Below, piece after piece: positions 1 through 64,000 of a stretch of 64,000 nt of DNA; the first letter of the stretch is position 1; the number at the start of each line of letters is the position of its first letter. The notes beneath the pieces are model-generated. The model worked only from the letters and a program-made list of their open reading frames with translations, was not told where the DNA came from and made no database searches. Origin of the DNA: Desulfurococcales archaeon (GTDB taxonomy: Archaea; Thermoproteota; Thermoprotei_A; Sulfolobales; Fervidicoccaceae); the NCBI GenBank assembly GCA_009904015.1, contig WYEQ01000012.1:62001-126000 (forward strand), written 5' to 3'. A program made the translations under genes and the position numbers.

Positions 1-1593
1 CGTTACCCAGACTTAATAGTGGAGATAGAAACGCCGGTAATAACGCCTGAGAAGGTGTTCATAGCAAGCGGTCACGTAGAGAACTTTGTTGACCCAATAG
101 TTGGCTGCAAGAAATGCGGCCGGTTCTTCAGGGCAGACCAGCTAATAGAGGAGAAGCTGGGCGTTAAGGCTGAGGGAAAAAGCGTTGAGGAACTAACAGA
201 TATAATCAGTAAATCGGGGCTTAGATGCCCCGTGTGTGGTGGTGAGCTAGGAGAAGTCAGGTTATTCAACCTACTTTTCAGAACCCAGATAGGCCCGTAT
301 CAAGGCTCCGTTGGATTCTTCAGGCCCGAGGCAGCTCAGGGGATGTTTATATCCTTCAAAAGAGTTCACCAGGTTATGAGAAACAAGCTTCCAATAGGGA
401 TAGCGCAGATAGGAAGAGTGGCTAGAAATGAGATATCTCCAAGGCAAGGGCTGATAAGGCTAAGGGAATTCACAATCATGGAGTTCGAGTTTTTCTTCGA
501 CCAAAATGAGCCGGGCGCTGACGAGTACATCGATAAGGTGAGGAATGAGAAGCTCTCCTTGATAACAGCTGATATGAGGAGGGAAAAAATAGAGGAGCCG
601 CAGTCATTCACAATTGACGAGGCCCTTAGGCAAGGCGTGATAAAGACACCATGGATGGCCTTTTGGATGTATGAATCCACGTTATTCCTTGAAAAGATAG
701 GTGTGCCCAGAACAAACATTGTCTTCGAGGAGAAACTGCCCGAGGAAAGAGCTCATTACTCGAGGCAGACATTCGATCAGCTAGTCAAAACTGCTAGGTG
801 GGGGTGGATAGAGGTTGCTGGTCATGCCTATAGAGGTGACTACGACTTGTCGAGACACAAGCAGTTCAGCGGGGAGGACCTCACGGTTAGAAAACAGCTT
901 AGAGAGCCGGTTGAGCGAAGAACGCTTGTCGTGAGGCTAAACAAAGCAGTTCTTGGAAGAGAGCTAAAAGATAAGCTTGATTCCATACAACAACAGATAA
1001 AAAGCATGAGCCCCGAGGTGCTTAAGCGAGAGTTAGATAATAAGGGATTCATAGAAGTGAGTGGGGTAAGGCTCTCCAGGAATCACCTGGTAATCGAGGA
1101 GGTAGTTGAGAAGGTAGTAACAATTAGCGTTACTCCACACGTCGTTGAGCCCTCGTTCGGTAGTGAGAGACTGCTTTATGTGGCGATGGAGTATGCTCTG
1201 AGAGAGAAGCAGGGAAGGCTGATACTTTCTTTCCCAAGAAGAATAGCGCCGGTGAAAGTAGCTGTTCTCCCATTGGTTGATAATGAAAAAATTGTTGGCA
1301 TGGCTAAAAGGATTTACGACATGCTTAAGGAAACAGACCTGATGGTTACATATGACGACTCGGGAAGCATAGGCAGAAGATACGCCAGGGCAGATGAGAT
1401 AGGCGTGCCCGTTTGCGTCACTATTGATTATCAATCCCTCACTGACGGCACGGTTACCCTCAGGGACAGGGACTCGTGGAAGCAGGTCAGGGTCCACGTA
1501 GACAAGCTTGTTGAATCCCTAAGGAGATTTATATATGATAACGTAGAGATTGAGGAGCTGGGGCCCATTTTCTTCTCCGAGGAGAAAGAATAG
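1..1593 (+). CDS. glyS: Glycyl-tRNA synthetase, 3' part (5' end outside window)
   Basis: Class II aminoacyl-tRNA synthetase that charges tRNA-Gly. The frame is open from base 1 (RYPDLIVEIETP), so the start codon lies upstream; 530 residues are visible and perhaps 40-50 are missing for the archaeal/eukaryotic alpha2-type enzyme. Visible parts in order: a Cys-pair insertion (CKKCG, CPVCG), the RPEAAQG segment, class II motif 2 (IGRVARNEISPRQGLIRLREF region), motif 3 (SFGSERLLYVAMEYAL) and a C-terminal anticodon-binding domain (APVKVAVLPLV to the end). The next gene starts about 90 bases downstream and is probably transcribed separately. Confidence 0.95.
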   Translation, partial: RYPDLIVEIETPVITPEKVFIASGHVENFVDPIVGCKKCGRFFRADQLIEEKLGVKAEGKSVEELTDIISKSGLRCPVCGGELGEVRLFNLLFRTQIGPYQGSVGFFRPEAAQGMFISFKRVHQVMRNKLPIGIAQIGRVARNEISPRQGLIRLREFTIMEFEFFFDQNEPGADEYIDKVRNEKLSLITADMRREKIEEPQSFTIDEALRQGVIKTPWMAFWMYESTLFLEKIGVPRTNIVFEEKLPEERAHYSRQTFDQLVKTARWGWIEVAGHAYRGDYDLSRHKQFSGEDLTVRKQLREPVERRTLVVRLNKAVLGRELKDKLDSIQQQIKSMSPEVLKRELDNKGFIEVSGVRLSRNHLVIEEVVEKVVTISVTPHVVEPSFGSERLLYVAMEYALREKQGRLILSFPRRIAPVKVAVLPLVDNEKIVGMAKRIYDMLKETDLMVTYDDSGSIGRRYARADEIGVPVCVTIDYQSLTDGTVTLRDRDSWKQVRVHVDKLVESLRRFIYDNVEIEELGPIFFSEEKE

Positions 1594-1679
1594 CTGGAGC
1601 GTATAAGGATAAACAATAATTGTTATTACCTATTTATTCTTATTGTTTGGTATTGAGTAATGTTTATGGGTGTTTACCT

Positions 1680-2066
1680 TTGAGCGAGGAACAAAAACAG
1701 GAGATTAAGTCAGAGCAGTCAAAGGAGGAGGAGGTTTACCCACAAAGAAAAATGGATGTGAAGGCACTAGCAGCGGTTGTTCCTCCAGCTACATCTCTGT
1801 TCTCGAGACAAAAAGTGCTTCAGGAAAAAAGAATAAGAGTTAGGTACGGGGAGGTCGAGGAGAACCAGATAAAAATTAACCCACAGCTAGCCTCGCAGCT
1901 TGGAATAACCGATACAGCCGTCCTGGTTGTTGCGGGCAAAAAGAGGTTCACGATGAATGTCATTATCGATGAGGATGTTCCGATGGACATCGTCATCGCA
2001 AATCCACAGTTAATGAAGGATAACGGGGTAGCTGATAACAGCATAGCGACCATCAGGAAATCGTGA
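1680..2066 (+). CDS. Conserved hypothetical protein with predicted beta-barrel domain
   Basis: Unrecognised protein of about 128 residues. I place the start at TTG 1680 (LSEEQKQE) because the frame upstream of it runs through an A/T-rich stretch that looks like promoter (TTATTACCTATTTATTCTTATTG). The N-terminal third is charged and probably flexible (KSEQSKEEEV). The C-terminal ~75 residues alternate hydrophobic strands (RVRYGEVEENQIKINPQL, TAVLVVAGKKRFTMNVIID), resembling an AbrB-like or double-psi beta-barrel fold; that is inference from residue pattern only. It is followed after 5 bases by a zinc-finger gene, so the two are probably co-transcribed. Confidence 0.6.
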   Translation: MSEEQKQEIKSEQSKEEEVYPQRKMDVKALAAVVPPATSLFSRQKVLQEKRIRVRYGEVEENQIKINPQLASQLGITDTAVLVVAGKKRFTMNVIIDEDVPMDIVIANPQLMKDNGVADNSIATIRKS

Positions 2067-2071
2067 GATAA

Positions 2072-2302
2072 ATGGCTGAGCAGGTCAAAAAAGTAACTAT
2101 TGATTACATGGGATCTTTGTTCAGTGCTTTTTTCGATGAGAAGAATGGTTTTTACTACTGCCCTCTATGTGGGGTTGGCGAGGATAAACCTATATTCTTC
2201 TCGCTGGATGACCTCATTGGTCATATAAGGATTCATGTTAAAAGAAGAATGGGTGTGCCTAGGGTTGCTCAGCCTAGACAAAAGCAGGATACCAGCGAGT
2301 AA
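2072..2302 (+). CDS. Small C2H2 zinc-finger protein
   Basis: A 76-residue protein with one C2H2-type finger: CPLCG (about residues 27-31) and H-IRIH (about residues 48-52), with 17 or so residues between the pairs. A basic C-terminal tail follows (HVKRRMGVPRVAQPRQKQ). Small archaeal proteins of this design are presumed nucleic-acid binding or protein-interaction modules; the exact role is unknown. It starts 5 bases after the preceding gene and its 3' end overlaps the deoC reading frame, indicating a tight operon. Confidence 0.65.
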   Translation: MAEQVKKVTIDYMGSLFSAFFDEKNGFYYCPLCGVGEDKPIFFSLDDLIGHIRIHVKRRMGVPRVAQPRQKQDTSE

Positions 2303-2984
2303 GGAGGACGCGGCTAGGAAGATTGACTATACCGTTCTCAGGCCAACTGACACCATTGAGCAGATGTTGATGCATGCTAGAAACGCGGATAAGCTTGGTT
2401 TTAGAAGCATCGTTGTTCCTCCATTCATCGTTGCATCTGTCAAGGAGATAGTCAAGATACCTGTATCAACGGTTATTTCGTTTCCTCTGGGATACAATAG
2501 CTTGGATGTAAAGATAGAGGAGGTAAGACAGGCTCACGGGCTTGGTGCCGACGAGGTTGACGTGGTTCTGAATATATCAGCCATGAAGAGCAGAAGCTGG
2601 GACTACGTAGAGAAGGAGGTAAAAGCCATAGCTGAGCTAGCGAGGAGCCTGGGCTTGACCTCCAAGTTCATCATAGAGACCAGCTACCTGAGCAGGGAGG
2701 AGATAGAAAAAGCATCTAAAATCATAGCTGGTTCAGGAGGAGATTACATAAAGACAAACACGGGCTTCGGCTCAAGGGGAGTTTCGCTTGAGGATGTAAT
2801 AATTATCAGAAAGGCTGTTGGCAGTGGTGTCGGTATAAAAGCGGCGGGAGGAATAAGAACAGCACTTCAAGCTATTCTGCTATGGGGAATTGGAGCTGAT
2901 ATCCTTGGGACAAGCAGCGCGCTCGAAATATATAATGAGTATGAGGAGACATTGAAGTACATTAGAGGAAGCCTGATTGAGTAG
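2265..2984 (+). CDS. deoC: Deoxyribose-phosphate aldolase
   Basis: Class I aldolase that reversibly splits 2-deoxyribose-5-phosphate into glyceraldehyde-3-phosphate and acetaldehyde, in deoxynucleoside catabolism. It has a TIM-barrel sequence with the Schiff-base lysine in IKTNTGFG, the second active-site lysine in GIKAAGGIRT and the aspartate of DEVDVVLNI. The start is uncertain: ATG 2235, GTG 2253 and TTG 2265 are all in frame and overlap the zinc-finger gene; I prefer TTG 2265 because it minimises the overlap and gives a normal N-terminal length before KIDYTVLRPT. Its stop overlaps the start of the next zinc protein. Confidence 0.92.
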   Translation: MLSLDKSRIPASKEDAARKIDYTVLRPTDTIEQMLMHARNADKLGFRSIVVPPFIVASVKEIVKIPVSTVISFPLGYNSLDVKIEEVRQAHGLGADEVDVVLNISAMKSRSWDYVEKEVKAIAELARSLGLTSKFIIETSYLSREEIEKASKIIAGSGGDYIKTNTGFGSRGVSLEDVIIIRKAVGSGVGIKAAGGIRTALQAILLWGIGADILGTSSALEIYNEYEETLKYIRGSLIE

Positions 2985-3366
2985 TTACTTAATCCACCAC
3001 GAGGTCACACGCCGGGTAAGAAGGCCCGCAACGACGCTGTGTGAAGTCTGCGAGGCTAGGGAAGCTCACTATACATGCAGGCTCTGTGGAAGAAGGATAT
3101 GCGAAAAATGTTTCAATAAGGAAAAGAAGATATGCAGGGTTTGCCTGGAAACCCTATGCGATGAGTGCGGAAAACGTGCATCTGTGGATACCTGTGTTAT
3201 TTGTGGCAAGAAAATCTGTAGAGAATGCTCAGTTGAGCTTGACTATGCTAGGAGAATATGCTTGTCCTGCCATAGAAAGTTGGAAGACCCGAGACGATAT
3301 ATAGAGGAGAGAACCAGCTCTGTGCTAAATGAGCTCAGGAAACACTGGGGAATTCCTCATCTATAG
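2977..3366 (+). CDS. Cysteine-rich zinc-binding protein, B-box-like
   Basis: A 129-residue protein with at least six CxxC pairs (CEVCEAREAHYTCRLCGRRIC, CRVCLETLCDEC, CVICGKKICREC, CLSC), a layout typical of repeated B-box or zinc-ribbon domains that bind several Zn ions. TTG 2977 overlaps the deoC stop by 8 bases, suggesting translational coupling. The C-terminal ~30 residues are helical and charged (RRYIEERTSSVLNELRKHWG). No enzymatic motif is visible. Function unknown; a protein- or nucleic-acid-binding adaptor is the most that can be inferred. Confidence 0.7.
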   Translation: MSSYLIHHEVTRRVRRPATTLCEVCEAREAHYTCRLCGRRICEKCFNKEKKICRVCLETLCDECGKRASVDTCVICGKKICRECSVELDYARRICLSCHRKLEDPRRYIEERTSSVLNELRKHWGIPHL

Positions 3367-3460
3367 ATATGAACTAGAGTGGGTGTATGGAGCCAATGAA
3401 TCCGTAAAGGGACCCCTTACTATTTATTGTAGGGACAAGATCGGCCAGGTATATAGAAAA

Positions 3461-3470
3461 GTATATATTA
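3461..3470 (+). promoter_or_regulatory. Probable TATA box for suf operon
   Basis: AT-rich GTATATATTA lies about 70 bases upstream of the sufC start in a 165-base gap with no gene. Its position predicts a transcript start near 3490 and a short leader before the AAGGAG ribosome-binding site at 3518-3523. Confidence 0.45.
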
Positions 3471-3531
3471 ACATATGTTAAATATTCTTAACTGATAAAA
3501 AGAGTGCTTCTTCTAGCAAGGAGTGGTTATC

Positions 3532-4296
3532 ATGACTCTAGAGATACGGGACCTTCACGCAGGCATTGATGACAAAAAAATCCTTAATGGAGTCAGCCTC
3601 AGCGTAGGCAGAGCCGAGCTGGTTTCTCTCATGGGCCCAAACGGCTCTGGGAAAACAAGCCTGGCTTACATCATAGCTGGTCATCCTCGATACAAGATTT
3701 ATAATGGGAGGATCCTCTTCGAGGGGGAGGACATAACGGACCTAAGCCCTGATGAGAGGAGTCTTAGGGGGATATTTCTGGCCTTTCAGAACCCGCCTGA
3801 GATTAGTGGGTTAAGGCTACTCAACTTCATGTTGGCTAGCTACAACAAGAGGCTTGGTCACAGAAGCAATCTGTTGTTTGTGCATGATGCTGGCTTTCTA
3901 CAGAGAACAAGGGAGTACGCAGGCCTCGTTGGCCTTGGCCAAGAGCTTCTTTATAGAGAGGTAAATGTGGGTTTCAGTGGCGGTGAGAGGAAAAGAGCGG
4001 AGTTTCTCCAAGCTTTGTTGCTTAAACCAAAGCTCGTCATTCTTGATGAGCCTGATAGCGGCCTCGACGCTGATGGATTAGAGATGATTGGCAGACTGAT
4101 AAGGAAGCTCATTGATGAAGGTACAAGTGTTCTCCTAATCACGCATTACACCAGGATATACAGGTATGTTGAGCCTTCGAGAATCTACGTCATGCATGAA
4201 GGAAGAATAGTGGCTGAGGGAGGCTTGGAAATAGCCAGAGCAATTGATGAGGGAGGCTACAGAAAGCTCGTGGACATGGTGGTGAACAATGATTAG
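3532..4296 (+). CDS. sufC: Fe-S cluster assembly ATPase SufC
   Basis: ABC-type ATPase of the cytosolic SUF complex that builds Fe-S clusters on the SufB-SufD scaffold. It shows Walker A GPNGSGKT, the Q-loop (FLAFQNPPE), signature FSGGERKR, Walker B LVILDEPDSGLDADGL and the switch His (LLITHY). The Asp-Ser-Gly-Leu-Asp-Ala D-loop is characteristic of SufC. ATG 3532 is chosen rather than the GTG 9 bases upstream because AAGGAG (3518-3523) sits 8 bases before it. Its 3' end overlaps sufB by 8 bases. Confidence 0.96.
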   Translation: MTLEIRDLHAGIDDKKILNGVSLSVGRAELVSLMGPNGSGKTSLAYIIAGHPRYKIYNGRILFEGEDITDLSPDERSLRGIFLAFQNPPEISGLRLLNFMLASYNKRLGHRSNLLFVHDAGFLQRTREYAGLVGLGQELLYREVNVGFSGGERKRAEFLQALLLKPKLVILDEPDSGLDADGLEMIGRLIRKLIDEGTSVLLITHYTRIYRYVEPSRIYVMHEGRIVAEGGLEIARAIDEGGYRKLVDMVVNND

Positions 4297-5734
4297 CGAA
4301 CATAGCGGGGAAAAAGAGCAGAAGCTACAGCTAAAGAAAACCTTTAGTGGAGGGATAGAGGAAATACTGGGACTAGCTACCAAGTACGAGAAATCATTCG
4401 AAATTAAGGGAAAAATTTCGAGGGAACTGGTTGAAGAGATAAGTAGGATTAAGAAAGAGCCTGAATGGATGAAGAGGCTGAGGCTTAGAGCCCTGGAGAT
4501 GTACGAGAAGCTTCCCAGCCCCAAATGGATAAGGGGGATCGAGGACTTAGACGTTGACTCCCTTATACACTACTTAAAACCCGAAGCGAGCATGGCTAGG
4601 AGCTGGGATGAAATACCCAAGCAGATAAGAGCTTACTATGAGAAGCTGGGCTTACCGGAAATAGAGCAAAGAGTGCTGAGCGGGCTATCTCTCCAGTTCG
4701 AAAGCGAAACAATTTATCATAATTACAAGAAGCTTCTAGAGGAGAAAGGCGTAATAATGTTACCCATGGAGGAGGCGGTCAACAAGTACCCTGACCTCGT
4801 GAAGAGCTACTTTACTCGGGTTTTTCCTTTCTCGGAGCATAAATACGCGGCTCTACATGCTGCTCTATGGAGCGGTGGGGTATTCGTATACGTACCGAAA
4901 AACGTGAAGATAAAACAGCCCATCGAGGCCTTCTTCCTTATCGGTAGCGCTATGGAAGGGCAATTCGAGCATACACTAATTGTGGCTGATGAGAACAGTT
5001 ACATACATTTCATTGAGGGATGCGCAGCACCCATCTATAAGGGGTACAGCTTCCATGATGGAATGGTTGAGCTATACGCGCATAGAAGCGCGCACATAAA
5101 GTTCTCGACTATTCAGAACTGGAGCTCTAACGTAATCAACTTCAATAACAAGAGAGGGATAGCCGAGGAAAACGCGGTGATAGAGTGGTTCGAGGGGAGC
5201 ATAGGCAGCAGAGTAACCTATGTCTATCCAAGCACTATTTTGAAAGGGAATAACAGCAGGACAACTATCTACACGGTAACATTGAGTCTCGGAAATAAGC
5301 TAAAGGACACGGGCTCTAAGGTTTACATGCTCGGTAGAAATACAAGTGCTAAGATCGTTAACAAAAGCGTTGTTGGTGATGGAGGAATAAACGTTTATAG
5401 AGGATTGATAAGAGTTAACAAAGAGGCCGATAAAGCTGTTGTTTCAAGTTCCTGCGAGAACTTAATTCTTGATAACAGGAGCAAAGCCTATACTTATCCC
5501 CACATACAAGTTTTTAGCAACTCAGCTGTCATTAATCACGAGGCAAAAACAGGCAAGCTTGGGGAAAACCAGCTTTTCTATTTAATGTCTAGAGGGCTAA
5601 CGGAGGGGGAGGCCAAAAGCCTCGTTGTTCTAGGATTCCTCGAGGAAGTCCTGGTTGACCTGCCATTTGAGTATGCAAGCGTCCTAAACAAGGTGATTCA
5701 ACTAGAGTTCGAGAAGTACGGGGGGATTGGGTGA
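4289..5734 (+). CDS. sufB: Fe-S cluster assembly scaffold SufB
   Basis: Scaffold subunit of the SufBCD complex, 481 residues, normal family length. The N-terminal helical part (ISRIKKEPEWMKRLRLRALEMYEKLP) and the central beta-helix segment (GVFVYVPKNVKIKQPIEAFF, EGCAAPIY) are typical of SufB; the C-terminal SufBD core ends with the conserved EAK...LMSRGLTEGEAKSLVVLGFLEEV signature. It overlaps sufC by 8 bases and lies 3 bases before sufD, so all three are one operon. No SufE, SufS or other sulfur donor is present in the window. Confidence 0.96.
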   Translation: MISEHSGEKEQKLQLKKTFSGGIEEILGLATKYEKSFEIKGKISRELVEEISRIKKEPEWMKRLRLRALEMYEKLPSPKWIRGIEDLDVDSLIHYLKPEASMARSWDEIPKQIRAYYEKLGLPEIEQRVLSGLSLQFESETIYHNYKKLLEEKGVIMLPMEEAVNKYPDLVKSYFTRVFPFSEHKYAALHAALWSGGVFVYVPKNVKIKQPIEAFFLIGSAMEGQFEHTLIVADENSYIHFIEGCAAPIYKGYSFHDGMVELYAHRSAHIKFSTIQNWSSNVINFNNKRGIAEENAVIEWFEGSIGSRVTYVYPSTILKGNNSRTTIYTVTLSLGNKLKDTGSKVYMLGRNTSAKIVNKSVVGDGGINVYRGLIRVNKEADKAVVSSSCENLILDNRSKAYTYPHIQVFSNSAVINHEAKTGKLGENQLFYLMSRGLTEGEAKSLVVLGFLEEVLVDLPFEYASVLNKVIQLEFEKYGGIG

Positions 5735-5737
5735 AAA

Positions 5738-6940
5738 ATGCTTAATGAACCATACGCTACAAAGAAGACTTTGGCGCTAAGCCTAATCTCCAGCCTGCCC
5801 TATCAATACTATAACGATAGCCCATCAATTAGGCAGTACACTAACTGGGAGCTGATAGACAAGAAGACGAGCACGAAGCCCCCCGAGCCAGACACCTATT
5901 CTTCGGTGCCAAGCCAGATATTCGACTTATACGATGCTGTGTTTCGGCTTAGAAATGAAGAAGTAGTTTTCGAGAAAACAAGCAACGAGATTGTAGCTGA
6001 GCTGAGGAATCCCGTTGAAACCGAGGTCTTTAACTTGTTTTCCCCCGAGGAAGGGAAGCTGATGGCTAAGCATATTGCCAGCGTTGATAAAGCACTGGTG
6101 ATTTCTGTGCGGAGAGGAGCTAATGTAAAAATAGCAATCATAGTTGATTCCCCCACCAGCGGTGGTAGATTCTATCATGTATTGGTAAAGGCAGAGGAAA
6201 ATTCCGTAAGCAACATAGATGTTCTTTCTCTCATAGGAGAGGTTGGCTCTGGAGGAGTATCATTAACAAATGAGTACATCATTGATAAAGGCTCAACGGT
6301 GAACTCGACTCTAATTTCATCAAGGCTTGATAACGGCGTCTTTGTCGGCTGGAGAAGAGCGCTGGTCATGAATGAAGCGAGGCTTAGCTACAAGACAATC
6401 GGTATCGGCGGCATTCTAAGGATTCAGGACGAGTCAGTGCAAAGAGGGGATGGTTCATCAGGTATTTACAAAGCCTTTATCTTCAGCAGTAGCAATGGTT
6501 ACGTAGATTACATAACGAACTCTGTTAATCAGGGGGAGTACACGTATACGGATATACTAGTGAGGGGCGCTGCCCTGTCCGGAAAGCTATATCATCGAGG
6601 TACAGTTAAAGCCACTGAGCAAGCTAGAAACAGCGTAAACAAGCTGACAAGCAGGCTCATACCCCTTGAAAGAGAAGCCGAGGTTGTGAGCGTACCATCA
6701 CTCGAGGTTGATACTGATATCGTCGAGGAAGCCAGCCACAGCACTGATATCTCAAGCATAAGCACTGAGGAGTTGTTCTACCTTCAATCCAGGGGGCTAG
6801 ATATAAGCGAATCAATAGAGCTTTTAATACATTCATATATAGAGGACGTCGTAGGGAGCACTAATCGTCTGTTCTACGAGTGGTTAGGCAAAGAGCTTCT
6901 AGGCTCTCTTAATATCTATCCCGGCCGAAAAGCTTATTAG
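5738..6940 (+). CDS. sufD: Fe-S cluster assembly protein SufD
   Basis: SufBD-family partner of SufB, 400 residues. The C-terminal half keeps the family core (VKATEQARNSVNKLTSRL, then STEELFYLQSRGLDISESIELLIHSYIEDV), while the N-terminus is divergent as expected for SufD. It forms the SufB-SufC2-SufD scaffold with the two genes upstream. It starts 3 bases after sufB with no promoter between them. Confidence 0.92.
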   Translation: MLNEPYATKKTLALSLISSLPYQYYNDSPSIRQYTNWELIDKKTSTKPPEPDTYSSVPSQIFDLYDAVFRLRNEEVVFEKTSNEIVAELRNPVETEVFNLFSPEEGKLMAKHIASVDKALVISVRRGANVKIAIIVDSPTSGGRFYHVLVKAEENSVSNIDVLSLIGEVGSGGVSLTNEYIIDKGSTVNSTLISSRLDNGVFVGWRRALVMNEARLSYKTIGIGGILRIQDESVQRGDGSSGIYKAFIFSSSNGYVDYITNSVNQGEYTYTDILVRGAALSGKLYHRGTVKATEQARNSVNKLTSRLIPLEREAEVVSVPSLEVDTDIVEEASHSTDISSISTEELFYLQSRGLDISESIELLIHSYIEDVVGSTNRLFYEWLGKELLGSLNIYPGRKAY

Positions 6941-6983
6941 AGGGCGTAGTCTTTAGCTCTATTCTATAGAATACTAAAAAATA

Positions 6984-7448
6984 GTGAACAATATGCTAAG
7001 GCCGAGCGGCTCGAGGAGAATATTGTTGGGGATTATCCTGCATGTTTTAAAGGAGAAGAGTTCCATTACTGGATACGAAGTATGCAAGGCTATAGGCGAG
7101 CTCACGGGCGGTGTATACAAGCCTAGTCCTGGAGCTATTTATCCAGCGCTTAGAAAGCTTGAGTTAAGAGGGCTCATCGAAAAGAAAATGATTGATGGCA
7201 AAGTGGTTTACGGCCTAACGAGGCTTGGTGACGAGTATTACGCTAACAACATTGATGAGATAAGGACGTTAGTCGAGTTCTTCCGGGTCGAGGCGAGTAG
7301 CGGTAAGGCGCGCTTATTCCTCAGCTTAAAGAGAATTTTCAAGATAATCATGGCTTATCATGACGAGATCGATAATGAGAAAGCACTTGCAATCAGTGGT
7401 GTACTGGATGACGCGAGGAAAAAGATAATGGAAATAATTGAGGGGTGA
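6984..7448 (+). CDS. PadR-family transcriptional regulator
   Basis: Winged-helix DNA-binding protein of 154 residues. The PadR pattern is clear: LLGIILHVLKEKSSITGYEVCKAI, then PSPGAIYPALRKLELRGLIEK and a beta-wing (GKVVYGLTRLGDEYY). A C-terminal helical region (about 90-154) probably dimerises. It precedes an ABC exporter, and its stop overlaps the outer reading frame of the ATPase gene; PadR proteins commonly repress adjacent efflux operons, so autoregulation with induction by an exported compound is likely (inference). GTG 6984 is used; ATG 6993 is an alternative. Confidence 0.88.
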   Translation: MNNMLRPSGSRRILLGIILHVLKEKSSITGYEVCKAIGELTGGVYKPSPGAIYPALRKLELRGLIEKKMIDGKVVYGLTRLGDEYYANNIDEIRTLVEFFRVEASSGKARLFLSLKRIFKIIMAYHDEIDNEKALAISGVLDDARKKIMEIIEG

Positions 7449-7455
7449 GCGCTAC

Positions 7456-8460
7456 ATGTCTAAGGCCGTGAACATAGAGAATCTAAGAAAAATCTATCCT
7501 GGAGGAGTTGAGGCTTTAAAGGGTATTACGTTTGATGTAGATGAAGGAGAGGTCTTCGGTCTCCTAGGCCCTAACGGTGCTGGTAAAACAACTACGCTCA
7601 ACATTATAGCTACATTGATTAAACCAACGAGCGGTAAGGCCGAGGTATTCGGAATTGATGTATCAAGTAAGCCTGGCTTGGTTAGAAGGAATATAGGTTA
7701 TGTCTTGCAGGACATAGCAACGGATGACGAGTTAACCGGTTATGAAAACATACTTCTACAAGCTAGGCTCTATCATGTGCCGAGAGAGAAGGCTGAGAAG
7801 AGAATCTGGGAGCTTTTATCGATGATGGAGCTGGAGGAGGCAGCGCGCAGGAAGGTTGAGACTTACTCCGGAGGGATGAGGAGAAGGCTCGAGCTAGCCG
7901 CAGCGTTGATACACGAGCCTAAGCTACTTCTGCTTGATGAGCCCACTCTTGGTTTAGACCCGAATGTTAGGAGGTCTATTTGGGGCTATATAAGAAGGCT
8001 TAACAAGGAGCTCGGAACAACGGTTATACTGACAACCCATTACATAGAGGAGGCTGAGGAGCTTTCCAGCAGGGTAGCCATTATTGATTATGGAGAGATA
8101 AAGGCACTCGGCTCCCCAAGGGAGCTCAAGGCTAAGCTTGGAGGAGAGGTTATTGAGCTGAGGCTTGACTACATAGTGAACGATCAGCTTAGGAATATCT
8201 TCGAGAGCATTGACGGCGTTCTCGGCGTCACAATTAGTGATGGCGTCGTTAGGCTCAAGGCTGTGAACAGCTCCAGCCTTTTGCCTCAGATAATATCTTT
8301 TCTGAACGCGAAGAACATAAAGATACTTGAAGCCTTTATAAAGACCCCTAGCCTAGAGGATGTCTTCGTGGAGCTAACGGGCAGGAAGCTCAGAGATGAG
8401 GAGGGAAGCAGGGAAGAGATGTTTCGTTTCAGAAGAAACATACAGCTCCGTAGAAGGTGA
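7456..8460 (+). CDS. ABC exporter ATP-binding protein (DrrA type)
   Basis: ATPase for the permease that follows. Motifs: Walker A GPNGAGKT, Q-loop VLQDIATDDEL, signature YSGGMRRR, Walker B LLLLDEPTLGLDP and the switch His (ILTTHY). The C-terminal extension (about 220-320) is the domain seen in daunorubicin/multidrug-type exporters. ATG 7456 is chosen, preceded by GGGGTGAG (7441-7448); an in-frame ATG at 7438 would overlap padR. The last four bases overlap the permease start. Substrate unknown. Confidence 0.9.
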   Translation: MSKAVNIENLRKIYPGGVEALKGITFDVDEGEVFGLLGPNGAGKTTTLNIIATLIKPTSGKAEVFGIDVSSKPGLVRRNIGYVLQDIATDDELTGYENILLQARLYHVPREKAEKRIWELLSMMELEEAARRKVETYSGGMRRRLELAAALIHEPKLLLLDEPTLGLDPNVRRSIWGYIRRLNKELGTTVILTTHYIEEAEELSSRVAIIDYGEIKALGSPRELKAKLGGEVIELRLDYIVNDQLRNIFESIDGVLGVTISDGVVRLKAVNSSSLLPQIISFLNAKNIKILEAFIKTPSLEDVFVELTGRKLRDEEGSREEMFRFRRNIQLRRR

Positions 8461-9341
8461 TGCATATGGTTAGAGAATTCATCGGGGAAATAAACGCCCT
8501 TGTATGGAGAGAGCTGAAGAAGTTCTTCGGGAACCCCTGGATAATAGTTATGATGATAATTCAGCCGCTACTATGGATAGGGTTGTTTGGCAAGGCCTTC
8601 AACTTAACAGGGCTCTTCACAATCCCGCCAGAGGTTCTCAACAATCTGCCCCCATACGTTACCCAGCAGGTCTCAGCTCTCTTCAACCAGATGATGGCCA
8701 GGCTCTTCGGCTCATCCAGCATTGACTACTTCAGCTTCATGGCCACGGGCATGCTCGCCGTCATGGCATTCTTTGCCGGGATGAGCGGTGGTATGAGCTT
8801 GACGTGGGATAGACGTACCGGCTACCTAAACAAGCTGCTCGTGGCCCCAATCAGGAGAGAATCAATAGTTTTATCGAAAATGATATCCGCATCCATGAGA
8901 TCCCTCGTCCAGGCATCACTACTGTTGCTAATAGCGATGCCTCTAGGACTAAAGCTCAGCCCAGCGGGCATAGGGCCAGTGCTGCTCAGCATAGCATCAC
9001 TGTTTCTCCTGGGCCTATCAATGAGCGCTCTCATGTTGATGATAACCATAAGAACAAGAAGACAGGAAACCCAGATGATGGCCATGAACCTCATCAACCT
9101 ACCATTAATGTTCGCTAGCAACGTCCTCTACCCAAAATCAATAATGCCCAGCTGGCTACAGGCAATAGCAAGCGTCAATCCACTAACCTACACGGCAAAC
9201 ATACTGAGAGGATCCCTCCTCATGGGAAGCTCAGCCTCGATGAGCAGCTTGCTCAGCGACTTCGCCATACTCCTGGGGATAAGCACAGTTTTTCTTGGAA
9301 TAGGAATAGCTGTATCCATAGTGGGGCTACGAGAGAAATAA
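8460..9341 (+). CDS. ABC-2 type exporter permease
   Basis: Membrane subunit of the exporter, about 294 residues with roughly six hydrophobic segments, including an N-terminal helix (WIIVMMIIQPLLWIGLFG), a central cluster (FMATGMLAVMAFFAGM) and C-terminal helices (AILLGISTVFLGIGIAVSIVGL). ABC-2 family features include GGMSLTWDRRTGYLNKLLVAPIRR and NPLTYTANILRGSLL. Start codons GTG 8457, ATG 8460 and ATG 8466 are all possible; all overlap or abut the ATPase stop, showing translational coupling. Regulated with padR by inference. Confidence 0.88.
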   Translation: MHMVREFIGEINALVWRELKKFFGNPWIIVMMIIQPLLWIGLFGKAFNLTGLFTIPPEVLNNLPPYVTQQVSALFNQMMARLFGSSSIDYFSFMATGMLAVMAFFAGMSGGMSLTWDRRTGYLNKLLVAPIRRESIVLSKMISASMRSLVQASLLLLIAMPLGLKLSPAGIGPVLLSIASLFLLGLSMSALMLMITIRTRRQETQMMAMNLINLPLMFASNVLYPKSIMPSWLQAIASVNPLTYTANILRGSLLMGSSASMSSLLSDFAILLGISTVFLGIGIAVSIVGLREK

Positions 9342-9422
9342 AAATCACAAAAAACCATTTTTCTTTCTCATATCTAAATTACGTTTACTCCAGAGTTTCG
9401 GAGCCCTTTCCCCGTTGGTATG

Positions 9423-9499
9423 TGGCGGGCCCGCCGGGATTTGAACCCGGGGCCAACGGGTTAAAAGCCCGCTGCTCTACCTGGCTGAGCTACGGGCCC
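9423..9499 (-). tRNA. tRNA-Lys (anticodon TTT)
   Basis: The minus strand folds into a full cloverleaf: acceptor GGGCCCG/CGGGCCC, D-arm GTAGCTCAGCC, anticodon loop CTTTTAA (anticodon TTT), T-loop GGTTCAAATCC, discriminator G and an encoded CCA. No intron is visible. An AT-rich TTTTTAACG box lies about 30 bases upstream on the same strand (near 9530) as a possible promoter. Confidence 0.97.
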
Positions 9500-9750
9500 A
9501 TTTGTTCGTAGTGAATAAGTATTGCTGGGCGTTAAAAAGATTTTCTCGCAGTAAATTAGGCCCCAGACAACCAGTTTTCCTACTATTTAAAGTAAATGCT
9601 TCACCGCATCTACTAATATTCATACATTGATTAAGGAGTATTCGGGGATATCAGGGGGATCCATTGCATGGTTTTTATCTGGGCGAGGCAAGCGAGCTTC
9701 TCTCTTTTTTATGTTTAGAGGCAGAAAAGGTGAGGTGCAAAGTAGTATCT
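9500..9750. other. Intergenic region without recognised gene
   Basis: Between tRNA-Lys and the cyclase-family gene there are about 320 bases without a credible reading frame. The part next to the tRNA holds its promoter (minus strand) and the far end holds the cyclase promoter. The middle (9600-9740) contains a purine-rich stretch but no hairpin or box motif that I can support. Confidence 0.4.
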
Positions 9751-9757
9751 ATCCAAA

Positions 9758-9772
9758 GGATTTATAATCTTT
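9758..9772 (+). promoter_or_regulatory. Probable TATA box for cyclase-family gene
   Basis: GATTTATAATCTTTT lies about 50 bases before ATG 9819 and would give a transcript start near 9790. GAGGT at 9807-9811 is the ribosome-binding site. Confidence 0.5.
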
Positions 9773-9818
9773 TTATTTTAATAATATTTATTGTAAACAA
9801 ATTTTTGAGGTAAAAAGC

Positions 9819-10691
9819 ATGTCTTCATACCTGGAAGAAAGAGACTTGTCATACATGACGAAATACATACCTAAACCACTGTACAAGTGGGGCAACCTGA
9901 TAAAGTGGGATGAGGCAAGGCTATATGACTTGTCCCAGCCACTAGGAGTATTGACGCCGCCTTTCCCAACCTATCCGCCATTCAAGATGTACTGGATAAA
10001 GGTTTTGCCGGAGCACAGGGTGCAAGCCCAGGCAATAGAGACTCCATGGCATATTGGTACCCACATGGATGGACCACTGCACTTCGTGCCTGGGTCCCCA
10101 GGCATAGGCGAAATTCCGCTTGACCACTGGGTGGGGGAAGGAGTAATCATTGATATAAGCGATGAGGTCGAGGACCTAAGCATATATACAAGTGAGATGA
10201 TTGAGAAGAAGGCGAAGGAGCACAACCTCGAGATAAAGAATGGTGATATACTCATAATTCACACAGGGTACTACAAGTACCAGTGGGACCAGCCAACAGC
10301 CGATACAGTTAGGTACCAGCTAAAGCATCCTGGACCAACAAAGGAGTTCGCCAAGTGGTGTGTCCAGAAGAAGCTGAAGTGGACAGGAGTTGACGCGGTG
10401 AGCCAGGACCACCCACTGAACACCGTTATCAGGAGGGTTAGGCCCGACATCGCTGAGGAGTTCAAAGAGAAGTTTGGGAAGCCAGTGGATGAGGCTATGC
10501 CATGGCCCGAGAACTACCAGGTGCTACACACATATACGTTCCCGAGAGGAGTCTTCCACGCTGAGAACCTGGGCGGCGAGATAGGAAAGGTGCTAAACAA
10601 GAGATGCTTGATAGTAGGTGCTCCAATCAAGGTTGTAGGGGCGGAATCAGCCTTCGCAAGGATATTCGCTATATGCAACGGCCCTGAGTAA
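9819..10691 (+). CDS. Cyclase-family metal-dependent hydrolase
   Basis: Member of the cyclase/kynurenine-formamidase-like family (PF04199 type), 290 residues. The metal-binding signature HxGTHxDxPxH is present as HIGTHMDGPLHF, followed by NGDILIIHTGYY and AVSQDHPLN; these enzymes open cyclic amides or cleave formamides using Mn or Zn. It has its own promoter and terminator and lies directly upstream of fdrA. In that context a ring-opening step on a cyclic amide such as a hydantoin or related purine/pyrimidine breakdown product is plausible, but the substrate is inference. ATG 9819 follows GAGGT. Confidence 0.85.
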   Translation: MSSYLEERDLSYMTKYIPKPLYKWGNLIKWDEARLYDLSQPLGVLTPPFPTYPPFKMYWIKVLPEHRVQAQAIETPWHIGTHMDGPLHFVPGSPGIGEIPLDHWVGEGVIIDISDEVEDLSIYTSEMIEKKAKEHNLEIKNGDILIIHTGYYKYQWDQPTADTVRYQLKHPGPTKEFAKWCVQKKLKWTGVDAVSQDHPLNTVIRRVRPDIAEEFKEKFGKPVDEAMPWPENYQVLHTYTFPRGVFHAENLGGEIGKVLNKRCLIVGAPIKVVGAESAFARIFAICNGPE

Positions 10692-10696
10692 AACAT

Positions 10697-10719
10697 TTAA
10701 TTAATTCTTTTTTAATTAA
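10697..10719 (+). terminator. Probable terminator after cyclase gene
   Basis: TTAATTAA, a six-T run and a second TTAATTAA follow the stop by a few bases: an AT-rich palindrome plus T tract, the usual archaeal termination context. Confidence 0.45.
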
Positions 10720-10753
10720 AACCGGTTTTCTTTATTATCCTACATGCACCTAC

Positions 10754-10763
10754 ATTATAAATA
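10754..10763 (+). promoter_or_regulatory. Probable TATA box for fdrA
   Basis: ATTATAAATA lies about 30 bases before ATG 10790, predicting a very short leader or leaderless transcript. Confidence 0.5.
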
Positions 10764-10789
10764 ACTCTTAATGAGAGGTACTCTGAGAA

Positions 10790-12421
10790 ATGGGATACGT
10801 TAAAACAGTTGTGGAGAAAAACCTTGTTAGAGACAGCCTAGTTCTCATGAAGATAAGCGAGGACCTGAAGAAGATACCTGGAGTAGAGGAAGCTCTTGTT
10901 GCCATGGGGACCGAGACTAACAAGAAGCTAGCCATGGACCTCGGCGTGTTTACGCCAGATGTGGAGAAAGCCTCTGAGGGGGACCTGTTCATAGCTATCA
11001 GGGCATCAAGCCAGGAAGCGTTGGAGAAAGCCATAGCAGCGGCAAGAGAGATGTTGTCTAAACCAGCTGGTGCAGGTGAGGCGGAGTTCTACGATGTCGA
11101 TATGGCCTTGGCCGCCTTGCCGGACGCTAACTTGGCTTTGATATCCGTTCCAGGCGAGTACGCAAAGGAAGTAGCAATGAAGTTCCTTGAGAGGGGCATT
11201 CACGTCCACGTTTTCAGCGACCACGTGCCCAAGGAAGACGAAGTTGAAATGAAGAAATACGCGTTTGAGAGAGGCCTGCTGGTTCTCGGGCCGGGGGCAG
11301 GGACAAGCATTATAAATGGTGTCGCCATAGCTTTCGCTAATGCCGTTAGGAGAGGGCCTATAGGCATAGTTGCGTCAGCTGGCACTGGTTTGCAGGAGGT
11401 AAGCAGCCTAATACACAACCTGGGGAGCGGCGTCTCGCAGGGATTAGGTGTGGGAGGCGGTGATGTTAAGAACTATGTTGGCGGCTTAATGATGAAGCTT
11501 GGGCTAAAGCTCCTTGACCGGGACGAGGAAACAAAGGTTCTAACCATTGTTGCTAAGCCACCCGAGAAGGAGACGCTTGAATCAATACTACAGTACGTCG
11601 AGAAGGAGACAAGAAAGCCCATAGTGTTTGGGTTTATGGGCAAGTTCACGCTGAGCTTGCCCAAAGGCCTTGTGGGAAGAGCCAGTGCTGCTAGGTCTCT
11701 GCATGCCACAGCTCTCGAGGCGGTGAGGCTTGTTGATGAGGAACTATACGAAAGAGGCAAAGAGAAGCTAACGATCCAATACGAGAAGCTACTGAGCATG
11801 CTTCAGCCATACTGGGAGGAGTTGAGCCCCAAGCAGAAGTACATTAGAGGGCTGTTCACCGGTGGAACACTGACGAGCGAAGCGTTAACACTGCTGGACG
11901 AGCTGAAAATAGAGCTCTACAGCAACGCCCCCTTGCCAGGGCAGAAGCAGTTGCCAGACCCATTCAGAAGCGTTGGAAACACCATAGTGGACCTAGGAGA
12001 AGAGGAGTTCACAGCTGGAAGAGCACACCCGATGATCGACCCAACAATCAGGAGGCTAAGGCTAATCGAGGAAGCCAAAGACCCAGAGGTAGCGGTGGTG
12101 CTCATGGACTTCGTCCTGGGATACGGCTCACACGTAGACCCTGTCGGAGCTCATCTACCAGCCATAAAGGAGGCACAAAAAATAGCTGAGGCAGACGGCA
12201 GAAAGCTCGTTATCATAGGTTACGTCCTGGGAGTAAGCGGTGATCCACAAGGATACGAATCACAAATCGAGAAGCTAAGAAGCGTTGGGGCTATTGTCCC
12301 GCCAACGAACGCTGTCGGCGTCCTAAGCGCGGCTGTGGTAGCATCAAGAGGACAAATAAGCCGTGACATAGTAGATAAGTTCTACAAGGAGTACTTTGAA
12401 GCCTATATTAAAGCGAGGTGA
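10790..12421 (+). CDS. fdrA: FdrA family protein (predicted oxamic transcarbamylase subunit, AllF-like)
   Basis: A 543-residue homologue of E. coli FdrA (AllF), which shares folds with succinyl-CoA synthetase but, with AllG and AllH, forms oxamic transcarbamylase (established for E. coli). Visible: an N-terminal domain (1-100), a Rossmann-like nucleotide/CoA-binding part (VLGPGAGTSIINGV; GIVASAGTGLQEVSSLIHNLG; GLGVGGGDVK, about 165-230) and a C-terminal ligase-like part (GLFTGGTLTSEAL; LPDPFRSVGNTIVDLGEEEFTAGRAHPMIDP). I see no GHAGA-type phosphohistidine motif, in line with a non-ligase role. The C-terminus appears to lack a short NVGLxxFxxxLxxQGVxVVHV segment that is encoded separately just downstream. 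Spacing to that gene is 7 bases. Confidence 0.88.
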   Translation: MGYVKTVVEKNLVRDSLVLMKISEDLKKIPGVEEALVAMGTETNKKLAMDLGVFTPDVEKASEGDLFIAIRASSQEALEKAIAAAREMLSKPAGAGEAEFYDVDMALAALPDANLALISVPGEYAKEVAMKFLERGIHVHVFSDHVPKEDEVEMKKYAFERGLLVLGPGAGTSIINGVAIAFANAVRRGPIGIVASAGTGLQEVSSLIHNLGSGVSQGLGVGGGDVKNYVGGLMMKLGLKLLDRDEETKVLTIVAKPPEKETLESILQYVEKETRKPIVFGFMGKFTLSLPKGLVGRASAARSLHATALEAVRLVDEELYERGKEKLTIQYEKLLSMLQPYWEELSPKQKYIRGLFTGGTLTSEALTLLDELKIELYSNAPLPGQKQLPDPFRSVGNTIVDLGEEEFTAGRAHPMIDPTIRRLRLIEEAKDPEVAVVLMDFVLGYGSHVDPVGAHLPAIKEAQKIAEADGRKLVIIGYVLGVSGDPQGYESQIEKLRSVGAIVPPTNAVGVLSAAVVASRGQISRDIVDKFYKEYFEAYIKAR

Positions 12422-12428
12422 ATGAGAA

Positions 12429-12599
12429 ATGGTCGAGCCAAGAAAACTATTCAACACAGAAGTAAAGGTCGTTAACGTTGGTCTAAGAATATTCTACGAG
12501 GACCTTAAGAAACAAGGAGTAAAGGTCGTTCACGTCAACTATCAGCCTAGGCCGAAGCTTGAGAAGGAGCTGGAAAGCAAGCTATCAGAGCTTCTGTGA
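12429..12599 (+). CDS. 56-residue stand-alone NVGL-domain protein
   Basis: A short gene with start ATG 12429 preceded by GTGAATGAGAA, and stop TGA. The peptide contains VKVVNVGLRIFYEDLKK and QGVKVVHVNYQPRP. In bacterial FdrA/DUF1116 systems a very similar NVGLxxFAxxLxxQGVxVVHVxWxPP segment is, from memory, fused to the end of FdrA or the start of the DUF1116 protein; here it is free-standing between the two. It lies 7 bases after fdrA and 94 bases before the DUF1116 gene. It is probably a real small subunit, since it keeps an open frame, conserved pattern and operon spacing. Confidence 0.8.
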   Translation: MVEPRKLFNTEVKVVNVGLRIFYEDLKKQGVKVVHVNYQPRPKLEKELESKLSELL

Positions 12600-12610
12600 A
12601 TTTAAAATTA

Positions 12611-12618
12611 TCTTTTTT
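12611..12618 (+). terminator. T-tract after fdrA unit
   Basis: TCTTTTTT follows the small gene by about a dozen bases in an AT-rich gap; likely a partial or full archaeal terminator before the DUF1116 promoter region. Confidence 0.35.
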
Positions 12619-12693
12619 AATCAAATAATCAAATAAATTAACCGTCCCATACATAATCTATAATCTGTCAAAATACCTTGGAGTTGAAAGAAC

Positions 12694-13959
12694 ATGTCCC
12701 TTAAAGAACTGATTGAGGAAGCTAACAAAAAAGCAGTAGAAAACATGATGGAGGCAGAGCCGGTTCTCGTAGATGTGAAGCTTGCTAAGGACTTCATCCC
12801 TGGATTCAAGAGCGATATGATTCTTCACGCCGGTCCACCGATAACCTGGGAGAGAATGAGTGGCCCACTAAAAGGAGCTGTTATAGGGGCCTTGATGTAC
12901 GAGGGCCTAGCTGATACGCCGGAGCAAGCTGAGAAAATAGCCTCTAGAGGAGACATAGTGTTCAAGCCTAACCACGAGTTCGGCGGCGCGTGCCCAATGG
13001 CCGGCGTGGTAACACCAAATATGCCTATATACATAATTCACGACAAGAAGTTCGGGAACTACGCGTACAGCAACTTCAATGAGGGTATAGGAAAGGTTCT
13101 TAGATACGGAGCGTACGATAAGGAGGTAATGGATAGGCTAAAGTGGATGCACGATGAGCTGTTTCCAGCTCTGAAGGCAGCATTACACGAAGCGGTGAAG
13201 GACAAGGGAGGAATAGCAATCAAACCACTAATAGCGCAGGGCTTGCACATGGGCGATGAGGGTCACAATAGATACATAGCTATCACTAGGTTATTCTTAA
13301 TCGAATTAATCCCATACCTAATACAAGCTGACTTACCCAAAGACGTCTTCATGAGGGTCTACACGTTCGCTAAGAATAACAACTTCTTCACCCTGAACAT
13401 AGGTATGGCGGCAGCAAAGGCAATGACCATGGCTGCTCACAACATTAAATACAGCACAATAGTCTCTGTGCTAACCAGAAACGGAACCGATGCTGGAATA
13501 TGGGTAAGTGGCCTAGGTAACAGATGGTTCACGGCCCCCGCGCCTGTTCCGAAAGGAGTGTTCTTCCCAGGCTTCACGCAGGATGACGCTAACCCCGATA
13601 TTGGGGACAGTAGCATAACAGAGACTGCAGGATTCGGAGGATTCGCGATGGCGGCGGCCCCCGCTATAGTTAGCTGGGTTGGAGGTTCGGTGCAGTTCGC
13701 TGTGGAGAACACGAAGAAGATGTATCAAATAACCTACACGAAGCACAAGTACTTCACGATTCCGTACCTTGAGTTCCAGGGAACCCCAACAGGCATAGAC
13801 ATAAGATACGTGCTGAAGACAGGCATAACACCAACAATAAACACAGGCATAGCTCACAAGAAACCAGGAGTAGGCCAGGTTGGAGCGGGCATAGTCAGCT
13901 TCCCATTCGAGCTATTCAAAGACGCCTTCAAGGCCTTCGTAGAAACGTACGGGGCTTAA
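12694..13959 (+). CDS. DUF1116 protein (predicted oxamic transcarbamylase subunit, AllG/YlbE-like)
   Basis: 421 residues, the same length class as E. coli YlbE (AllG). Conserved-looking glycine-rich blocks are HAGPPITWERMSGPLKGAVIGAL, KPNHEFGGACPMAGVV, AQGLHMGDEGHNR, TRNGTDAGIWVSGLGNRWFTAPA, GDSSITETAGFGGFAMAAAPA and GVGQVGAGIVS. Function in E. coli: one of three subunits required for conversion of oxalurate to oxamate and carbamoyl phosphate. ATG 12694 has TTGGAG about 10 bases upstream. The N-terminus starts at a helical segment rather than the NVGL module, which is encoded by the preceding small gene. A T-tract (13966-13973) ends the unit. Confidence 0.88.
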   Translation: MSLKELIEEANKKAVENMMEAEPVLVDVKLAKDFIPGFKSDMILHAGPPITWERMSGPLKGAVIGALMYEGLADTPEQAEKIASRGDIVFKPNHEFGGACPMAGVVTPNMPIYIIHDKKFGNYAYSNFNEGIGKVLRYGAYDKEVMDRLKWMHDELFPALKAALHEAVKDKGGIAIKPLIAQGLHMGDEGHNRYIAITRLFLIELIPYLIQADLPKDVFMRVYTFAKNNNFFTLNIGMAAAKAMTMAAHNIKYSTIVSVLTRNGTDAGIWVSGLGNRWFTAPAPVPKGVFFPGFTQDDANPDIGDSSITETAGFGGFAMAAAPAIVSWVGGSVQFAVENTKKMYQITYTKHKYFTIPYLEFQGTPTGIDIRYVLKTGITPTINTGIAHKKPGVGQVGAGIVSFPFELFKDAFKAFVETYGA

Positions 13960-13965
13960 CACAAA

Positions 13966-13973
13966 TCTTTTTT
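13966..13973 (+). terminator. T-tract after DUF1116 gene
   Basis: TCTTTTTT a few bases after the stop codon. Read-through to the next gene remains possible. Confidence 0.35.
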
Positions 13974-14061
13974 ATTAAACCGGAAGTCTTGACTTTTTAT
14001 CTATAATTTTATCAAAGAGTACTATGTATGTTTTCAAGAAATACTTGATTTTGGAGGATAA

Positions 14062-14982
14062 GTGGTCTTGGGAAAGAAATGCCTGTATGCCTGGAGCCTG
14101 GGGAGCTATGCGAAGAAGATAATTAATGACAAGGGAGGCCAGAAAGCTCTTGTAGCCCATGTTTTTGACAACACGATTTATTTAAGGATGAACGACGATG
14201 AGTTAATCCTTATCTCGACTTATCCCTGGAGGTCTCCCTTTACCATAAACCTAGCTGGTATAGATTATGATGGTTTCTCCTTTAAGAGCATTGTTTCTCC
14301 CCTCCAAAAAGCAGTCTTGCTTACCGACAAAATCATGATGGGCGAGCTATCCATTGATATAGGGGAAGCGAGGGTTTACAGCGGGCTGGGCAAGCCAGCT
14401 AGCAGTCATGTTGATAACAATTATCTTGGCCACAAGCTGCGTTTATTACTGTATACTGCCGGGATTATCGCTGGTGGACTAAGAAATACCAGCACGCCTT
14501 ATCTGCACTCCAGAGTCTGTGAGTATCTAAATAGTGATGGGTTACTCAGCGATAATGCCATGGACTCGCTTATTGGGCTTGGCGAGGGCTTCACTCCCTC
14601 CGGTGATGACATCTATGTCGGTTTATCCTCAGCCATTACTTACACATACAGCTATGTCGATGAGAAAAGAGATGTCGCGTCGTCGTATCTATCGAGAATC
14701 AAGGAGGGAATCAGCGCTAGATTAAATCAAACGACGTGGGCTAGCGGCATGTATTTAAGGTACGCTCTGAGCGGTCTCTACGACGAGACAATAGAGAAAA
14801 TCCTGTATGACTTCTACTATGGGGATATACAAGACTTTTATTCGAGCGTTGTTCATTTGCTCAGAAGAGGTCATGAAAGCGGGGTTTATCTTGCCTTGGG
14901 GGTTTTGCTTGGGTTACTATCGATATATAATTCTTTTAAGCTCAACTGGACAAATAAGTTGTGTTCACTGCTGATAGGATAG
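14062..14982 (+). CDS. DUF2877 protein (predicted oxamic transcarbamylase subunit, AllH/YlbF-like)
   Basis: 306 residues with the DUF2877 hallmark GLGEGFTPSGDDIYVGLSSA (about 174-193), the motif shared by YlbF/AllH proteins. The second half contains TWASGMYLRYALSG. Third component of the FdrA-DUF1116-DUF2877 set, so the gene complement matches that of E. coli allFGH. GTG 14062 is chosen because GGAGGA (14053-14058) lies just before it. It is followed 26 bases later by xdhC. Confidence 0.87.
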   Translation: MVLGKKCLYAWSLGSYAKKIINDKGGQKALVAHVFDNTIYLRMNDDELILISTYPWRSPFTINLAGIDYDGFSFKSIVSPLQKAVLLTDKIMMGELSIDIGEARVYSGLGKPASSHVDNNYLGHKLRLLLYTAGIIAGGLRNTSTPYLHSRVCEYLNSDGLLSDNAMDSLIGLGEGFTPSGDDIYVGLSSAITYTYSYVDEKRDVASSYLSRIKEGISARLNQTTWASGMYLRYALSGLYDETIEKILYDFYYGDIQDFYSSVVHLLRRGHESGVYLALGVLLGLLSIYNSFKLNWTNKLCSLLIG

Positions 14983-15008
14983 CTGCTTCAAAAAGTTATC
15001 GGTGAGAA

Positions 15009-15878
15009 TTGTTGAGGAGGGAGAGCATATCTAACGAGGAGCTTTTAACGTGGATGTTAAGTAAGCTTAGCTCAAGGAAAAGAGTGGCCTTGATAACGAT
15101 TATCGAGAAGAAAGGCTCTGCTCCAAGAGGTGTTAGCGCAAAGATGGCTGTATCTGAGGATGGAGAGGTTATTGGAACCATCGGTGGCGGCGAGCAGGAG
15201 AGAATAGCTATCCAGAAAGCGCTTGAGGCAATAAGAGAGGGAGCGTCACGCACAATAAAGATTAATCTCTTCAGAACAGACCTCCTTACAGATGAGTTAA
15301 AAACAAAATCACAGATATGCGGAGGCTCGGTTGCATTGTTCATAGATGTCTTGACTCCAGCAAAAAGAGCCTTCATAGTAGGAGCGGGCCACGTGGCCAA
15401 GAGTCTGGCGGCCTTGCTATCAATGCTTGGCTTCAGGATAACGGTGATTGACAACATGCCTCAGTACGCCAATAAGGATGCGATCCCCATGGCGGATGAG
15501 ATTATAACACGCGAGGATCCCTCCGAGGTAATAAACAACCTCTCATTCAGCAAGGATGACTTGGTAATCATTGTTCACGGGGACGCTGATGTGGAGTACA
15601 AGGTGCTGCTAGCCCTCTACGGAAAGAAGGAGCTCCCAGGCTATGTCGGTCTCCTGGCAGGAAAGGGCAAGCTGCAATACATTCTCAAGAAGCTAGTTGA
15701 GCAGGGCGTAAGCAAAGAGTTGTTGATTGAGACGCTTTACTCCCCGGCAGGACTTGCTATTGGAAGCGAGTCTCCAGAGGAAATAGCCGTAGCAATAGTG
15801 GCAGAAGTGCTCAAGACACAGAGAAGAGCTGGGGGGGTTCACGAGAGCTTGGTTAAGGAGATATTGAGCTCCATGTAG
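15009..15878 (+). CDS. xdhC: XdhC/CoxF-family molybdoenzyme maturation factor
   Basis: 289 residues in two parts: the XdhC N-terminal domain (VALITIIEKKGSAPRGVSAKMAV, GTIGGGEQE) and a Rossmann C-terminal domain (AFIVGAGHVAKSLAALL, GYVGLLAGKGK, YSPAGLAIGSESPEEIAVAI). XdhC binds the molybdenum cofactor and mediates its sulfuration and insertion into xanthine dehydrogenase-type hydroxylases. The hydroxylase itself is not in the window, so it must be encoded elsewhere if the protein is active. TTG 15009 follows GGTGA (15001-15005). Spacing to the next gene is 12 bases. Confidence 0.9.
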   Translation: MLRRESISNEELLTWMLSKLSSRKRVALITIIEKKGSAPRGVSAKMAVSEDGEVIGTIGGGEQERIAIQKALEAIREGASRTIKINLFRTDLLTDELKTKSQICGGSVALFIDVLTPAKRAFIVGAGHVAKSLAALLSMLGFRITVIDNMPQYANKDAIPMADEIITREDPSEVINNLSFSKDDLVIIVHGDADVEYKVLLALYGKKELPGYVGLLAGKGKLQYILKKLVEQGVSKELLIETLYSPAGLAIGSESPEEIAVAIVAEVLKTQRRAGGVHESLVKEILSSM

Positions 15879-15890
15879 AGTGAGCAGGCT

Positions 15891-16526
15891 TTGAGGGGTA
15901 TTCAAGCAATAGTTCTATCCGCGGGCTTATCAACGCGCTTCCCGGGCAACAAGCTGTTGTTCCCCCTTGGCGGGATCCCCATTGTTGCCAGGACTATTAG
16001 AAGCCTAGTTGTGCAGGAGAAGATAGAAAAGGTAATTGTCGTTACGGGTTTCATGAGGGAGGATGTGGAGGCAGCAATAAAAAGACACACCGAGCCATCA
16101 CTCCTTGATAGCAAGGTGATTTTTGTCTACAACCCCATGTACAGGGAGGGGGGAATGAGCAGCAGCATCAAGAAGGGATTAGAGATGGTACCTAGGGATT
16201 CAGACATACTGGTTATGCCGGGAGACGTCGGTTGTATCTCAGCTGAAACCATAAAGGCCGTGCTTGACTATCATGTTTCCTCCACATCTCAGATAACAGT
16301 TGCATGTTATAAGGGCAGGCACGGCCACCCGATAATCTTTAAATCAACACTCAGAAACGAGCTCGAAGCAATCAATGAAACAACATATGGTTTGAAAAAA
16401 GTCGTTAAAAACCACATAAATGAGGTAAACTGCGTGGAGACAAGCGATCCAGGAGTCGTTCTTGATATCGATACAACCAGTGATATAGAAATATGTGAAG
16501 ATTTACTGATGAAAAAAGGTATATAA
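15891..16526 (+). CDS. mocA: MobA/MocA-like molybdenum cofactor nucleotidyltransferase
   Basis: 211-residue nucleotidyltransferase of the MobA/MocA/GlmU superfamily: LSAGLSTRFPGNKLLFPLGG is the NTP-binding signature, with VMPGDVGCISAETI (metal-binding Asp) and GRHGHPIIFKSTLRNELEAI. Pairing with XdhC points to the MocA role, adding CMP to the cofactor used by xanthine dehydrogenase-type enzymes (inference from context and family). TTG 15891 is the start. The gene is convergent with the next one, leaving only 9 bases between stops. Confidence 0.85.
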   Translation: MRGIQAIVLSAGLSTRFPGNKLLFPLGGIPIVARTIRSLVVQEKIEKVIVVTGFMREDVEAAIKRHTEPSLLDSKVIFVYNPMYREGGMSSSIKKGLEMVPRDSDILVMPGDVGCISAETIKAVLDYHVSSTSQITVACYKGRHGHPIIFKSTLRNELEAINETTYGLKKVVKNHINEVNCVETSDPGVVLDIDTTSDIEICEDLLMKKGI

Positions 16527-16535
16527 AGTAAGGAC

Positions 16536-17267
16536 TTACATCTCGATTTCATACTTGCTTGGTGGCTGTAGCTTATAGCTCTCCTTTAACAAGTCCTCGG
16601 GAGCCGGCCTCTCACCGAAGAATGGCTTAAGCTCCTCCCTCTTCTTCTGCTCCTCCCACATATCCTTTGTTATGTACCAGACGGCGGATCCTCCGAGCTC
16701 ATGTTGGTACTCCGGGTAGGCTTTTCCTCTGTGGGCAAAGTACATTCCTAGCCTGAAGCCGAATGGGCTCTCGAATGTGGCCCACCACTCCTTGGCGCCT
16801 AGGATGTCGAAGGCGTGTTCCAGCTTGGCAACATAGCCAGCAACGCCTATTCCTCCAAGCCTCTTGAAGGTTATGCTGTGGAGGCTTATTACTAGGTTCT
16901 CATCCCAGAACCTAGCGTTCCATACACCTATCAGCTCGTTTCCTTGTGTACCGATTATCACATATTCATCCTTGTATCTTCCCTGAGCCCATGCTAGAAC
17001 CTCAGCGTAAGTTCTAGTGGCTACCAGGTGGTAAAAGTCCCTATCATACTGAGGATCGATCAGTGGCTTTAGGGCCTTCAGGATTATTGGCGCTTCTTCT
17101 TTCTTGGCTTGCCTGAAGAGTACGACTTCGCCTTTCTTGGTTTTATAGATTTTCGGTGGGAACTCCGCCCTTGATACAATATTTTCTGAAGACCTCAGTA
17201 GACCTTCAATTATTTCTATTTTAAAGGGTATTTCCTCGACTGATATGGGAACTAGTGGTTTAGGCAT
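16536..17267 (-). CDS. Predicted GNAT-like protein, function unknown
   Basis: 243 residues. The middle part (about 45-195) resembles a GNAT acetyltransferase fold: a first strand with VVLFRQAKKEEAPIILKAL, a second half LIGVWNARFWDENLVISLHSITF, a GIGVAGYVAKLEHAFDILGAKEWWATFESPFGFRLGMYFAHRGK helix-strand pair and a late aromatic strand. The canonical QxxGxG/A pyrophosphate loop is only weakly matched (RLGGIGVAG), so acetyl-CoA binding is uncertain. The start is well placed: GGTGA lies 6 bases before ATG on this strand. It is convergent with the Mo-cofactor gene, so co-regulation with the ureide island is unproven. Confidence 0.55.
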   Translation of the reverse strand: MPKPLVPISVEEIPFKIEIIEGLLRSSENIVSRAEFPPKIYKTKKGEVVLFRQAKKEEAPIILKALKPLIDPQYDRDFYHLVATRTYAEVLAWAQGRYKDEYVIIGTQGNELIGVWNARFWDENLVISLHSITFKRLGGIGVAGYVAKLEHAFDILGAKEWWATFESPFGFRLGMYFAHRGKAYPEYQHELGGSAVWYITKDMWEEQKKREELKPFFGERPAPEDLLKESYKLQPPSKYEIEM

Positions 17268-17371
17268 TCTTTTTCACCAGTATTGACGGTTATAATAATT
17301 GCTTAATCAAGGATAATTAAGTTTGATTAATAACACAGTTATACCCTTAAACCTCGCTCTTCGAAAGGAGT

Positions 17372-17409
17372 AGCACACAGCGTTAGCTCTAAAACACTAA
17401 CGCTATGCT
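17372..17409. repeat. Inverted repeat/hairpin upstream of the GNAT-like gene
   Basis: AGCGTTAG (17379-17386) pairs perfectly with CTAACGCT (17397-17404) around a 10-base loop, and the flanking AGCA (17372-17375) pairs with TGCT (17406-17409) across a small internal loop. It sits between the GNAT-like gene and a small minus-strand gene. It could be a terminator hairpin or a regulatory leader; there is no T tract directly beyond it. Confidence 0.5.
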
Positions 17410-17460
17410 GAGAAAAGCTTATTCACTTCCCAGCTCAACATTAAATACAGAACAGTAGTT

Positions 17461-17521
17461 ATGATGAGTGTGGCGGTCTAAGAGCAAATAGCGATGAAGA
17501 ACATTCTAGGAGCCCTTCTGA
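17461..17521 (+). ncRNA. Possible box C/D guide sRNA (weak)
   Basis: Consecutive elements resemble an archaeal box C/D sRNA: box C ATGATGA (17461-17467), D' CTAA (17478-17481, one mismatch), C' GCGATGA (17491-17497, one mismatch) and box D CTGA (17518-17521). The guides would be 10 and 20 bases; the second is longer than the usual ~12, which weakens the call. The end overlaps no gene. Confidence 0.3.
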
Positions 17522-17522
17522 A

Positions 17523-17702
17523 CTACTTCTCACTTGGCTTCAACGTTTTAAGAATATCCATAGCTTTTTTTCTGGCTTCTTCCTCGTTACTGGCTGATAC
17601 ATTTATGTAGAGCTTGGCTAACGGTGAGTAGAACTCGTATCTCCAGTAGTTGTTTATGTAGGATTTCTTAACCAGCACTAACTGGCTCTCCATGCCGGCC
17701 AT
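17523..17702 (-). CDS. Small conserved-looking hypothetical protein (59 aa)
   Basis: A 59-residue frame downstream of the HIT gene on the same strand, 16 bases after its stop. The peptide begins MAGMESQLVLVKKSYI and ends in EEEARKKAMDILKTLKPSEK, with YWRYEFYSP in the middle: a beta-strand then helix composition typical of a small folded archaeal protein. ATG 17702 is used; ATG 17693 is an in-frame alternative. No motif recognised. Operon position with the HIT hydrolase supports it being real. Confidence 0.6.
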   Translation of the reverse strand: MAGMESQLVLVKKSYINNYWRYEFYSPLAKLYINVSASNEEEARKKAMDILKTLKPSEK

Positions 17703-17718
17703 CCGTTCTATAGTTTTG

Positions 17719-18222
17719 TTAGAGAAGCGTGCTTAAAACGTTTTTAATTGACTTGTATGAGTCATGGAGAAGCTGAGGAATTACTTTTGTATCAGCTATT
17801 ACAGGCATAAAGTTAGTGTCCCCTCTCCATCTGGGAACTACATGTACATGGAAATGTTCCTCTATGCCCGCTCCTGCATCCCTACCAATATTCGCTCCTA
17901 TATTAAAAGCATCAGGGTTATACGCTATTTTCAGTGCTCTTATCATGAGGTTGATTGTTTTTGCAAGCTCTAGCAGCTCATCATCATTTAGGTCCTCGAT
18001 TGATGGAACATGTCTATTCGGCACAACCATGAGGTGGCCGTTATTGTAGGGGTACTTGTTTAGCATAACGAATGTCTTTTCTCCTCTGTATACAACTAGG
18101 TTTTCCTCATCGTAATCCGGGCTAACCGATATTACTCTGCAGAACAAGCATGATTTCTCTTCGTTTTTTCTAGTCAATCCCTCGATATAGCTCATTCTCC
18201 ATGGGGCCCAGAGATTTTTCAA
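17719..18222 (-). CDS. HIT-family nucleotide hydrolase/phosphorylase
   Basis: 167 residues with the histidine-triad motif HFHVHVVPRW near the C-terminus and an N-terminal LWAPWRMSYIEG plus CLFC zinc pair, the layout of Ap4A-phosphorylase-like bacterial/archaeal HIT proteins. Such enzymes cleave dinucleoside polyphosphates or AMP conjugates through a His-AMP intermediate. The next gene upstream (prepilin peptidase) ends 24 bases away. The start is the ATG opening MKNLWAPW. Confidence 0.9.
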   Translation of the reverse strand: MKNLWAPWRMSYIEGLTRKNEEKSCLFCRVISVSPDYDEENLVVYRGEKTFVMLNKYPYNNGHLMVVPNRHVPSIEDLNDDELLELAKTINLMIRALKIAYNPDAFNIGANIGRDAGAGIEEHFHVHVVPRWRGDTNFMPVIADTKVIPQLLHDSYKSIKNVLSTLL

Positions 18223-18246
18223 AATTACTTCCCCACATTCTTTTTG

Positions 18247-18990
18247 TTACAAACTATTAAATAATAGCTTGATTAACGCGTCTCCGGTTATCAATGTAAG
18301 TAGGTATCCTGCAAGGATGAACGGTATCGTGGGTATGCCGTAGGTCGACCATATAGGCTCATGTGAGCTTAGCTTCCCCTTTTCTATTAGGTCTCTTATC
18401 TTCTCCCTCAGTTCAGCGTCGTCTTCCTCTATATCGAAAGATAACTTGAACTCATTGCTCCACGGCCTATACAGGGGGTACCAGAACCTCTTGTTAATTA
18501 ACTCCCCAGCTCTAAGTGGTATGCCGAGGAACATAGCGGCTATTTTTCTTGGAAGGCTTATCTTATCTAATATTAAGTAGTTTCTCTTGACCAGGTTATA
18601 TAGAAAGAAGGCAATAGGCAGACCTATCAGGAGCAACAGGGAATATAGAAGAACAATTATTGAAACGGGAAAAACTATGTTCGATTTGAAAGGCACGGTT
18701 GGGTGAGAAAGAGCTATCACTAGTAGAGCAAATACATCTGCTCCGCCAAACATATTGGCCAGGAACAATGGGATGGTCATGGCTATTACAGCTATGATAC
18801 TGATTACGTAAACTGTTAGGAGCATTTTGCTGGGAGATGAGGCCAGCAATTCTGCTATAGCTATAACTATAAGCGGTACGCCATAGAAAATCCAGTATTT
18901 AGGCTCTATTTCCCTTGTTTTAATGTCTTTAATCGAGGCATGAAGAAGCATAGCTATTGTTAACAAGGCTCTTAGTATTTCCGTTATCAA
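18247..18990 (-). CDS. Archaeal prepilin/preflagellin peptidase (A24 family)
   Basis: 247-residue polytopic membrane protein with about six hydrophobic helices. The two catalytic aspartates of the A24 aspartic peptidases fit ASIKDIKTREI (near residue 22) and the GxGD-like MFGGADVFALLVIAL (about residue 80). This class (FlaK/PibD) cleaves class III signal peptides of archaellins and type IV pilins at the cytoplasmic face. A loop of about 60 residues before the last helix (FDIEEDDAELREKIRDLIEK) is cytosolic. It lies 17 bases downstream of radA. Confidence 0.8.
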   Translation of the reverse strand: MITEILRALLTIAMLLHASIKDIKTREIEPKYWIFYGVPLIVIAIAELLASSPSKMLLTVYVISIIAVIAMTIPLFLANMFGGADVFALLVIALSHPTVPFKSNIVFPVSIIVLLYSLLLLIGLPIAFFLYNLVKRNYLILDKISLPRKIAAMFLGIPLRAGELINKRFWYPLYRPWSNEFKLSFDIEEDDAELREKIRDLIEKGKLSSHEPIWSTYGIPTIPFILAGYLLTLITGDALIKLLFNSL

Positions 18991-19007
18991 GCCTCATCAA
19001 TCCATAG

Positions 19008-20522
19008 CTAGTCCGCAGCGTCTCTTATGCCTATCTCCGTGATGGCGAAGACGGCCTCCCCCTCCGGCAGATGCGGCGCATCAACGACTCTCGCTATTCT
19101 CTTGTTTCCCTTGCTTTTTCTTAGCTGAACCCTGACGCCAGGTGCGTGGTACAGCACATGGCCGCCGACAGCCTGGGTTGGATCGCCGTAGAAAACATCT
19201 GGTCTAGCCATAACCTGGTTCGTGATGACCACGGCTATATTGTATATCTCGGCAAGTCTCATTAGCTGGTGTAGATGCCTGTTGAGTTTCTGTTGTCTAA
19301 GAGCAAGGTTTTCTCTGCCTGGGTACTCCGCTCTGAAGTGGCCTGTTACGCTATCTACGACGACAAGCTTGATGTTTTGCTCGGGAATTATCTCGGCCAG
19401 TTCCTCCACTATAGCCATTTGGTGGTCGCTGTTAACAGCCCTTATGTAGAGAATGTTCTCCATTGTTTTCTCCACATCTAGACCAAGAGCCCTAGCCATG
19501 CTTTCTATTCTCTCCCATCTAAATGTTCCTTCGCTATCAATGTATACTGCTTTCCCGTTTAATCCTCCCTTATCTGGGGGGAGCTGAACATTTACTGATA
19601 ACTGATGGCATAACTGCGTGTTGTGTAGCACTAGTCCTTCTGGGGATAAGAAGTTGTGGTGCCTTGGCACAACTAGGTCGTAGACATAATCGTTATGCTC
19701 CTTAACCTCCACTCTGTATACTCTTTGCAACTTTACCTCGTTGTTCATTATCGAGACTAGATTATCTCCTGGCTTAATCTCAATAGCAGGCTTCCAGATA
19801 AAGCTGGCACCATAGTATACTAGCACAGGGTGTCTAGGCGTTACCTCGAGCTTAAGGTTCCCTTCACCCTTAACCTCAACTATAAGTGGTACTTTTTCTT
19901 TGTAGATGAGGCTCGGGGAAACTTTTACGATACGTCCATTAGCATCAATGCTCTCCACGACAATATCGCTTGCTCTAACTATATATCCCCCATCAAACCT
20001 GGATTCGCCTCCAGTTTTCTTCTTCTCGTGGTACAGGCTCTCAATATCGTTAACCACAAGCTCGGCTCCACGGTAGTACTTAACAAGCGTTGGCCCTACA
20101 AAGCATTTCCCTGTCCCGTACTCACCAAAGAACTCCGTGATGGTTCTAGTTTCAACGCCTCCTCCAAGCAACTCGTCAAGCGCTTTGCTACCAGTAGTGA
20201 TTTTCCCTACAGTCAATCTCTCCAGCTTAAGCTCAAGGGCAGTTTTGAACCTTATGTTAAGCGCTTCTCTAGCAGCCTTTATAGCTTTCTGAGCAGTTGC
20301 CAGAGGTATGCCAATTGTAGCGGAAAGCTCCTGTGGACTAGCAACAGCTATGGACTCGAGAGTCGAGTAGCCGGCCTCGATCAGCTTCTGAGCCGTAGCG
20401 GGGCCTATGCCAGGGAGGTCTGTTAACGTCTTTATTTTCTGGGCTTCACTTTTCTGTGCATCTGGCTCATCCGCTTCCTTGTCGGTACTCTTGGTGGATT
20501 TACTCATGCGTTTATCTACCAT
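19008..20522 (-). CDS. radA: DNA repair recombinase RadA, interrupted by an intein
   Basis: Archaeal RecA/Rad51-family recombinase that forms filaments on ssDNA and catalyses strand exchange. The 504-residue precursor has an N-terminal helix-hairpin-helix domain ([20 protein letters not shown]), a Walker A motif GEYGTGK-T split after the lysine by an intein (residues 140-301), then extein TQLCHQLSV, Walker B LVVVDSVT and loop L2 region ([27 protein letters not shown]). Removing the intein leaves 342 residues, the usual RadA length. ATG 20522 has a strong TAAGGAGGGATC ribosome-binding site. Without splicing the ATPase site is broken. Confidence 0.96.
19620..20105 (-). mobile_element. RadA mini-intein (no homing endonuclease)
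   Basis: Residues 140-301 of the precursor, 162 aa. It begins with Cys (CFVGPTLV, block A), has block B TPRHPVLV, block [14 protein letters not shown] and block G ending GLVLHN, followed by extein Thr. These match a splicing-competent HINT domain with Cys+1, penultimate His, terminal Asn and Thr nucleophile. No LAGLIDADG endonuclease fits between blocks B and F. Insertion is exactly between the Lys and Thr of the P-loop. Confidence 0.92.
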
Positions 20523-20598
20523 GATCCCTCCTTAGAGTTTACGTTTTTCCTCATTCTATAAATATATAGTTGCTCGAAAATATTCTTTGTCCTATTTG

Positions 20599-21111
20599 TT
20601 ATCGGCCAGAGAGAATCAGAGCAATGGAGCCAAGGTATGGTATTTTCAGGACTGAGTCGCCCATTTTTATGGCTACACCAACTACTCTGTTCTGGTTTAT
20701 GCCCAGGCCGTCCTCGTACTCGTTCAGAAACTTGTCATCTAGAATGTTGTTGTCCCCCTTCGTTTTAAAGTAGTAAATGCCATTTACGTATTCAACCTCT
20801 ATTACCCTATGCACAATTAGGCTTCCTCTCAAGCTTCTGTACACAATTATGTCTCCAACCTTTATTTCATTGGGGCTTTTCTTCGAGAGTATTATTATGT
20901 CTCCTTCCCTTAGAAGAGGATACATGCTGTTGCCTCTTACAACAGCTATTGGGGATGGAGTACCAGTAAGTTCTCTTAAGCCGATATTAACTACTAACAG
21001 AACAACTATCATCAGGATAACAAGCGACGCTATCTCCTTTGGCCCCACTCTCAAGCGATTATCTTTAATTTGAATTTCAGCGTTCGTTGATTCTTCCGTC
21101 AAAACAACCAC
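20599..21111 (-). CDS. Type I signal peptidase, archaeal (Ser/His type)
   Basis: 170-residue S26 peptidase that removes Sec signal peptides outside the membrane. It has one N-terminal membrane segment (SLVILMIVVLLVVNIGL, about 29-45), the catalytic Ser62 in VVRGNSMYPLL, and His101 in LIVHRVIEV, where bacterial enzymes have Lys; then KTKGDNNILDD and a C-terminal hydrophobic tail. It is divergent from the glycine decarboxylase genes, and the 98-base gap holds promoters for both. Confidence 0.9.
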   Translation of the reverse strand: MVVLTEESTNAEIQIKDNRLRVGPKEIASLVILMIVVLLVVNIGLRELTGTPSPIAVVRGNSMYPLLREGDIIILSKKSPNEIKVGDIIVYRSLRGSLIVHRVIEVEYVNGIYYFKTKGDNNILDDKFLNEYEDGLGINQNRVVGVAIKMGDSVLKIPYLGSIALILSGR

Positions 21112-21209
21112 TTCGTATTATCTAGGGTCATTAATTAAATTAAGGTTAAACATTCATTATCAAATCGTTGATTAACAAGCTTTATTTATTTTTACTCTAG
21201 GCGGTCTGT

Positions 21210-22562
21210 ATGAACGATGATTTATACCACCCATGGCTTCCAAATCTTCGCCGCGAAAGCGAGATACTAGCGAAAATCGGTGTTAATAACGTAGAGGAGT
21301 TGCTCAGGGTTATACCCAACAACTTGAGAATCAAGGGAGGCCTAGGTATAAGGCCGGAGGAGCCAATGAAACCATGGGAAATAGAGCTTGATTTCCAGGA
21401 GAAGATAAAGCGCAACATAGACTTGCCTCTCAACCGCATATTTGCTGGAGGCCCTGTCTGTCCTCATTATGTTCACCCGGTTGTTCAGTATCTTTTATCA
21501 AGAGGGGAGTTCCTAACAGCGTATACACCTTATCAACCTGAGATTAACCAAGGCGTTCTTCAAGCACTCTACGAGTATCAGAGCTTAATGGCTGAGCTTT
21601 TAGGAGTCGAGGTTGTAAATGCCGGCATGTATGACGGTGCTACCTCCTTGGCTGAGGCACTGTTAATGGCAATTAGGGTTACAGGGAGAAAGGAAGTCTT
21701 GCTACCCAAAACGCTTTACAGGCAATATGATAGTGTTGTGAGAACCTACCTGTTTGGTCCAGGCGCAATTATACATTACTATGACGTGGATAATAAGGGG
21801 CAGCCTGACATAAACGAGATAAGCAATATTTTATCCGTGAGGGAAGTAGCAGCGGTTGTAGTTGAGAATCCGAGTGGTCATGGAGTAGTTAATCAAAGTA
21901 TGAAGGAAATTCATGATGAGGCATCTAGAAAAGGGGCTTTAAGCATAGCTTTAGTCGAGCCATTATTAATGAGCATCGTTAATCCTCCGGGGGATTATGG
22001 ATACGAGGTCGTGGTTGCTGAGGGCCAGTCGCTGGGCTTGCCGATGAACGGTGGAGGCCCTCTACTCGGGATTTTCGGGATAAAATACGAACAAAGGCTA
22101 CTGAGACAGTTGCCTGGGAGACTAATAGGCGCTACGCTTGATGCGGATGGCAAGAGGGGATTCATGATGATACTTCAGACAAGAGAACAGCACATACGAA
22201 GAGAAAAGGCTACTTCAAACATAACCACGAACACGGCACTCAATGCTATTGGGGCAGCTATTCATGTCTCCCTTCTAGGAGAAAAAGGATTAAGATGGGT
22301 AGCCTCCCACATACTTGAGTTATCAAATTACGCCGCAGTGAAGCTAAAGGAAAATCGATTCGAACTTCTATATGATAGCGCTTTGTTCTTCAAGAATGTA
22401 TCGTATAAGATACCTTGTGAGATTCCCCTTGATAAGATTGTCGCTATGAGGAAGATTCTTCCTTACTCATTACTGAATAAAAACGTATGCTTGTCTTGTT
22501 TCACCGAGATTCACTCACGAGAAGACGTTGAATACCTGGTACAATCCTTAAGGGTGATGTGA
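21210..22562 (+). CDS. gcvPA: Glycine dehydrogenase (decarboxylating) subunit 1
   Basis: N-terminal half of the two-subunit P protein of the glycine cleavage system, 450 residues. Recognisable by AGGPVCPHYVHPVVQYLLSRGEFLTAYTPYQPEINQGVLQALYEYQS and NAGMYDGATSLAEA, then EGQSLGLPMNGGGPLLGIF. It is a PLP-fold partner that carries out glycine decarboxylation with subunit 2 and passes the aminomethyl group to GcvH. No gcvH or gcvT is in the window. It abuts gcvPB with no gap. Confidence 0.95.
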   Translation: MNDDLYHPWLPNLRRESEILAKIGVNNVEELLRVIPNNLRIKGGLGIRPEEPMKPWEIELDFQEKIKRNIDLPLNRIFAGGPVCPHYVHPVVQYLLSRGEFLTAYTPYQPEINQGVLQALYEYQSLMAELLGVEVVNAGMYDGATSLAEALLMAIRVTGRKEVLLPKTLYRQYDSVVRTYLFGPGAIIHYYDVDNKGQPDINEISNILSVREVAAVVVENPSGHGVVNQSMKEIHDEASRKGALSIALVEPLLMSIVNPPGDYGYEVVVAEGQSLGLPMNGGGPLLGIFGIKYEQRLLRQLPGRLIGATLDADGKRGFMMILQTREQHIRREKATSNITTNTALNAIGAAIHVSLLGEKGLRWVASHILELSNYAAVKLKENRFELLYDSALFFKNVSYKIPCEIPLDKIVAMRKILPYSLLNKNVCLSCFTEIHSREDVEYLVQSLRVM

Positions 22563-24080
22563 GTGGTCTTTAGACAAGCAGTGTGGGATGAACCCCTTAT
22601 ATTCGAGTACCCAAATGGGGAGAAAACCGGGTTTGCCCCTCTAAGTCGAGAGGACTTAGAAGAAATAAACAAAGCTAAGGAGAAGCTAGGAGCCCTCTAC
22701 AGAGAGAGGTTGAATATCCCGAATCTCTCCGAGTTAGAGGTGGTTAGGCACTTTACACGTTTAACGCAAATGTCGTTCGGTGTAGATACAGGCCCTGTGC
22801 CGCTGGGCTCATGTACAATGAAGTACAACCCACGGCTTGGATGGAAACTCTCCAGTCACCCATCAGTGACAAGTGTTCATCCAGAAATGATTAGAGCTGG
22901 GCTAGCTGATGGGCTCCTGGAAATAGCATACTACGTGCAGGAGACGTTAAAGGCAATCACAGGCATGGATGAGTGTAGCCTACAACCACCAGCCGGGGCG
23001 TCCGGAGAGCTCGCAGGGGTATTGATGATAAAGGCTTACCTAAGGGATAAAGGCGAGCAAAGCAGAGATGAGATGCTGGTTGCCGATAGCGCTCATGGAA
23101 CGAACCCCGCATCATCAGCTATGGGGGGCTTCAAGGTTATTCGTGTACCTACCAATCAGGAAGGCCTAGTCGATATAGATGCGCTGAGGTCGGTGGCGGG
23201 AGATAGGACAGCCGGGTTCATGTTGACTAATCCTAACACGCTTGGCTTGTTTGAGTCAGGCATAGAGGAGATCGCCTCGATTGTTCATTCAGCAGGTGGG
23301 TATTTATACTACGATGGAGCAAACCTCAATGGAATATTGGGAATTGCCCGACCGGGCGATATGGGCTTCGATATTGTTCACTTAAACCTACACAAGACAT
23401 TCTCCTCGCCGCACGGGGGAGGAGGACCAGGCGCTGGGGTTATCTGCGCTAGGGGTTCTCTTAAAGAGTATTTGCCAGGCTACGTGATAAGAAGAGACCC
23501 TGATGGAAAGCTGAGTCTTCATAGAATGCCGAGGTCTATAGGGGACATGGCTACTTACTACGCTAGCTTCACGGGAGTGATATACACTTATGTGTTCTTG
23601 TTGGGACAAGGCGAGAGAGGGTTAAAGGAGGTAGCTATAAACGCTGTTCTCAACACTAATTACCTAATATCCCTTCTACATGGAGTTAGGGGCCTCAGCC
23701 TTCCATATAGAAGCGATGTGCCTCGTTTACACGAGGTAGTGTTCAGCGTGAGGGACCTGGTAAAGGAGACAGGGGTGGGGGCTGGAGACATAGCAAAGTA
23801 CCTGCTTGATAAAGGGTTGCATGCTCCAACGATATATTTCCCATTGATAGTTGAGGAAGCACTAATGATAGAGATGACGGAGACCGAGAGCGCGGAAGTA
23901 GTTGAGGAGTACGCGAAAGCAATAAAGGAAGCTGTGGAGCTCGCCTACCGAAGCCCAAGCGTGTTACAGAGCTCACCAATGAACACTAGCGTTAAGAGAC
24001 TGGACGCTGTTAGAGCTAACCACCCTAAGACCATGGCACCTTCATACAAGGTAGAAAAAATTGTTAAGAACATTCAGTAA
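22563..24080 (+). CDS. gcvPB: Glycine dehydrogenase (decarboxylating) subunit 2
   Basis: C-terminal half of the P protein, 505 residues, containing the PLP-binding lysine in HLNLHKTFSSPHGGGGPGAG. Other conserved parts: GVDTGPVPLGSCTMKYNPR, PPAGASGELAGVLMIKAYL and DSAHGTNPASSAMGGF. GTG 22563 directly follows the subunit 1 stop with GGTGA a few bases upstream, so both chains are made together. Its 3' end overlaps the predicted mptE start by 20 bases, joining glycine cleavage to pterin synthesis. Confidence 0.95.
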   Translation: MVFRQAVWDEPLIFEYPNGEKTGFAPLSREDLEEINKAKEKLGALYRERLNIPNLSELEVVRHFTRLTQMSFGVDTGPVPLGSCTMKYNPRLGWKLSSHPSVTSVHPEMIRAGLADGLLEIAYYVQETLKAITGMDECSLQPPAGASGELAGVLMIKAYLRDKGEQSRDEMLVADSAHGTNPASSAMGGFKVIRVPTNQEGLVDIDALRSVAGDRTAGFMLTNPNTLGLFESGIEEIASIVHSAGGYLYYDGANLNGILGIARPGDMGFDIVHLNLHKTFSSPHGGGGPGAGVICARGSLKEYLPGYVIRRDPDGKLSLHRMPRSIGDMATYYASFTGVIYTYVFLLGQGERGLKEVAINAVLNTNYLISLLHGVRGLSLPYRSDVPRLHEVVFSVRDLVKETGVGAGDIAKYLLDKGLHAPTIYFPLIVEEALMIEMTETESAEVVEEYAKAIKEAVELAYRSPSVLQSSPMNTSVKRLDAVRANHPKTMAPSYKVEKIVKNIQ

Positions 24081-24813
24081 ATTAACCCACATATATGATT
24101 TGGCTGCTTCAGCACTATCTCTTAATAGGTACTGGGACCTATACTCTGCTTTTCTTTCCAGTTTGCTATTAAGGGATTACGAAAACGTGGTCACGCTGGA
24201 AGAGCTAAGAAAAATGTTCGCGTATGATGACTGGATCGTTGTTGGACCGCTGGCTACGAGGCAGGATATAGACTGGATTAACAAAAACACGGAGACAAAG
24301 GGGGTAGCCGTGGCTGATAGTGCATTCGGCAAAGCTACTTCATATGGATTAAAGAAGATAGATTTATTGGTAACCGATATGGATGGTCTCGAGCCTATAC
24401 ATATGAATATCAACCGCTTATATAAGTTAACGAATACTGTTTCTATTCATTTTCATGGCGATAACATAGACAGAGCTTGGAGGTTTCTCGAGGTATTGAA
24501 GATGTATCGCATAAGGATACTGCCGACATGCCAAGCTGGAGTAGGCTATAGAGTAGAGAAGATAAACGGATTCACGGATGGGGATAGAGCTGTTTTGTTA
24601 TCATTGATTGCGGGAGCTAAGAGAATTTCGCTTGTTGGGATGGATTTCACCGGTTACCCACTTCCTAATTCATTGGATAGCTGCACCGACTACAAAAGTT
24701 ATTTCAAGCTAAAAATAGCGAGGTATGCTATTGACTTGTTTTCACGCGTATATGAAGTGGAGTTCCATAATACTGGAGGGAGCGTATATGCCGGTTGTGA
24801 GAATTGGGATTAA
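24061..24813 (+). CDS. mptE: 6-hydroxymethylpterin pyrophosphokinase-like protein (MptE family)
   Basis: 250-residue member of the DUF115/MptE family that, in archaea, transfers pyrophosphate from ATP to 6-hydroxymethyl-7,8-dihydropterin in tetrahydropterin cofactor synthesis. Typical segments: DDWIVVGPLATRQ, AVADSAFGKA, VTDMDGLEPIHMNINR, VSIHFHGDNIDRAW, FTDGDRAVLLSLIAGAKRISLVGMDFTGYPLP. TTG 24061 overlaps gcvPB. Its 3' end overlaps the PTPS-like gene by 26 bases. Assignment is strengthened by the adjacent PTPS and MptA genes. Confidence 0.88.
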   Translation: MLRTFSKLTHIYDLAASALSLNRYWDLYSAFLSSLLLRDYENVVTLEELRKMFAYDDWIVVGPLATRQDIDWINKNTETKGVAVADSAFGKATSYGLKKIDLLVTDMDGLEPIHMNINRLYKLTNTVSIHFHGDNIDRAWRFLEVLKMYRIRILPTCQAGVGYRVEKINGFTDGDRAVLLSLIAGAKRISLVGMDFTGYPLPNSLDSCTDYKSYFKLKIARYAIDLFSRVYEVEFHNTGGSVYAGCENWD

Positions 24814-25204
24814 GGGCTTAACTTTTGATGCAGCAACTTTTACCGCGGGGGAGCAAAGCAAGTGCTACAATCTACACGGCCATACATATAGTGTTGATGT
24901 GGAGGTTGAGGGAGAAATAAACGAGGAGACAGGCATGGTCATGGACTTTCTGGTTCTGAAAAGAATTGCTAAAAGCATAATTGATGAGTACGACCACGTA
25001 GTGATTATACCAAAAAAATATGAGGGTAGCGTGGAGCTCAGAGGGCCCTTCAAAAGCGTTATCAAGTACATTGATAAACCACAAGACACGGCAGAGTATC
25101 TCGCTTTGGATATCGCTGAGAAGCTATTCAATGCCTTGAAAATGAAAATCAAGGTGACTGTGTATGAAGGCAATGATAAGTACGCCAGCGTGGAGTACCC
25201 ATGA
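24788..25204 (+). CDS. 6-pyruvoyl-tetrahydropterin synthase-like protein
   Basis: 138-residue T-fold protein. The QueD/PTPS motif reads GEQSKCYNLHGHTYSVDVEVEG, with HGH zinc ligands, a nearby Cys, MVMDFLVLKRIAKSI and EYDHVVII. The first zinc-ligand position usually found in FxAAH is occupied by Thr here (FDAATFTA). In archaea lacking the MptD aldolase, PTPS-like proteins have been proposed to make 6-hydroxymethyldihydropterin, which fits its place between MptE and MptA. ATG 24788 is chosen because GGAGGGA lies just upstream; a longer frame would lie wholly inside mptE. Confidence 0.85.
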   Translation: MPVVRIGIKGLTFDAATFTAGEQSKCYNLHGHTYSVDVEVEGEINEETGMVMDFLVLKRIAKSIIDEYDHVVIIPKKYEGSVELRGPFKSVIKYIDKPQDTAEYLALDIAEKLFNALKMKIKVTVYEGNDKYASVEYP

Positions 25205-25216
25205 GAGGCGAGCGTA

Positions 25217-26014
25217 ATGGTCGATGAACCTATTGATGTTCACTATGAAAAAGCACCCTGGCCAATTCATCTGGACTGGGTCGGAATAAGAAAAATGAAG
25301 GTATCAATGCCTCTGGATTTATTTGAAGAAAACAAGTGTAAGGAATACATTGCATCTATAGACATATACACAGACCTCCCCACTAGTATGAGGGGCTCCA
25401 ACCTGTCCAGGAGCGTCAAGGTCTTGGTAGATGAGTCTGTTTCATGTAAAAAGCCATGGGACCTATTAGAGAGACTTACAGAGAAGGTTCTAGCTGTGCA
25501 TGAGTACTCGAGCAAGGCTTTGGTTACCTTGGAGGTGCCGGTGGTAATCAATGATGACAGTTTTGTTTTTAGGTTCGGTTTGAACAAAGATAGAAAAAAG
25601 AGAACCCGCTACCTCTTGAGCTTATCAACAACAGGCATAACGGCATGCCCCTCAGCACTTGCGGTCTCCCTTCATAGAGCTAACCAGAAAATCACTCATA
25701 TGCAGAGAGCCATAATAGAAGTCTCAATAGCTAGTAATCAACCGATTAACTACATGGAAATCCCCGGTTTAGTTAAAAGTGTCTTTTCCGGCAACTTGAA
25801 ATCACTGCTAAGTAGGACTGAAGAAAGTTTCTTGGTTGAAAAGGTCTTCGAGAACCCACTATTCACGGAGGATTTAGCTAGAAAAACAATTAGCTATCTA
25901 AGTGAACACTTGAAGCAAATCATGCCTAGAGACACTTGTGTTGAGGTGAAGGCTAGAAGCTTTGAGTCTATTCACAACTTTGACATACAGGTTATGGGGA
26001 GGATATGTTGGTAG
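25217..26014 (+). CDS. mptA: GTP cyclohydrolase IV, MptA/FolE2 type
   Basis: 265-residue enzyme that converts GTP to a 7,8-dihydroneopterin cyclic phosphate as the first step of archaeal pterin synthesis. Family motifs are MRGSNLSRSV, VHEYSSKALVTLEVPV, GITACPSALAVSL (zinc Cys), THMQRAIIEV and FESIHNFDIQ. It is slightly short relative to the usual ~300 residues, mainly at the N-terminus. It lies 12 bases after the PTPS-like gene and overlaps the DUF1464 gene by 10 bases. Confidence 0.92.
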   Translation: MVDEPIDVHYEKAPWPIHLDWVGIRKMKVSMPLDLFEENKCKEYIASIDIYTDLPTSMRGSNLSRSVKVLVDESVSCKKPWDLLERLTEKVLAVHEYSSKALVTLEVPVVINDDSFVFRFGLNKDRKKRTRYLLSLSTTGITACPSALAVSLHRANQKITHMQRAIIEVSIASNQPINYMEIPGLVKSVFSGNLKSLLSRTEESFLVEKVFENPLFTEDLARKTISYLSEHLKQIMPRDTCVEVKARSFESIHNFDIQVMGRICW

Positions 26015-27147
26015 TCACAGTTGGTATAGACCCTGGAACCAGGTCTTTCGACGTAGTTGTCCTAAGTGATGGGGAAGTCATCGAGGCGAGGAGCTATTCC
26101 TCAGCAACAATAGCTAAAGAAGGTTATGAGAGTATACTTGAACTAATAAAGAAGCATAAACCAGACATCGTCGTTGGGCCATCGGGATATGGCACGCCTA
26201 TTGTTTGCAACGAGGATATAGTTAAACCGAGACTATTCGTTGAGAAAATACTTCTCCTGAGCGGATACGCAGGGGAATCTCTCCATGGGGATGTTCATGG
26301 AGGAGAGGTCTACGTAGGAATGGTCAAGCTCGTGGATGCTCTATGGAAGTCTGAGATAAATACATGTTACATGCCAGGCGTTATACACCTCACTACTGTT
26401 CCCTATTACAGAAAAATAAACAAGATAGATATGGGAACGGTGGATAAGCTTGCGTCAGCGTTCTATGTTTTGTACCGTCTTGGCGAAGAAACAAACTATA
26501 ATGAAATAAACATAGTTCTAGCTGAGCTGGGATATGGCTACAACGCAGTTTTACTTATCGAGAAGGGCAGAATAACGGATGGTCACGGGGGAACTGTGGT
26601 TAGCAATTCATTGTTATCGATAGGTGGTTTGGATGCTGAGATACCCGCTATTCTTGGATGGTGGTCCAGAGAGCTAAACTTCTCTGGAGGGGTCTTGGGC
26701 GCCTGCGAAGCTACGGAGCCCGAGGAGGCTCTTTCAAGGAGAGAAGAGAAATGCAGAAATGCTCTTCAAGCAATGATATATTCCTTGGCAAAAAACATTT
26801 ATGCTTTAAAGAGAGAATCCGTCAAACAGGTCTACCTCACCGGTAGACTATCAAGGATAAGAGAAGTAAGAGAGTACTTAGAGGCTGAAGGGGTAAAAGT
26901 ACAGACATTACCTCTGGGCTTAGGCGTTAAGGAAGCAGCTGTTGGTTACTCGTTGCTTGGCGATGGATTAGTAGGAGGAAAAGCTAAGCTTCTTTTTAAT
27001 CACATGAGGATTAGGGAGGCTTGTGGAGGCACACTGGATTGGGTTATCCACCCAGCTTTTGATGGTCCAAAGAGAAAGTTCCACGAAGCTGTCAGGGAAT
27101 CTTTGACCAGGGAAGCGTGGGAGAGGTTTAGTTGCGGTGATGCGTGA
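26005..27147 (+). CDS. DUF1464 protein (predicted ASKHA kinase)
   Basis: 380 residues, archaeal DUF1464 family, related to acetate/butyrate-kinase-like ASKHA ATPases. The N-terminal phosphate-1 loop GIDPGTRSFDVVVLSDGEV is clear, then IVVGPSGYGTPI and, in the second half, AELGYGYNAVLLIEKGRITDGHGGTV and GGVLGACEA. Substrate unknown; family annotations suggest butyrate kinase, but the pterin operon position is not informative. ATG 26005 overlaps mptA and follows GGGGAGG. Confidence 0.8.
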   Translation: MLVVTVGIDPGTRSFDVVVLSDGEVIEARSYSSATIAKEGYESILELIKKHKPDIVVGPSGYGTPIVCNEDIVKPRLFVEKILLLSGYAGESLHGDVHGGEVYVGMVKLVDALWKSEINTCYMPGVIHLTTVPYYRKINKIDMGTVDKLASAFYVLYRLGEETNYNEINIVLAELGYGYNAVLLIEKGRITDGHGGTVVSNSLLSIGGLDAEIPAILGWWSRELNFSGGVLGACEATEPEEALSRREEKCRNALQAMIYSLAKNIYALKRESVKQVYLTGRLSRIREVREYLEAEGVKVQTLPLGLGVKEAAVGYSLLGDGLVGGKAKLLFNHMRIREACGGTLDWVIHPAFDGPKRKFHEAVRESLTREAWERFSCGDA

Positions 27148-27169
27148 AATTGGTTATACTAGATGACAT

Positions 27170-28198
27170 TTAGGCTTTTTTCAGCTTTCTATGCAGATTC
27201 TCAAGGTCGTTTCTCTCGTTAAGTAACCCTGTTGGTCTAAACAGCATGAACATCATTAAGACCAAGCCGAGAATAAGCATTGCTAGGTAATTTATATCGA
27301 ACGGAGCCTTGAAGAGATATTTGGCTTGCCTTATTGTTCTCTCAACGATAACATAGAACAAAGAGCCTATTAATGGGCCGTATGGATTCGCTTTTCCTCC
27401 AATTATTATCATCAAGAAAACCAAGAACGTCTTGTCTGGAGTGAAGTCGCCTGAATCTATATGACCAATGTAGAACGCGTACATAGCTCCAGCTAGGCCT
27501 GCCAAAGCAGAGCCTAATGCTAATGCATACACCCTTATTTTATTGACGTCTTTACCGAGGGACATCGATGCTTCTTCATCGTCCCTTATTGCTCTCAGCA
27601 GCCTCCCGTAAGGTGAGCTGAGCATCCTCTTAATTATGAGCCAACACGAAATAGCTATTCCTAGATAAACAACTAGGACGCGGATGTCCCTGCCTAGGCC
27701 TACCCCCATCCAACCGAAAACATCTATAACAGGCGATCCAAGAGTCCCGCCAATAAAGTTCTCGTTATATCTACCAATATATCTTAATATTTCCCCCGCA
27801 ACAAGGAGCGTTACTCCTAGGTAAGTCTCTCTAAGACGAACAGTGGGATAAGACAACGCGAACGCCATTGCAACGGATGAGGCCACGGCTATAGCGGTTA
27901 GGAGAGCGAATAGGGATATCGAGAGGAGGGGATCCTTGTCTAAAGCCTCGTTTATCCTTGTCACTAGTATTCTGCTTTCAATAGAATAGTCACCATAGCT
28001 TAGACCAAGTAGATGAGCAGTTATTCTTATTGAAAGAGCCGCTACCGTGAATGAGCCTGTGGCGAGGAAAAGCACTTTTCCTATGTTAGGTATTCCCGCG
28101 TATCCATACTCGAGATTCAGGCTTGTGCTAAGCACTATGTAGATGCAACTTATCATGAGCGCGTCTATCAGGAACCTCGGCAGGTCGAAAATCATCAT
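27170..28198 (-). CDS. livM: Branched-chain amino acid-type ABC permease (LivM family)
   Basis: 342-residue polytopic membrane protein of the BPD_transp_2 family, with about nine to ten helices. The LivM signature region LLRAIRDDEEASMSLGKDVNKIRVYALALGSALAGLAGAMYAFYIG is present, with NLEYGYAGIPNIGKVLFLATGSF near the N-terminus. Its start overlaps the livH stop by 4 bases (28195-28198). No LivG/LivF ATPases accompany it here. Likely imports amino acids or related amides; the exact substrate cannot be inferred from sequence. Confidence 0.88.
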   Translation of the reverse strand: MMIFDLPRFLIDALMISCIYIVLSTSLNLEYGYAGIPNIGKVLFLATGSFTVAALSIRITAHLLGLSYGDYSIESRILVTRINEALDKDPLLSISLFALLTAIAVASSVAMAFALSYPTVRLRETYLGVTLLVAGEILRYIGRYNENFIGGTLGSPVIDVFGWMGVGLGRDIRVLVVYLGIAISCWLIIKRMLSSPYGRLLRAIRDDEEASMSLGKDVNKIRVYALALGSALAGLAGAMYAFYIGHIDSGDFTPDKTFLVFLMIIIGGKANPYGPLIGSLFYVIVERTIRQAKYLFKAPFDINYLAMLILGLVLMMFMLFRPTGLLNERNDLENLHRKLKKA

Positions 28199-29133
28199 TT
28201 TTTCTCACCACGCCTTTTCTCCATGTACTGATTTATCGTAGTTATAGCTCCACGCGGCATCAGGAGTATAGTAGCTATCAATATGAAGAAAGGGATTGTT
28301 ACGCGGTAAACACTTGGGATATTAAATGGTGGTTTGCTCAGGAAATATGAGCCTATAACCTCGGTGATACCAACTATTAGCCCCCCGATAACAGCTCCGC
28401 TGAGACTATCCAGACCTCCTAGCACGCTTGACGCGAATATTCTAACATTGTAGGACCATCCCACGCCTGGTGATAGTGGGAAAATTGAAAGCATTATTGG
28501 GCCTGTCAGTCCAGTGATTCCTCCAGCTAAGAACCACGCTAGTGAGTAGTACTTATCGACGTTTATACCCAAGGTGCTGGCTAGCTGTGGATTCTCCATG
28601 GATGCTCTCAGGGCGATTCCGGTTTTCGTTTTCGTTAAGAAGAAGACAAGTGAGGCTAATAGGGCAATGGTTATAGAAATCGATGAGATAAAGGTAAGCG
28701 GTACCGGGTAGCCAAGCACAGATACGTTCTTGTCGAGAATCATCACGTTGGTAAAATAGGTGCCCGTAGAAGCTCTCATCACGTCTGTGTAAATTAAAAT
28801 CAGGCTTCTAATGATGATTTCAAGGGCTAGGAAAGCAATCATCATATCAGCTATTCTCAGGTTTCTTTTTGATAGAGGTTTCAGCGCAATGATGTAGACT
28901 GCGTAGCTTATGAGCCCTGTGATAATGAATGCTAGTGGGAGGCTGAGAAGAGGGTGAGCGTTCTTATTGTCCAGAACGTACAGCGTGTAGGCCACGTATC
29001 CTCCAATCGCCACGAAGTCTCCGTGAGCGAAGTTGGGGACCTTCATTGTTATGTAGGTGAAGGTTAAGCCTAGGGCCATCAATGATAATAGAGAAGCGTA
29101 GGAAGCAGCCCCTATCAGCAAGTTAAAATCCAT
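28195..29133 (-). CDS. livH: Branched-chain amino acid-type ABC permease (LivH family)
   Basis: 312-residue membrane protein of the LivH type, with LSLMALGLTFTYITMKVPNFAHGDFVAIGGYVAYTL near the N-terminus and RASMENPQLASTLGINVDKYYSLAWFLAGGITGLTGPIM, plus GGLDSLSGAVIGGLIVGI, all typical. Partner of LivM. It is transcribed divergently from the binding-protein gene; the gap of 54-87 bases must hold both promoters, suggesting co-regulation. Confidence 0.9.
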   Translation of the reverse strand: MDFNLLIGAASYASLLSLMALGLTFTYITMKVPNFAHGDFVAIGGYVAYTLYVLDNKNAHPLLSLPLAFIITGLISYAVYIIALKPLSKRNLRIADMMIAFLALEIIIRSLILIYTDVMRASTGTYFTNVMILDKNVSVLGYPVPLTFISSISITIALLASLVFFLTKTKTGIALRASMENPQLASTLGINVDKYYSLAWFLAGGITGLTGPIMLSIFPLSPGVGWSYNVRIFASSVLGGLDSLSGAVIGGLIVGITEVIGSYFLSKPPFNIPSVYRVTIPFFILIATILLMPRGAITTINQYMEKRRGEKK

Positions 29134-29220
29134 TCTCTTATCACTTCAAGTAATTCGTAAACATAGAGGTTAATTTTTTTTAACCTTTTGGTTCAATTTA
29201 TAAACCTACTGGTGAAAAAT

Positions 29221-30483
29221 ATGAACAGAAGCCTAACAATACTTTTAGGAGTAGGGGTAGTAGCCGTAGTCGTGGTCCTAGTGGTAGCACTAATAAGCAA
29301 CACCTCGGGTGCCGGGACAACGACAACCATTGCGCAAGGCACGGTTGAAATACCCATTGGAGTTATGGTGAGCCTAACCGGGGATTTGGAGAGCTACGGG
29401 CCTCTTTACAGAGCGGCAGCTCAACTAGCTGAGCAGGACATAAACAGCTTTTTCTCATCGATAAACTCTCCGTACAGAGTGAAAGTCTATTTCGAGGACG
29501 ATAAATCAACGCCTGAGGGCGCTCTCGCGGCTGCTCAGTCATTTGCTGCTAGAGGAATCAAGATTGTCTTTACATATACAAGCTCAGCTACGTCAGCTGT
29601 TAAAAGCTTCGCCAGCCAAAACGACATGATAATCATAAGCTATGCTTCGACAGCCCCACACCTAGCTATATCAGGAGACAACGTCTTCAGATTAGAGCCC
29701 CCCGACACGTTCCAGGCAAGAGGGATAGCTGCCCTAATAAAAGAGCTCGGCGTGGATCGAGTGATAGTTATATATAGAGGCGATGACTGGGGAGATGGTC
29801 TTTACAGAGCTTTATCACAAAGACTAGCCGAGCTGGGAGGAGGCGTGATTGTGGGAATAAGATACGATCCAGCATCAAAGGACCTTTCAGCCGAGGTGGC
29901 AAGCCTAGCTGATTATGTGAGAAGAGAGCAGAATATAAGCAGAGTCGGAATAGTAGCTCTCAGCTTCCCCGGAGACTTTCTCTCGCTGTTTAACGCGGCT
30001 ATGAGGTATCCTGAACTAATGAGCGTGAAGTGGTTTGGTAGTGATGGAACAGTGGATGATGTCAAGGTTAGAGACGTGCTTGGCGAGAAGATAGTTGATT
30101 CCGGAATACTTTTCATTAATCTACGCTTCTTCACTGCTGAGTACCCACACCAAGAGAGACTCGCGGCTAGGTACAGGAACATGACTGGCGAGAACCCGAG
30201 CGAGGCTGCCTATGGGTTGTATGACGGTATATGGGCTGTAGCGCTCTCTGTCGTCATTAATAATGGCTCGACAAGCGGCTCGCAGCTCGTAAAGGTGTTC
30301 CCAGAGATCGCTTACAGGTACTTCGGCTACTCTGGTTGGCTATTGCTAGATGAGAATGGAGATAGAGCTATAGCTACCTACGCCTACAGAATGCTGGCTA
30401 GGACGCAGAACGGTATTGAATGGATTACTGTTGGATACTATGATGGCTCAACGGGAAAAGTAACTCTTAACCTACCACATTGA
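29221..30483 (+). CDS. livK: Extracellular amino acid/amide-binding protein (LivK-like)
   Basis: 420-residue periplasmic-binding-type receptor. A single hydrophobic N-terminal segment (ILLGVGVVAVVVVLVVALI) is followed by a short S/T-rich linker (SNTSGAGTTTT), the usual archaeal membrane anchor. The Peripla_BP_6 domain follows: EIPIGVMVSLTGDLESYGPLYRAAAQLAEQDIN, FEDDKSTPEGALAAAQ, VVIYRGDDWGDGLY and YGLYDGIWAVALSVV. ATG 29221 is chosen because GGTGA precedes it. Divergent from livH-livM. A convergent T-rich terminator follows. Confidence 0.9.
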   Translation: MNRSLTILLGVGVVAVVVVLVVALISNTSGAGTTTTIAQGTVEIPIGVMVSLTGDLESYGPLYRAAAQLAEQDINSFFSSINSPYRVKVYFEDDKSTPEGALAAAQSFAARGIKIVFTYTSSATSAVKSFASQNDMIIISYASTAPHLAISGDNVFRLEPPDTFQARGIAALIKELGVDRVIVIYRGDDWGDGLYRALSQRLAELGGGVIVGIRYDPASKDLSAEVASLADYVRREQNISRVGIVALSFPGDFLSLFNAAMRYPELMSVKWFGSDGTVDDVKVRDVLGEKIVDSGILFINLRFFTAEYPHQERLAARYRNMTGENPSEAAYGLYDGIWAVALSVVINNGSTSGSQLVKVFPEIAYRYFGYSGWLLLDENGDRAIATYAYRMLARTQNGIEWITVGYYDGSTGKVTLNLPH

Positions 30484-30490
30484 TAGATGG

Positions 30491-30527
30491 ATTTTTTCTT
30501 AACAACTTATTTTTTCTTAAATGATTT
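30491..30527. terminator. Bidirectional T/A-rich terminator region
   Basis: Runs of T (30492-30498, 30510-30516) lie between convergent stop codons of livK and a winged-helix gene. Confidence 0.45.
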
Positions 30528-30989
30528 TTATTTTCTTTTTATTTGCTTGTACTCTGATTCCGCGTCTATACTGGCTACTACAGGCCTTACCTCCTCAACT
30601 AGCTTTGAGGCTTTTTCCCTGAAGTCTTCTGGTAGCTGAGGTAGCCTCTTGCCAAGCTCCTCTTTTCCCTTGCTAGTTAGCACCAGCTTTTTTGCTCTGC
30701 CCTTTGTTTCGAGGAGCTCTAGGTAGAGAAGGCTCGTTATATCTTCTCTAAGTTGCTTGCTTGAGACTGAGTCGCCTAGCTTAAAGAAAGTGTAGCCGAT
30801 GTCAAGGCCTCTCTGCTTCAGCTCATAGATGAAGTGATAGCAAGCCTTCTCGCTTATCTCACCATAAGCTTCGAGAAGATAGAGGAGCTTAACTATCCTA
30901 TCGTTGCTAAGGACCTGCTCAGGGGTAATGACTAGTTTTGGCTCAAGTTTAAACTCCTTACCTTTTTTCTCCTGGCCAGACTGCGACAA
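30528..30989 (-). CDS. Predicted winged-helix protein
   Basis: 153 residues. A winged-helix pattern fits about residues 25-115: NDRIVKLLYLLEAYGEISEKACYHFIYELKQRGLDIGY, then SSKQLREDITSLLYLELLETKGRAKKLVLTSKGKEELG, which resembles the recognition helix plus wing of archaeal transcriptional regulators. A C-terminal helix follows (REKASKLVEEVRPVVASI). No cofactor-binding residues are seen. Target unknown; it is convergent to livK and 39 bases downstream of a UspA-type gene on the same strand. Confidence 0.6.
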   Translation of the reverse strand: MSQSGQEKKGKEFKLEPKLVITPEQVLSNDRIVKLLYLLEAYGEISEKACYHFIYELKQRGLDIGYTFFKLGDSVSSKQLREDITSLLYLELLETKGRAKKLVLTSKGKEELGKRLPQLPEDFREKASKLVEEVRPVVASIDAESEYKQIKRK

Positions 30990-31028
30990 ATCATTGCACC
31001 CTAGACTTAATCATTATTCATTGTTTAT

Positions 31029-31481
31029 TTACCTAACGATAAGGACTGAGATAGGTGAATTGATAGCGATAGATGCAGCCGTGCTGCCCAAGTTGCAGTA
31101 CTCTTTACATGAGGATCCAGTGGCCCCGACCACTATTAGGTGAGCAGATATTTGTCTGGCAAAGGAAATAATTTCTGATGCTGGGCTGGAGGTGGTGGAG
31201 TCGTAGGGAAGTATCTTGGCATCCCCATTCATGCCTGAGCTTTTGAGAATAAGTTTTGCTTCCTCCAACAAGTCCTCGCTGCACTTGCTCTCCTCGCATG
31301 CATAAGCGACGGTGAGCTTGCTATCAAGCGCGGCAGAGATTTTTACGGCTAATCTTAGTGCCTTTAGGCTTTGCTCAGAGCCATCATATGCCACTATGAT
31401 ATGCGCGTTCCTGCTCTCGGAGGCTCTTACAGGCTTTTTCTCCTCTGTTTTCAACCCTCCACTTATCATGCTTATAGGCAC
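31029..31481 (-). CDS. Universal stress protein (UspA family)
   Basis: 150 residues with a single Usp domain: IIVAYDGSEQSLKALRLAVKISAAL at the N-terminal strand, SAHLIVVGATGS, and GSTAASIAINSPISVLIV at the C-terminus. The GxxGSxxxxxxxS ATP-binding motif is roughly present (GATGSSCKEYCNLGSTAASI). Three unusual cysteines occur (EESKCS, SSCKEYC). Role: stress-related nucleotide-binding protein. An internal ATG (MISGG) could be the true start. Confidence 0.85.
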   Translation of the reverse strand: MPISMISGGLKTEEKKPVRASESRNAHIIVAYDGSEQSLKALRLAVKISAALDSKLTVAYACEESKCSEDLLEEAKLILKSSGMNGDAKILPYDSTTSSPASEIISFARQISAHLIVVGATGSSCKEYCNLGSTAASIAINSPISVLIVR

Positions 31482-31584
31482 CGCATAAAGCTACTTTCAC
31501 GTACATCAAATTTATACTTATCCTAAACATCGTTATAGTATAGATGGTGTTTTTTCGAAAACAACAACAAGAAGGAAAAAAGTT

Positions 31585-32061
31585 TTGAGTAGCGACAGAC
31601 CAAGATTCATTGTCGACACAATGCTAGGCAAGCTCGCCAGGTACCTTAGAATACTGGGATATGACACGAAGTACTCAACGGAGCTCAGGGATGAAGAGAT
31701 AATCAATGAGTGCTTATTGGGGAGGATCCTCCTCACCAGTGATAAGCAGCTTCATCTAAGTGCTTCCACAAGGAAGTGTGTTGCCATTCACATTCCCTCG
31801 GGTCTACAGATACCTGAGATGCTGGCCCTGCTGGCAAGAGAAGGATTAGTAGAGCTAAGTATCGATATTACCAAAAGCAGGTGCCCTATATGCAACGGGG
31901 AGCTGAAAAGAGAGCCGGATAAAGCAAATTCTCATCTTGGCCGCCGTTATGAAACCTATATATGCAGAAGATGTGGAAATATATATTGGATAGGCAAGCA
32001 CTGGAGAACAATGCTGAGAATCATTAATGAGGCGAAGAAGCATGCCTCAGGACCTAGTTGA
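31585..32061 (+). CDS. Mut7-C RNase domain protein with zinc ribbon
   Basis: 158 residues. The N-terminal PIN-like Mut7-C domain reads RFIVDTMLGKLARYLRILGYDT, with acidic residues at conserved positions and ILLTSDKQL, and the C-terminal part is a zinc ribbon (CPICNGELK and CRRCGNIYWIGKHW). Members are predicted ribonucleases; substrate unknown. TTG 31585 is the start (AGTAGCGACAG follows). The 3' end overlaps the AMMECR1 gene. Confidence 0.85.
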   Translation: MSSDRPRFIVDTMLGKLARYLRILGYDTKYSTELRDEEIINECLLGRILLTSDKQLHLSASTRKCVAIHIPSGLQIPEMLALLAREGLVELSIDITKSRCPICNGELKREPDKANSHLGRRYETYICRRCGNIYWIGKHWRTMLRIINEAKKHASGPS

Positions 32062-32674
32062 GCCTGAGGAGTTAACTCTCGAGGATGGAGAGTTCCTCGT
32101 GAAATTGGCTCGAGAGAGCGTGGAGAAATATTTTGTCAACGAAGCCCCAGATTTCTCCAGGGTCCCGGAGAAACTAAGGAAAAAAGGAGCGGCCTTCGTA
32201 ACTATCGAGAAAATCATCGGCGATAAGAAGCAGCTTAGGGGATGCATAGGATACGTTGAGCCTATAAAGCCTCTTTATAAAACCGTATATGAGGTTGCTT
32301 TAGCAGCGGCTTTCGAGGACCCTAGGTTCCCTCCAGTTAGAGCATCGGAGTTGCCTTTCCTCGTTTACGAGGTAAGCGTTCTCTCATCGATAAAAAAGCT
32401 GATGGGAAGACCAGAGGAGAGACCGAGGCTCATAAAGATTGGAAAAATGGGCTTGATAGCCAAGAAAGGCTTCTTCAGCGGTCTTTTATTACCCCAGGTA
32501 CCGGTTGAGGAGGGCTGGGACGAGGAGACGTTTCTTGCTTATACATGTCTGAAAGCTGGTTTAAGCAGTGATTGCTGGCTTGATGAGTCCGTTGAGTTCT
32601 ATTACTTCACAGCAAGGGTTTTTTCAGAGGAGTATCCCAACGGCAGAGTAGTTGAAAAAGAGCTTGGAAAGTGA
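32042..32674 (+). CDS. AMMECR1 domain protein
   Basis: About 210 residues (MPQDLVEPEELTL start). Family markers: GAAFVTIEK...KQLRGCIGYVEPIKPLYKTVYEVALAAAFEDPRFPPV, then YEVSVLSS and LLPQVPVEEGWDEETFLAYTCLKAGL. AMMECR1 proteins are universal but poorly characterised; the strictly conserved LRGCIG motif is thought to be functional. ATG 32042 is chosen; ATG 32027 is also in frame. It overlaps the Mut7-C gene by 20 bases, and an independent ligase gene follows. Confidence 0.92.
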   Translation: MPQDLVEPEELTLEDGEFLVKLARESVEKYFVNEAPDFSRVPEKLRKKGAAFVTIEKIIGDKKQLRGCIGYVEPIKPLYKTVYEVALAAAFEDPRFPPVRASELPFLVYEVSVLSSIKKLMGRPEERPRLIKIGKMGLIAKKGFFSGLLLPQVPVEEGWDEETFLAYTCLKAGLSSDCWLDESVEFYYFTARVFSEEYPNGRVVEKELGK

Positions 32675-32889
32675 CCTTCTGATTATACATGAACACTCAT
32701 AAATACAAATAAGCGTGTTTTTCAGAGTAACTCTGATTCTTCATCCCTTATCGGTCGTGTTTGCCGGTTCTCATCAACAACTCTATATTTATGACTATTT
32801 TTTCATTAGCTTATAAAGGTGAACTCTTAGTTCCGGGAAAAACCGTTTTTATGTACAAAAACACAATATACCATATAGAGGAGAATATT

Positions 32890-34695
32890 TTGAGGTTCAA
32901 GCTCATAGCCGAGACACTAGATGTGCTTGAAAAAATATCTTCGAGAATACAGATAACCAACATATTGGTTGAGCTCTTCAAAAAAACCCCAAAGGAATAC
33001 GTGGACAAAGTGGTCTATTTTCTTCAAGGCCAATTATGGCCTCCCTGGAAGGGGATGCCGGAGCTTGGTTTAGGAGAAAAATTGTTGATAAAAGCAATCT
33101 CGGTCGCAATGGGAGTCCCTGAAGGCAAGGTAGAGGAGCTTTTACAAAAAGAAGGTGACCTAGGAAAGGTTGCCGAGATACTGAGAAAGAATAAGCCGCA
33201 AGCACAGGGGTTAGCGGCATTCATCGCGAAGCAAGGAGAGGAGGGATTAACTGTAGATAAAGTCTACAGTGTTCTGGCAAGAATAGCCACAGCTACTGGT
33301 GAGGGAAGCAGAGATTTGAAAATAAGGCTTTTGTCAGGCCTGTTGAAGGAAGCTGAGCCGATAGAGGCAAGGTACATCATAAGGTTTGTCCAGGGGGCAC
33401 ACAGAGTAGGTGTTGGGGACATGACTATTCTCGACGCTCTCGCGATTGCTTATGCAGGCAGCGGTGTTCACAGACCAGTAATTGAAAGAGCCTACAACCT
33501 GCGAGCAGACTTGGGGCTAGTTGCAAAAATACTTGTTGAGAAGGAAATCGAGGAGCTTCAAAAAATCAAGCCCGAGATTGGTGTTCCCGTTAAGCCAATG
33601 CTGGCTGAGAGACACAACGATCCCAAGGAGATGCTGGATAAGGTGGGAGGACAATGCATAGTTGAGTACAAGTATGACGGAGAAAGGGCCCAGATACATA
33701 AGGATGGAGACAGGATTATTATTTTCTCCAGGCACTTGGAGGATATCACATCTATGTACCCAGAGGTGGTGGAAGCAGCCAAAAGCGGATTAAAAGTACA
33801 AAAAGCAATCGTTGAGGGCGAAATAGTAGCAATTGACCCGGAAACCGAGGAGATGCTGCCCTTCCAAATACTGATGACCAGGAAAAGAAAATATGATATA
33901 CAGAAAGCAATGAAAGAGGTTCCAGTGAAGGTCTTCCTATTCGATGTCTTGCTCGCAGGAGATGAGGACCTTACCGTTAAGCCTCTCCCGGAGAGAAAAA
34001 AGATTCTTGAAAGCATAGTTAGCGAGAATGATGTCATAAAGCTTGCTCAGTACACGCACGCTAGTACCCCTGAAGAGCTCGAGAAATTTTTCTTGAAGGC
34101 AGTATCTGATGGTGCCGAGGGAGTAATGGTAAAAGCAATTCACTCAAAATCAGTATATCAGGCTGGCAATAGGGGATGGTTGTGGATAAAGTACAAGAGG
34201 GATTACAAGAGCGAGATGATAGATACGGTTGACCTAGTGGTTGTTGGAGCTTTTTACGGCAAGGGCAGAAGGGGAGGCAAGCTGAGCACTCTCTTAATGG
34301 CTGCTTATGACCCCGAGACGGATACCTACAAGACGGTATGCAAGGTTGGAACAGGCTTCACGGATGAAGAAATAGAGAAAATGAAAGAGACTCTGGGACC
34401 ATACATCATTCCCTACAAGCATCCGAGGGTCGTCAGTGAGCTTGAGCCAGACGTGTGGGTCTCCCCTGCACTGGTCGCGGAGATTCTCGGCGCTGAAATC
34501 ACTCTGAGCCCGCTTCACGTTTGCGCTAGAGGTGTGCTTAGGAGCGATGCAGGAATTAGTATTAGGTTCCCCAGGTTCATTCGCTGGAGAACGGATAAGA
34601 GGCCGGAAGACGCTACAACCTGCGAGGAGCTTGTTGAGATGTACAAGATGCAGTTAAAGAAAATTGTCGAAGAAGCACCGGAAAAAGCACCCTAG
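32890..34695 (+). CDS. lig: ATP-dependent DNA ligase
   Basis: Replicative/repair DNA ligase, 601 residues if read from TTG 32890, the length typical of archaeal enzymes. The upstream part of the frame (from 32761) is AT-rich promoter-like sequence, and GAGGAG at 32878-32883 lies 6 bases before TTG 32890, so I reject the longer start. Domains: N-terminal helical DNA-binding domain (RFKLIAETLDVLEKISSR), adenylation domain with Lys261 in EYKYDGERAQIH, FSRHLEDITSMYPEV, EGEIVAID, EGVMVKAIHS, and the OB domain with WIKYKRDY. Confidence 0.95.
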   Translation: MRFKLIAETLDVLEKISSRIQITNILVELFKKTPKEYVDKVVYFLQGQLWPPWKGMPELGLGEKLLIKAISVAMGVPEGKVEELLQKEGDLGKVAEILRKNKPQAQGLAAFIAKQGEEGLTVDKVYSVLARIATATGEGSRDLKIRLLSGLLKEAEPIEARYIIRFVQGAHRVGVGDMTILDALAIAYAGSGVHRPVIERAYNLRADLGLVAKILVEKEIEELQKIKPEIGVPVKPMLAERHNDPKEMLDKVGGQCIVEYKYDGERAQIHKDGDRIIIFSRHLEDITSMYPEVVEAAKSGLKVQKAIVEGEIVAIDPETEEMLPFQILMTRKRKYDIQKAMKEVPVKVFLFDVLLAGDEDLTVKPLPERKKILESIVSENDVIKLAQYTHASTPEELEKFFLKAVSDGAEGVMVKAIHSKSVYQAGNRGWLWIKYKRDYKSEMIDTVDLVVVGAFYGKGRRGGKLSTLLMAAYDPETDTYKTVCKVGTGFTDEEIEKMKETLGPYIIPYKHPRVVSELEPDVWVSPALVAEILGAEITLSPLHVCARGVLRSDAGISIRFPRFIRWRTDKRPEDATTCEELVEMYKMQLKKIVEEAPEKAP

Positions 34696-34747
34696 AGCCA
34701 AAACCACTAAGAAATTATTGATAGGGTTGTCTTTAGAATGGGTTAGC

Positions 34748-35323
34748 TTAGGTGTATTTTTCCCACAGGCCCGTCATCTCGCTTTTCTTTAGTCTTCTAG
34801 CTTCTTTTTCTAGGAACTTGTAGACAGCGCTGTGCGGTTTCCCCTCTATAAGCATGCTGATTGCCTGTCTCGCGGCCTCAGCTTCCTCATAGCTACCTAT
34901 AATTCCTATTTCTGTTTCTCCTATATTTATGTAGCAGCCCGTCGTTTCCTCTATTATTCTTCTTGTTTTCCCTTTCTCCCCTATTATTCTCCCCTTTATT
35001 CTTTCTAAGTGATTAGGCGAAGAGACTATGTCTTTAAGATCGATGACAACGAGTACTTGGTTTTCCTCAGCTAGCCTCAACGCTTTTTCGGGGCTGAAGC
35101 CAAGCGCTATTGCCCTTACTATGTCCTGTGCCTTTAGCAGGCCCATGGGGTTGGGGTTATCCTCGGGTTGCTCTATAATGGCTCCACTGTTGGTCGTGTC
35201 TATGGTTATCTTTGTACCGGTTAGCCTCTCTATCTCCCTCTTGACGCTTCCCCCCTCGCCAATGACGACGCCGAGCCTTTCTGGGGGTATTTTTACGAAA
35301 ACTCTTCTCATGTACCCATGCAT
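34748..35323 (-). CDS. KH-domain RNA-binding protein (Dim2/Pno1-like)
   Basis: 191 residues with two KH domains: RVFVKIPPERLGVVIGEGGSVKREIERLTGTKITID (about 5-40) and RIKGRIIGEKGKTRRIIEETTGCYINIG (about 108-136), the latter with GxxG. The archaeal Dim2/Pno1-like protein binds the 3' end of 16S rRNA precursors during small-subunit maturation. It forms a conserved archaeal set with RIO1 and aIF1A, overlapping rio1 by 16 bases. ATG 35311 is a slightly shorter in-frame start. Confidence 0.9.
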   Translation of the reverse strand: MHGYMRRVFVKIPPERLGVVIGEGGSVKREIERLTGTKITIDTTNSGAIIEQPEDNPNPMGLLKAQDIVRAIALGFSPEKALRLAEENQVLVVIDLKDIVSSPNHLERIKGRIIGEKGKTRRIIEETTGCYINIGETEIGIIGSYEEAEAARQAISMLIEGKPHSAVYKFLEKEARRLKKSEMTGLWEKYT

Positions 35324-36117
35324 TGCTTTAGCTCACCAACCAGCTCCTCGGAGCTAATCACGTCTATACCCACTTCTTCTTTGAAAAACCGATTGATATT
35401 TCTAACGTCACTGGAGAGAAAAATCAACGCATTCGGGTGACTAACATGAACGGCCTGCGAGACATCAATTATCACGGGCCTGTTCCGCCAAACCATGATG
35501 TTGTACTCGCTTAGGTCACCATGAACAAGCTTAGCCTTGCATGTAATCAGCCTCATGTTATTTACTACATCCATATAGAAACCCTCGGGATCCTCTAGTT
35601 CCTCGTAATAATCCTTAAGAAGTGGAGCGGGAAAACCGTTCTCCCCCACGAAGCTCATTACAAGAACGTTTCCTTTATGTGCAATTGGCTTGGGCACAGA
35701 CACTCCTGCCTCGCTCATTTTAACGAGGTTTTTGTACTCCTTCTTGCACCATAAATAAATGAGGCTCTTGGTAGAAGTAACTTTTTCTCCCTCGAACCTA
35801 GGGTCCCCCAATATGTACTTCCATACGCTTTTTTTGAACTCACGTGTGAAAGTAAGGTAGATTTTAAGGGCGTAATACTCGCCACTAGCGCTTAAAGCAG
35901 GGAAGACTCTTGCTTCCTTGCCAGAGCTGATTGCGCCTAAGATTTTTTTTATCCTCAGCTCTCTTATTAGGTCGTAGAGAATCTCCATTGTAAAATGGTC
36001 AAGTACTTCCTCTACTGTCTCCAAAATTTCTTTGTCTTTTTCCTTAAATCTCCTGGAGTCTACTTTTTGTTTGAGCTCTCTGTCCAAAAGGTCTTCTATG
36101 TCCTTGTTTTTATCCAA
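35308..36117 (-). CDS. rio1: RIO1-type serine protein kinase
   Basis: 269 residues. RIO-family marks: IKKILGAISSGKEARVFPAL (nucleotide loop), YYALKIYL (Lys), LVHGDLSEYNIMVWRNRPVIIDVSQAV (catalytic HGDLSEYN and metal-binding IDVSQ). RIO1 acts as an ATPase/kinase in final maturation of the small ribosomal subunit. The stop overlaps the start of the KH-protein gene; it starts 1 base after the aIF1A stop. Confidence 0.95.
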   Translation of the reverse strand: MDKNKDIEDLLDRELKQKVDSRRFKEKDKEILETVEEVLDHFTMEILYDLIRELRIKKILGAISSGKEARVFPALSASGEYYALKIYLTFTREFKKSVWKYILGDPRFEGEKVTSTKSLIYLWCKKEYKNLVKMSEAGVSVPKPIAHKGNVLVMSFVGENGFPAPLLKDYYEELEDPEGFYMDVVNNMRLITCKAKLVHGDLSEYNIMVWRNRPVIIDVSQAVHVSHPNALIFLSSDVRNINRFFKEEVGIDVISSEELVGELKQCMGT

Positions 36118-36118
36118 G

Positions 36119-36445
36119 CTAGGCTGTCCCCTCTAGTAGCTCGGGGGGGAGTAGCCCCATATCAACAAGTTTCTTTACTTCATCGCTTCTGTACTTGTAA
36201 ACCATATCACCCTTCTTATCAGGCTGTGTATCCCATGGGGCCACTAGCACCACATCACCCTCTTTTATCCAGACCTTTTTCCTGAACTTACCTGGTATAC
36301 GTGTTGTCCTGGTATTGCCATCAACGCACTTAGCGAGGAAATGGTCTCCGCCCAGCAACTTCTCCACTATGCACAAAACAGTGCTTTCATCGGGAAGCGG
36401 TGTTTCTTCCGGCCTCTCCTCCTCGAACCCCTTCTTTTTGGGCAA
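36119..36445 (-). CDS. eif1A: Translation initiation factor aIF1A
   Basis: 108-residue OB-fold protein: VLCIVEKLLGGDHFLAKCVDGNTRTTRIPGKFRKKVWIKEGDVVLVAPWD. It binds the ribosomal A site during initiation. The N-terminal extension (MPKKKGFEEERPEETPLPDE) and a charged tail are archaeal features. It is first gene of the aIF1A-RIO1-KH operon; the upstream gap to aIF2-beta (165 bases) is divergent promoter DNA. Confidence 0.95.
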   Translation of the reverse strand: MPKKKGFEEERPEETPLPDESTVLCIVEKLLGGDHFLAKCVDGNTRTTRIPGKFRKKVWIKEGDVVLVAPWDTQPDKKGDMVYKYRSDEVKKLVDMGLLPPELLEGTA

Positions 36446-36610
36446 TCGTATCCACCACTCGTTAATCGCTTATCATCAACACATTTAATTGTTAACTCAA
36501 AGTTAAATAACATGCGCTAACTTATTAATCCATGCCCACCAGCATCAAGATGCCTAAGCAGTAAATAAATAATAACTGGAAAAACAATTGTAGAGAGAAA
36601 GTGATTAATT

Positions 36611-37045
36611 ATGAGTAGCGACAAAAGCGTTATCTATGATTACGAGAAGTTACTGGATAGATTATACAAGCTTGTGCCTGAGCCAGCGAGTAGCGGCGAG
36701 AGGTTTGAGATTCCGAGGCCAGTCACGATATATGTGGGAAGCGTTACCATTATTAAGAACTTCAGGGAGATAGCTGACAGAATGAAGCGTGAGCCAGAGC
36801 TTCTAGGCAAGTATTTGCTGAAAGAGTTAGCTACATCTGGGGATTACGAGGAATCTTCTGGTAGCTTTAGGCTAAACGTTAAGGTTTCCAGCTCGTCTCT
36901 CTATCAGCTAATAGAGAGGTTCGCCAAATCATACGTTATCTGTCCAACCTGCGGCAGACCAGACACATACATTAAAAAGACAGGCAGGCTATGGATTCTT
37001 AAGTGCGAGGCGTGTGGAGCTGAGCAACCCTTAAAGCCTATCTAG
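36611..37045 (+). CDS. eif2B: Translation initiation factor aIF2 subunit beta
   Basis: 144 residues: N-terminal helix, core domain (IPRPVTIYVGSVTIIKNFREIADRMKREPELLGKYLLKELATSG) and C-terminal zinc ribbon (CPTCGRPDTYIKKTGRLWILKCEACGAEQP). It joins aIF2-gamma and aIF2-alpha in initiator tRNA delivery. ATG 36611 has an AAAGTGATT leader. It heads the unit with DUF424 and NMD3. Confidence 0.96.
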   Translation: MSSDKSVIYDYEKLLDRLYKLVPEPASSGERFEIPRPVTIYVGSVTIIKNFREIADRMKREPELLGKYLLKELATSGDYEESSGSFRLNVKVSSSSLYQLIERFAKSYVICPTCGRPDTYIKKTGRLWILKCEACGAEQPLKPI

Positions 37046-37082
37046 TCGATATGTTTTTTAGAGAAGAGAAGCTGGACTGGTT

Positions 37083-37400
37083 ATGGCGTCGAAGTCGCAT
37101 AACAAATTCTCTCTGAGAGTTATCGAGACGGAGAAGGGCAGATTAGTGAACATATGCGACGAAGAACTACTCGGCAGGGAGTTCAGAGAAAAAGGAATAG
37201 TTTTATCAATAAAAGAGGAGTTCTATAAAGGCATTACTGTTGATGAGGATATGGTTATAGATGAAATGAAAAAAGCCGATATACTAATTGTTATCGGGAA
37301 AAGGGCCGTTGATATCGCTATTAGAGAGAAAATCATTCACCCATTCGCAGTACTGGAGGTAGAGGGAGTTCCATACGCGATGTACACGAATGTTCTGTAG
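37083..37400 (+). CDS. DUF424 protein
   Basis: 105 residues, archaeal DUF424: FSLRVIETEKGRLVNICDEELLGREFREKG, KADILIVIGKRAVDIAI, VLEVEGVPYAMYTNVL. It is usually found beside aIF2-beta and NMD3, as here, which suggests a role in ribosome or initiation biology (inference). It starts 37 bases after aIF2-beta and ends 11 bases before NMD3. Confidence 0.9.
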   Translation: MASKSHNKFSLRVIETEKGRLVNICDEELLGREFREKGIVLSIKEEFYKGITVDEDMVIDEMKKADILIVIGKRAVDIAIREKIIHPFAVLEVEGVPYAMYTNVL

Positions 37401-37411
37401 AGGGATAACTG

Positions 37412-38416
37412 ATGCCTAGATGCGTAAGATGTGGAAAAGAAGTGCAAGCCCTTATAGAGGGTTTATGCATAGATTGCTTCATTTACACCAGAGGCATTGA
37501 TACCTTATTTAAAGCTACTGTTGACCAGTGCACCGTCTGCGGTAGAATCAGGATAGATAATAAATGGACAGATAATCCGAGTGACCTCAGCTCATGGTTA
37601 GCCAGGAAAATAGGTGAGAAATACTCCAAGATATTTAACAAATATGGCTTGATGATAAGGGATGTAGAGTTGTCAGGCGACTCATTTATCGCCAAAATAC
37701 CAAGCGAGAACAGCGTATTGGTCTTTAAAGGAAAAATAGAGCTGTCGTTCAGGAGGAGCATTTGCCCATTATGCTTGAGAGAAAAGCAAGAAAGCTTCGA
37801 GGCGGTAATCCAGGTTAGAGCCGAGGATGAGGAGGATATAAAGAAAATTCGAGAAGTTGTAGATACGACGCTTAGCACACTTCCCCCCGAGAGAGCCAGT
37901 GAGGTACTGGTTATCGATGAGCTAAAAGAGGGCCTAGACCTAAAGGTCTACTCTCACTCAACGGCAAGATTTATCGCTAATAGGATAAAGGCGCTCTATC
38001 CCTCAGAGCTGAAGGAAACGCACAAACTTATTACCATCAAGGGTGGGAAAAGACAATCGAAACTAACCATAAGTGTCAGGTTACTAAAAACAACCGGTTA
38101 CGAGATTGTCTACTACAAGAACAAGCCAGCTTTGGTTACCTACCTATCCTCAGGAAAAATCAAGCTTTTGCTACACAACGGGAACTCCTTACTGATTGAC
38201 AGAAAAACACTGGACAAGGAAACAAGAGTTTTCCGAGGAACAGTGGAGGAGGTGGTGATCACCGATATAGATGAGGAACACGTGTACGTGAGAAAACATG
38301 ATTCAACGCCTCGAAGAATACCTCTAAAAAAAGCATTCATTCACGCACCAGTAGGCTCGAGAGCCATTTTAGTTGAAGACGAAGATGGGATAATCGTGTT
38401 GTTCCCAGCACCCTAA
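37412..38416 (+). CDS. nmd3: NMD3-family 60S export/assembly protein
   Basis: 334 residues. N-terminal zinc region with four CxxC pairs (CVRCGKEVQALIEGLCIDCF, CTVCGR, CPLCLRE), then the NMD3 core (RASEVLVIDELKEGLDLKVYSHSTARFIANRI). In archaea it acts on the large ribosomal subunit; the eukaryotic export domain is shorter here. The C-terminal OB-like part continues to VFRGTVEEVVITDIDEEHVYVRKHD. It is followed by a large GC-rich noncoding region. Confidence 0.92.
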   Translation: MPRCVRCGKEVQALIEGLCIDCFIYTRGIDTLFKATVDQCTVCGRIRIDNKWTDNPSDLSSWLARKIGEKYSKIFNKYGLMIRDVELSGDSFIAKIPSENSVLVFKGKIELSFRRSICPLCLREKQESFEAVIQVRAEDEEDIKKIREVVDTTLSTLPPERASEVLVIDELKEGLDLKVYSHSTARFIANRIKALYPSELKETHKLITIKGGKRQSKLTISVRLLKTTGYEIVYYKNKPALVTYLSSGKIKLLLHNGNSLLIDRKTLDKETRVFRGTVEEVVITDIDEEHVYVRKHDSTPRRIPLKKAFIHAPVGSRAILVEDEDGIIVLFPAP

Positions 38417-38485
38417 TAAGTTGTAAATTAAGGCCATGGTTTTAGGTGGCGGAAAAATCAGTTGAAACGAAGAACTCCACGCTTT

Positions 38486-38516
38486 ACAACTGAAAGCCTC
38501 GCCTTTTAAAACGAGG
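38486..38516 (+). mobile_element. Degenerate IS605/TnpB-type right-end copy
   Basis: ACAACTGAAAGCCTCGCC is followed by an altered tail TTTTAAAACGAGG. The first 18 bases are identical to the element at 48075, but the GGGCGGGGAGGAGGTCAG end is lost. Read as a decayed copy. Confidence 0.5.
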
Positions 38517-38573
38517 ATAACATATAAAGCTTTTAAGCTTTTCTTGTTTTAATCGAGAACTGTGGTTGCCCCT

Positions 38574-38745
38574 AAGCCAGCGTGGGATGCGGGGAGCGCG
38601 ATTACCCATACAATAAACAAGCTGTGATGGGGTCTCTGGCCACCCGGCTGCCTCTCAAATGAAAGATGTAAATCCGAATAGATGATGGGGAACCAGTGAG
38701 CCGCCCAAAGGGAGCCCTCGCCATTCAGGGCGGGGAGGAGGTCAG
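38574..38745 (+). mobile_element. Structured IS605/TnpB-type element remnant (omega-RNA-like scaffold)
   Basis: GC-rich stretch ending in CCTCGCCATTCAGGGCGGGG (a 7-bp hairpin with ATTCA loop) and GAGGAGGTCAG. The inner part (GATGGGGT, CTGGCC, AACCAGTGAGCCGCCCAAAGG) reappears in the elements at 38978 and 50280. A short frame (38580-38627: AWDAGSAITHTINKL-stop) could be the tail of a lost tnpB. Guide RNAs of TnpB systems extend from the end of tnpB to such a right end. No tnpB is present. The 20 bases after the end would be the guide. Confidence 0.55.
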
Positions 38746-38769
38746 TTAACTATTGTAGAGGACAGTTTT

Positions 38770-38779
38770 CTTTAAATTA
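38770..38779 (+). promoter_or_regulatory. Possible TATA box for box C/D sRNA
   Basis: CTTTAAATTA lies about 30 bases upstream of box C at 38805, the expected distance for an sRNA promoter. Confidence 0.4.
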
Positions 38780-38804
38780 ACCCGAGTTATATATGTATTA
38801 TTGC

Positions 38805-38860
38805 ATGATGATAGTCATGCACTCTGAGCCAGCGGCGATGAAGCTCTCTGGGGTATCTGA
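38805..38860 (+). ncRNA. Box C/D guide sRNA candidate
   Basis: Ordered motifs: box C ATGATGA (38805-38811), guide of 12 bases, D' CTGA (38824-38827), 7-base spacer, C' GCGATGA (38835-38841, one mismatch), guide of 15 bases, box D CTGA (38857-38860). Total 56 bases, a typical archaeal C/D sRNA length. The predicted 2'-O-methylation targets would contain AGTGCATGACTA and ATACCCCAGAGAGCT in RNA sense; I did not match either to an RNA. Confidence 0.65.
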
Positions 38861-38977
38861 ATTATTGTACCTATCAAGTAGTGACGTATCTTTATAGCAT
38901 AGAATAATTTTAAAAAAAGCGTTGCTAAGAAGTAGACAGTAACTATTTTCTATTTGCTCTATGACCCTTCTCAATTA

Positions 38978-39108
38978 CCCCGAGCCCTGTTTGGGATGGG
39001 GTTAACTGGCCGGAGACCTGGCCCGGAATTGAACTATCGGGGAGGGGATGTAATCCCAAACCTCCCCGCCTTATCGGGAACCTCGCCCTTTAATGAGGAG
39101 GAGGTCAG
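38978..39108 (+). mobile_element. Second structured IS605/TnpB-type element remnant
   Basis: GATGGGGTTAACTGGCCGGAGACCTGGCCCGG, then GGGGAGGGGATGTAATCCC...CCTCCCC (hairpin), then CCTCGCCCTTTAATGAGGAGGAGGTCAG. Order and spacing of blocks match the 38574 element (GATGGGGT, CTGGCC, CCTCGCC, GAGGAGGTCAG), but stems have different sequence, so structure rather than sequence is conserved in places. No tnpB gene is present. Confidence 0.55.
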
Positions 39109-39156
39109 CGAGAGTCGGTGTTTGGGTGAATGTTTGTTGCTTCGTTTTTCTGTTCT

Positions 39157-40188
39157 TTATTTGATTATTCCTTTCTCCTTAAGTATGGTGCTAATAGTAG
39201 TTGATAAAATGCTTGTTAGAGCATCTATGCCTTCTCCCGTTAGTGCGCTTATAAGTATGGTTTGGTATCCTCTCTTTTCGACTTCTTCTTTTGCTTTCAT
39301 GGCTTTTTCCTTGTCTATATCGGTCTTATTAATAACAATGACTACGTTTGGGTTTAAATTGATGACCTGGCCTAGAAGGTCTAGCTGTTCTTCTAGGCTC
39401 ATTATTGTTGAGAATGGGTCAATAACGTATATTACTATGGTATTGGGCAGCTTTATGGCTGCAAGGGCTCTTTTCTCAATGATGTTTCTATCTTCATTCG
39501 GCCTGCTAAGTAGACCTGGCGTGTCTAGAACAGTTACGCTTAGGCCCTTCACTATTGTCTCGGATACTCCAGGCTCTATTGCCTTGGTTGTGAATGGATA
39601 CTCGGCTATCTTAGTCTTGGTTTTGCTCATTTTGTTGGCCAGGCTGCTCTTACCCGCGTTGGGGGGACCGACAATCACTACTCTTGGGTAACCAGGTAGG
39701 CCTGGGAGGAGGCTTAGCTCCTTCTTTATTTCCAGGGCTTCTTGAAGAATCTTCCTTTTTCTCTTAACATATGATAATAGCCTTGATACCTGCCTTAATG
39801 ACTGGTTAATCTCTTCCCCCTGCTCGGGCGTGTACTCAATCTCCCTGCGCAGAGTAAGCCATAGGTTCCTAAGCCTGTTAGGCAGATAAGTAACAACACG
39901 CAGGGTTCTCAGAGCCTCATCTCCAAGAACAGTGGATACATAGGTCCTAAGCTCCTCGTCACCTAGGACAGCCTTGCCGAAAACCCTGTAAGCAAGGAGC
40001 TTGTCCCTGATAACCTGGTACCCGGTGTCAAGTATCTCCAAGGCAATCCCGCGGGGGTTCCTCCCCCTAGCTTTCTTGTATTTTAACAGAATCTTCCCCA
40101 CCCTGTTCTTAACCTTAACATATATCTCATCGTATAGGGGAAGGTGAATCTTCCTTACCTCATCGCTGGCGTAGCCCAAACTGAACAC
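39157..40188 (-). CDS. nog1: Nog1-family GTPase
   Basis: 343-residue Obg/Nog1 GTPase of large ribosomal subunit assembly. Motifs: G1 VVIVGPPNAGKSSLANKM, G3 VTVLDTPGLLSRP, G4 VIVINKTDID and G5 ISALTGEG. N-terminal helical bundle (1-160) belongs to the Nog1 type. It is convergent with the noncoding elements downstream. Confidence 0.9.
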   Translation of the reverse strand: MFSLGYASDEVRKIHLPLYDEIYVKVKNRVGKILLKYKKARGRNPRGIALEILDTGYQVIRDKLLAYRVFGKAVLGDEELRTYVSTVLGDEALRTLRVVTYLPNRLRNLWLTLRREIEYTPEQGEEINQSLRQVSRLLSYVKRKRKILQEALEIKKELSLLPGLPGYPRVVIVGPPNAGKSSLANKMSKTKTKIAEYPFTTKAIEPGVSETIVKGLSVTVLDTPGLLSRPNEDRNIIEKRALAAIKLPNTIVIYVIDPFSTIMSLEEQLDLLGQVINLNPNVVIVINKTDIDKEKAMKAKEEVEKRGYQTILISALTGEGIDALTSILSTTISTILKEKGIIK

Positions 40189-40251
40189 CTCTCATAAACA
40201 TAACTGTAACCACGAAAATCACTAATTGAACCAGTAAAACTCAGGCGCCGT

Positions 40252-40572
40252 CTACTTGGGAGTTATCCTTAACGGCTTCTTCGATTCTTTGTCGACCTCG
40301 ACTGTTAAGGCCGGGGCATCCTTGCGGAAATCAGACAAGTACCATCTAACATAAACTACGTTGTTTTGCTCCCAAACCATGATTCTAGGCCTACGGTAAG
40401 CCTCTATGAACTGCTTTACCTCCCTAAGCTCCATGGTTGCTTTTATGTGTTCACTATATAGTCTAAGGGCCTTCGTAGTCTCCCTGTAGTTAATAATCAC
40501 GTATGCAAATATAATGAATGAACCCACAACCATTGCATAAGCCAGATACAACATGGCTTGTTGAAAATCCAT
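40252..40572 (-). CDS. Small membrane-anchored hypothetical protein
   Basis: 106 residues: one N-terminal transmembrane helix (about 6-26, AMLYLAYAMVVGSFIIFAYVI), a helical linker (TKALRLYSEHIKATMELREVKQFIEAY) and a beta-rich tail (RIMVWEQNNVVYVRWYLSDF). No family recognised. The ATG start abuts a promoter-like AT-rich stretch before the NCS1 gene. It could be an exported-facing or cytosolic sensor; direction unknown. Confidence 0.6.
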   Translation of the reverse strand: MDFQQAMLYLAYAMVVGSFIIFAYVIINYRETTKALRLYSEHIKATMELREVKQFIEAYRRPRIMVWEQNNVVYVRWYLSDFRKDAPALTVEVDKESKKPLRITPK

Positions 40573-40686
40573 TTCTATCCTCCTTGTACTATTTTATCTC
40601 ACATGGGCTCTTATCCTTAATTAACGTTATTTATGCTTGACTCGCGAAAGCCTTTTTCTTTTTCTACGTTGTAGTTTGAGCTAAAT

Positions 40687-40696
40687 GTTTAAATAT
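40687..40696 (+). promoter_or_regulatory. Probable TATA box for NCS1 transporter gene
   Basis: GTTTAAATAT lies about 50 bases before GTG 40737, predicting a start near 40717. Confidence 0.45.
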
Positions 40697-40736
40697 TATT
40701 AGTTTTTGTTAATAATTAATGTAAAAACCCTAACCG

Positions 40737-42176
40737 GTGGAAAATGTGTCTCAGGTAGAGCCTAAGGGATATAAGGAAAACCCCGCACTTCTACCACTAC
40801 CAGCGGATAAGAGAATGATGGGCAGCTGGACGTTCACCTGGATGATGTTCAGCATGAACACATGTATCCCGATGTTCTTCCTAGGGCCAATAGGCTACAG
40901 CTTAGGGCTAAACCCATTTGAGGTGGCGTTCGGAGCATTTGCTGGAAACCTGGCAGCCATGATAGTGTTAATATTCAACGGTATACCCGGAGTAAAGTAC
41001 GGTATTCCATACCCAGTTCAGCTGAGGCCTAGCTGGGGCTTCAAGGGTGCGCACATAGCCATTATCCTGAGAGGAATAGTCGGCGCTGGATGGTATGGGA
41101 TCGAGGCTTACAACGGCAGCCTCGCTATCCTTATGGTTCTCTTATTCATATTCGGCTATCATGGAAGAGACCCTGCAGCGATAGCTTCAGCGTCATTTAA
41201 GTACGTCGTCTTCATCGTTATTCCGTACGTGATTGCTGCAACGCTGGTCATGCAGAGAGGGCTATCAGCTATAGCTAAGGTCGTTAACTACGGAGGACCA
41301 ATAATGTTCTTCTACTTCGTATGGCTGCTCTTCTATATAAGGGGAATAGCATCCCCAGCAACACAAATACCCGCTGGAGTAGGCATCTTCTCCACGCCGT
41401 TCGCCGTGTACCTAGCTATTCAGACAAACTGGTGGGCCACTGTCTGTTTGAATGTCAGCGACCTGGCCAGAGGTCTCTATGCTGATAAGAGAGGTATTAC
41501 AGGGCTTGTTGTTGGTCCAATGATAGGAGTAGTTGTTGGTCAGATAGCAGGCTCTCTACTAGGATACTACCTGGTACTATACGCTGGATACGTAACACCA
41601 CAGGAAATCATCCTCTACAAAGCGCCTGGAGCAGTCTCCATTATCTTGGGACAGCTGTTCGCCTTCCTCGCGCCGTTCAGCACTGACGTCACAGCTAACA
41701 TACCGCCGCTAATGGACATCATTATGTCCACGTTTAAGGTCAGACAGAACCTGGCAGCAGCAATAGCAGGTGTAATAGGATTCCTCATCGCTCCATGGTG
41801 GGCTGTTGAGAAGGGACCAGACATCGTTAACTACGTTATGGACTTCTCCTCCAACTACGGTCTAATCCTAGGGCCCATTGCCGGTATAATGCTAGCTGAC
41901 TACTACATTGTCAGGAAGAGGAGCTATGACTTGCAGAAGCTCTACACGGCAGGCTCGGAGGGATACTGGTACCACGGCGGCTATAACCTATCAGCAATAG
42001 TATCATTCATAATAGCGATAATCATCAGCTACGTCTTCACAATTGCTATTGGCCAGCCACTAGTAAAGTCGAAGATACCGCCATTCTACTTCCCAACGAA
42101 CCTGAGCTGGTACATAGGAGTAATAGTGACGTTCATTCTATACCCAATCTTAGTGAAGGTCTTCAAGGAGGAGTAA
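40737..42176 (+). CDS. NCS1-family nucleobase/ureide permease
   Basis: 479-residue transporter with about 12 hydrophobic helices, of the cytosine/purine/uracil/allantoin permease type (PF02133). Family segments: SWTFTWMMFSMNTCIPMFFLGPIG, GIPYPVQLRPSWGFKGAHIAII, NWWATVCLNVSDLARGLYADKRG, and GPIAGIMLADYYIVRKRSYDLQKLY near the C-terminus, which is typical of NCS1. It likely imports a purine, pyrimidine or hydantoin-like ureide by sodium or proton symport. GTG 40737 is the outer start; GTG 40746 is an alternative. A T-tract follows the stop. Confidence 0.9.
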   Translation: MENVSQVEPKGYKENPALLPLPADKRMMGSWTFTWMMFSMNTCIPMFFLGPIGYSLGLNPFEVAFGAFAGNLAAMIVLIFNGIPGVKYGIPYPVQLRPSWGFKGAHIAIILRGIVGAGWYGIEAYNGSLAILMVLLFIFGYHGRDPAAIASASFKYVVFIVIPYVIAATLVMQRGLSAIAKVVNYGGPIMFFYFVWLLFYIRGIASPATQIPAGVGIFSTPFAVYLAIQTNWWATVCLNVSDLARGLYADKRGITGLVVGPMIGVVVGQIAGSLLGYYLVLYAGYVTPQEIILYKAPGAVSIILGQLFAFLAPFSTDVTANIPPLMDIIMSTFKVRQNLAAAIAGVIGFLIAPWWAVEKGPDIVNYVMDFSSNYGLILGPIAGIMLADYYIVRKRSYDLQKLYTAGSEGYWYHGGYNLSAIVSFIIAIIISYVFTIAIGQPLVKSKIPPFYFPTNLSWYIGVIVTFILYPILVKVFKEE

Positions 42177-42200
42177 ACACGGGTTTTTAAAACAAAACAA

Positions 42201-42219
42201 TTTTCTTTTTTCTTCTTTT
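42201..42219 (+). terminator. T-rich terminator after NCS1 gene
   Basis: TTTTCTTTTTTCTTCTTTT follows the stop by about 25 bases; a pyrimidine-rich termination context convergent with the next gene. Confidence 0.5.
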
Positions 42220-42257
42220 CACTTCTATCAACCAATAAGGAAAAAGTTCAATTGTAC

Positions 42258-42713
42258 TTATGATAAGCTTGATAGCAAAACTGCTAAGAGAGCCTCAGCC
42301 GGGACCTCTCTCTTTAAGCCTAATGGATAAACAATGTCATCAGCCTCTAATAGCTCTTTTTTGGAGAACCCTCCGTCGCTTCCAGGGAAAACCAGCAATT
42401 TATCCAATGGATCCCCCAGCTCACTCAGCGTTCTTATTCTCCTGCTTTTTTCCTCATCAAGAGCAACTAACACTAGCTTCTTGTTTGGGAAAACTTCGCG
42501 TAAATCCTTGAGGTCCGGCACTACTATTAGTGGCATTGATTCTTTGTACAGCAACTTGCTGGCCTCGGGGACACCGTACATTGCTCCAGCGCCGCTGGGT
42601 TTTGAAATAACAACCAAGCTTACCTTATCTGTAAAGGCTAAAATTACCTTTATAAAATTATTTATTCTTGCCTGGCTACTAGCGTCGTGAAGAACAACAA
42701 TGAGTTTGTCCAT
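42258..42713 (-). CDS. SPOUT-like protein, uncharacterised (COG4080-type)
   Basis: 151 residues. Sequence pattern resembles archaeal proteins annotated as SpoU-like or 'RecB-family' (COG4080): LIVVLHDASSQARINNFIKVILAF, VSLVVISKPSGAGAMYGVPEASKLLY, PLIVVPDLKDL, and EADDIVYPLGLKREVPAEALLAVLLSSLS at the C-terminus, where SPOUT enzymes bind SAM in a knot. Homology is from memory of pattern; activity unproven. It follows the cytosine methyltransferase gene by 7 bases. Confidence 0.6.
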   Translation of the reverse strand: MDKLIVVLHDASSQARINNFIKVILAFTDKVSLVVISKPSGAGAMYGVPEASKLLYKESMPLIVVPDLKDLREVFPNKKLVLVALDEEKSRRIRTLSELGDPLDKLLVFPGSDGGFSKKELLEADDIVYPLGLKREVPAEALLAVLLSSLS

Positions 42714-42720
42714 GCAAGCA

Positions 42721-43689
42721 TCACTCCATTAATAACAGGTGTTCATGAACCTTTAAAGCTATAGCCTTGGCGAGAGGAGGAGGCACGCTTTCCCCTACCA
42801 TATTGTACTGCTCGTCTCTTCCTCCAAGGAAGACATGGGTATCTGGATACCCCATAAGCCTTGCCTGCTCTCTTACAGTTAGGAATCTATCCTCGAAGGG
42901 ATGGATGAATCTGCTACTCCCTAGAACGGTTGGCGCGATTTTCCTTGGGTCGAGTCTTATTAGATTAGGTAGTCTGCGGCCACCATATCCTTCATAGTAA
43001 ATCAGTGCTTCCCCCCACCTGCTTCTCCTTATTCTTTTCTCTTTTCTCTGGCTCATAGAGGGTGGCTCGTGGTTTGGTGGGTAATCACCTGGGGGAGGAA
43101 GGCCCCTGAACGCTTCAAGCACGGTTATTTTCTTATCACACCTTGGCGGGTCTAGCTTTATGTTTGAAATAAAGACTCTTGTTCTCTTGCTAGGTGTGCA
43201 GTAATCCTCAGCCTTTAAGACATTAAAGTAAATCTCCCTATAGCCAGCCCTCGCGAACTCTTTTTCCAATGCGTCTTTCAGCCCATCCTCCATTATCGCG
43301 GGTACATTCTCCATTACCCATACCTCGGGCTCAATATCTCCAACGATTCTAATGAACTCCAATGTTAGCCTGCCGATAGGGTCTACGTACAATCTGTCTA
43401 GAGGGTCTCTCATTCTTCTCGGATTGCTTCCCGTAAAAGGCTCGCATGGCGGGCTACCAATAATAACATCTGGCTTCCCCGCAACTCTCTTAATAATAGA
43501 ACTATCAATACTCTTTATGTCCTCAGCGATCACTATGGACTCGGGAAAGTTATACTTGAAAGTCTTCGCTACTGATGGCTGATTATCTATTCCTAAAACA
43601 GTTACAAAAACACCAGAGTCGTGGAACCCCCTTGAGAAACCTCCTGCACCACAGAATAAGTCAACTACCCTGTATTTTTCTCTGCTCAT
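42721..43689 (-). CDS. C5 DNA cytosine methyltransferase
   Basis: 322-residue class I methyltransferase with C5-cytosine motifs: I VVDLFCGAGGFSRGF; IV IIGSPPCEPFTGSNP (catalytic Cys82); VI WVMENVPAI; VIII SKRTRVFIS; and GYPDTHVFLG near X. It transfers methyl from SAM to cytosine in DNA. No cognate restriction endonuclease is encoded nearby, so it looks like an orphan (or a solitary modification) gene. It overlaps the TFE gene by 29 bases and is followed by a SPOUT-like gene, embedding it in an information-processing operon. RNA as substrate cannot be excluded. Confidence 0.88.
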   Translation of the reverse strand: MSREKYRVVDLFCGAGGFSRGFHDSGVFVTVLGIDNQPSVAKTFKYNFPESIVIAEDIKSIDSSIIKRVAGKPDVIIGSPPCEPFTGSNPRRMRDPLDRLYVDPIGRLTLEFIRIVGDIEPEVWVMENVPAIMEDGLKDALEKEFARAGYREIYFNVLKAEDYCTPSKRTRVFISNIKLDPPRCDKKITVLEAFRGLPPPGDYPPNHEPPSMSQRKEKRIRRSRWGEALIYYEGYGGRRLPNLIRLDPRKIAPTVLGSSRFIHPFEDRFLTVREQARLMGYPDTHVFLGGRDEQYNMVGESVPPPLAKAIALKVHEHLLLME

Positions 43690-44194
43690 TCAGTAACTCC
43701 TCTTCAAGCTTAGCTATGATATCACTTAATTTATCCACATAATTGTTTGCCTCAGCGTAGACTAGTTCGGCTTCACAGTACGTGCACTTGAACTCGTTAT
43801 TAAACGCTTCCGTAAAGGAATACCTTCTTTTGCAAACAGGACAAACATAACCGCTAGACTCTGACCTCAGTTTCTCGGCTTTTAGCTTAAGCTTATTAAT
43901 AATGTCCTTCTTTAGCTCCAGCAGTACGAGCGGAAGCTCATCATCGTTTATTCTCCAGTAGTAGTAGTACCAGCCTGTCTCCCTGTTTTTTATTCTCTTA
44001 TAGGAAACCAGCCTGTATTCCTGTAGCAAATACAGGTTTTTCCTCGTGATATTTCTTGCAAGCCCTGTTCTCTCTGATATTTCGTCCTCAGTTAAATCCT
44101 TCTTTTCTTTAAGCAGAACTCTAAGTATCTTTACCGCGTCATCTCCAAGCAAAATTTCAACGAACTCCTCCAGCAACTTCTTGTTCTTGCTCAA
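43661..44194 (-). CDS. tfe: Transcription factor E, alpha subunit (TFE)
   Basis: 177 residues: N-terminal winged helix (DDAVKILRVLLKEKKDLTEDEISERTGLARNITRKNLYLLQEYRLV) and C-terminal zinc ribbon (CPVCKRRYSFTEAFNNEFKCTYCEAELVY), the exact TFE-alpha layout. It stimulates pre-initiation complex opening with RNA polymerase. A charged tail (DKLSDIIAKLEEELLNEQRKIQGS) follows. It starts 6 bases after aTrm56. Confidence 0.95.
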   Translation of the reverse strand: MSKNKKLLEEFVEILLGDDAVKILRVLLKEKKDLTEDEISERTGLARNITRKNLYLLQEYRLVSYKRIKNRETGWYYYYWRINDDELPLVLLELKKDIINKLKLKAEKLRSESSGYVCPVCKRRYSFTEAFNNEFKCTYCEAELVYAEANNYVDKLSDIIAKLEEELLNEQRKIQGS

Positions 44195-44200
44195 AGAAAA

Positions 44201-44743
44201 TCACTCCAAGCTGACAATTTTCTTACCTTTAGGGGATGGGACGACGGCTTGCTTAGCGTCTCTATATACTATATTTTGTTTTAATCCATTATATAACCTG
44301 TCTAAAAAAACAGCTAGAGCACCTACCTCACTGTGAGGCTGATTGGTAATCGAGATATTAAAATCAGATAGTTCATAAATCTCTCTCGGCACCTTCTCAG
44401 CTCCAACTATGACGAGAACAGGCTTATCTATTCGTCTAAGCTTATCTATTACTTCTAGTGCTGGTATGCCGTACATAGTTAGATGAGCTGTAACCCATTT
44501 CTTTTTCCAGTACTCCAGTAGCTGGCCCCAGTTCGAGAGACAGGAGACAACATCGAATCCACGACCCCATCTAGACTCGATCCTCCGTATGCTTTCGATA
44601 ACGACCTCGTCGCAGTCGCCAGTCAGGAAAAACCCTTTTGCACCAAAAGCTCTAGCGACCAGGGCAACATGCGTGGTAACTCTTTTATCTCTTTCTTTTC
44701 TATGTCCAAGCCTGAGCACATATACTGGTGGACGCAGATTCAA
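44201..44743 (-). CDS. tRNA (cytidine(56)-2'-O)-methyltransferase, aTrm56
   Basis: 180-residue SPOUT methyltransferase that methylates C56 of tRNA in archaea. Motifs: YVLRLGHRKERDKRVTTHVALVARAFGA at the N-terminus, WVTAHLTMYGIPALEVIDKLRRIDKPVLVIVGAEKVPREIYELSDFNISITNQPHSEVGALAVFLDRL, with the GAEKVP loop and TNQPHSEVGALAVFLDR knot region typical of aTrm56. It precedes TFE by 6 bases. Confidence 0.93.
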   Translation of the reverse strand: MNLRPPVYVLRLGHRKERDKRVTTHVALVARAFGAKGFFLTGDCDEVVIESIRRIESRWGRGFDVVSCLSNWGQLLEYWKKKWVTAHLTMYGIPALEVIDKLRRIDKPVLVIVGAEKVPREIYELSDFNISITNQPHSEVGALAVFLDRLYNGLKQNIVYRDAKQAVVPSPKGKKIVSLE

Positions 44744-44836
44744 GTATTCTCTACCAATATATTAAGAATGATGCAATATCCTAAAAAGAATGATTGCTTA
44801 GAGTCGAGCAACTCTAATTCAGAATATGCCTTCCTC

Positions 44837-45919
44837 TTACTCAGGAAACGTCAACTTATTGATGATTTTATTCAGAGCTTTCTCAACATCTTCTATGGAG
44901 AATGCTGAGCCAAACTCGCATTCAGATATGCTTATCATGAATTTGTCTTTGTTATTGCAGAGTTCTCTCAAACTGCTAAGGTGATTCTCGTTAGTTACCA
45001 AGTCCATTTTGTTGAAAAAAATTAAAGTCGGCTTGTGGGAGGAGTTTAGCCTATTTAGTATTTTTTCGGCCTCTTTGAGTTTTAAGTGGATATAATCTAT
45101 CTGTTCCGAGGCATCTACAATCATTATTATTCCGTCAGAGTCCGATATCTCTTCAAGAGTGCTCTTGAACGCTTCTATTATCTCCGGTGGAGCATTGAAG
45201 ACGAACCCTACAGTGTCTATCAGAATTAACTCTCGTTCAGTTCCTAGCTTGACTCTGTATGCTTTTGGATTGAGAGTGGTGAAAGGTACAAGCCCCGTTT
45301 CCTTGGACAATCCTGTCGCTGTGTTGAAGAAAGTTGTTTTTCCAGCATTGGCGAATCCGACTACTGATATTACAGGTATATTCAGGTTTTTTCTCTGGTT
45401 CCTGAGGAGCGCTCTCCTATTCGATATCTCGGTGAGCCTTTTCTGTAGAGATTTAATCATTCTTTGAGCATGCCTGTAGTACTTCTCGGTAGCTATCAGA
45501 CCTCCAGCCATGAAGCCAGGCATTTCTCCTCTCTTAGCTAAGTTGACTCTTTCCCTCAAAAGAGGTAAAACGTGTCTTAGCCTAGCCATCTGTATTTGAA
45601 GCTTAGCTTCAGCTGAGCCAGCGTTTTTTTCAAACACCATCAGTATTACGTGGGTTCTATCTATAACTTCCTTTCCTGTTCCCTTCTCTATCCTCAGTAT
45701 TGTTGATGGAGGCAACTCAGGCTCGATCACGACAGTGTCTAGATATTTCTCTTCAATGCATTTTTTAATTTCTTTAATCTTTTCCTCGCTAAGTCTTTTT
45801 GGTTCTTTGATTACAACGGTACACTCGATATTAATTCCAGCGGCTTTACAGAGTGTTTTTAGCTCATCGACTATGTAATTAAGAGATTTTCTAGTATATA
45901 CTAATACTGCCTTACGCAA
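44837..45919 (-). CDS. hflX: HflX-family GTPase
   Basis: 360 residues. N-terminal HflX domain (EKGTGKEVIDRTHVILMVFEKNAGSAEAKLQIQMARLRHVLPLLR) and GTPase domain: G1 SVVGFANAGKTTFFNTATG, G3 LIDTVGFVFNAPPEI, G4 IFFNKMDLV. HflX binds and splits ribosomes under stress. It lies 7 bases after MBF1 and 93 bases before aTrm56. Confidence 0.93.
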   Translation of the reverse strand: MRKAVLVYTRKSLNYIVDELKTLCKAAGINIECTVVIKEPKRLSEEKIKEIKKCIEEKYLDTVVIEPELPPSTILRIEKGTGKEVIDRTHVILMVFEKNAGSAEAKLQIQMARLRHVLPLLRERVNLAKRGEMPGFMAGGLIATEKYYRHAQRMIKSLQKRLTEISNRRALLRNQRKNLNIPVISVVGFANAGKTTFFNTATGLSKETGLVPFTTLNPKAYRVKLGTERELILIDTVGFVFNAPPEIIEAFKSTLEEISDSDGIIMIVDASEQIDYIHLKLKEAEKILNRLNSSHKPTLIFFNKMDLVTNENHLSSLRELCNNKDKFMISISECEFGSAFSIEDVEKALNKIINKLTFPE

Positions 45920-45926
45920 ACTCTTT

Positions 45927-46481
45927 TTAATCCCTCTTTTTCTCTTTGATTTTCGCTAAATCACCTAGCGTGAGCTCCGCCCTGCCACCCTCTATAATTA
46001 TTCCTTCTTCATCTGGAGTAACGGGTTGAAGTAGCTTTGCTCCAAGAACTTTTTCGAGCTTTCTAGCCAACTCTATAGTTGGTCTTAGCTTGCCCTGCTC
46101 TATTCTCTTGATTACGTTCTCGCTTTCCATGACCCTGTTAGCTAGCGCCTGTGTCGTCCAACCAAGTTTTTCTCTAGCTCTCTTAATAACCTCGGCATAG
46201 TTATCTATAACCTCGTAATCGATTTTCTGTGTAGAAGTTGTTTTGCGGGTCAACTTCTTCTCAGTTTGACCGGCTTTCTCTTTTTTTACTAGCGCTTCAA
46301 TTTTCATGGTAGCCTTGGATGAGCTGGCTTTCTGTCTCTCAGAAACCCTTCTGAAACAGCTTTCACAAACAAGAAGTTTGGCTCCCTCAATTATTATCTC
46401 AATGGGCTTGCCCCTTATGGGGGAACCACACATCTCGCAGTAATAAGTCGTTGACAAGGGTTCATACCTCTCCAGTACCAT
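45927..46481 (-). CDS. mbf1: Multiprotein-bridging factor 1 (aMBF1)
   Basis: 184 residues: N-terminal zinc ribbon (YYCEMCGSPIRGKP, LLVCESCF), basic linker with many Lys, and C-terminal Cro/C1 helix-turn-helix (EVIKRAREKLGWTTQALANRVMESENVIKRIEQGKLRPTIELARKLEKVL). In archaea aMBF1 associates with ribosomes. It heads the HflX-aTrm56-TFE operon; the 256-base stretch upstream is mostly AT-rich and holds its promoter. Confidence 0.93.
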   Translation of the reverse strand: MVLERYEPLSTTYYCEMCGSPIRGKPIEIIIEGAKLLVCESCFRRVSERQKASSSKATMKIEALVKKEKAGQTEKKLTRKTTSTQKIDYEVIDNYAEVIKRAREKLGWTTQALANRVMESENVIKRIEQGKLRPTIELARKLEKVLGAKLLQPVTPDEEGIIIEGGRAELTLGDLAKIKEKKRD

Positions 46482-46736
46482 TAGTATTAACTGTTCCGAA
46501 GATTTTATTGGTAACGCAAAAGGATTTAGGTGTTCAGCCCTTATTAACTATTCCAATTTGCAGTATCACCGAGCAATGTTCTTGTCTATTCGAAGAAAAA
46601 CGTTTGATGTTAAGTTAAGAGAATCTGACTATAGCTTTTGTTATTTCTCGACCTACGAACAATGCCCTTCTGTATATATATCTTGTGTATGTGATAGTTT
46701 ATTTATAGCATTGATGGTTACTCCGCGGTGATTAGA
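46482..46736. other. Intergenic region between MBF1 and PAN
   Basis: About 255 AT-rich bases serving divergent or promoter functions; TATA-like TATATATAT (near 46674) could drive the PAN unit. No hairpin or RNA motif that I can defend. Confidence 0.35.
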
Positions 46737-46841
46737 ATGTCTATGAACGCTATTGGGGAAAAAGACTTCTTTGTACTCGTATTTCACGAGATGTTCTCGT
46801 CAATACGCTATGGATTAAAACCTCATTTAACATATAAGTAA
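46737..46841 (+). CDS. Possible 34-residue leader ORF before PAN
   Basis: ATG 46737 to TAA 46841 encodes 34 residues (MSMNAIGEKDFFVLVFHEMF...). It ends 24 bases before the PAN start. There is no Shine-Dalgarno immediately upstream (AGAATG). It may be a leader peptide or chance; composition is reasonable but unsupported. Confidence 0.25.
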   Translation: MSMNAIGEKDFFVLVFHEMFSSIRYGLKPHLTYK

Positions 46842-46865
46842 ACTATAGGAAAGGTGCTTAAACAA

Positions 46866-48056
46866 ATGTCAACAATAGAAGATGACTACACAAAGCTTGA
46901 CCAGGACACTCTAGTCGAGTACGTAAAATACCTTGAGAAAAAGGTCAGGGAGCTAGAACAACAAGTCATAAGACTAAAGCAAGAAGCAGCTTACTACAAG
47001 CAAGAGCTAGAAAAAATGATGGCTCCTCCACTCATTGAGGCAACGGTACTAGATGTTCTACCTGATGGAAGAGTTATTGTTAGGAGTAGCACTGGGCCAA
47101 ACCTAGTAGTGACAGTTAATGATAATATAGATAGATCGAAGCTCAAGCCTGGTGCTAGCGTTGCTATTAACCAGAGAGGCTCCACAATAATCGAGGTATT
47201 GCCAGATAGGGAGGACCCATACGTTAAGGCCATGGAAGTCATAGAGAAGCCACAAGTAAAGTATAGTGATATTGGTGGGTTAGAGGAGCAGATAAGAGAA
47301 ATAAGAGAGACAATCGAGTTGCCACTATTAAAGCCAGAGTTGTTCCAGAAAATAGGAATAGAGCCACCAAAGGGAGTATTACTGTATGGTCCTCCCGGAA
47401 CAGGTAAAACATTATTGGCAAAAGCAGTTGCAGGAGAAACCAACTCCACATTTATAAGGGTTGTTGCAAGCGAGTTCGTGCAAAAATTCATCGGTGAGGG
47501 CGCAAGGATAGTCAGAGAGGTCTTCGAGCTCGCTAGGAGAAAAGCGCCAAGCATAATCTTCATTGATGAGATAGATGCTATAGCAGCAAAAAGAATCGAC
47601 GTCGGGACGAGTGGTGAGAGAGAAGTTCAAAGAACACTTATGCAACTGCTCGCCGAGATGGACGGCTTCGACCCTCTTGGAAATGTAAAAATTATAGCTG
47701 CTACCAACAGAATTGATATACTTGACCCAGCTATTCTTAGGCCGGGCAGATTTGATAGAATAATATACGTGCCTCTCCCAGACGAGAAGGGCAGATACGA
47801 AATATTTATGATACACACTAGGAAGATGAATCTAGCTAAAGACGTATCGCTAAGCCAGCTAGCCAAGATTACGGAGGGGTTCAGCGGAGCAGATATAAAA
47901 GCTGCATGCGTAGAGGCCGGGTACAATGCTATCAGGAATGGAAGAGATGTAGTCACGATGAAAGATTTCCTCGACGCAGTGGAGAAAATCAGGGCAAGAA
48001 AAGCTTCATCCGAGACCGAGATGCAATTACCACGCGATGTAAGAACCATGCTTTGA
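46866..48056 (+). CDS. pan: Proteasome-activating nucleotidase PAN
   Basis: 396-residue AAA+ ATPase that unfolds substrates for the 20S proteasome. N-terminal coiled coil ([31 protein letters not shown]), OB domain, Walker A GPPGTGKT, Walker [11 protein letters not shown], sensor 1 IIAATNR, Arg-finger region [12 protein letters not shown]. The C-terminus ends RDVRTML; PAN proteins usually end in a hydrophobic-Tyr-X (HbYX) tail that docks into the proteasome, and that is not visible here. ATG 46866 is favoured over GTG 46854 because GGTG at 46853-46856 is the likely ribosome-binding site. Confidence 0.93.
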
Positions 48057-48074
48057 TTTCAACATCAACATATT

Positions 48075-48115
48075 ACAACTGAAAGCCTCGCCCTTCAGGG
48101 CGGGGAGGAGGTCAG
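48075..48115 (+). mobile_element. IS605/TnpB-type right-end copy downstream of PAN
   Basis: ACAACTGAAAGCCTCGCCCTTCAGGGCGGGGAGGAGGTCAG begins 18 bases after the PAN stop. CCTCGCC pairs with GGCGGGG around a short CTTCA-type loop. Only this 41-base end is present, not the longer scaffold. It may act as a terminator for pan. Confidence 0.6.
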
Positions 48116-48206
48116 ATAGGATATCTTCTTTTTCCGCGGAAAACAAGACTTCAGTATATAATAGTATATAATATATCAGGCTCAATGAAACGCGGAGTAG
48201 GTATGC

Positions 48207-48371
48207 TTAGCCAAGGATGACTCTTAGTGCGATAATCAGGGATGCGAATGCAACTGTGATAATGAATACCTGCGTTGGGGTTATCTTGACTACTGATTCA
48301 AGGTCCTCATAGTAGCTGACAAGACCGGCCGCGCTCATTGGTCCGGATGGCTTCTTCTTTTTGCTTGACAT
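48207..48371 (-). CDS. secG: Preprotein translocase subunit Sec61-beta
   Basis: 54-residue tail-anchored protein too short for most gene calls. Sequence: basic N-terminus MSSKKKKPSGPMSAAGLVSYYEDLESVVKITPTQV, then a single transmembrane helix (about 34-53, QVFIITVAFASLIIALRVILG). This is the archaeal Sec61-beta layout, with the PMSAAGLV region and YYEDLES typical of the family. It stabilises the SecYE channel. Start is the ATG at 48371. Confidence 0.9.
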   Translation of the reverse strand: MSSKKKKPSGPMSAAGLVSYYEDLESVVKITPTQVFIITVAFASLIIALRVILG

Positions 48372-48407
48372 CTTTGCCTTTACCCCTGCATTATCTCTGC
48401 GTTATTA

Positions 48408-49178
48408 TTAAGTTATTTTTCCATTAATAAGTATTCTCGCTAGTTTGTCGTAGTAGTATTTGTCTTGGATGAGCTCAGAAAGCTTCCTCAACGTGCTATC
48501 CACGTCGTACTTAGCCTTATAGTGGATAATTTTCTGTTCATCGCCATTTAGTTCAACTATTGTGAATGATGCTCGCTGGTCACCATCCCTGGGCTGACCA
48601 ACGCTTCCCGGATTAACTATTAGTGTCTTCCCCATACGTAAGGAGAACTGGTAGTGCGTGTGACCTAGAAAAAGAACGCTCCACGTCAATTCACATTCTT
48701 TTTCATCCATAGATGCCGCGAGTCTCAGGTTAGTTGAGCACAAACTGCTTCTTATGTTCCATGGATACACGTATCCATAGAGAGGATTACTCGGTGAGCC
48801 ATGAACAATTTTCAATGAATATCCATTAAGACTAATCGTTTCTTCCAACGGCAGTGAGCCAAGGTATTTAACTTGATTCTCATCAAGTCTTGGAATAGTA
48901 ATTCTTTCTCTCGTAAAAATGCTAATATCGTGAGTTTTTTCTCCGCATCCACAATCAACATTGAAAGCCACCGCGTGGTCGTGGTTTCCCCTAACTACAA
49001 TGGCATTCAGTGATTTTATGGTGTCAACTACTTTTTCTGGCTCGGGACCATAGTCAACTAGGTCTCCCACGACTACTAGGTAATCGTAGTCTTTTATTAA
49101 ATTAAGAACCGTTGACAATGCATCATAGTTTCCATGAATATCGCTTAGAAGAACAATTCTCAAGGGTGTTCCCAACAA
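48408..49178 (-). CDS. Calcineurin-like phosphoesterase
   Basis: 256-residue metallophosphoesterase. Metal-binding motifs in order: LLSDIHGNYDAL, VVVGDLVDYGPEP, VVRGNHDHAV, LKIVHGSPSNP, LGHTHYQFSL and NPGSVGQPRDGD, typical of YfcE/DUF-type phosphodiesterases. It has an insert near residues 70-85 with CGCG (VDCGCGEKTHD). Substrate unknown. Confidence 0.9.
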   Translation of the reverse strand: MLGTPLRIVLLSDIHGNYDALSTVLNLIKDYDYLVVVGDLVDYGPEPEKVVDTIKSLNAIVVRGNHDHAVAFNVDCGCGEKTHDISIFTRERITIPRLDENQVKYLGSLPLEETISLNGYSLKIVHGSPSNPLYGYVYPWNIRSSLCSTNLRLAASMDEKECELTWSVLFLGHTHYQFSLRMGKTLIVNPGSVGQPRDGDQRASFTIVELNGDEQKIIHYKAKYDVDSTLRKLSELIQDKYYYDKLARILINGKIT

Positions 49179-49305
49179 CCATTTTGTGTATTAAATAATA
49201 TATAATTTGGTATGGATTGAAGCTTCACGAGTGAAGGTCTAGCTCTTTTATATGGGAGTTCCATGGAAAGCTTATATTATTCTGTTATATATTTTTCACT
49301 GTGTC

Positions 49306-49371
49306 GGCGCGGGCGAGCTCAGCTGGCATATAAACCCCCGCCATACACTGTGGGGGGCCCTCAGTAACACA
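49306..49371 (+). ncRNA. GC-rich double-hairpin element, candidate small RNA or 5' leader
   Basis: Within AT-rich DNA: hairpin 1 GGCG-c-GGG (49306-49313) pairs with CCC-CGCC (49336-49342); hairpin 2 ACTGTGGG (49347-49354) pairs with CCCTCAGT (49358-49365) around GGG with a T-T mismatch; an ACA follows at 49367-49369. A TATA-like GTTATATATT is at 49284-49293. It lies just before the beta-lactamase-fold gene, so may be part of its leader. Confidence 0.35.
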
Positions 49372-49395
49372 AAGGCAGGATAGGTGTTCGGCTTT

Positions 49396-50076
49396 ATGGT
49401 AAAAATTACATGGCTTGGCCACAGCTTTTTCCACATAAAAACTATGAGCACAGATATATTGATTGACCCCTGGCTTAGCAATCCTCTTTTTCCTAGTGGC
49501 TACAGGCTTGATAAGTATGACGTAATTATAGTGACCCACGCTCATGGAGACCACATAGGCGAGAGCGTGTCTTTGCTCAAGAAAAATAAAAACGCAAAAA
49601 TAGTGTGTATATATGAAGTAGGCCTAGCCTTGGAAAAGCAAGGAATAAGCAGCTCGCAAATTATTGCTGGGAACATAGGAGGCCCTATTCATACGCATAT
49701 AAGCGACGTAAAGGTCGTTTTTACACCGGCTACTCACAGTAGCGAGTATGGAGTAGCGACTGGAGCAATAATAATAACACCAGATAAAACCGTGTACCAC
49801 GCGGGGGACACTGGAATAACAGCAGACATGTCTATATATGCTGAGATATACAAACCAGACATATTCCTGGTACCAATAGGTGGTCACTATACAATGGATC
49901 CTCTCCAAGCAGCATATGCGGTTAGGCTCGTTAAGCCAAGAATAGCTATACCAATGCATTATGGGTCCTTCCCCGTTCTTTACGGAAAGCCGGAAGACTT
50001 CGAGAAATTGACGAGAGAGATAGCGGCAGGAACAGAAGTAAGAATACTAAGGCCGGGCGAGACCATAGAGGTATGA
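49396..50076 (+). CDS. Metallo-beta-lactamase-fold hydrolase (UPF0173)
   Basis: About 226 residues from ATG 49396. Motifs: ITWLGHSFF, IDPWLSNP, VTHAHGDHIGES (HxHxDH), ATHSSEYG, HAGDTGITADM, and AIPMHYGSFPVL with a final His. UPF0173 members are metal-dependent hydrolases of unknown substrate. AGGTG lies upstream of ATG 49396; a GTG at 49384 would extend by four residues. Confidence 0.88.
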   Translation: MVKITWLGHSFFHIKTMSTDILIDPWLSNPLFPSGYRLDKYDVIIVTHAHGDHIGESVSLLKKNKNAKIVCIYEVGLALEKQGISSSQIIAGNIGGPIHTHISDVKVVFTPATHSSEYGVATGAIIITPDKTVYHAGDTGITADMSIYAEIYKPDIFLVPIGGHYTMDPLQAAYAVRLVKPRIAIPMHYGSFPVLYGKPEDFEKLTREIAAGTEVRILRPGETIEV

Positions 50077-50279
50077 TTACTTGGTGTCCGATGAAGTTGT
50101 GATGGCATTCTTGTGTCATGTCTGGGAATATAAGGGCTACAGGGAGCACCTGCAATTACATCGTTAGTTGAGCAATAATATCAATACACGGTCGTTCGAG
50201 AAGACCTATCAGAACTGGTAGAAAGTATTTGAAAGTTCCAAAAAGAATACAGGGTGCTAATATTTTTAAGCATTAAAAA
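50077..50279. other. Intergenic region without recognised gene
   Basis: About 200 bases of moderate composition. A 27-residue frame from GTG 50084 to 50167 is present (VSDEVVMAFLCHVW...) but lacks support. No RNA motif is defended here. Confidence 0.3.
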
Positions 50280-50341
50280 CTGAAGAACCGTTGAGCCGAC
50301 CAAGGGGAAACCCGCTCCTAAGGGGCAAGGGAGGAAGTCAG
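50280..50341 (+). mobile_element. IS605/TnpB-type right-end copy with longer scaffold
   Basis: CTGAAGAACCGTTGAGCCGACCAAGGGGAAACCCGCTCCTAAGGGGCAAGGGAGGAAGTCAG aligns with the 3' ~60 bases of the 38574 element (AACC-GTGAGCCG-CCAA-GGG, GGGAGGA-GTCAG). Base changes keep the stem (CCC...GGG, CTCC...GGGG), so structure is retained. GAGGAAGTCAG replaces the usual GAGGAGGTCAG. Confidence 0.55.
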
Positions 50342-50407
50342 CTCTTTAATATCTCAAACAGGCCTTCGCGATAGTCATGTTAAAAACTGTGGAAAACAAA
50401 GTTATTA

Positions 50408-50485
50408 GTGCCCCGCCGTCTGAGAGAGCCTGTTGAGACCCGATATAAACGGGGCGATGAAAACGGGAGTGGACGGCGGGGCACA
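50408..50485 (+). ncRNA. Structured small RNA candidate, possibly H/ACA-like
   Basis: A 13-bp perfect terminal helix: GTGCCCCGCCGTC (50408-50420) with GACGGCGGGGCAC (50473-50485), enclosing CCCG (50439-50442)...CGGG (50450-50453) and a GATGA (50456-50460) loop motif resembling a kink-turn. ACA (50484-50486) follows an 11-bp subset of the stem. The internal loops could form a pseudouridylation pocket about 14 bases above ACA. An H/ACA reading is inference; a terminator is an alternative. Confidence 0.5.
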
Positions 50486-50570
50486 GATACGGTATTCGTA
50501 GAGATACCTTTTTGTTATTATTTTATCATTTATTAAAATACTTGCTACTTGTAGTCTTCGATAAACGGTT

Positions 50571-50580
50571 TTTTTATATA
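50571..50580 (+). promoter_or_regulatory. Probable TATA box for ABC importer
   Basis: TTTTTATATA lies about 40 bases before ATG 50615, predicting a short leader and supporting ATG 50615 over the ATG at 50594. Confidence 0.5.
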
Positions 50581-50614
50581 TGGTTGTTCTTTAATGTATA
50601 TATGGCGGTTCTCA

Positions 50615-52138
50615 ATGACTCTTAGTGTTGGTAGAACTAGTGTTATGATGATAGCGCTTGTTATCCTAGCTGTTCTAGTTGGAGTTGCGGCTTACTTCGC
50701 CATAACGAAATCCTATCCTCCACAAACAATGACTACTCAGTCCACATATACTACGCAGTCATCGCCTATAACTGGAACAACAAGCACTGAAACATTGGTT
50801 ACGACGCCTCCTCAAACCGTAACTACGAGTTATCCACCAGTTGTTCTTAAGGTATTGACGCGGCACCCGGGCGATATACTGCAGGTGGCTAAAAAAATGT
50901 TCTTAAGCTCAGATATCGCCAAGAAGTACAACATTGTGGATGTTCAGTTCATAAGCGTTCCACCCGGTTTGTGGGTGCAAACAGCCAAAGCCCAGAGCGT
51001 TGACGTTGGATGGGGAGGTGGACCAACGCTTTTTGACACTCTTTATCAAGAAAAGCTTCTAGCGCCATTATCATCACCAACTCTCCTCCAAGCTATAATG
51101 GATATACCGGATACGGTTGCAGGGGCTCCACTGAAAAGAACGGGTCCTGATGGAAACATGTACTGGGTGGCAGCCGCTTTAAGCAGCTTCGGGTTTACTG
51201 TTAACACCGCTCTGGCTCAACAATACGGTTTACCTCCATTAAAGTCATGGAGAGACCTGGCTAGCCCAGAGGTAGGAAAGATACTTCTTAAAGCACAGGA
51301 GCCCCCCATAGGAATAGCTGACCCACTCGCTAGCACGAGCAATACAAGGATGTACGAGATTATACTGCAGGCTTATGGCTGGGATGAGGGGTGGAGGATC
51401 CTCACCCTCATGGGCGCTAACTCGTTCATTTACTCAGGCAGCAGTGATGTTAGAGACGCTGTTATTAAGGGTGAGAGAATAGCTGGTATAACCATTGACT
51501 TCTATGGCTACACGGCTCATTACCTGAACCCAGCGTGCGTATATGTTCTTCCTGAAAACGAGACAATCGTGAACGGGGACCCTATAGCTCTACTATCAAC
51601 TTCAAAGAACCCTGTTCAAGCTCAAGCTTTCATTGAGTGGGTTTTAACTGATGGGCAGAAAGTATGGCTCGACCCCAATATTAACAGGATACCTGTTAAC
51701 CCAAAAGTATTCGATACCCCTGAAGGAAAGGCTAGGGAGGACCTGAAAAAGAGCTTTGAGGAGCTGTTTTATGCTAGAGGCATAGAGTTCAGCGATGAAC
51801 TAGCCTTAAGTTACGAGGTAATGATGCAATACTACTTCAAAGCGACAATCATTGATACACAGCAATTACTTCTATCTGCATGGACAAAGCTTCTCAGCGC
51901 TTACTATGGCGGAAAGATAACCCAGGAAAAATTCAATGAATTGGTAGGCATCATGACAAGACCAATCGAGTTCACAGACCCTGAGACAGGACAGAAGGTG
52001 GTATGGAGCCAGGACGTCGCTATAAGGCTTAACACGTTGTATCTGAGCGGTAAGACCACAATTCTTGATGGCTTAATGAAGGAGTGGAGAGCAGGAGCTG
52101 AGGAAAGATACAGGGCAGTAATACAGGCTTTAGGGTGA
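50615..52138 (+). CDS. ABC importer substrate-binding protein (iron/thiamine type)
   Basis: 507-residue extracellular receptor. N-terminal membrane anchor (VMMIALVILAVLVGVAAYFAI), then a Thr/Ser/Pro-rich linker (about 27-72) common in archaeal lipoprotein-like receptors, and a binding domain of the FbpA/ThiB class (KVLTRHPGDILQVAKKMFLSSDIAKKYNIVDVQFISVPPGLWVQTAKAQSVDVGWGG). Substrate probably Fe(III), thiamine or a phosphonate-type ligand; it cannot be fixed from sequence. ATG 50615 fits the TATA box. It is followed after 9 bases by the permease. Confidence 0.85.
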   Translation: MTLSVGRTSVMMIALVILAVLVGVAAYFAITKSYPPQTMTTQSTYTTQSSPITGTTSTETLVTTPPQTVTTSYPPVVLKVLTRHPGDILQVAKKMFLSSDIAKKYNIVDVQFISVPPGLWVQTAKAQSVDVGWGGGPTLFDTLYQEKLLAPLSSPTLLQAIMDIPDTVAGAPLKRTGPDGNMYWVAAALSSFGFTVNTALAQQYGLPPLKSWRDLASPEVGKILLKAQEPPIGIADPLASTSNTRMYEIILQAYGWDEGWRILTLMGANSFIYSGSSDVRDAVIKGERIAGITIDFYGYTAHYLNPACVYVLPENETIVNGDPIALLSTSKNPVQAQAFIEWVLTDGQKVWLDPNINRIPVNPKVFDTPEGKAREDLKKSFEELFYARGIEFSDELALSYEVMMQYYFKATIIDTQQLLLSAWTKLLSAYYGGKITQEKFNELVGIMTRPIEFTDPETGQKVVWSQDVAIRLNTLYLSGKTTILDGLMKEWRAGAEERYRAVIQALG

Positions 52139-52147
52139 ACTCAATAA

Positions 52148-53956
52148 TTGAGTTCATCCTTTTTTGGTAAAGCTAGGAAGCTTTATGATTTGTTCTTTAT
52201 TTCACAAGCCTCAGCCGCGTTTGTTTATTTCACTGTCTTTTTGATTCTACCTATATCCATGATACTGGTCGCGGCAAAGGAGTATGGCTTATCTAGCCTT
52301 GTTCAGCCACACAACATTCGTTTAAGCCCTATAGGAAACCTCGTCACAATTACAAAGGTAGGCGAGTCTTTGAATATAAGGTTTTATGGATACAGTTTTG
52401 GAACAATACTGAATAGCCTGATAATAGCTAGTATAGTAACACTCTTCTCGACAATCCTTGGAGTATTGGTTGCTTTTGTTTTAGCGAGATACGATTTTCC
52501 ATTGAAAAGCGTCTTGCGAATCTTGGCAATAATACCGCTATTAATGACCCCCTTTGTAAATGCGTATGTGATAAAAAAGCTTTTTGGACCAACATTTGGT
52601 TACAACACCATCAGCTGGCTTCTATCAACTGTTATAGGCCATGATGTTAAGCTTATGTTCGCGGGCTACTCTGGAGTGGTATTGACACAAATTATAACCT
52701 TTTATCCCATAGTGTACCTCAACGTTTACTCTTCCATGAATAACATTGACCCCTCCCTAGAGGAGCAGGCAGAGAACCTCGGTGCAAAAGGCTTCAGGCT
52801 TTTCAGAACAATCACTCTTCCTTTATCCCTGCCTGGCGTAATGGCCGGTGCTACGCTCGTATTTATATTCAGCATCGAGGATGTTGCAGCACCGATTATC
52901 TTTGGCGTCAGAGATGTTCTTGCCTACCAAGTTTACAGTTACTTCCAGGGAGTAAGAGTTGGTCTTGGTAACCCGGAGGCTGCGGGATTATCACTGGTTA
53001 TGCTTGTTATCGCTTTAGCCATGTTCATAGCGATAAGAAACTACGTTAATCTAAGGCAGTACGCTATGTTGAGTAAGGGTGGGAGATGGAAACCACGTAT
53101 CAGAAAGCTTGGATTAAAGGGACTCGTAGCAATTTACCTCTTTGTGTTCCCGCTAGTACTATTCACAGTATCCCCGCAGATAGGCGTGTTCATGCTAGCT
53201 CTATCAGAGAGGTGGGCTGAGACTCCCCTGCCCCAGGGATTCACGCTGAAACACTTAATGGGGTTATTCCAGATAAGGGGCGTTTTCAAAGCGATTCTAA
53301 ACAGCGTTCTGTACTCACTGGCGGCAGTGGCCATTATAGTGGTACTGGCTATCAGCACAAGCTATGTCGTATCGAGATACAAGCTGAGAGGAATCTCTGT
53401 TCTAGATTACTTATCTACCGCTCCCTTAGCTATACCTGGGCTGGTCATTGCTTATGGTTACTTCTATTTCTTCCATGATGCTTTTTTAGGAACAATGTTG
53501 GATCCCATCGTTAATCCAGCACTACCAATAATAATAGCCTACTCGATTAGAAGATTGCCTTTTGCTGCCAGGAGTATATTTGCGGGTCTTCAGCAAACTC
53601 ATGTTAGTTTGGAGGAGGCGAGCCTCAATCTTGGGGCATCTCGGCTGAGGACCTTAACTAAAATAGTTATTCCCTTAATAATTCTCAATATAGTTAGTGG
53701 AGCAATGATTTCTTTTGTTTATTGCGTGGCTGAAACCAGCGTTAGCATAACCCTGGGTGGGCTTGGCGGCGATATCACCAGCCCTACACATAAGGCTCCT
53801 ATAAGCATGGCTATGCTTGACTTAATTACTTCTGGTAGAGTTGAAAGCGTGCACTTAGCTGCGGCTCTAGGGGTTTTTCTCATACTGGTCCAGATTATCG
53901 TAATCGTTCTAATCACTCTTGTTTTTAAGCAAAGCTATGCTTTCATAGGTGTTTGA
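52148..53956 (+). CDS. ABC importer permease, fused two-domain (FbpB/ThiP type)
   Basis: 602-residue membrane protein with about 12 helices in two BPD_transp_1 halves. First EAA loop: EEQAENLGAKGFRLFRTITLPLSLPGVMAGA; second: EEASLNLGASRLRTLTKIVIPLIILNIVSGAM. Fused permeases are usual for iron and thiamine importers. TTG 52148 is the start. It overlaps the ATPase gene by 8 bases at the 3' end. Confidence 0.9.
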   Translation: MSSSFFGKARKLYDLFFISQASAAFVYFTVFLILPISMILVAAKEYGLSSLVQPHNIRLSPIGNLVTITKVGESLNIRFYGYSFGTILNSLIIASIVTLFSTILGVLVAFVLARYDFPLKSVLRILAIIPLLMTPFVNAYVIKKLFGPTFGYNTISWLLSTVIGHDVKLMFAGYSGVVLTQIITFYPIVYLNVYSSMNNIDPSLEEQAENLGAKGFRLFRTITLPLSLPGVMAGATLVFIFSIEDVAAPIIFGVRDVLAYQVYSYFQGVRVGLGNPEAAGLSLVMLVIALAMFIAIRNYVNLRQYAMLSKGGRWKPRIRKLGLKGLVAIYLFVFPLVLFTVSPQIGVFMLALSERWAETPLPQGFTLKHLMGLFQIRGVFKAILNSVLYSLAAVAIIVVLAISTSYVVSRYKLRGISVLDYLSTAPLAIPGLVIAYGYFYFFHDAFLGTMLDPIVNPALPIIIAYSIRRLPFAARSIFAGLQQTHVSLEEASLNLGASRLRTLTKIVIPLIILNIVSGAMISFVYCVAETSVSITLGGLGGDITSPTHKAPISMAMLDLITSGRVESVHLAAALGVFLILVQIIVIVLITLVFKQSYAFIGV

Positions 53957-55025
53957 ATTGGTTGTGGATGTTAGATTAGAGAAAGTTACAAAAAAGTTTG
54001 GTAAAACTATCGCGGTAGATTCCGTAGACCTCTATATCAAAAAAGGCGAGCTGTTCGGGATAATAGGTCCAAGTGGGTGCGGGAAAACAACTACTCTCAG
54101 GTTAATCGCTGGTTTAGAGTTCCCTGATGAAGGAAGGATATTCTTTGGAGAAAAAGATGTGACCTTCTCCAAGCCTTACGAGAGGAACACGGCCATGGTT
54201 TTCCAGAACTACGCGCTCTGGCCTCATATGACTGTTTATGAAAACATAGCTTATGGATTAAGGCTCAGAAAACTCACGGAAAATGAGGTTAGACGAAGAG
54301 TAAAGCAAGTTCTCGAGCTAACTAAGCTAGAGGGCCTTGAGAACAGGTACCCAACACAGCTAAGCGGTGGTCAACAACAGAGGGTAGCCCTGGCTAGAGC
54401 ACTGGTTGTGGAGCCCGAGGTTCTTCTACTAGATGAGCCGCTGAGCAACCTAGATGCAAAGCTAAGAGTAGAGATGAGAGGAGAGCTCAGAAACATCATT
54501 AAAACAACCGGCATTACAGCGATATACGTCACGCACGATCAGGAAGAAGCTATGAGTATTTGCGATAGAATAGCTATCATGAACAAAGGTAGAGTTATAC
54601 AAGTTGGGGACCCGAAGGAGCTTTACTTCAATCCTAAATCGTTTTTTGTCGCGACTTTCATGGGTAAATCAAACGTTCTTAAGGGGATGATAAAAGAAAC
54701 TGACCCTATGTTTGTTGAACTAGATGGTTTGCAGCTACGCTTGGATAGAAAGATTGATGATAAGCTTGTAGGGAAACCAGTTTATGTTGTCATAAGGCCT
54801 GAGAGCATAAAGATAGTTAGAGAAAACATTGACTATGCTGAGAATATCATTGAAGGAGAAGTTACAAGTATAAGTTTTCTTGGCTCACACTACTTACTGT
54901 CAATTAGTATAGGTAGTATTGTTCTCCAGGCATACGCGGAAGCATCAGAGCGGCTAAGCAAAGGAGACGAGGTTAAAGTGCGCATTGACCCCAAAGACAT
55001 ACTTGTTTTCGAAGAGCAAGACTAG
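53949..55025 (+). CDS. ABC importer ATP-binding protein (PotA/FbpC type)
   Basis: 358 residues. Walker A GPSGCGKTT, Q-loop VFQNYALWPHMT, signature LSGGQQQR, Walker B LLLDEPLSNLDAKLR, switch VTHDQEEAM, and a C-terminal TOBE domain (YVVIRPESIKIVREN, EGEVTSISFLGSHYLLSI). It powers the importer just upstream. GTG 53949, TTG 53958 and GTG 53964 are possible starts; overlap with the permease is kept by all of them except the last. Confidence 0.92.
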   Translation: MFELVVDVRLEKVTKKFGKTIAVDSVDLYIKKGELFGIIGPSGCGKTTTLRLIAGLEFPDEGRIFFGEKDVTFSKPYERNTAMVFQNYALWPHMTVYENIAYGLRLRKLTENEVRRRVKQVLELTKLEGLENRYPTQLSGGQQQRVALARALVVEPEVLLLDEPLSNLDAKLRVEMRGELRNIIKTTGITAIYVTHDQEEAMSICDRIAIMNKGRVIQVGDPKELYFNPKSFFVATFMGKSNVLKGMIKETDPMFVELDGLQLRLDRKIDDKLVGKPVYVVIRPESIKIVRENIDYAENIIEGEVTSISFLGSHYLLSISIGSIVLQAYAEASERLSKGDEVKVRIDPKDILVFEEQD

Positions 55026-55874
55026 CTATCGTTTTACCACGTCTATTATGGCTTTCGCTATGTTTGCTTTGGTTGTTTTTTCCAGACCTTTGAACTCCGG
55101 TACGCCATTAACCTCAAAGAGGTAGTGTTCCCCCGTTATTTTATCCACACCTATATCAACGCTTCCGTAATCAGCTTTTATTGTTTCGACTGCTTTTACA
55201 CTAATCTCTGTAACTGTGTCTGTAGGGGTGAAAGGCTCTGTCTGTGCTCCTATTGCAACGTTTGTTCTCCACTCGCCAGGGGGAGCTTTTCTTTTCATGC
55301 AGGCTACAACGTCTCCTCTAACCACGAAACACCTTATGTCCTCACCATTTATTTGCACGTAGTCCTGTATCAAGTGAGCCTTCATCTGAGGTGAGGGTAT
55401 CTCCTCTCTATGCTCAACAACTATCTTCGCTGTTATATCGCTATCAATAATGCTTACAAGCCTACCCCAGCTACCTATCGGGGGTTTATCGATTAGAGGC
55501 TTCCGTCTTGAAGTCATATAGTCAATAGCTGTCTCCGGAGATAAGGCAAGGTACGTGGGAGGAATAGGAATCCCGGACTTAAAGAAGAGAGGCAGGCTCA
55601 GCGCTTTGTCCCCGGCTAGCAGTATTGATAATGAGCTGTTTATAGCTCTGTACCCACTAGCTTCCAGGAAGCTCGCTGAGTAAAGGGACCTATACATGCT
55701 GATAGACCTGATTAGTGCATAAGGAGCTAGTCTTTCTTCACCTATTCTAAACCCTTTACTAGATAAGTTTAAAAGCAGCACCCTCAATCCAGCGTTCTGC
55801 GCTTCTTCCAATAACCTTTTTTCTTCTAGTCTAATTACATCCGCTACGATTATGACATCATAATTGATACTCAT
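55026..55874 (-). CDS. argX: LysW-dependent ATP-grasp ligase (ArgX/LysX type)
   Basis: 282-residue RimK-like ATP-grasp enzyme that joins glutamate to the carrier LysW, protecting it for arginine (or lysine) synthesis. Segments: ALIRSISMYRSLYSASFLEASGYRAINSS, LFFKSGIPIPPTYLAL, KPPIGSWGRLVSII, DYVQINGEDIRCFVVRGDVVACMKR and YLFEVNGVPEFKGL. Its position behind argH and argG favours the arginine version. LysW itself is not in the window. Its stop abuts the ABC ATPase gene stop by one base. Confidence 0.88.
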   Translation of the reverse strand: MSINYDVIIVADVIRLEEKRLLEEAQNAGLRVLLLNLSSKGFRIGEERLAPYALIRSISMYRSLYSASFLEASGYRAINSSLSILLAGDKALSLPLFFKSGIPIPPTYLALSPETAIDYMTSRRKPLIDKPPIGSWGRLVSIIDSDITAKIVVEHREEIPSPQMKAHLIQDYVQINGEDIRCFVVRGDVVACMKRKAPPGEWRTNVAIGAQTEPFTPTDTVTEISVKAVETIKADYGSVDIGVDKITGEHYLFEVNGVPEFKGLEKTTKANIAKAIIDVVKR

Positions 55875-55883
55875 AAGATCGCC

Positions 55884-57320
55884 TTACTCATATACTTTTA
55901 CATTGAGCAGGTTTGTAATGCTTATTGAAAACTTTTCTTTTATTTGCATAAAATCGAAGAAGAGCTTGTCTAGCCTTTCGTTAAGACTCAGCAGGTTTTT
56001 CTTAACGAATTCTGGGTTTGGGCTACCTTTAACTTTTTTTGCTGTCAACGCTTTTTTCCAGTCAACCAGCTTAGTAAGCTCAACGTTTTCCTCCTTGTCT
56101 ATAAGCTCTACTGCTCTTGCTAAGTCCCAGTTAGTTTCTCTAAGACTTGATGCAACTTTTTGGTGAGCTAACCTATAAGGTATTCCTTTTGTTATGCTAA
56201 GTGCCTCGGCAATCTCGGTAGCCAAGACTCCTCCCTTCTCAATCAGTTCTACTACTTTTTCTTCATTTACTTTCGCTTTGTTAATAAAATCGAAAACTAC
56301 GTTGATGGCCTCTTTGCAAACACGTATGCTTTCCCAAACAACGGGGGTTAGCTCCTGTAAATCTAAGCTATAACCGGTAGGTAAACCACTTTCAACTATG
56401 CCTAGATAAAAAGAGTTAGACACTATTTTCTTCAATCTTGCTCTGGCTATCTCCAACGTCGCAGGGTTCCTTTTTTGAGGCATTATAGAGCTCGTCTGGA
56501 CGTGGTCTAGTGGTGGGCTAATTATGCCTATCGAATTATGAGTGAAGAGTATATAATCATTAGCTACTCGTGATAAGACGATGGATATCATGTAGAGAGA
56601 CTTCATCAACGCATCAAGAAATATCCTTGAACTAGTGGAGTAGAGAGTATTCTCGCTTATGCCAAGAAACCCTAGAAGGAAAGCAAGCTCATCCCTATCA
56701 ATCTCAGCGCTGGTTCCGACTCCCGCTCCGCTTCCAAGCGGGCTCTTCATGTATATTTTGGTATCATTAATCATGAGCTCAAACACGTCTATGAGCTCTT
56801 CAATGATGCTTGCTAAGTAATGAGCATAGCTAGTAGCTTGGGCAGGCATGGTGTGAGTATGAATTATGAATGGTGTATCTAGGCTGTTAGAGGCTATGTC
56901 AATCAATTTTTTTAGTTCTTTGTATAAAATCTCAACTAGCGTTGCGGTTTCAAAGAATATTTTTAGCTTTACAGCGGCTACTACATGGTCGTTTCTACTT
57001 CTGCCCAGAGGCATATAATATATAGATGAACCTACTTGTTTCTCTAAGAAGTTTTCCAACGCCTCAAATATATCTTCGAACTGTTTTTCTGCTAGAAGTT
57101 TACTTTTTACTGATTCATCCGTGTAGAGCTCCTGAAGACTTTTAATCAGCTTGTTTGCTTCTGTTTTGGGAATGTAGCCACGCATGTAGAGATGATACAC
57201 ATGGGCAAGTGTAACTAGAATCACGTAGTCCGCAATTTCATTATCATAGTTCATGCTACTTGTATAGCTTGTCAACGATATGTTCGCTTCTCCAAGAGCA
57301 GCTTCTCTGTATTTAACCAA
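55884..57320 (-). CDS. argH: Argininosuccinate lyase
   Basis: 478 residues. The fumarase-superfamily signature SSIMPQKRNPATLEIAR is clear, with GSGAGVGTSAEIDRDELA and HTHTMPAQATSYAHYL earlier. It cleaves argininosuccinate to arginine and fumarate. Between argG (12 bases upstream) and argX (9 bases downstream); one operon. Confidence 0.95.
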   Translation of the reverse strand: MVKYREAALGEANISLTSYTSSMNYDNEIADYVILVTLAHVYHLYMRGYIPKTEANKLIKSLQELYTDESVKSKLLAEKQFEDIFEALENFLEKQVGSSIYYMPLGRSRNDHVVAAVKLKIFFETATLVEILYKELKKLIDIASNSLDTPFIIHTHTMPAQATSYAHYLASIIEELIDVFELMINDTKIYMKSPLGSGAGVGTSAEIDRDELAFLLGFLGISENTLYSTSSRIFLDALMKSLYMISIVLSRVANDYILFTHNSIGIISPPLDHVQTSSIMPQKRNPATLEIARARLKKIVSNSFYLGIVESGLPTGYSLDLQELTPVVWESIRVCKEAINVVFDFINKAKVNEEKVVELIEKGGVLATEIAEALSITKGIPYRLAHQKVASSLRETNWDLARAVELIDKEENVELTKLVDWKKALTAKKVKGSPNPEFVKKNLLSLNERLDKLFFDFMQIKEKFSISITNLLNVKVYE

Positions 57321-57332
57321 TTCTAAGCTCCT

Positions 57333-58526
57333 TCAGAACTTTTCTCTTATTAGTTTTGCATTTATTGAGTGGTTACCCCATAGCTTTATGAATCCTCTAG
57401 CTTCGTCCTCAGTGGGGTACCATCCCTTGTTGTAATCAGCAATATCTTTTCTATAAAGACTGTACCTGCTCTTTCTACCAATAATCATTAATGAGCCCTT
57501 ATAGAGCTTCACCCAGACATCGCCCTCAACATACTTGTTTAGCTCCTCCCCTAATGCTTGCAATTCGCTTCTCAGCGGCTCATACCATAATCCACTGTAA
57601 ACAAGGTCGCTCCACTCGTTATCCATTAACCTCTTAAACCTATACTCCTTGGGAGTAAGGACCATTCTCTCAAGATCCTTGTGCGATTCGATGAGAATCA
57701 AGGCAGCAGGAGCTTCATATACTTCTCTTGACTTTATACCGACAACTCTGCTCTCAATCATATCGATTCTTCCAAAACCATTCCTCCCTCCTATAACATT
57801 AAGCATTTTTACCAGGTCTACTAGATTCATTTTTTCATCATCCAACGCTACTGGCTCTCCATTCTTAAAGGATATTTTGTGTATCTCGGGAGAATCAGGC
57901 GCTTTTTCCGGCGATACGGTCCACTCAAAGGCATCTTCTTCTGGAAAGTTTGATTCATCGTCAAGGGGTCCGCCCTCTATGCTCCTTGACCATAGGTTAT
58001 CATCTATGCTATACTTCTTATGCTCAATGCTGACGGGTAAACCCTTCTCCAAGGCATACTTAATTTCCCATTCTCTTGTTAACTTAAACTTCCTCACCGG
58101 GGTAAGAATCTCCTTATCAGGGGCTTCAGCCATGATGGTTAAATCGAATCTTACTTGGTCGTTTCCTTTGCTCGTTGAGCCATGCGCAATGGCGTCAGCG
58201 CCTTCCTTCTTAGCTACTAAAACAGCGTATTTTGCTATTAATGGTCTTGCAAGCGCTGTTCCAAGCGGATACTTATCTTCGTACAAGCAGTTCATTTTGA
58301 TGCATGGCTTAATGTAATTATCCGCGAACTCTTGTTTTAGGTCCATGAATACATGCTTCGTGGCTCCCGCTTTGTAGGCTTTATTCTCTATTTCCACAAA
58401 ATCGTCTTTCTGGCCAACATCTGCTGTGAACGTTATTACCTCTGCATTAAACTTTTCCTTCAGTAAAGCGATGCTAACAGTTGTATCAAGACCACCACTA
58501 TACGCTAGCACAACCTTCATAATCAT
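57333..58526 (-). CDS. argG: Argininosuccinate synthase
   Basis: 397 residues. PP-loop at the N-terminus: MKVVLAYSGGLDTTVSIALL (SGGLDT), AHGSTSKGNDQVRFDLT, EHKKYSIDDNLWSRSIEGGPLDD and LGEELNKYVEGDVWVKLYKG. It condenses citrulline and aspartate with ATP. First gene of the argG-argH-argX unit, divergent from a hypothetical gene with about 150 bases between. Confidence 0.96.
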   Translation of the reverse strand: MIMKVVLAYSGGLDTTVSIALLKEKFNAEVITFTADVGQKDDFVEIENKAYKAGATKHVFMDLKQEFADNYIKPCIKMNCLYEDKYPLGTALARPLIAKYAVLVAKKEGADAIAHGSTSKGNDQVRFDLTIMAEAPDKEILTPVRKFKLTREWEIKYALEKGLPVSIEHKKYSIDDNLWSRSIEGGPLDDESNFPEEDAFEWTVSPEKAPDSPEIHKISFKNGEPVALDDEKMNLVDLVKMLNVIGGRNGFGRIDMIESRVVGIKSREVYEAPAALILIESHKDLERMVLTPKEYRFKRLMDNEWSDLVYSGLWYEPLRSELQALGEELNKYVEGDVWVKLYKGSLMIIGRKSRYSLYRKDIADYNKGWYPTEDEARGFIKLWGNHSINAKLIREKF

Positions 58527-58675
58527 TCCCTATACGAGCAAGGCTATCAGTGGTTTTTTACAAATGTGTCTCTGCAAATGCAGTGGCTGGAGAAAAAGTC
58601 ACTGTAATAACAATCAGCCCAACTAGTATCTTAATATAGTGGATTGCGTGATATTGAATTTGTAAAGGTGTGCAT

Positions 58676-59140
58676 ATGAGCTTAGTTAAGCTTTCGCTAC
58701 CCCCACGTATTAAGGTTCTCGAGGCATTGGGAGCGATAGCGGATGGGCGGGTAAATGTAATTGATGACAAGAGATGCAGAGTAGTAAGCAGTGAGGGCAA
58801 CAGAACGTATGAGGTCTACGTTGATTTGGAAAAAGGCTTGGCTTACAGCAATGATAACGGGACGATGTACAGAAGTTACATTGGTTATCCAATAATATCT
58901 TTTCTAATGATGAAGAACGTTGTTCCTTTTGACCCTGACATAGCGCTTAAACTGAAGGACATTAAATGGAAAATTCTCAATGAGAACTATAAAAAATACT
59001 CCCTAGTTGAGGAGCATGTCAAAAGATTATTTGCTTCTCGTGGAGGAAACGTCGAGATGTTGGAAAAACTTGTAGCGGAGGTTTTGAGAGGTCTTCGAAA
59101 CCTGACTTTGTACAAGCTGGAATCTCCACCCAAGGAGTGA
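58676..59140 (+). CDS. Hypothetical protein (154 aa)
   Basis: Unrecognised. N-terminal region (SLPPRIKVLEALGAIADGRVNVIDDKRCRVVSSEGNRTYEVYVDLEKGLAYSNDNGT) looks beta-rich; C-terminal half is helical (LKLKDIKWKILNENYKKYSLVEEHVKRLF, VEMLEKLVAEVLRGLRNLTLYKL). GIYPI-like hydrophobic segment YIGYPIISFLMMKNVVPF sits between. ATG 58676 has GGTG upstream. It is 7 bases before the amidohydrolase and likely in its operon. Confidence 0.65.
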   Translation: MSLVKLSLPPRIKVLEALGAIADGRVNVIDDKRCRVVSSEGNRTYEVYVDLEKGLAYSNDNGTMYRSYIGYPIISFLMMKNVVPFDPDIALKLKDIKWKILNENYKKYSLVEEHVKRLFASRGGNVEMLEKLVAEVLRGLRNLTLYKLESPPKE

Positions 59141-59147
59141 CTTATTT

Positions 59148-60683
59148 ATGGAGAAAGATTTCGATAGCTACGCTATTGTGAATGCACATATTGTTAAGAG
59201 CTATCTAGACGGAAACTTTTATGATGGAATCGTTGTTGTAAATGGAAGAGTTCTCTACGTGGGTAATAGTGATGTGGCTAAGTTAATTGCCCGTCAGCAC
59301 GGTCTTGAGGTTATTGATAAGAAAGGCTTATTCTTGCTTCCCGGGTTCATTGATGCTCATTTGCATGTTGAGAGTTTAGGAATCACACTAAAAACACTGA
59401 GCTTGTCGAGCGTAAGCTCAATCGAGGAGCTTGTTTCCTTGTTGAAAAAGAAAATTCAAGATGATAAGCCACGTATAGTAGTTGGTAGAGGCTGGGACCA
59501 CGAGAGGTTCGTTGAGAAAAGAATGCCTACTGCGAAGGACTTAGATAGAGCATCTCGCGATATACCCATAGTATTATCAAGAGTGTGTGGCCACGTAGTA
59601 GTTGTTAACAGCGTTGTTTTAGAAACGCTGCGTGACGAGCTACAGAAGTTCCCCGATAGTTATGTTCCTAGAAGCGAAAACGGGTTACCTATAGGCTTGT
59701 TATTCGAGGATGCAGGATATCTTGCTTGGAACTACGCTTCATCTTTTCTCGATAAAAAAGTGGTTCTTCGGGAGGCTTTAAATCACCTGGTATCTCTCGG
59801 AATAACAAGCGTGGGATGGATGAGCGTTAATGAATCTCAGCTGAACCTTCTTGCAGAACTTAACTCATTCTCAAGTACATATAGCAGGCTTTATCTATAT
59901 ATTGAGGACAATCTTTTGGAAAAGGGGGTGTATTATAAAACTATGTTTTCCGGTAGCGATAAAATCACAGTGAATGGAGTGAAGCTGTTTGCTGATGGAA
60001 GCTTGGGCGCCAGAACAGCTTATCTCAGTGAAGATTACAGCGATAAGCCCGGATGGAGAGGGGTGTTGCTCCTGGATGAGAACAAAATAGTTGACAAAGC
60101 TTCTATGGCTATACAAATAGGTTTGCAGCCAGCTGTACATGCTATTGGTGATGAGGCTATTAGACATGTAATTAAAGCTTACAGAAGGATAAACGCCGGT
60201 GAATACGCAGCAAGGATCGAGCATGTGAGCCTAGCACCGCCCGACATTGTTGAGAGCTTAGCGAAGCTAAAGTTAATAGCTGTTGTCCAGCCGAGATTTG
60301 TGGTCTCTGATTGGTGGGCTGGGCAAAGGCTCGGGGAGAGGGTTAGATATCTTTATCCTTTCCGAACAATGCTTGCGAGAGGTGTACGTATGGCTTTCTC
60401 CACGGATGCCCCTGTTGAGCCAGCTAATCCATGGCTTACTGTTCAAGCAGCTGAGAATAACAGGGAAGAGGAGAAGCTTCGCAGAGCAGAGGCTCTTTAT
60501 CTATACACCGAGGGTTCAGCAATAGCTCTTAGAAGAAGGGATATTGGTAAGCTGGAGCCGGGTTACAAAGCTGATTTCATAATAACGAATTTCAATCCAT
60601 TTACGTTGCCTAATGATTACTTACCAGAAGCAAGGGTGCTCGAAACATACGTTGGCGGAAGGAAAGTATACCCAGCTCAATAG
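59148..60683 (+). CDS. Amidohydrolase, YtcJ family
   Basis: 511-residue metal-dependent hydrolase of the TIM-barrel superfamily. Metal and catalytic signatures: LPGFIDAHLHVES (HxH), VGRGWDHERF, KLFADGSLGARTAYL, HAIGDEAI, RIEHVSLAPP and STDAPVEPANPW (Asp). YtcJ-type members act on amides or exported precursors; substrate unknown. ATG 59148, about 7 bases after the hypothetical gene. Confidence 0.9.
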   Translation: MEKDFDSYAIVNAHIVKSYLDGNFYDGIVVVNGRVLYVGNSDVAKLIARQHGLEVIDKKGLFLLPGFIDAHLHVESLGITLKTLSLSSVSSIEELVSLLKKKIQDDKPRIVVGRGWDHERFVEKRMPTAKDLDRASRDIPIVLSRVCGHVVVVNSVVLETLRDELQKFPDSYVPRSENGLPIGLLFEDAGYLAWNYASSFLDKKVVLREALNHLVSLGITSVGWMSVNESQLNLLAELNSFSSTYSRLYLYIEDNLLEKGVYYKTMFSGSDKITVNGVKLFADGSLGARTAYLSEDYSDKPGWRGVLLLDENKIVDKASMAIQIGLQPAVHAIGDEAIRHVIKAYRRINAGEYAARIEHVSLAPPDIVESLAKLKLIAVVQPRFVVSDWWAGQRLGERVRYLYPFRTMLARGVRMAFSTDAPVEPANPWLTVQAAENNREEEKLRRAEALYLYTEGSAIALRRRDIGKLEPGYKADFIITNFNPFTLPNDYLPEARVLETYVGGRKVYPAQ

Positions 60684-60724
60684 CCTCTTGTTTTATCATA
60701 ATTTTAGGAATGGTAGTTTTCAAT

Positions 60725-60767
60725 CTGACCTCCTCCCCGCCCCTAAAGAGCGAGGCTTGCCCGTTGT
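60725..60767 (-). mobile_element. IS605/TnpB-type right-end copy downstream of YtcJ
   Basis: Minus-strand ACAACGGGCAAGCCTCGCTCTTTAGGGGCGGGGAGGAGGTCAG, aligned end to end with the 48075 copy (ACAAC...AAGCCTCGC...GGGGCGGGGAGGAGGTCAG) with some changes in the stem. It lies in the convergent 3' region of the amidohydrolase. Confidence 0.6.
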
Positions 60768-60807
60768 CATTAAAAATGGTTCCCAAAAGATAATCTGTAG
60801 CAATGTA

Positions 60808-61122
60808 CTAGGGTTTTCTAGTAGTTTTTTCCTCGAACATGTTCTCAGCGTAGATTCTATGTATGTAGAGTGATGATGAGCACTTGGGGCATTTTTCATC
60901 CAGTATCTTCCCTATATACATACCTTTCTGGAAGGTTCTTTGCTCTTCGTGGTCCTCATTGATACATCGTACAATTACTTTTGTTGTTAGCACCTCCTGT
61001 GTTGATGGAGGTATGCTTTTCAGTATAGCGTAGTAGAACAAGGTTAATATCAGGGCCATCATTACTAGTGTTATTAAGCTCTGTGTTTCCGGTGATATAG
61101 CGAGGGCGAGGTTGCTTATCAT
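60808..61122 (-). CDS. Membrane protein with zinc-knuckle-like tail
   Basis: 104 residues: N-terminal hydrophobic helix (LITLVMMALILTLFYYAILKSI, about 16-37), then a soluble part KVIVRCINEDHEEQRTFQKGMYIGKILDEKCPKCSSSLYIHRIYAE with CPKC and another Cys (VRCI). Unknown family. It is 11 bases downstream of the DUF1512 gene, suggesting joint function. Confidence 0.65.
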   Translation of the reverse strand: MISNLALAISPETQSLITLVMMALILTLFYYAILKSIPPSTQEVLTTKVIVRCINEDHEEQRTFQKGMYIGKILDEKCPKCSSSLYIHRIYAENMFEEKTTRKP

Positions 61123-61133
61123 TTCGTCTCTCC

Positions 61134-62243
61134 TCAGGCTATTCCAATAGTATTTCCTATACCGGCTATTATAATGGCTTTTTCTTTGGGAACCTTTCTT
61201 ATTAGCTCCCTGACGACTTCCATTGCTTTCTCAACTCCCTCGACCACTTGCTTTTTCATTTCCAGAATTGCTTCCTCAAAGCCCATTTTTATGACAACAG
61301 CGTGTAGAGGTATTCCGTACTTAGCGGCTATTCTCTCTATTCTAATTTTCTCTGGGCCTGGATCGCCAATCGCTGCTCCTACCCCCTCAGCTATGCTCCC
61401 CGTTTCTTCTCCTTCAAGCTTCAAAGCTGCATCAAGTGTTATTATTAATCCTATTTCTTTTCCGTTGCTAATGAGTTTTTCAACAAGCTTTTCTACAGCT
61501 TCTCCTGGATGACCAACGTTGCTTTGAGGCCCCTTCGCTTTGACAACGTATACTGTTCTCTCCTCTATGCTTGTAGTGTAGTAAACCGTGTCTTTGGATA
61601 TCTCTTCTGTTGGCTGGCTTAGCTTGACGATGTTGAATGCTAGTAGTGGTCCGGCGCCATCGCCTATTGGTTTTCCTTCCAGGAAGACATCGAGGGCTTG
61701 TCTATAGCTTTTCGCTTGTCTTAGTAGAGTTGGCATCAGCATGTCGAGCTGCATTATCAGTATCCAGTTATTGGTCTTTCTGCCCAGCAGTAGGTAGTGC
61801 CTAACAATCTTGTATACCTGGTTTAGCGCGGCGCTTATCTCGAGGGCTGTGAGAGCCAGGCTTCTCGTGAACTTATCCGTGTTTGGTAGTGTTTCTTCAA
61901 CTAGTTTTTCGAATCTTGTCTCCTGTGTTCTAAGTAGCGTCTCGAGTCTTCTAATTATATCTGTTGGTTCTATGTCCACGGGGCTGATAACGAAGTACTC
62001 CGATGCGGTATTAAACACGCTTTCAGGGTTCTGGGAGCCATTGTTCTTGAGGAACTCAATTGTCTTCTGCTTGCTCTCCAGAGCATATGTTTCCAGCACC
62101 TTCAGCTTAGCAGAGATATTTCTTGATTGGAGAAACACCTGTAATCTCTGGTTAAACCCGAGGAACAATAGCAGAAACACAACCGTGAATAGTAGTTGGG
62201 ATATAGCGTTTATCCAATCAACTAATCCAGCCAAGATTAACAC
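61134..62243 (-). CDS. DUF1512 protein
   Basis: 369 residues with an N-terminal hydrophobic segment (about 10-28) followed by a helical cytosolic region and a C-terminal domain containing DGAGPLLAFNIVKL, VKAKGPQSNVGHPGEAVEKLVEKLISNGKEIGLIITLDAALKLEGEETGSIAEGVGAAIGDPGPEKIRIE, typical DUF1512 markers. An archaeal family of unknown function. Confidence 0.88.
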   Translation of the reverse strand: MLILAGLVDWINAISQLLFTVVFLLLFLGFNQRLQVFLQSRNISAKLKVLETYALESKQKTIEFLKNNGSQNPESVFNTASEYFVISPVDIEPTDIIRRLETLLRTQETRFEKLVEETLPNTDKFTRSLALTALEISAALNQVYKIVRHYLLLGRKTNNWILIMQLDMLMPTLLRQAKSYRQALDVFLEGKPIGDGAGPLLAFNIVKLSQPTEEISKDTVYYTTSIEERTVYVVKAKGPQSNVGHPGEAVEKLVEKLISNGKEIGLIITLDAALKLEGEETGSIAEGVGAAIGDPGPEKIRIERIAAKYGIPLHAVVIKMGFEEAILEMKKQVVEGVEKAMEVVRELIRKVPKEKAIIIAGIGNTIGIA

Positions 62244-62467
62244 TTCTCCAAATCTTACTTATTCATCATAATAACTTTAACCAAAAATTAATTTTTCACT
62301 ATTTAGTTGTAGCAATACTATGATTATATCAACGCTTTTTCAGGCCTATTAAGCTTAACTGGTAGCATAGATTCAGGCAAGTACAAAAAAACGCTTTTTA
62401 TTCTTCATGGAGAAATATATGGAAACGTGTGGGCTGGGCGAAGAATAATTTATCATTATAGAAAAAA

Positions 62468-62508
62468 TAAACGCTAGTGATATGCAACAGATATTTAACT
62501 AGCGTTTA
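62468..62508. repeat. Perfect inverted repeat/hairpin
   Basis: TAAACGCTAGT (62468-62478) and ACTAGCGTTTA (62498-62508) are exact complements; the inner GATAT (62479-62483) and ATATT (62491-62495) can extend the stem with a 2-base bulge and a 7-base loop. About 16 bp in total. No flanking repeat of the pattern is seen elsewhere. Confidence 0.7.
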
Positions 62509-62550
62509 GCGCTATGAAAAACATGAAAGAAATAATAGGAGAGACCTTTT

Positions 62551-62604
62551 ATGGCAGAGAAGAAGAAGAAGAAGGAGAAGAAGGAGGAAAAACCAAAAGC
62601 TTAG
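62551..62604 (+). CDS. Possible lysine-rich micropeptide (17 aa)
   Basis: ATG 62551 with GGAGAG 7 bases upstream encodes MAEKKKKKEKKEEKPKA. The composition resembles the tail of ribosomal or DNA-binding proteins, but there is no continuation. It could be a genuine micropeptide or a chance reading. It begins 42 bases after the inverted repeat. Confidence 0.3.
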   Translation: MAEKKKKKEKKEEKPKA

Positions 62605-62719
62605 ACTAAGTTTTTAACCTCAATAAAATATCAATACATATACTTTTTTTCGATTGCTGTTTCCCGCCGGCTCTTTTTGGATAAGCTAATAAAGAGAGAA
62701 TTACAAAAACTTATTTTTG

Positions 62720-62806
<87 letters not shown>

Positions 62807-62840
62807 GTTTTCTAATTTTTATTTCTTGGGAGTCTCGTGG

Positions 62841-63434
62841 TTAGCTTAGTCCAAATCGAATGAAGATGTAAATGGAAAAGAAAAGTAGGGTTATGCTAGA
62901 GAAGAGCTTTACGCCTAGAATGAATGTCTTGTTAGTCCTGCCTTTGCTGATTATGGTGCTGAAAGAGAAAACCCAGCTAATTATTCCGATTATAAAGCCA
63001 ACGAGAATAGTGTAGCCAAAGCTTGCTATGAGGGATAGACCAGCTGTGAGCCACCAGGTTATTTGAAATGGGTTTGTTAATCCCATTGCGAGGCCCGTGG
63101 CGTAGTCCTTGGTGTGCGTAGAGCTTAGCTCTTTCTTTTTTGCTTGGCGTTCATAGTCGTTGTTTCCTTTGGCACGGAGAACCTGTACTGCTAGGTAAAA
63201 CATAAATACTGAGCCGATAATCCCAACGCTTTTTAACAGAACTGAGGGTATGATTGCCTTAATCATTAGCATAATTGTCATGAATATGAGGTCAGCGCTT
63301 AATGCCCCGAGTCCAACGAGGATCCCCCTAACACTGCTCGTGAGGCTCCTGTGAGCAATCATCGCGTTTACAGGTCCAGGTGGGGCAGCTAGGCTTAAGC
63401 CTAGGATGACCCCTCTTATAATCTCAGCGATCAT
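62841..63434 (-). CDS. LysE-family amino acid exporter
   Basis: 197-residue membrane protein with about six hydrophobic helices. N-terminal family signature: LGLSLAAPPGPVNAMIAHRSLTSSVRGILVGLGALSAD; later LAMGLTNPFQITWWLTAGLSLI. It probably exports an amino acid or small metabolite. It lies 17 bases downstream of a zinc-ribbon gene. Confidence 0.87.
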   Translation of the reverse strand: MIAEIIRGVILGLSLAAPPGPVNAMIAHRSLTSSVRGILVGLGALSADLIFMTIMLMIKAIIPSVLLKSVGIIGSVFMFYLAVQVLRAKGNNDYERQAKKKELSSTHTKDYATGLAMGLTNPFQITWWLTAGLSLIASFGYTILVGFIIGIISWVFSFSTIISKGRTNKTFILGVKLFSSITLLFFSIYIFIRFGLS

Positions 63435-63451
63435 TGTGTTTAACCAGACAT

Positions 63452-63883
63452 TTATTCTAGATGTTCGATTCGTATATTCTTATTCCAGTACTTCGTAATT
63501 GCTTTTAGAGCTGTCTTAAGCGGCTCTAGTTTTGGTTCTTCGCCGATAATTATGATTTGGTCACAGCCGCTCAATACCCATAACAAATTTTTTATGTCCT
63601 CAGCGTCAAGCTTGTCTCCTAGTAGCTTTATTTTGGCTTTCAGCTTGCCGCCACAATGTGGGCAGTATTTCGTATTAGTTTTTCTATAATCAATGATTAA
63701 GCCACAATCAACACAGGTAAGTTCCCATGGACTGCCAAGAACGTTTAGAATATTCGTGTTAACATTCGCGTCGCTTTTGAGCCGGCTATAGTCATGAAGC
63801 GTTAAGTTAATTACTTTAAGAATAGCTTTCTCTCCCGAAATAACGTTGTTTACGATTTCCTTGATTTTCTCAGCTATTCCCAC
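63452..63883 (-). CDS. Zinc-ribbon hypothetical protein
   Basis: 143 residues. A zinc ribbon CVDCGLIIDYRKTNTKYCPHCGGKL (about 57-81), flanked by helices (IKEIVNNVISGEKAILKVI, EPLKTALKAITKYW). No enzymatic motif. The ATG starts MGIAEKIKEIVN. Unknown function. Confidence 0.7.
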   Translation of the reverse strand: MGIAEKIKEIVNNVISGEKAILKVINLTLHDYSRLKSDANVNTNILNVLGSPWELTCVDCGLIIDYRKTNTKYCPHCGGKLKAKIKLLGDKLDAEDIKNLLWVLSGCDQIIIIGEEPKLEPLKTALKAITKYWNKNIRIEHLE

Positions 63884-63893
63884 CGGCGGGTAA

Positions 63894-64000
63894 ATGCACT
63901 TATTAAGTACTGGAGAAGCGGTCGAGGCCGCACTCGTTGTCCTTGGGAGAAGCGAGCTGGAAGTGCATCCATCAAGACCAGCGTTTATAACAACACAGAT
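63894..64000 (+). CDS. 5' part of an unidentified gene (runs off window)
   Basis: ATG 63894 opens a frame to the window end: MHLLSTGEAVEAALVVLGRSELEVHPSRPAFITTQ. The composition is protein-like, and it is divergent from the zinc-ribbon gene. I do not recognise the family from 35 residues. Confidence 0.5.
   Translation, partial: MHLLSTGEAVEAALVVLGRSELEVHPSRPAFITTQ

Follow-up and report, generated by a model that had tools for sequence, protein, structure and literature searches.

An archaeal gene island whose AllFGH-type enzyme probably forms carbamoyl phosphate by splitting a degradation intermediate of a nitrogen heterocycle

Until 2024, oxamic transcarbamylase (OXTCase) was an orphan enzyme; we know of only one organism in which its genes have been demonstrated. 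In Escherichia coli, the AllF, AllG and AllH families were demonstrated as OXTCase, and the activity was measured (PMC11326118). The yahE-yahF-yahG-yahI genes of E. coli encode members of the AllH, AllF, AllG and carbamate kinase families, all of which occur in the genome studied here, but a YahJ amidohydrolase replaces the cyclase and the Mo-hydroxylase. The genes allFGHK have already been reported in comammox Nitrospira and in Nitrososphaerales archaea, where the passages dealing with them describe OXTCase-type genes lacking upstream allantoin genes, as in our case, and read them as oxalurate degradation (PMC12625717). The word cyclase is absent from that paper, and the same passages mention neither a link to Mo-hydroxylases nor a separate 56-residue subunit. 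Fermentation by catabolic OTCase or putrescine transcarbamylase with carbamate kinase resembles what we propose below, in that phosphorolysis of a ureido compound gives carbamoyl phosphate and then ATP, but E. coli AllFGH does not resemble the ATCase/OTCase family in sequence (PMC11326118).

The window, a stretch of 64,000 nucleotides from the metagenome-assembled genome (MAG) of a heat-loving Desulfurococcales archaeon, carries the island listed in Table 1. Profile matches confirmed the seven genes that a sequence-only reading had placed there in one direction, including members of the AllF, AllG and AllH families encoded together, with FdrA above the PF00549 cut-off. To these we add a GNAT-fold gene, absent from the earlier list. 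The related loci L036 and L051 both preserve the order of the island genes.

Table 1 Genes of the island, with positions in the window.
Gene product	Position	Strand	Evidence
Cyclase-family metal hydrolase, PF04199	9819-10691	+	E 3e-37; HxGTHxDxPxH metal motif
FdrA/AllF main chain without C-terminal module, succinyl-CoA-synthetase-like fold	10790-12421	+	PF00549 E 3e-27
Free-standing 56-residue module	12429-12599	+	matches FdrA model NF004760 positions 506-552, E 3e-6
AllG (DUF1116), oxamate carbamoyltransferase subunit family	12694-13959	+	PF06545 288 bits, cut-off 27
AllH (DUF2877)	14062-14982	+	PF11392 61 bits, cut-off 25
XdhC-family Mo-hydroxylase maturation factor	15009-15878	+	
MocA-like molybdenum cofactor nucleotidyltransferase	15891-16526	+	
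Uncharacterised GNAT-fold protein	16536-17267	-	AF2 pLDDT 88; PDB matches are acetyltransferases

The island shares with E. coli AllFGH all three subunit families, their adjacency, a set of invariant residues and a carbamate kinase in the genome. It differs in having the cyclase, XdhC and MocA, with an XDH-type hydroxylase in the genome, in its carbamate kinase lying outside the operon, and in its AllG, a homologue of PDB 3clq, which shares only 44% identity with E. coli AllG and 46% with YahG. As E. coli AllG is also a long-branch relative, the enzyme studied experimentally is a more distant relative than the closest orthologue. Residues that stay unchanged throughout the alignment of archaeal proteins and E. 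coli paralogues include H45, R137, H191, R193, R262, D305, E310 and H388 of AllG, H413 and D450 of FdrA, and P179, D182 and D183 of AllH, which also has an invariant G-x-G-x-G-x-x-P-x-x-DD motif and invariant T224/S228. These residues do not fix the substrate, since they are also present in YahFG/YahE. No match to PF02729 was found in the island proteins. The OXTCase-type complex suggested earlier is thus borne out at the level of families, and because the three proteins belong to the E. coli AllFGH families, their function is best read as an OXTCase-type reaction.

FdrA is annotated in databases as an ADP-forming acyl-CoA synthetase, which would mean that an organic acid is activated with CoA and that no carbamoyl group is transferred. 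The succinyl-CoA-synthetase alpha-like fold of FdrA with its PF00549 domain would fit such a role, as would the CoA-transferase and thiolase genes near some bacterial clusters. However, the phosphohistidine of the succinyl-CoA synthetase alpha chain (G-H-A-G loop) aligns to an arginine in the window FdrA, no histidine is conserved at this position across the aligned FdrA set, and the activity measured for E. coli AllFGH is that of an OXTCase. We consider this function very improbable and rejected it for the missing phosphohistidine.

The module that forms the C-terminus of E. coli AllF (residues 511-554) is present in the island as a separate gene. The window FdrA scored 398 bits over residues 4-520 against NF004760, below the 433-bit cut-off, most simply because its C-terminal part is encoded separately. 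In YahG (residues 3-38) and in many bacteria, the module is instead fused to the N-terminus of AllG, while nearly all archaeal loci, like the window, carry it as a free gene. On the AllG tree, its position shows at least 11 changes. Compared with its G131 counterpart, the 56-residue gene has 9, 8 and 34 differences at the three codon positions, indicating purifying selection. The small protein thus appears to be a conserved component of the enzyme, and we propose that it is a fourth part of the AllFGH-type complex. A natural FdrA-module-AllG fusion gave an AF2 model with a pLDDT of 88.6 and a pTM of 0.83, in which both folds were matched (3clq and 3dmy); together with the three natural arrangements of the module, it gives direct access to the way in which the complex is assembled.

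The AllFGH cluster recurs in archaea and bacteria with an XDH-type Mo-hydroxylase, a cyclase and often a purine-type permease. Among loci with at least 7.5 kb on each side of AllG, the 16 archaeal clusters contain FdrA (16), the module (16), AllH (15), the cyclase (14) and XdhL (12), and the 34 bacterial ones contain FdrA (32), the module (34), the cyclase (30), XdhL (27) and an NCS2 permease (18). Our search of the literature found no account of a cyclase/Mo-hydroxylase/AllFGH cluster or of the mobile module. The cluster suggests that the role of the OXTCase family extends far beyond the degradation of allantoin and is linked to Mo-hydroxylases and a hydrolase that opens rings.

The XdhC and MocA genes had been taken earlier to imply a xanthine dehydrogenase-type hydroxylase elsewhere in the genome, and one was found, orthologous to the cluster-adjacent enzyme of relatives. 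Its genes lie on another contig (C23), while in most relatives they stand beside the cluster. The Mo-binding, FAD and [2Fe-2S] subunits are encoded together (L047, 7088-10797), with Pfam assignments made for the L subunit directly and for the M and S subunits on their homologues in L034, and the C23 XdhL is 58% identical to the cluster-adjacent XdhL. Its Glu/Arg/Glu residues align with those of E. coli XdhA and are compatible with a xanthine dehydrogenase, but some of them also occur in PaoC. An XdhL orthologue (full length, identity at least 44%) was found in 17 of 22 AllG-positive and in none of 20 AllG-negative genomes (Fisher p 1e-7, shared ancestry ignored). In G052, an AllG-negative genome of the same family, XdhM and XdhS are kept and XdhL is reduced to its last 135 residues. 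No PF04199 gene other than the window cyclase was found in this genome, and in 8 of the 22 AllG-positive archaeal genomes the cluster cyclase is the sole member of the family. We propose that the window cyclase is a ring-opening amide hydrolase; its similarity to solved enzymes of PF04199 (isatin hydrolase/kynurenine formamidase) is too weak to fix the substrate.

With moderate confidence, we take the island to encode the last steps of an anaerobic-type catabolism of a nitrogen heterocycle through the Mo-hydroxylase, the cyclase, the four-part AllFGH complex and carbamate kinase/OTCase. We infer the following order of reactions. The three-subunit Mo-hydroxylase, matured by XdhC and MocA, would oxidise the ring, and the cyclase would open a cyclic imide, in the simplest case parabanate, giving an N-carbamoyl amide acid, in that case oxalurate. 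AllF, the 56-residue module, AllG and AllH would then use phosphate to yield carbamoyl phosphate, an energy-rich building block, together with oxamate or an analogous amide acid. Finally, carbamate kinase could convert carbamoyl phosphate to ATP, NH3 and CO2, and/or OTCase could convert it to citrulline, from which ArgG and ArgH would make arginine.

The allantoin route evoked by the sequence-only reading was not supported, as neither of its marker enzymes, both known from the E. coli system, was found in the MAG, which is 92% complete and in which absences are provisional: there were no matches to the Ldh_2/AllD-type (ureidoglycolate) dehydrogenase, and none of four amidohydrolase matches was an allantoinase by NCBIfam. 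The same chemistry could also serve an oxidative pyrimidine pathway, in which the Mo-hydroxylase would turn uracil into barbiturate (or thymine into the methyl analogue), the cyclase would open barbiturate to ureidomalonate, and the AllFGH-like complex would phosphorolyse the latter to malonamate and carbamoyl phosphate. By chemical reasoning, ureidomalonate is oxalurate plus one CH2; genes for a methylmalonyl-CoA decarboxylase alpha-like carboxyltransferase with OAD-beta and PrpD-/PrpB-like genes lie near some archaeal clusters (carboxyltransferase genes near 9 of 28 archaeal loci), and bacterial ones repeatedly carry amidase and CoA-transferase III genes. However, the two cluster permeases tested scored best with the xanthine permease PbuX, albeit below cut-off (247 versus 86 and 221 versus 118 bits for xanthine and uracil permease models), and the XdhL tested scored best with xanthine dehydrogenase XdhA models, also below cut-off. 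The CoA-transferase tested matched CoA:oxalate CoA-transferase best, below cut-off and with a score close to those of other types, the PucR regulators within several bacterial clusters point to purines, and searches of this genome detected no domain of the biotin carboxylase type. We therefore regard a pyrimidine substrate as unlikely.

As for the fate of carbamoyl phosphate, the claim that the window contains no carbamate kinase stands for its annotated ORFs (most, not all, of the ORFs), but the genome has one on the same contig, 32.5 kb upstream of the island (C11:38366-39295, 404 bits, cut-off 358). Carbamate kinase (at least 260 bits) occurs in 22 of 22 AllG-positive and 9 of 20 AllG-negative archaeal genomes, and near the cluster in G381, G147, G329 and G219. 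This co-occurrence is weak support for the pathway: in AllG-negative relatives, the kinase tends to occur where carbamoyl-phosphate synthetase (CPS) is absent, and it is thus not specific to the AllFGH pathway.

The citrulline outlet envisaged earlier is possible, as the MAG encodes OTCase, ArgG and ArgH, and family searches of it detected neither the large nor the small chain of CPS. The same observations would suit a mainly biosynthetic complex, which would provide the carbamoyl phosphate needed to make arginine where CPS is lacking, as would the absence of the CPS small chain from 19 of the 22 AllG-positive archaeal genomes. The source of carbamoyl phosphate in CPS-less archaea was settled only recently, for Thermococcus kodakarensis, where it comes from a phosphorolytic OTCase and carbamate kinase is insufficient (PMC13260591). 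However, the CPS small chain is likewise missing, and carbamate kinase retained, in AllG-negative relatives (G052 and G002, for example), so the CPS-less state does not depend on AllFGH, and the bacterial clusters look catabolic. A mainly biosynthetic role therefore seems quite unlikely, although it is compatible with the catabolic pathway favoured here, and AllFGH is a testable alternative source of carbamoyl phosphate in Desulfurococcales-like archaea.

More tentatively, the Mo-hydroxylase, the cyclase and the four-part AllF/module/AllG/AllH complex might form an undescribed, widespread catabolic module common to hyperthermophilic archaea and many bacteria, in which the mobile 56-residue part would be obligate and carbamoyl phosphate would serve ATP and arginine formation in CPS-less archaea.

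The GNAT-fold gene, too, repeatedly lies next to archaeal and bacterial FdrA/AllG clusters, with 70% identity in L036 and homologues in 28 AllG loci among those fetched.

All seven genes that the sequence-only reading had placed at 9819-16526 on the forward strand (cyclase, FdrA, a 56-residue module, AllG, AllH, XdhC and a MocA-like gene) were found there, scoring far over the Pfam cut-offs wherever a Pfam model is available. FdrA reached 398 bits against an NCBIfam cut-off of 433; the simplest reason is that the final ~50 residues form a separate ORF, which aligned with residues 511-554 of E. coli AllF. This 56-aa ORF differs from its counterpart in genome G131 at 9/8/34 sites in codon positions 1/2/3, which marks it as a translated, selected gene.

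Judged by its sequences, the island system belongs with the E. coli oxamic transcarbamylase AllFGH, which converts oxalurate and phosphate into oxamate and carbamoyl phosphate (assay run in reverse, PMC11326118), and would work alike. The archaeal proteins retain the family-conserved residues in alignments and the window FdrA lacks the phosphohistidine of succinyl-CoA synthetase, making an acyl-CoA synthetase mechanism unlikely. PMC12625717 already reports allFGHK in archaea. The gene context of the allantoin pathway was not found: no AllD-type dehydrogenase was found in this genome (MAG 92% complete), nor any allantoinase among its four amidohydrolase hits.

AllG occurs in 22 of 398 sampled genomes of the phylum, the window's included. 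We collected 7-20 kb around AllG from 21 archaeal genomes of this phylum, plus 80 named public-genome loci, and counted neighbours where at least 7.5 kb was available on both sides (16 archaeal and 34 bacterial loci). A cyclase (14/16 archaeal, 30/34 bacterial) and an XDH-type large subunit (12/16, 27/34) were nearby, as was an NCS2 permease (2/16, 18/34), these fractions describing AllG neighbourhoods picked by AllG similarity rather than a background-corrected test. The bacterial loci repeatedly contain PucR regulators, as well as genes for an amidase, a CN-hydrolase and a CoA-transferase III. In eight archaeal genomes, the window's among them, the cluster cyclase is the sole PF04199 gene found. 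Archaea of family f19 (L034, L035, L040, L028) carry near the cluster a second XdhL copy, ~50% identical, and a methylmalonyl-CoA-decarboxylase-like alpha subunit with OAD-beta; L028, L035 and L040 also have PrpD- and PrpB-like genes.

The XDH-type hydroxylase predicted to lie elsewhere in the genome is present on another contig, C23, its large subunit being 58% identical to the cluster-adjacent copy in L034. An XdhL orthologue was found in 17/22 AllG+ versus 0/20 AllG- genomes. In the AllG- genome G052, of the same family, XdhM and XdhS are kept and XdhL is truncated; it looks like the hydroxylase decayed together with the loss of AllFGH.

The cyclase, as a cyclic-imide hydrolase, would feed a ureido acid into AllFGH, a chemically simple step. 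The Mo-hydroxylase might lead to parabanate, for example from hydantoin, and ring-opening would give oxalurate, the substrate of E. coli AllFGH. This opening is also spontaneous at neutral pH, according to PMC5703782, and a 1965 title in the reference list of PMC6022934 has parabanic acid inducing oxamate transcarbamylase. The main rival for the substrate pair is barbiturate and ureidomalonate.

The sequence-only reading saw no carbamate kinase in the window and called for a search; the same contig does carry one, at a distance of 32.5 kb upstream from the island. The genome encodes OTCase, ArgG and ArgH, and neither CPS chain was found in it (MAG 92% complete). Carbamate kinase is present in 22/22 AllG+ versus 9/20 AllG- genomes (Fisher p 4e-5) and the CPS small chain in 3/22 versus 13/20 (p 1e-3), in tests that ignore shared ancestry. 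Since the two are largely complementary among AllG- relatives too, the kinase may itself supply carbamoyl phosphate, a role suggested for it in Pyrococcus (PMC6022934). In T. kodakarensis, carbamoyl phosphate comes from a phosphorolytic OTCase and the kinase is not sufficient (PMC13260591); by analogy, AllFGH could play that supplying role here.

Profile searches covering ~100 AllG loci from archaea and bacteria, together with two from E. coli, revealed three arrangements of the module. It is free-standing in 34 AllG rows, the window's among them, and 22 of these rows fall within the archaeal part of the AllG tree. In 28 rows, E. coli AllF being one, it is joined to the C-terminus of FdrA, and in 32, among which is E. 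coli YahG, to the N-terminus of AllG. Parsimony requires at least 11 changes on the AllG tree. Two loci, L105 (Sphaerochaeta) and L124 (Caldiserica), encode a single FdrA-module-AllG protein of ~1040 aa, and such a natural fusion was predicted as one confident fold (pLDDT 88.6, pTM 0.83). As the module moves between two partners yet stays with the complex, it is best explained as a part touching both FdrA and AllG.

The sequence-only reading did not list the GNAT-fold gene, whose protein gave 0 matches in Pfam and NCBIfam searches; its AF2 model (pLDDT 88) structurally matched GNAT acetyltransferases. The family recurs in both archaea and bacteria, and a thiolase and a ChsH2/DUF35-type zinc-ribbon protein adjoin or lie near it in several phyla (L053, L061, L083, L105, L122, L124, L129). 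A literature search covering few subscription journals found no report of this neighbour of AllFGH, of cyclase/Mo-hydroxylase coupling to AllFGH or of the module's three arrangements.

Elsewhere in the window, RadA has an Intein_splicing match (Pfam) at aa 260-301, immediately ahead of the main Rad51 match.

Coordinates of features in the window and in two fetched loci
Feature	Location	Strand	Remark
148-aa protein	window 1620-2066	+	weak molybdopterin dinucleotide-binding domain match, under Pfam cut-off
56-aa ORF	window 12429-12599	+	matches positions 506-552 of the FdrA model
GNAT-fold gene	window 16536-17267	-	recurs in FdrA/AllG clusters
RadA	window 19008-20522	-	apparent in-frame intein
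DNA cytosine-5 methyltransferase-like	window 42721-43689	-	TIGR00675, 126 bits, over cut-off
LysX-like, ArgH, ArgG	window 55026-58526	-	lysine/arginine biosynthesis, in a genome without detected CPS
XDH-type Mo-hydroxylase, L, M, S subunits	L047 (C23) 7088-10797		
G052 Mo-hydroxylase operon	L166 8359-10128		XdhM and XdhS matches full-length, XdhL last 135 residues only
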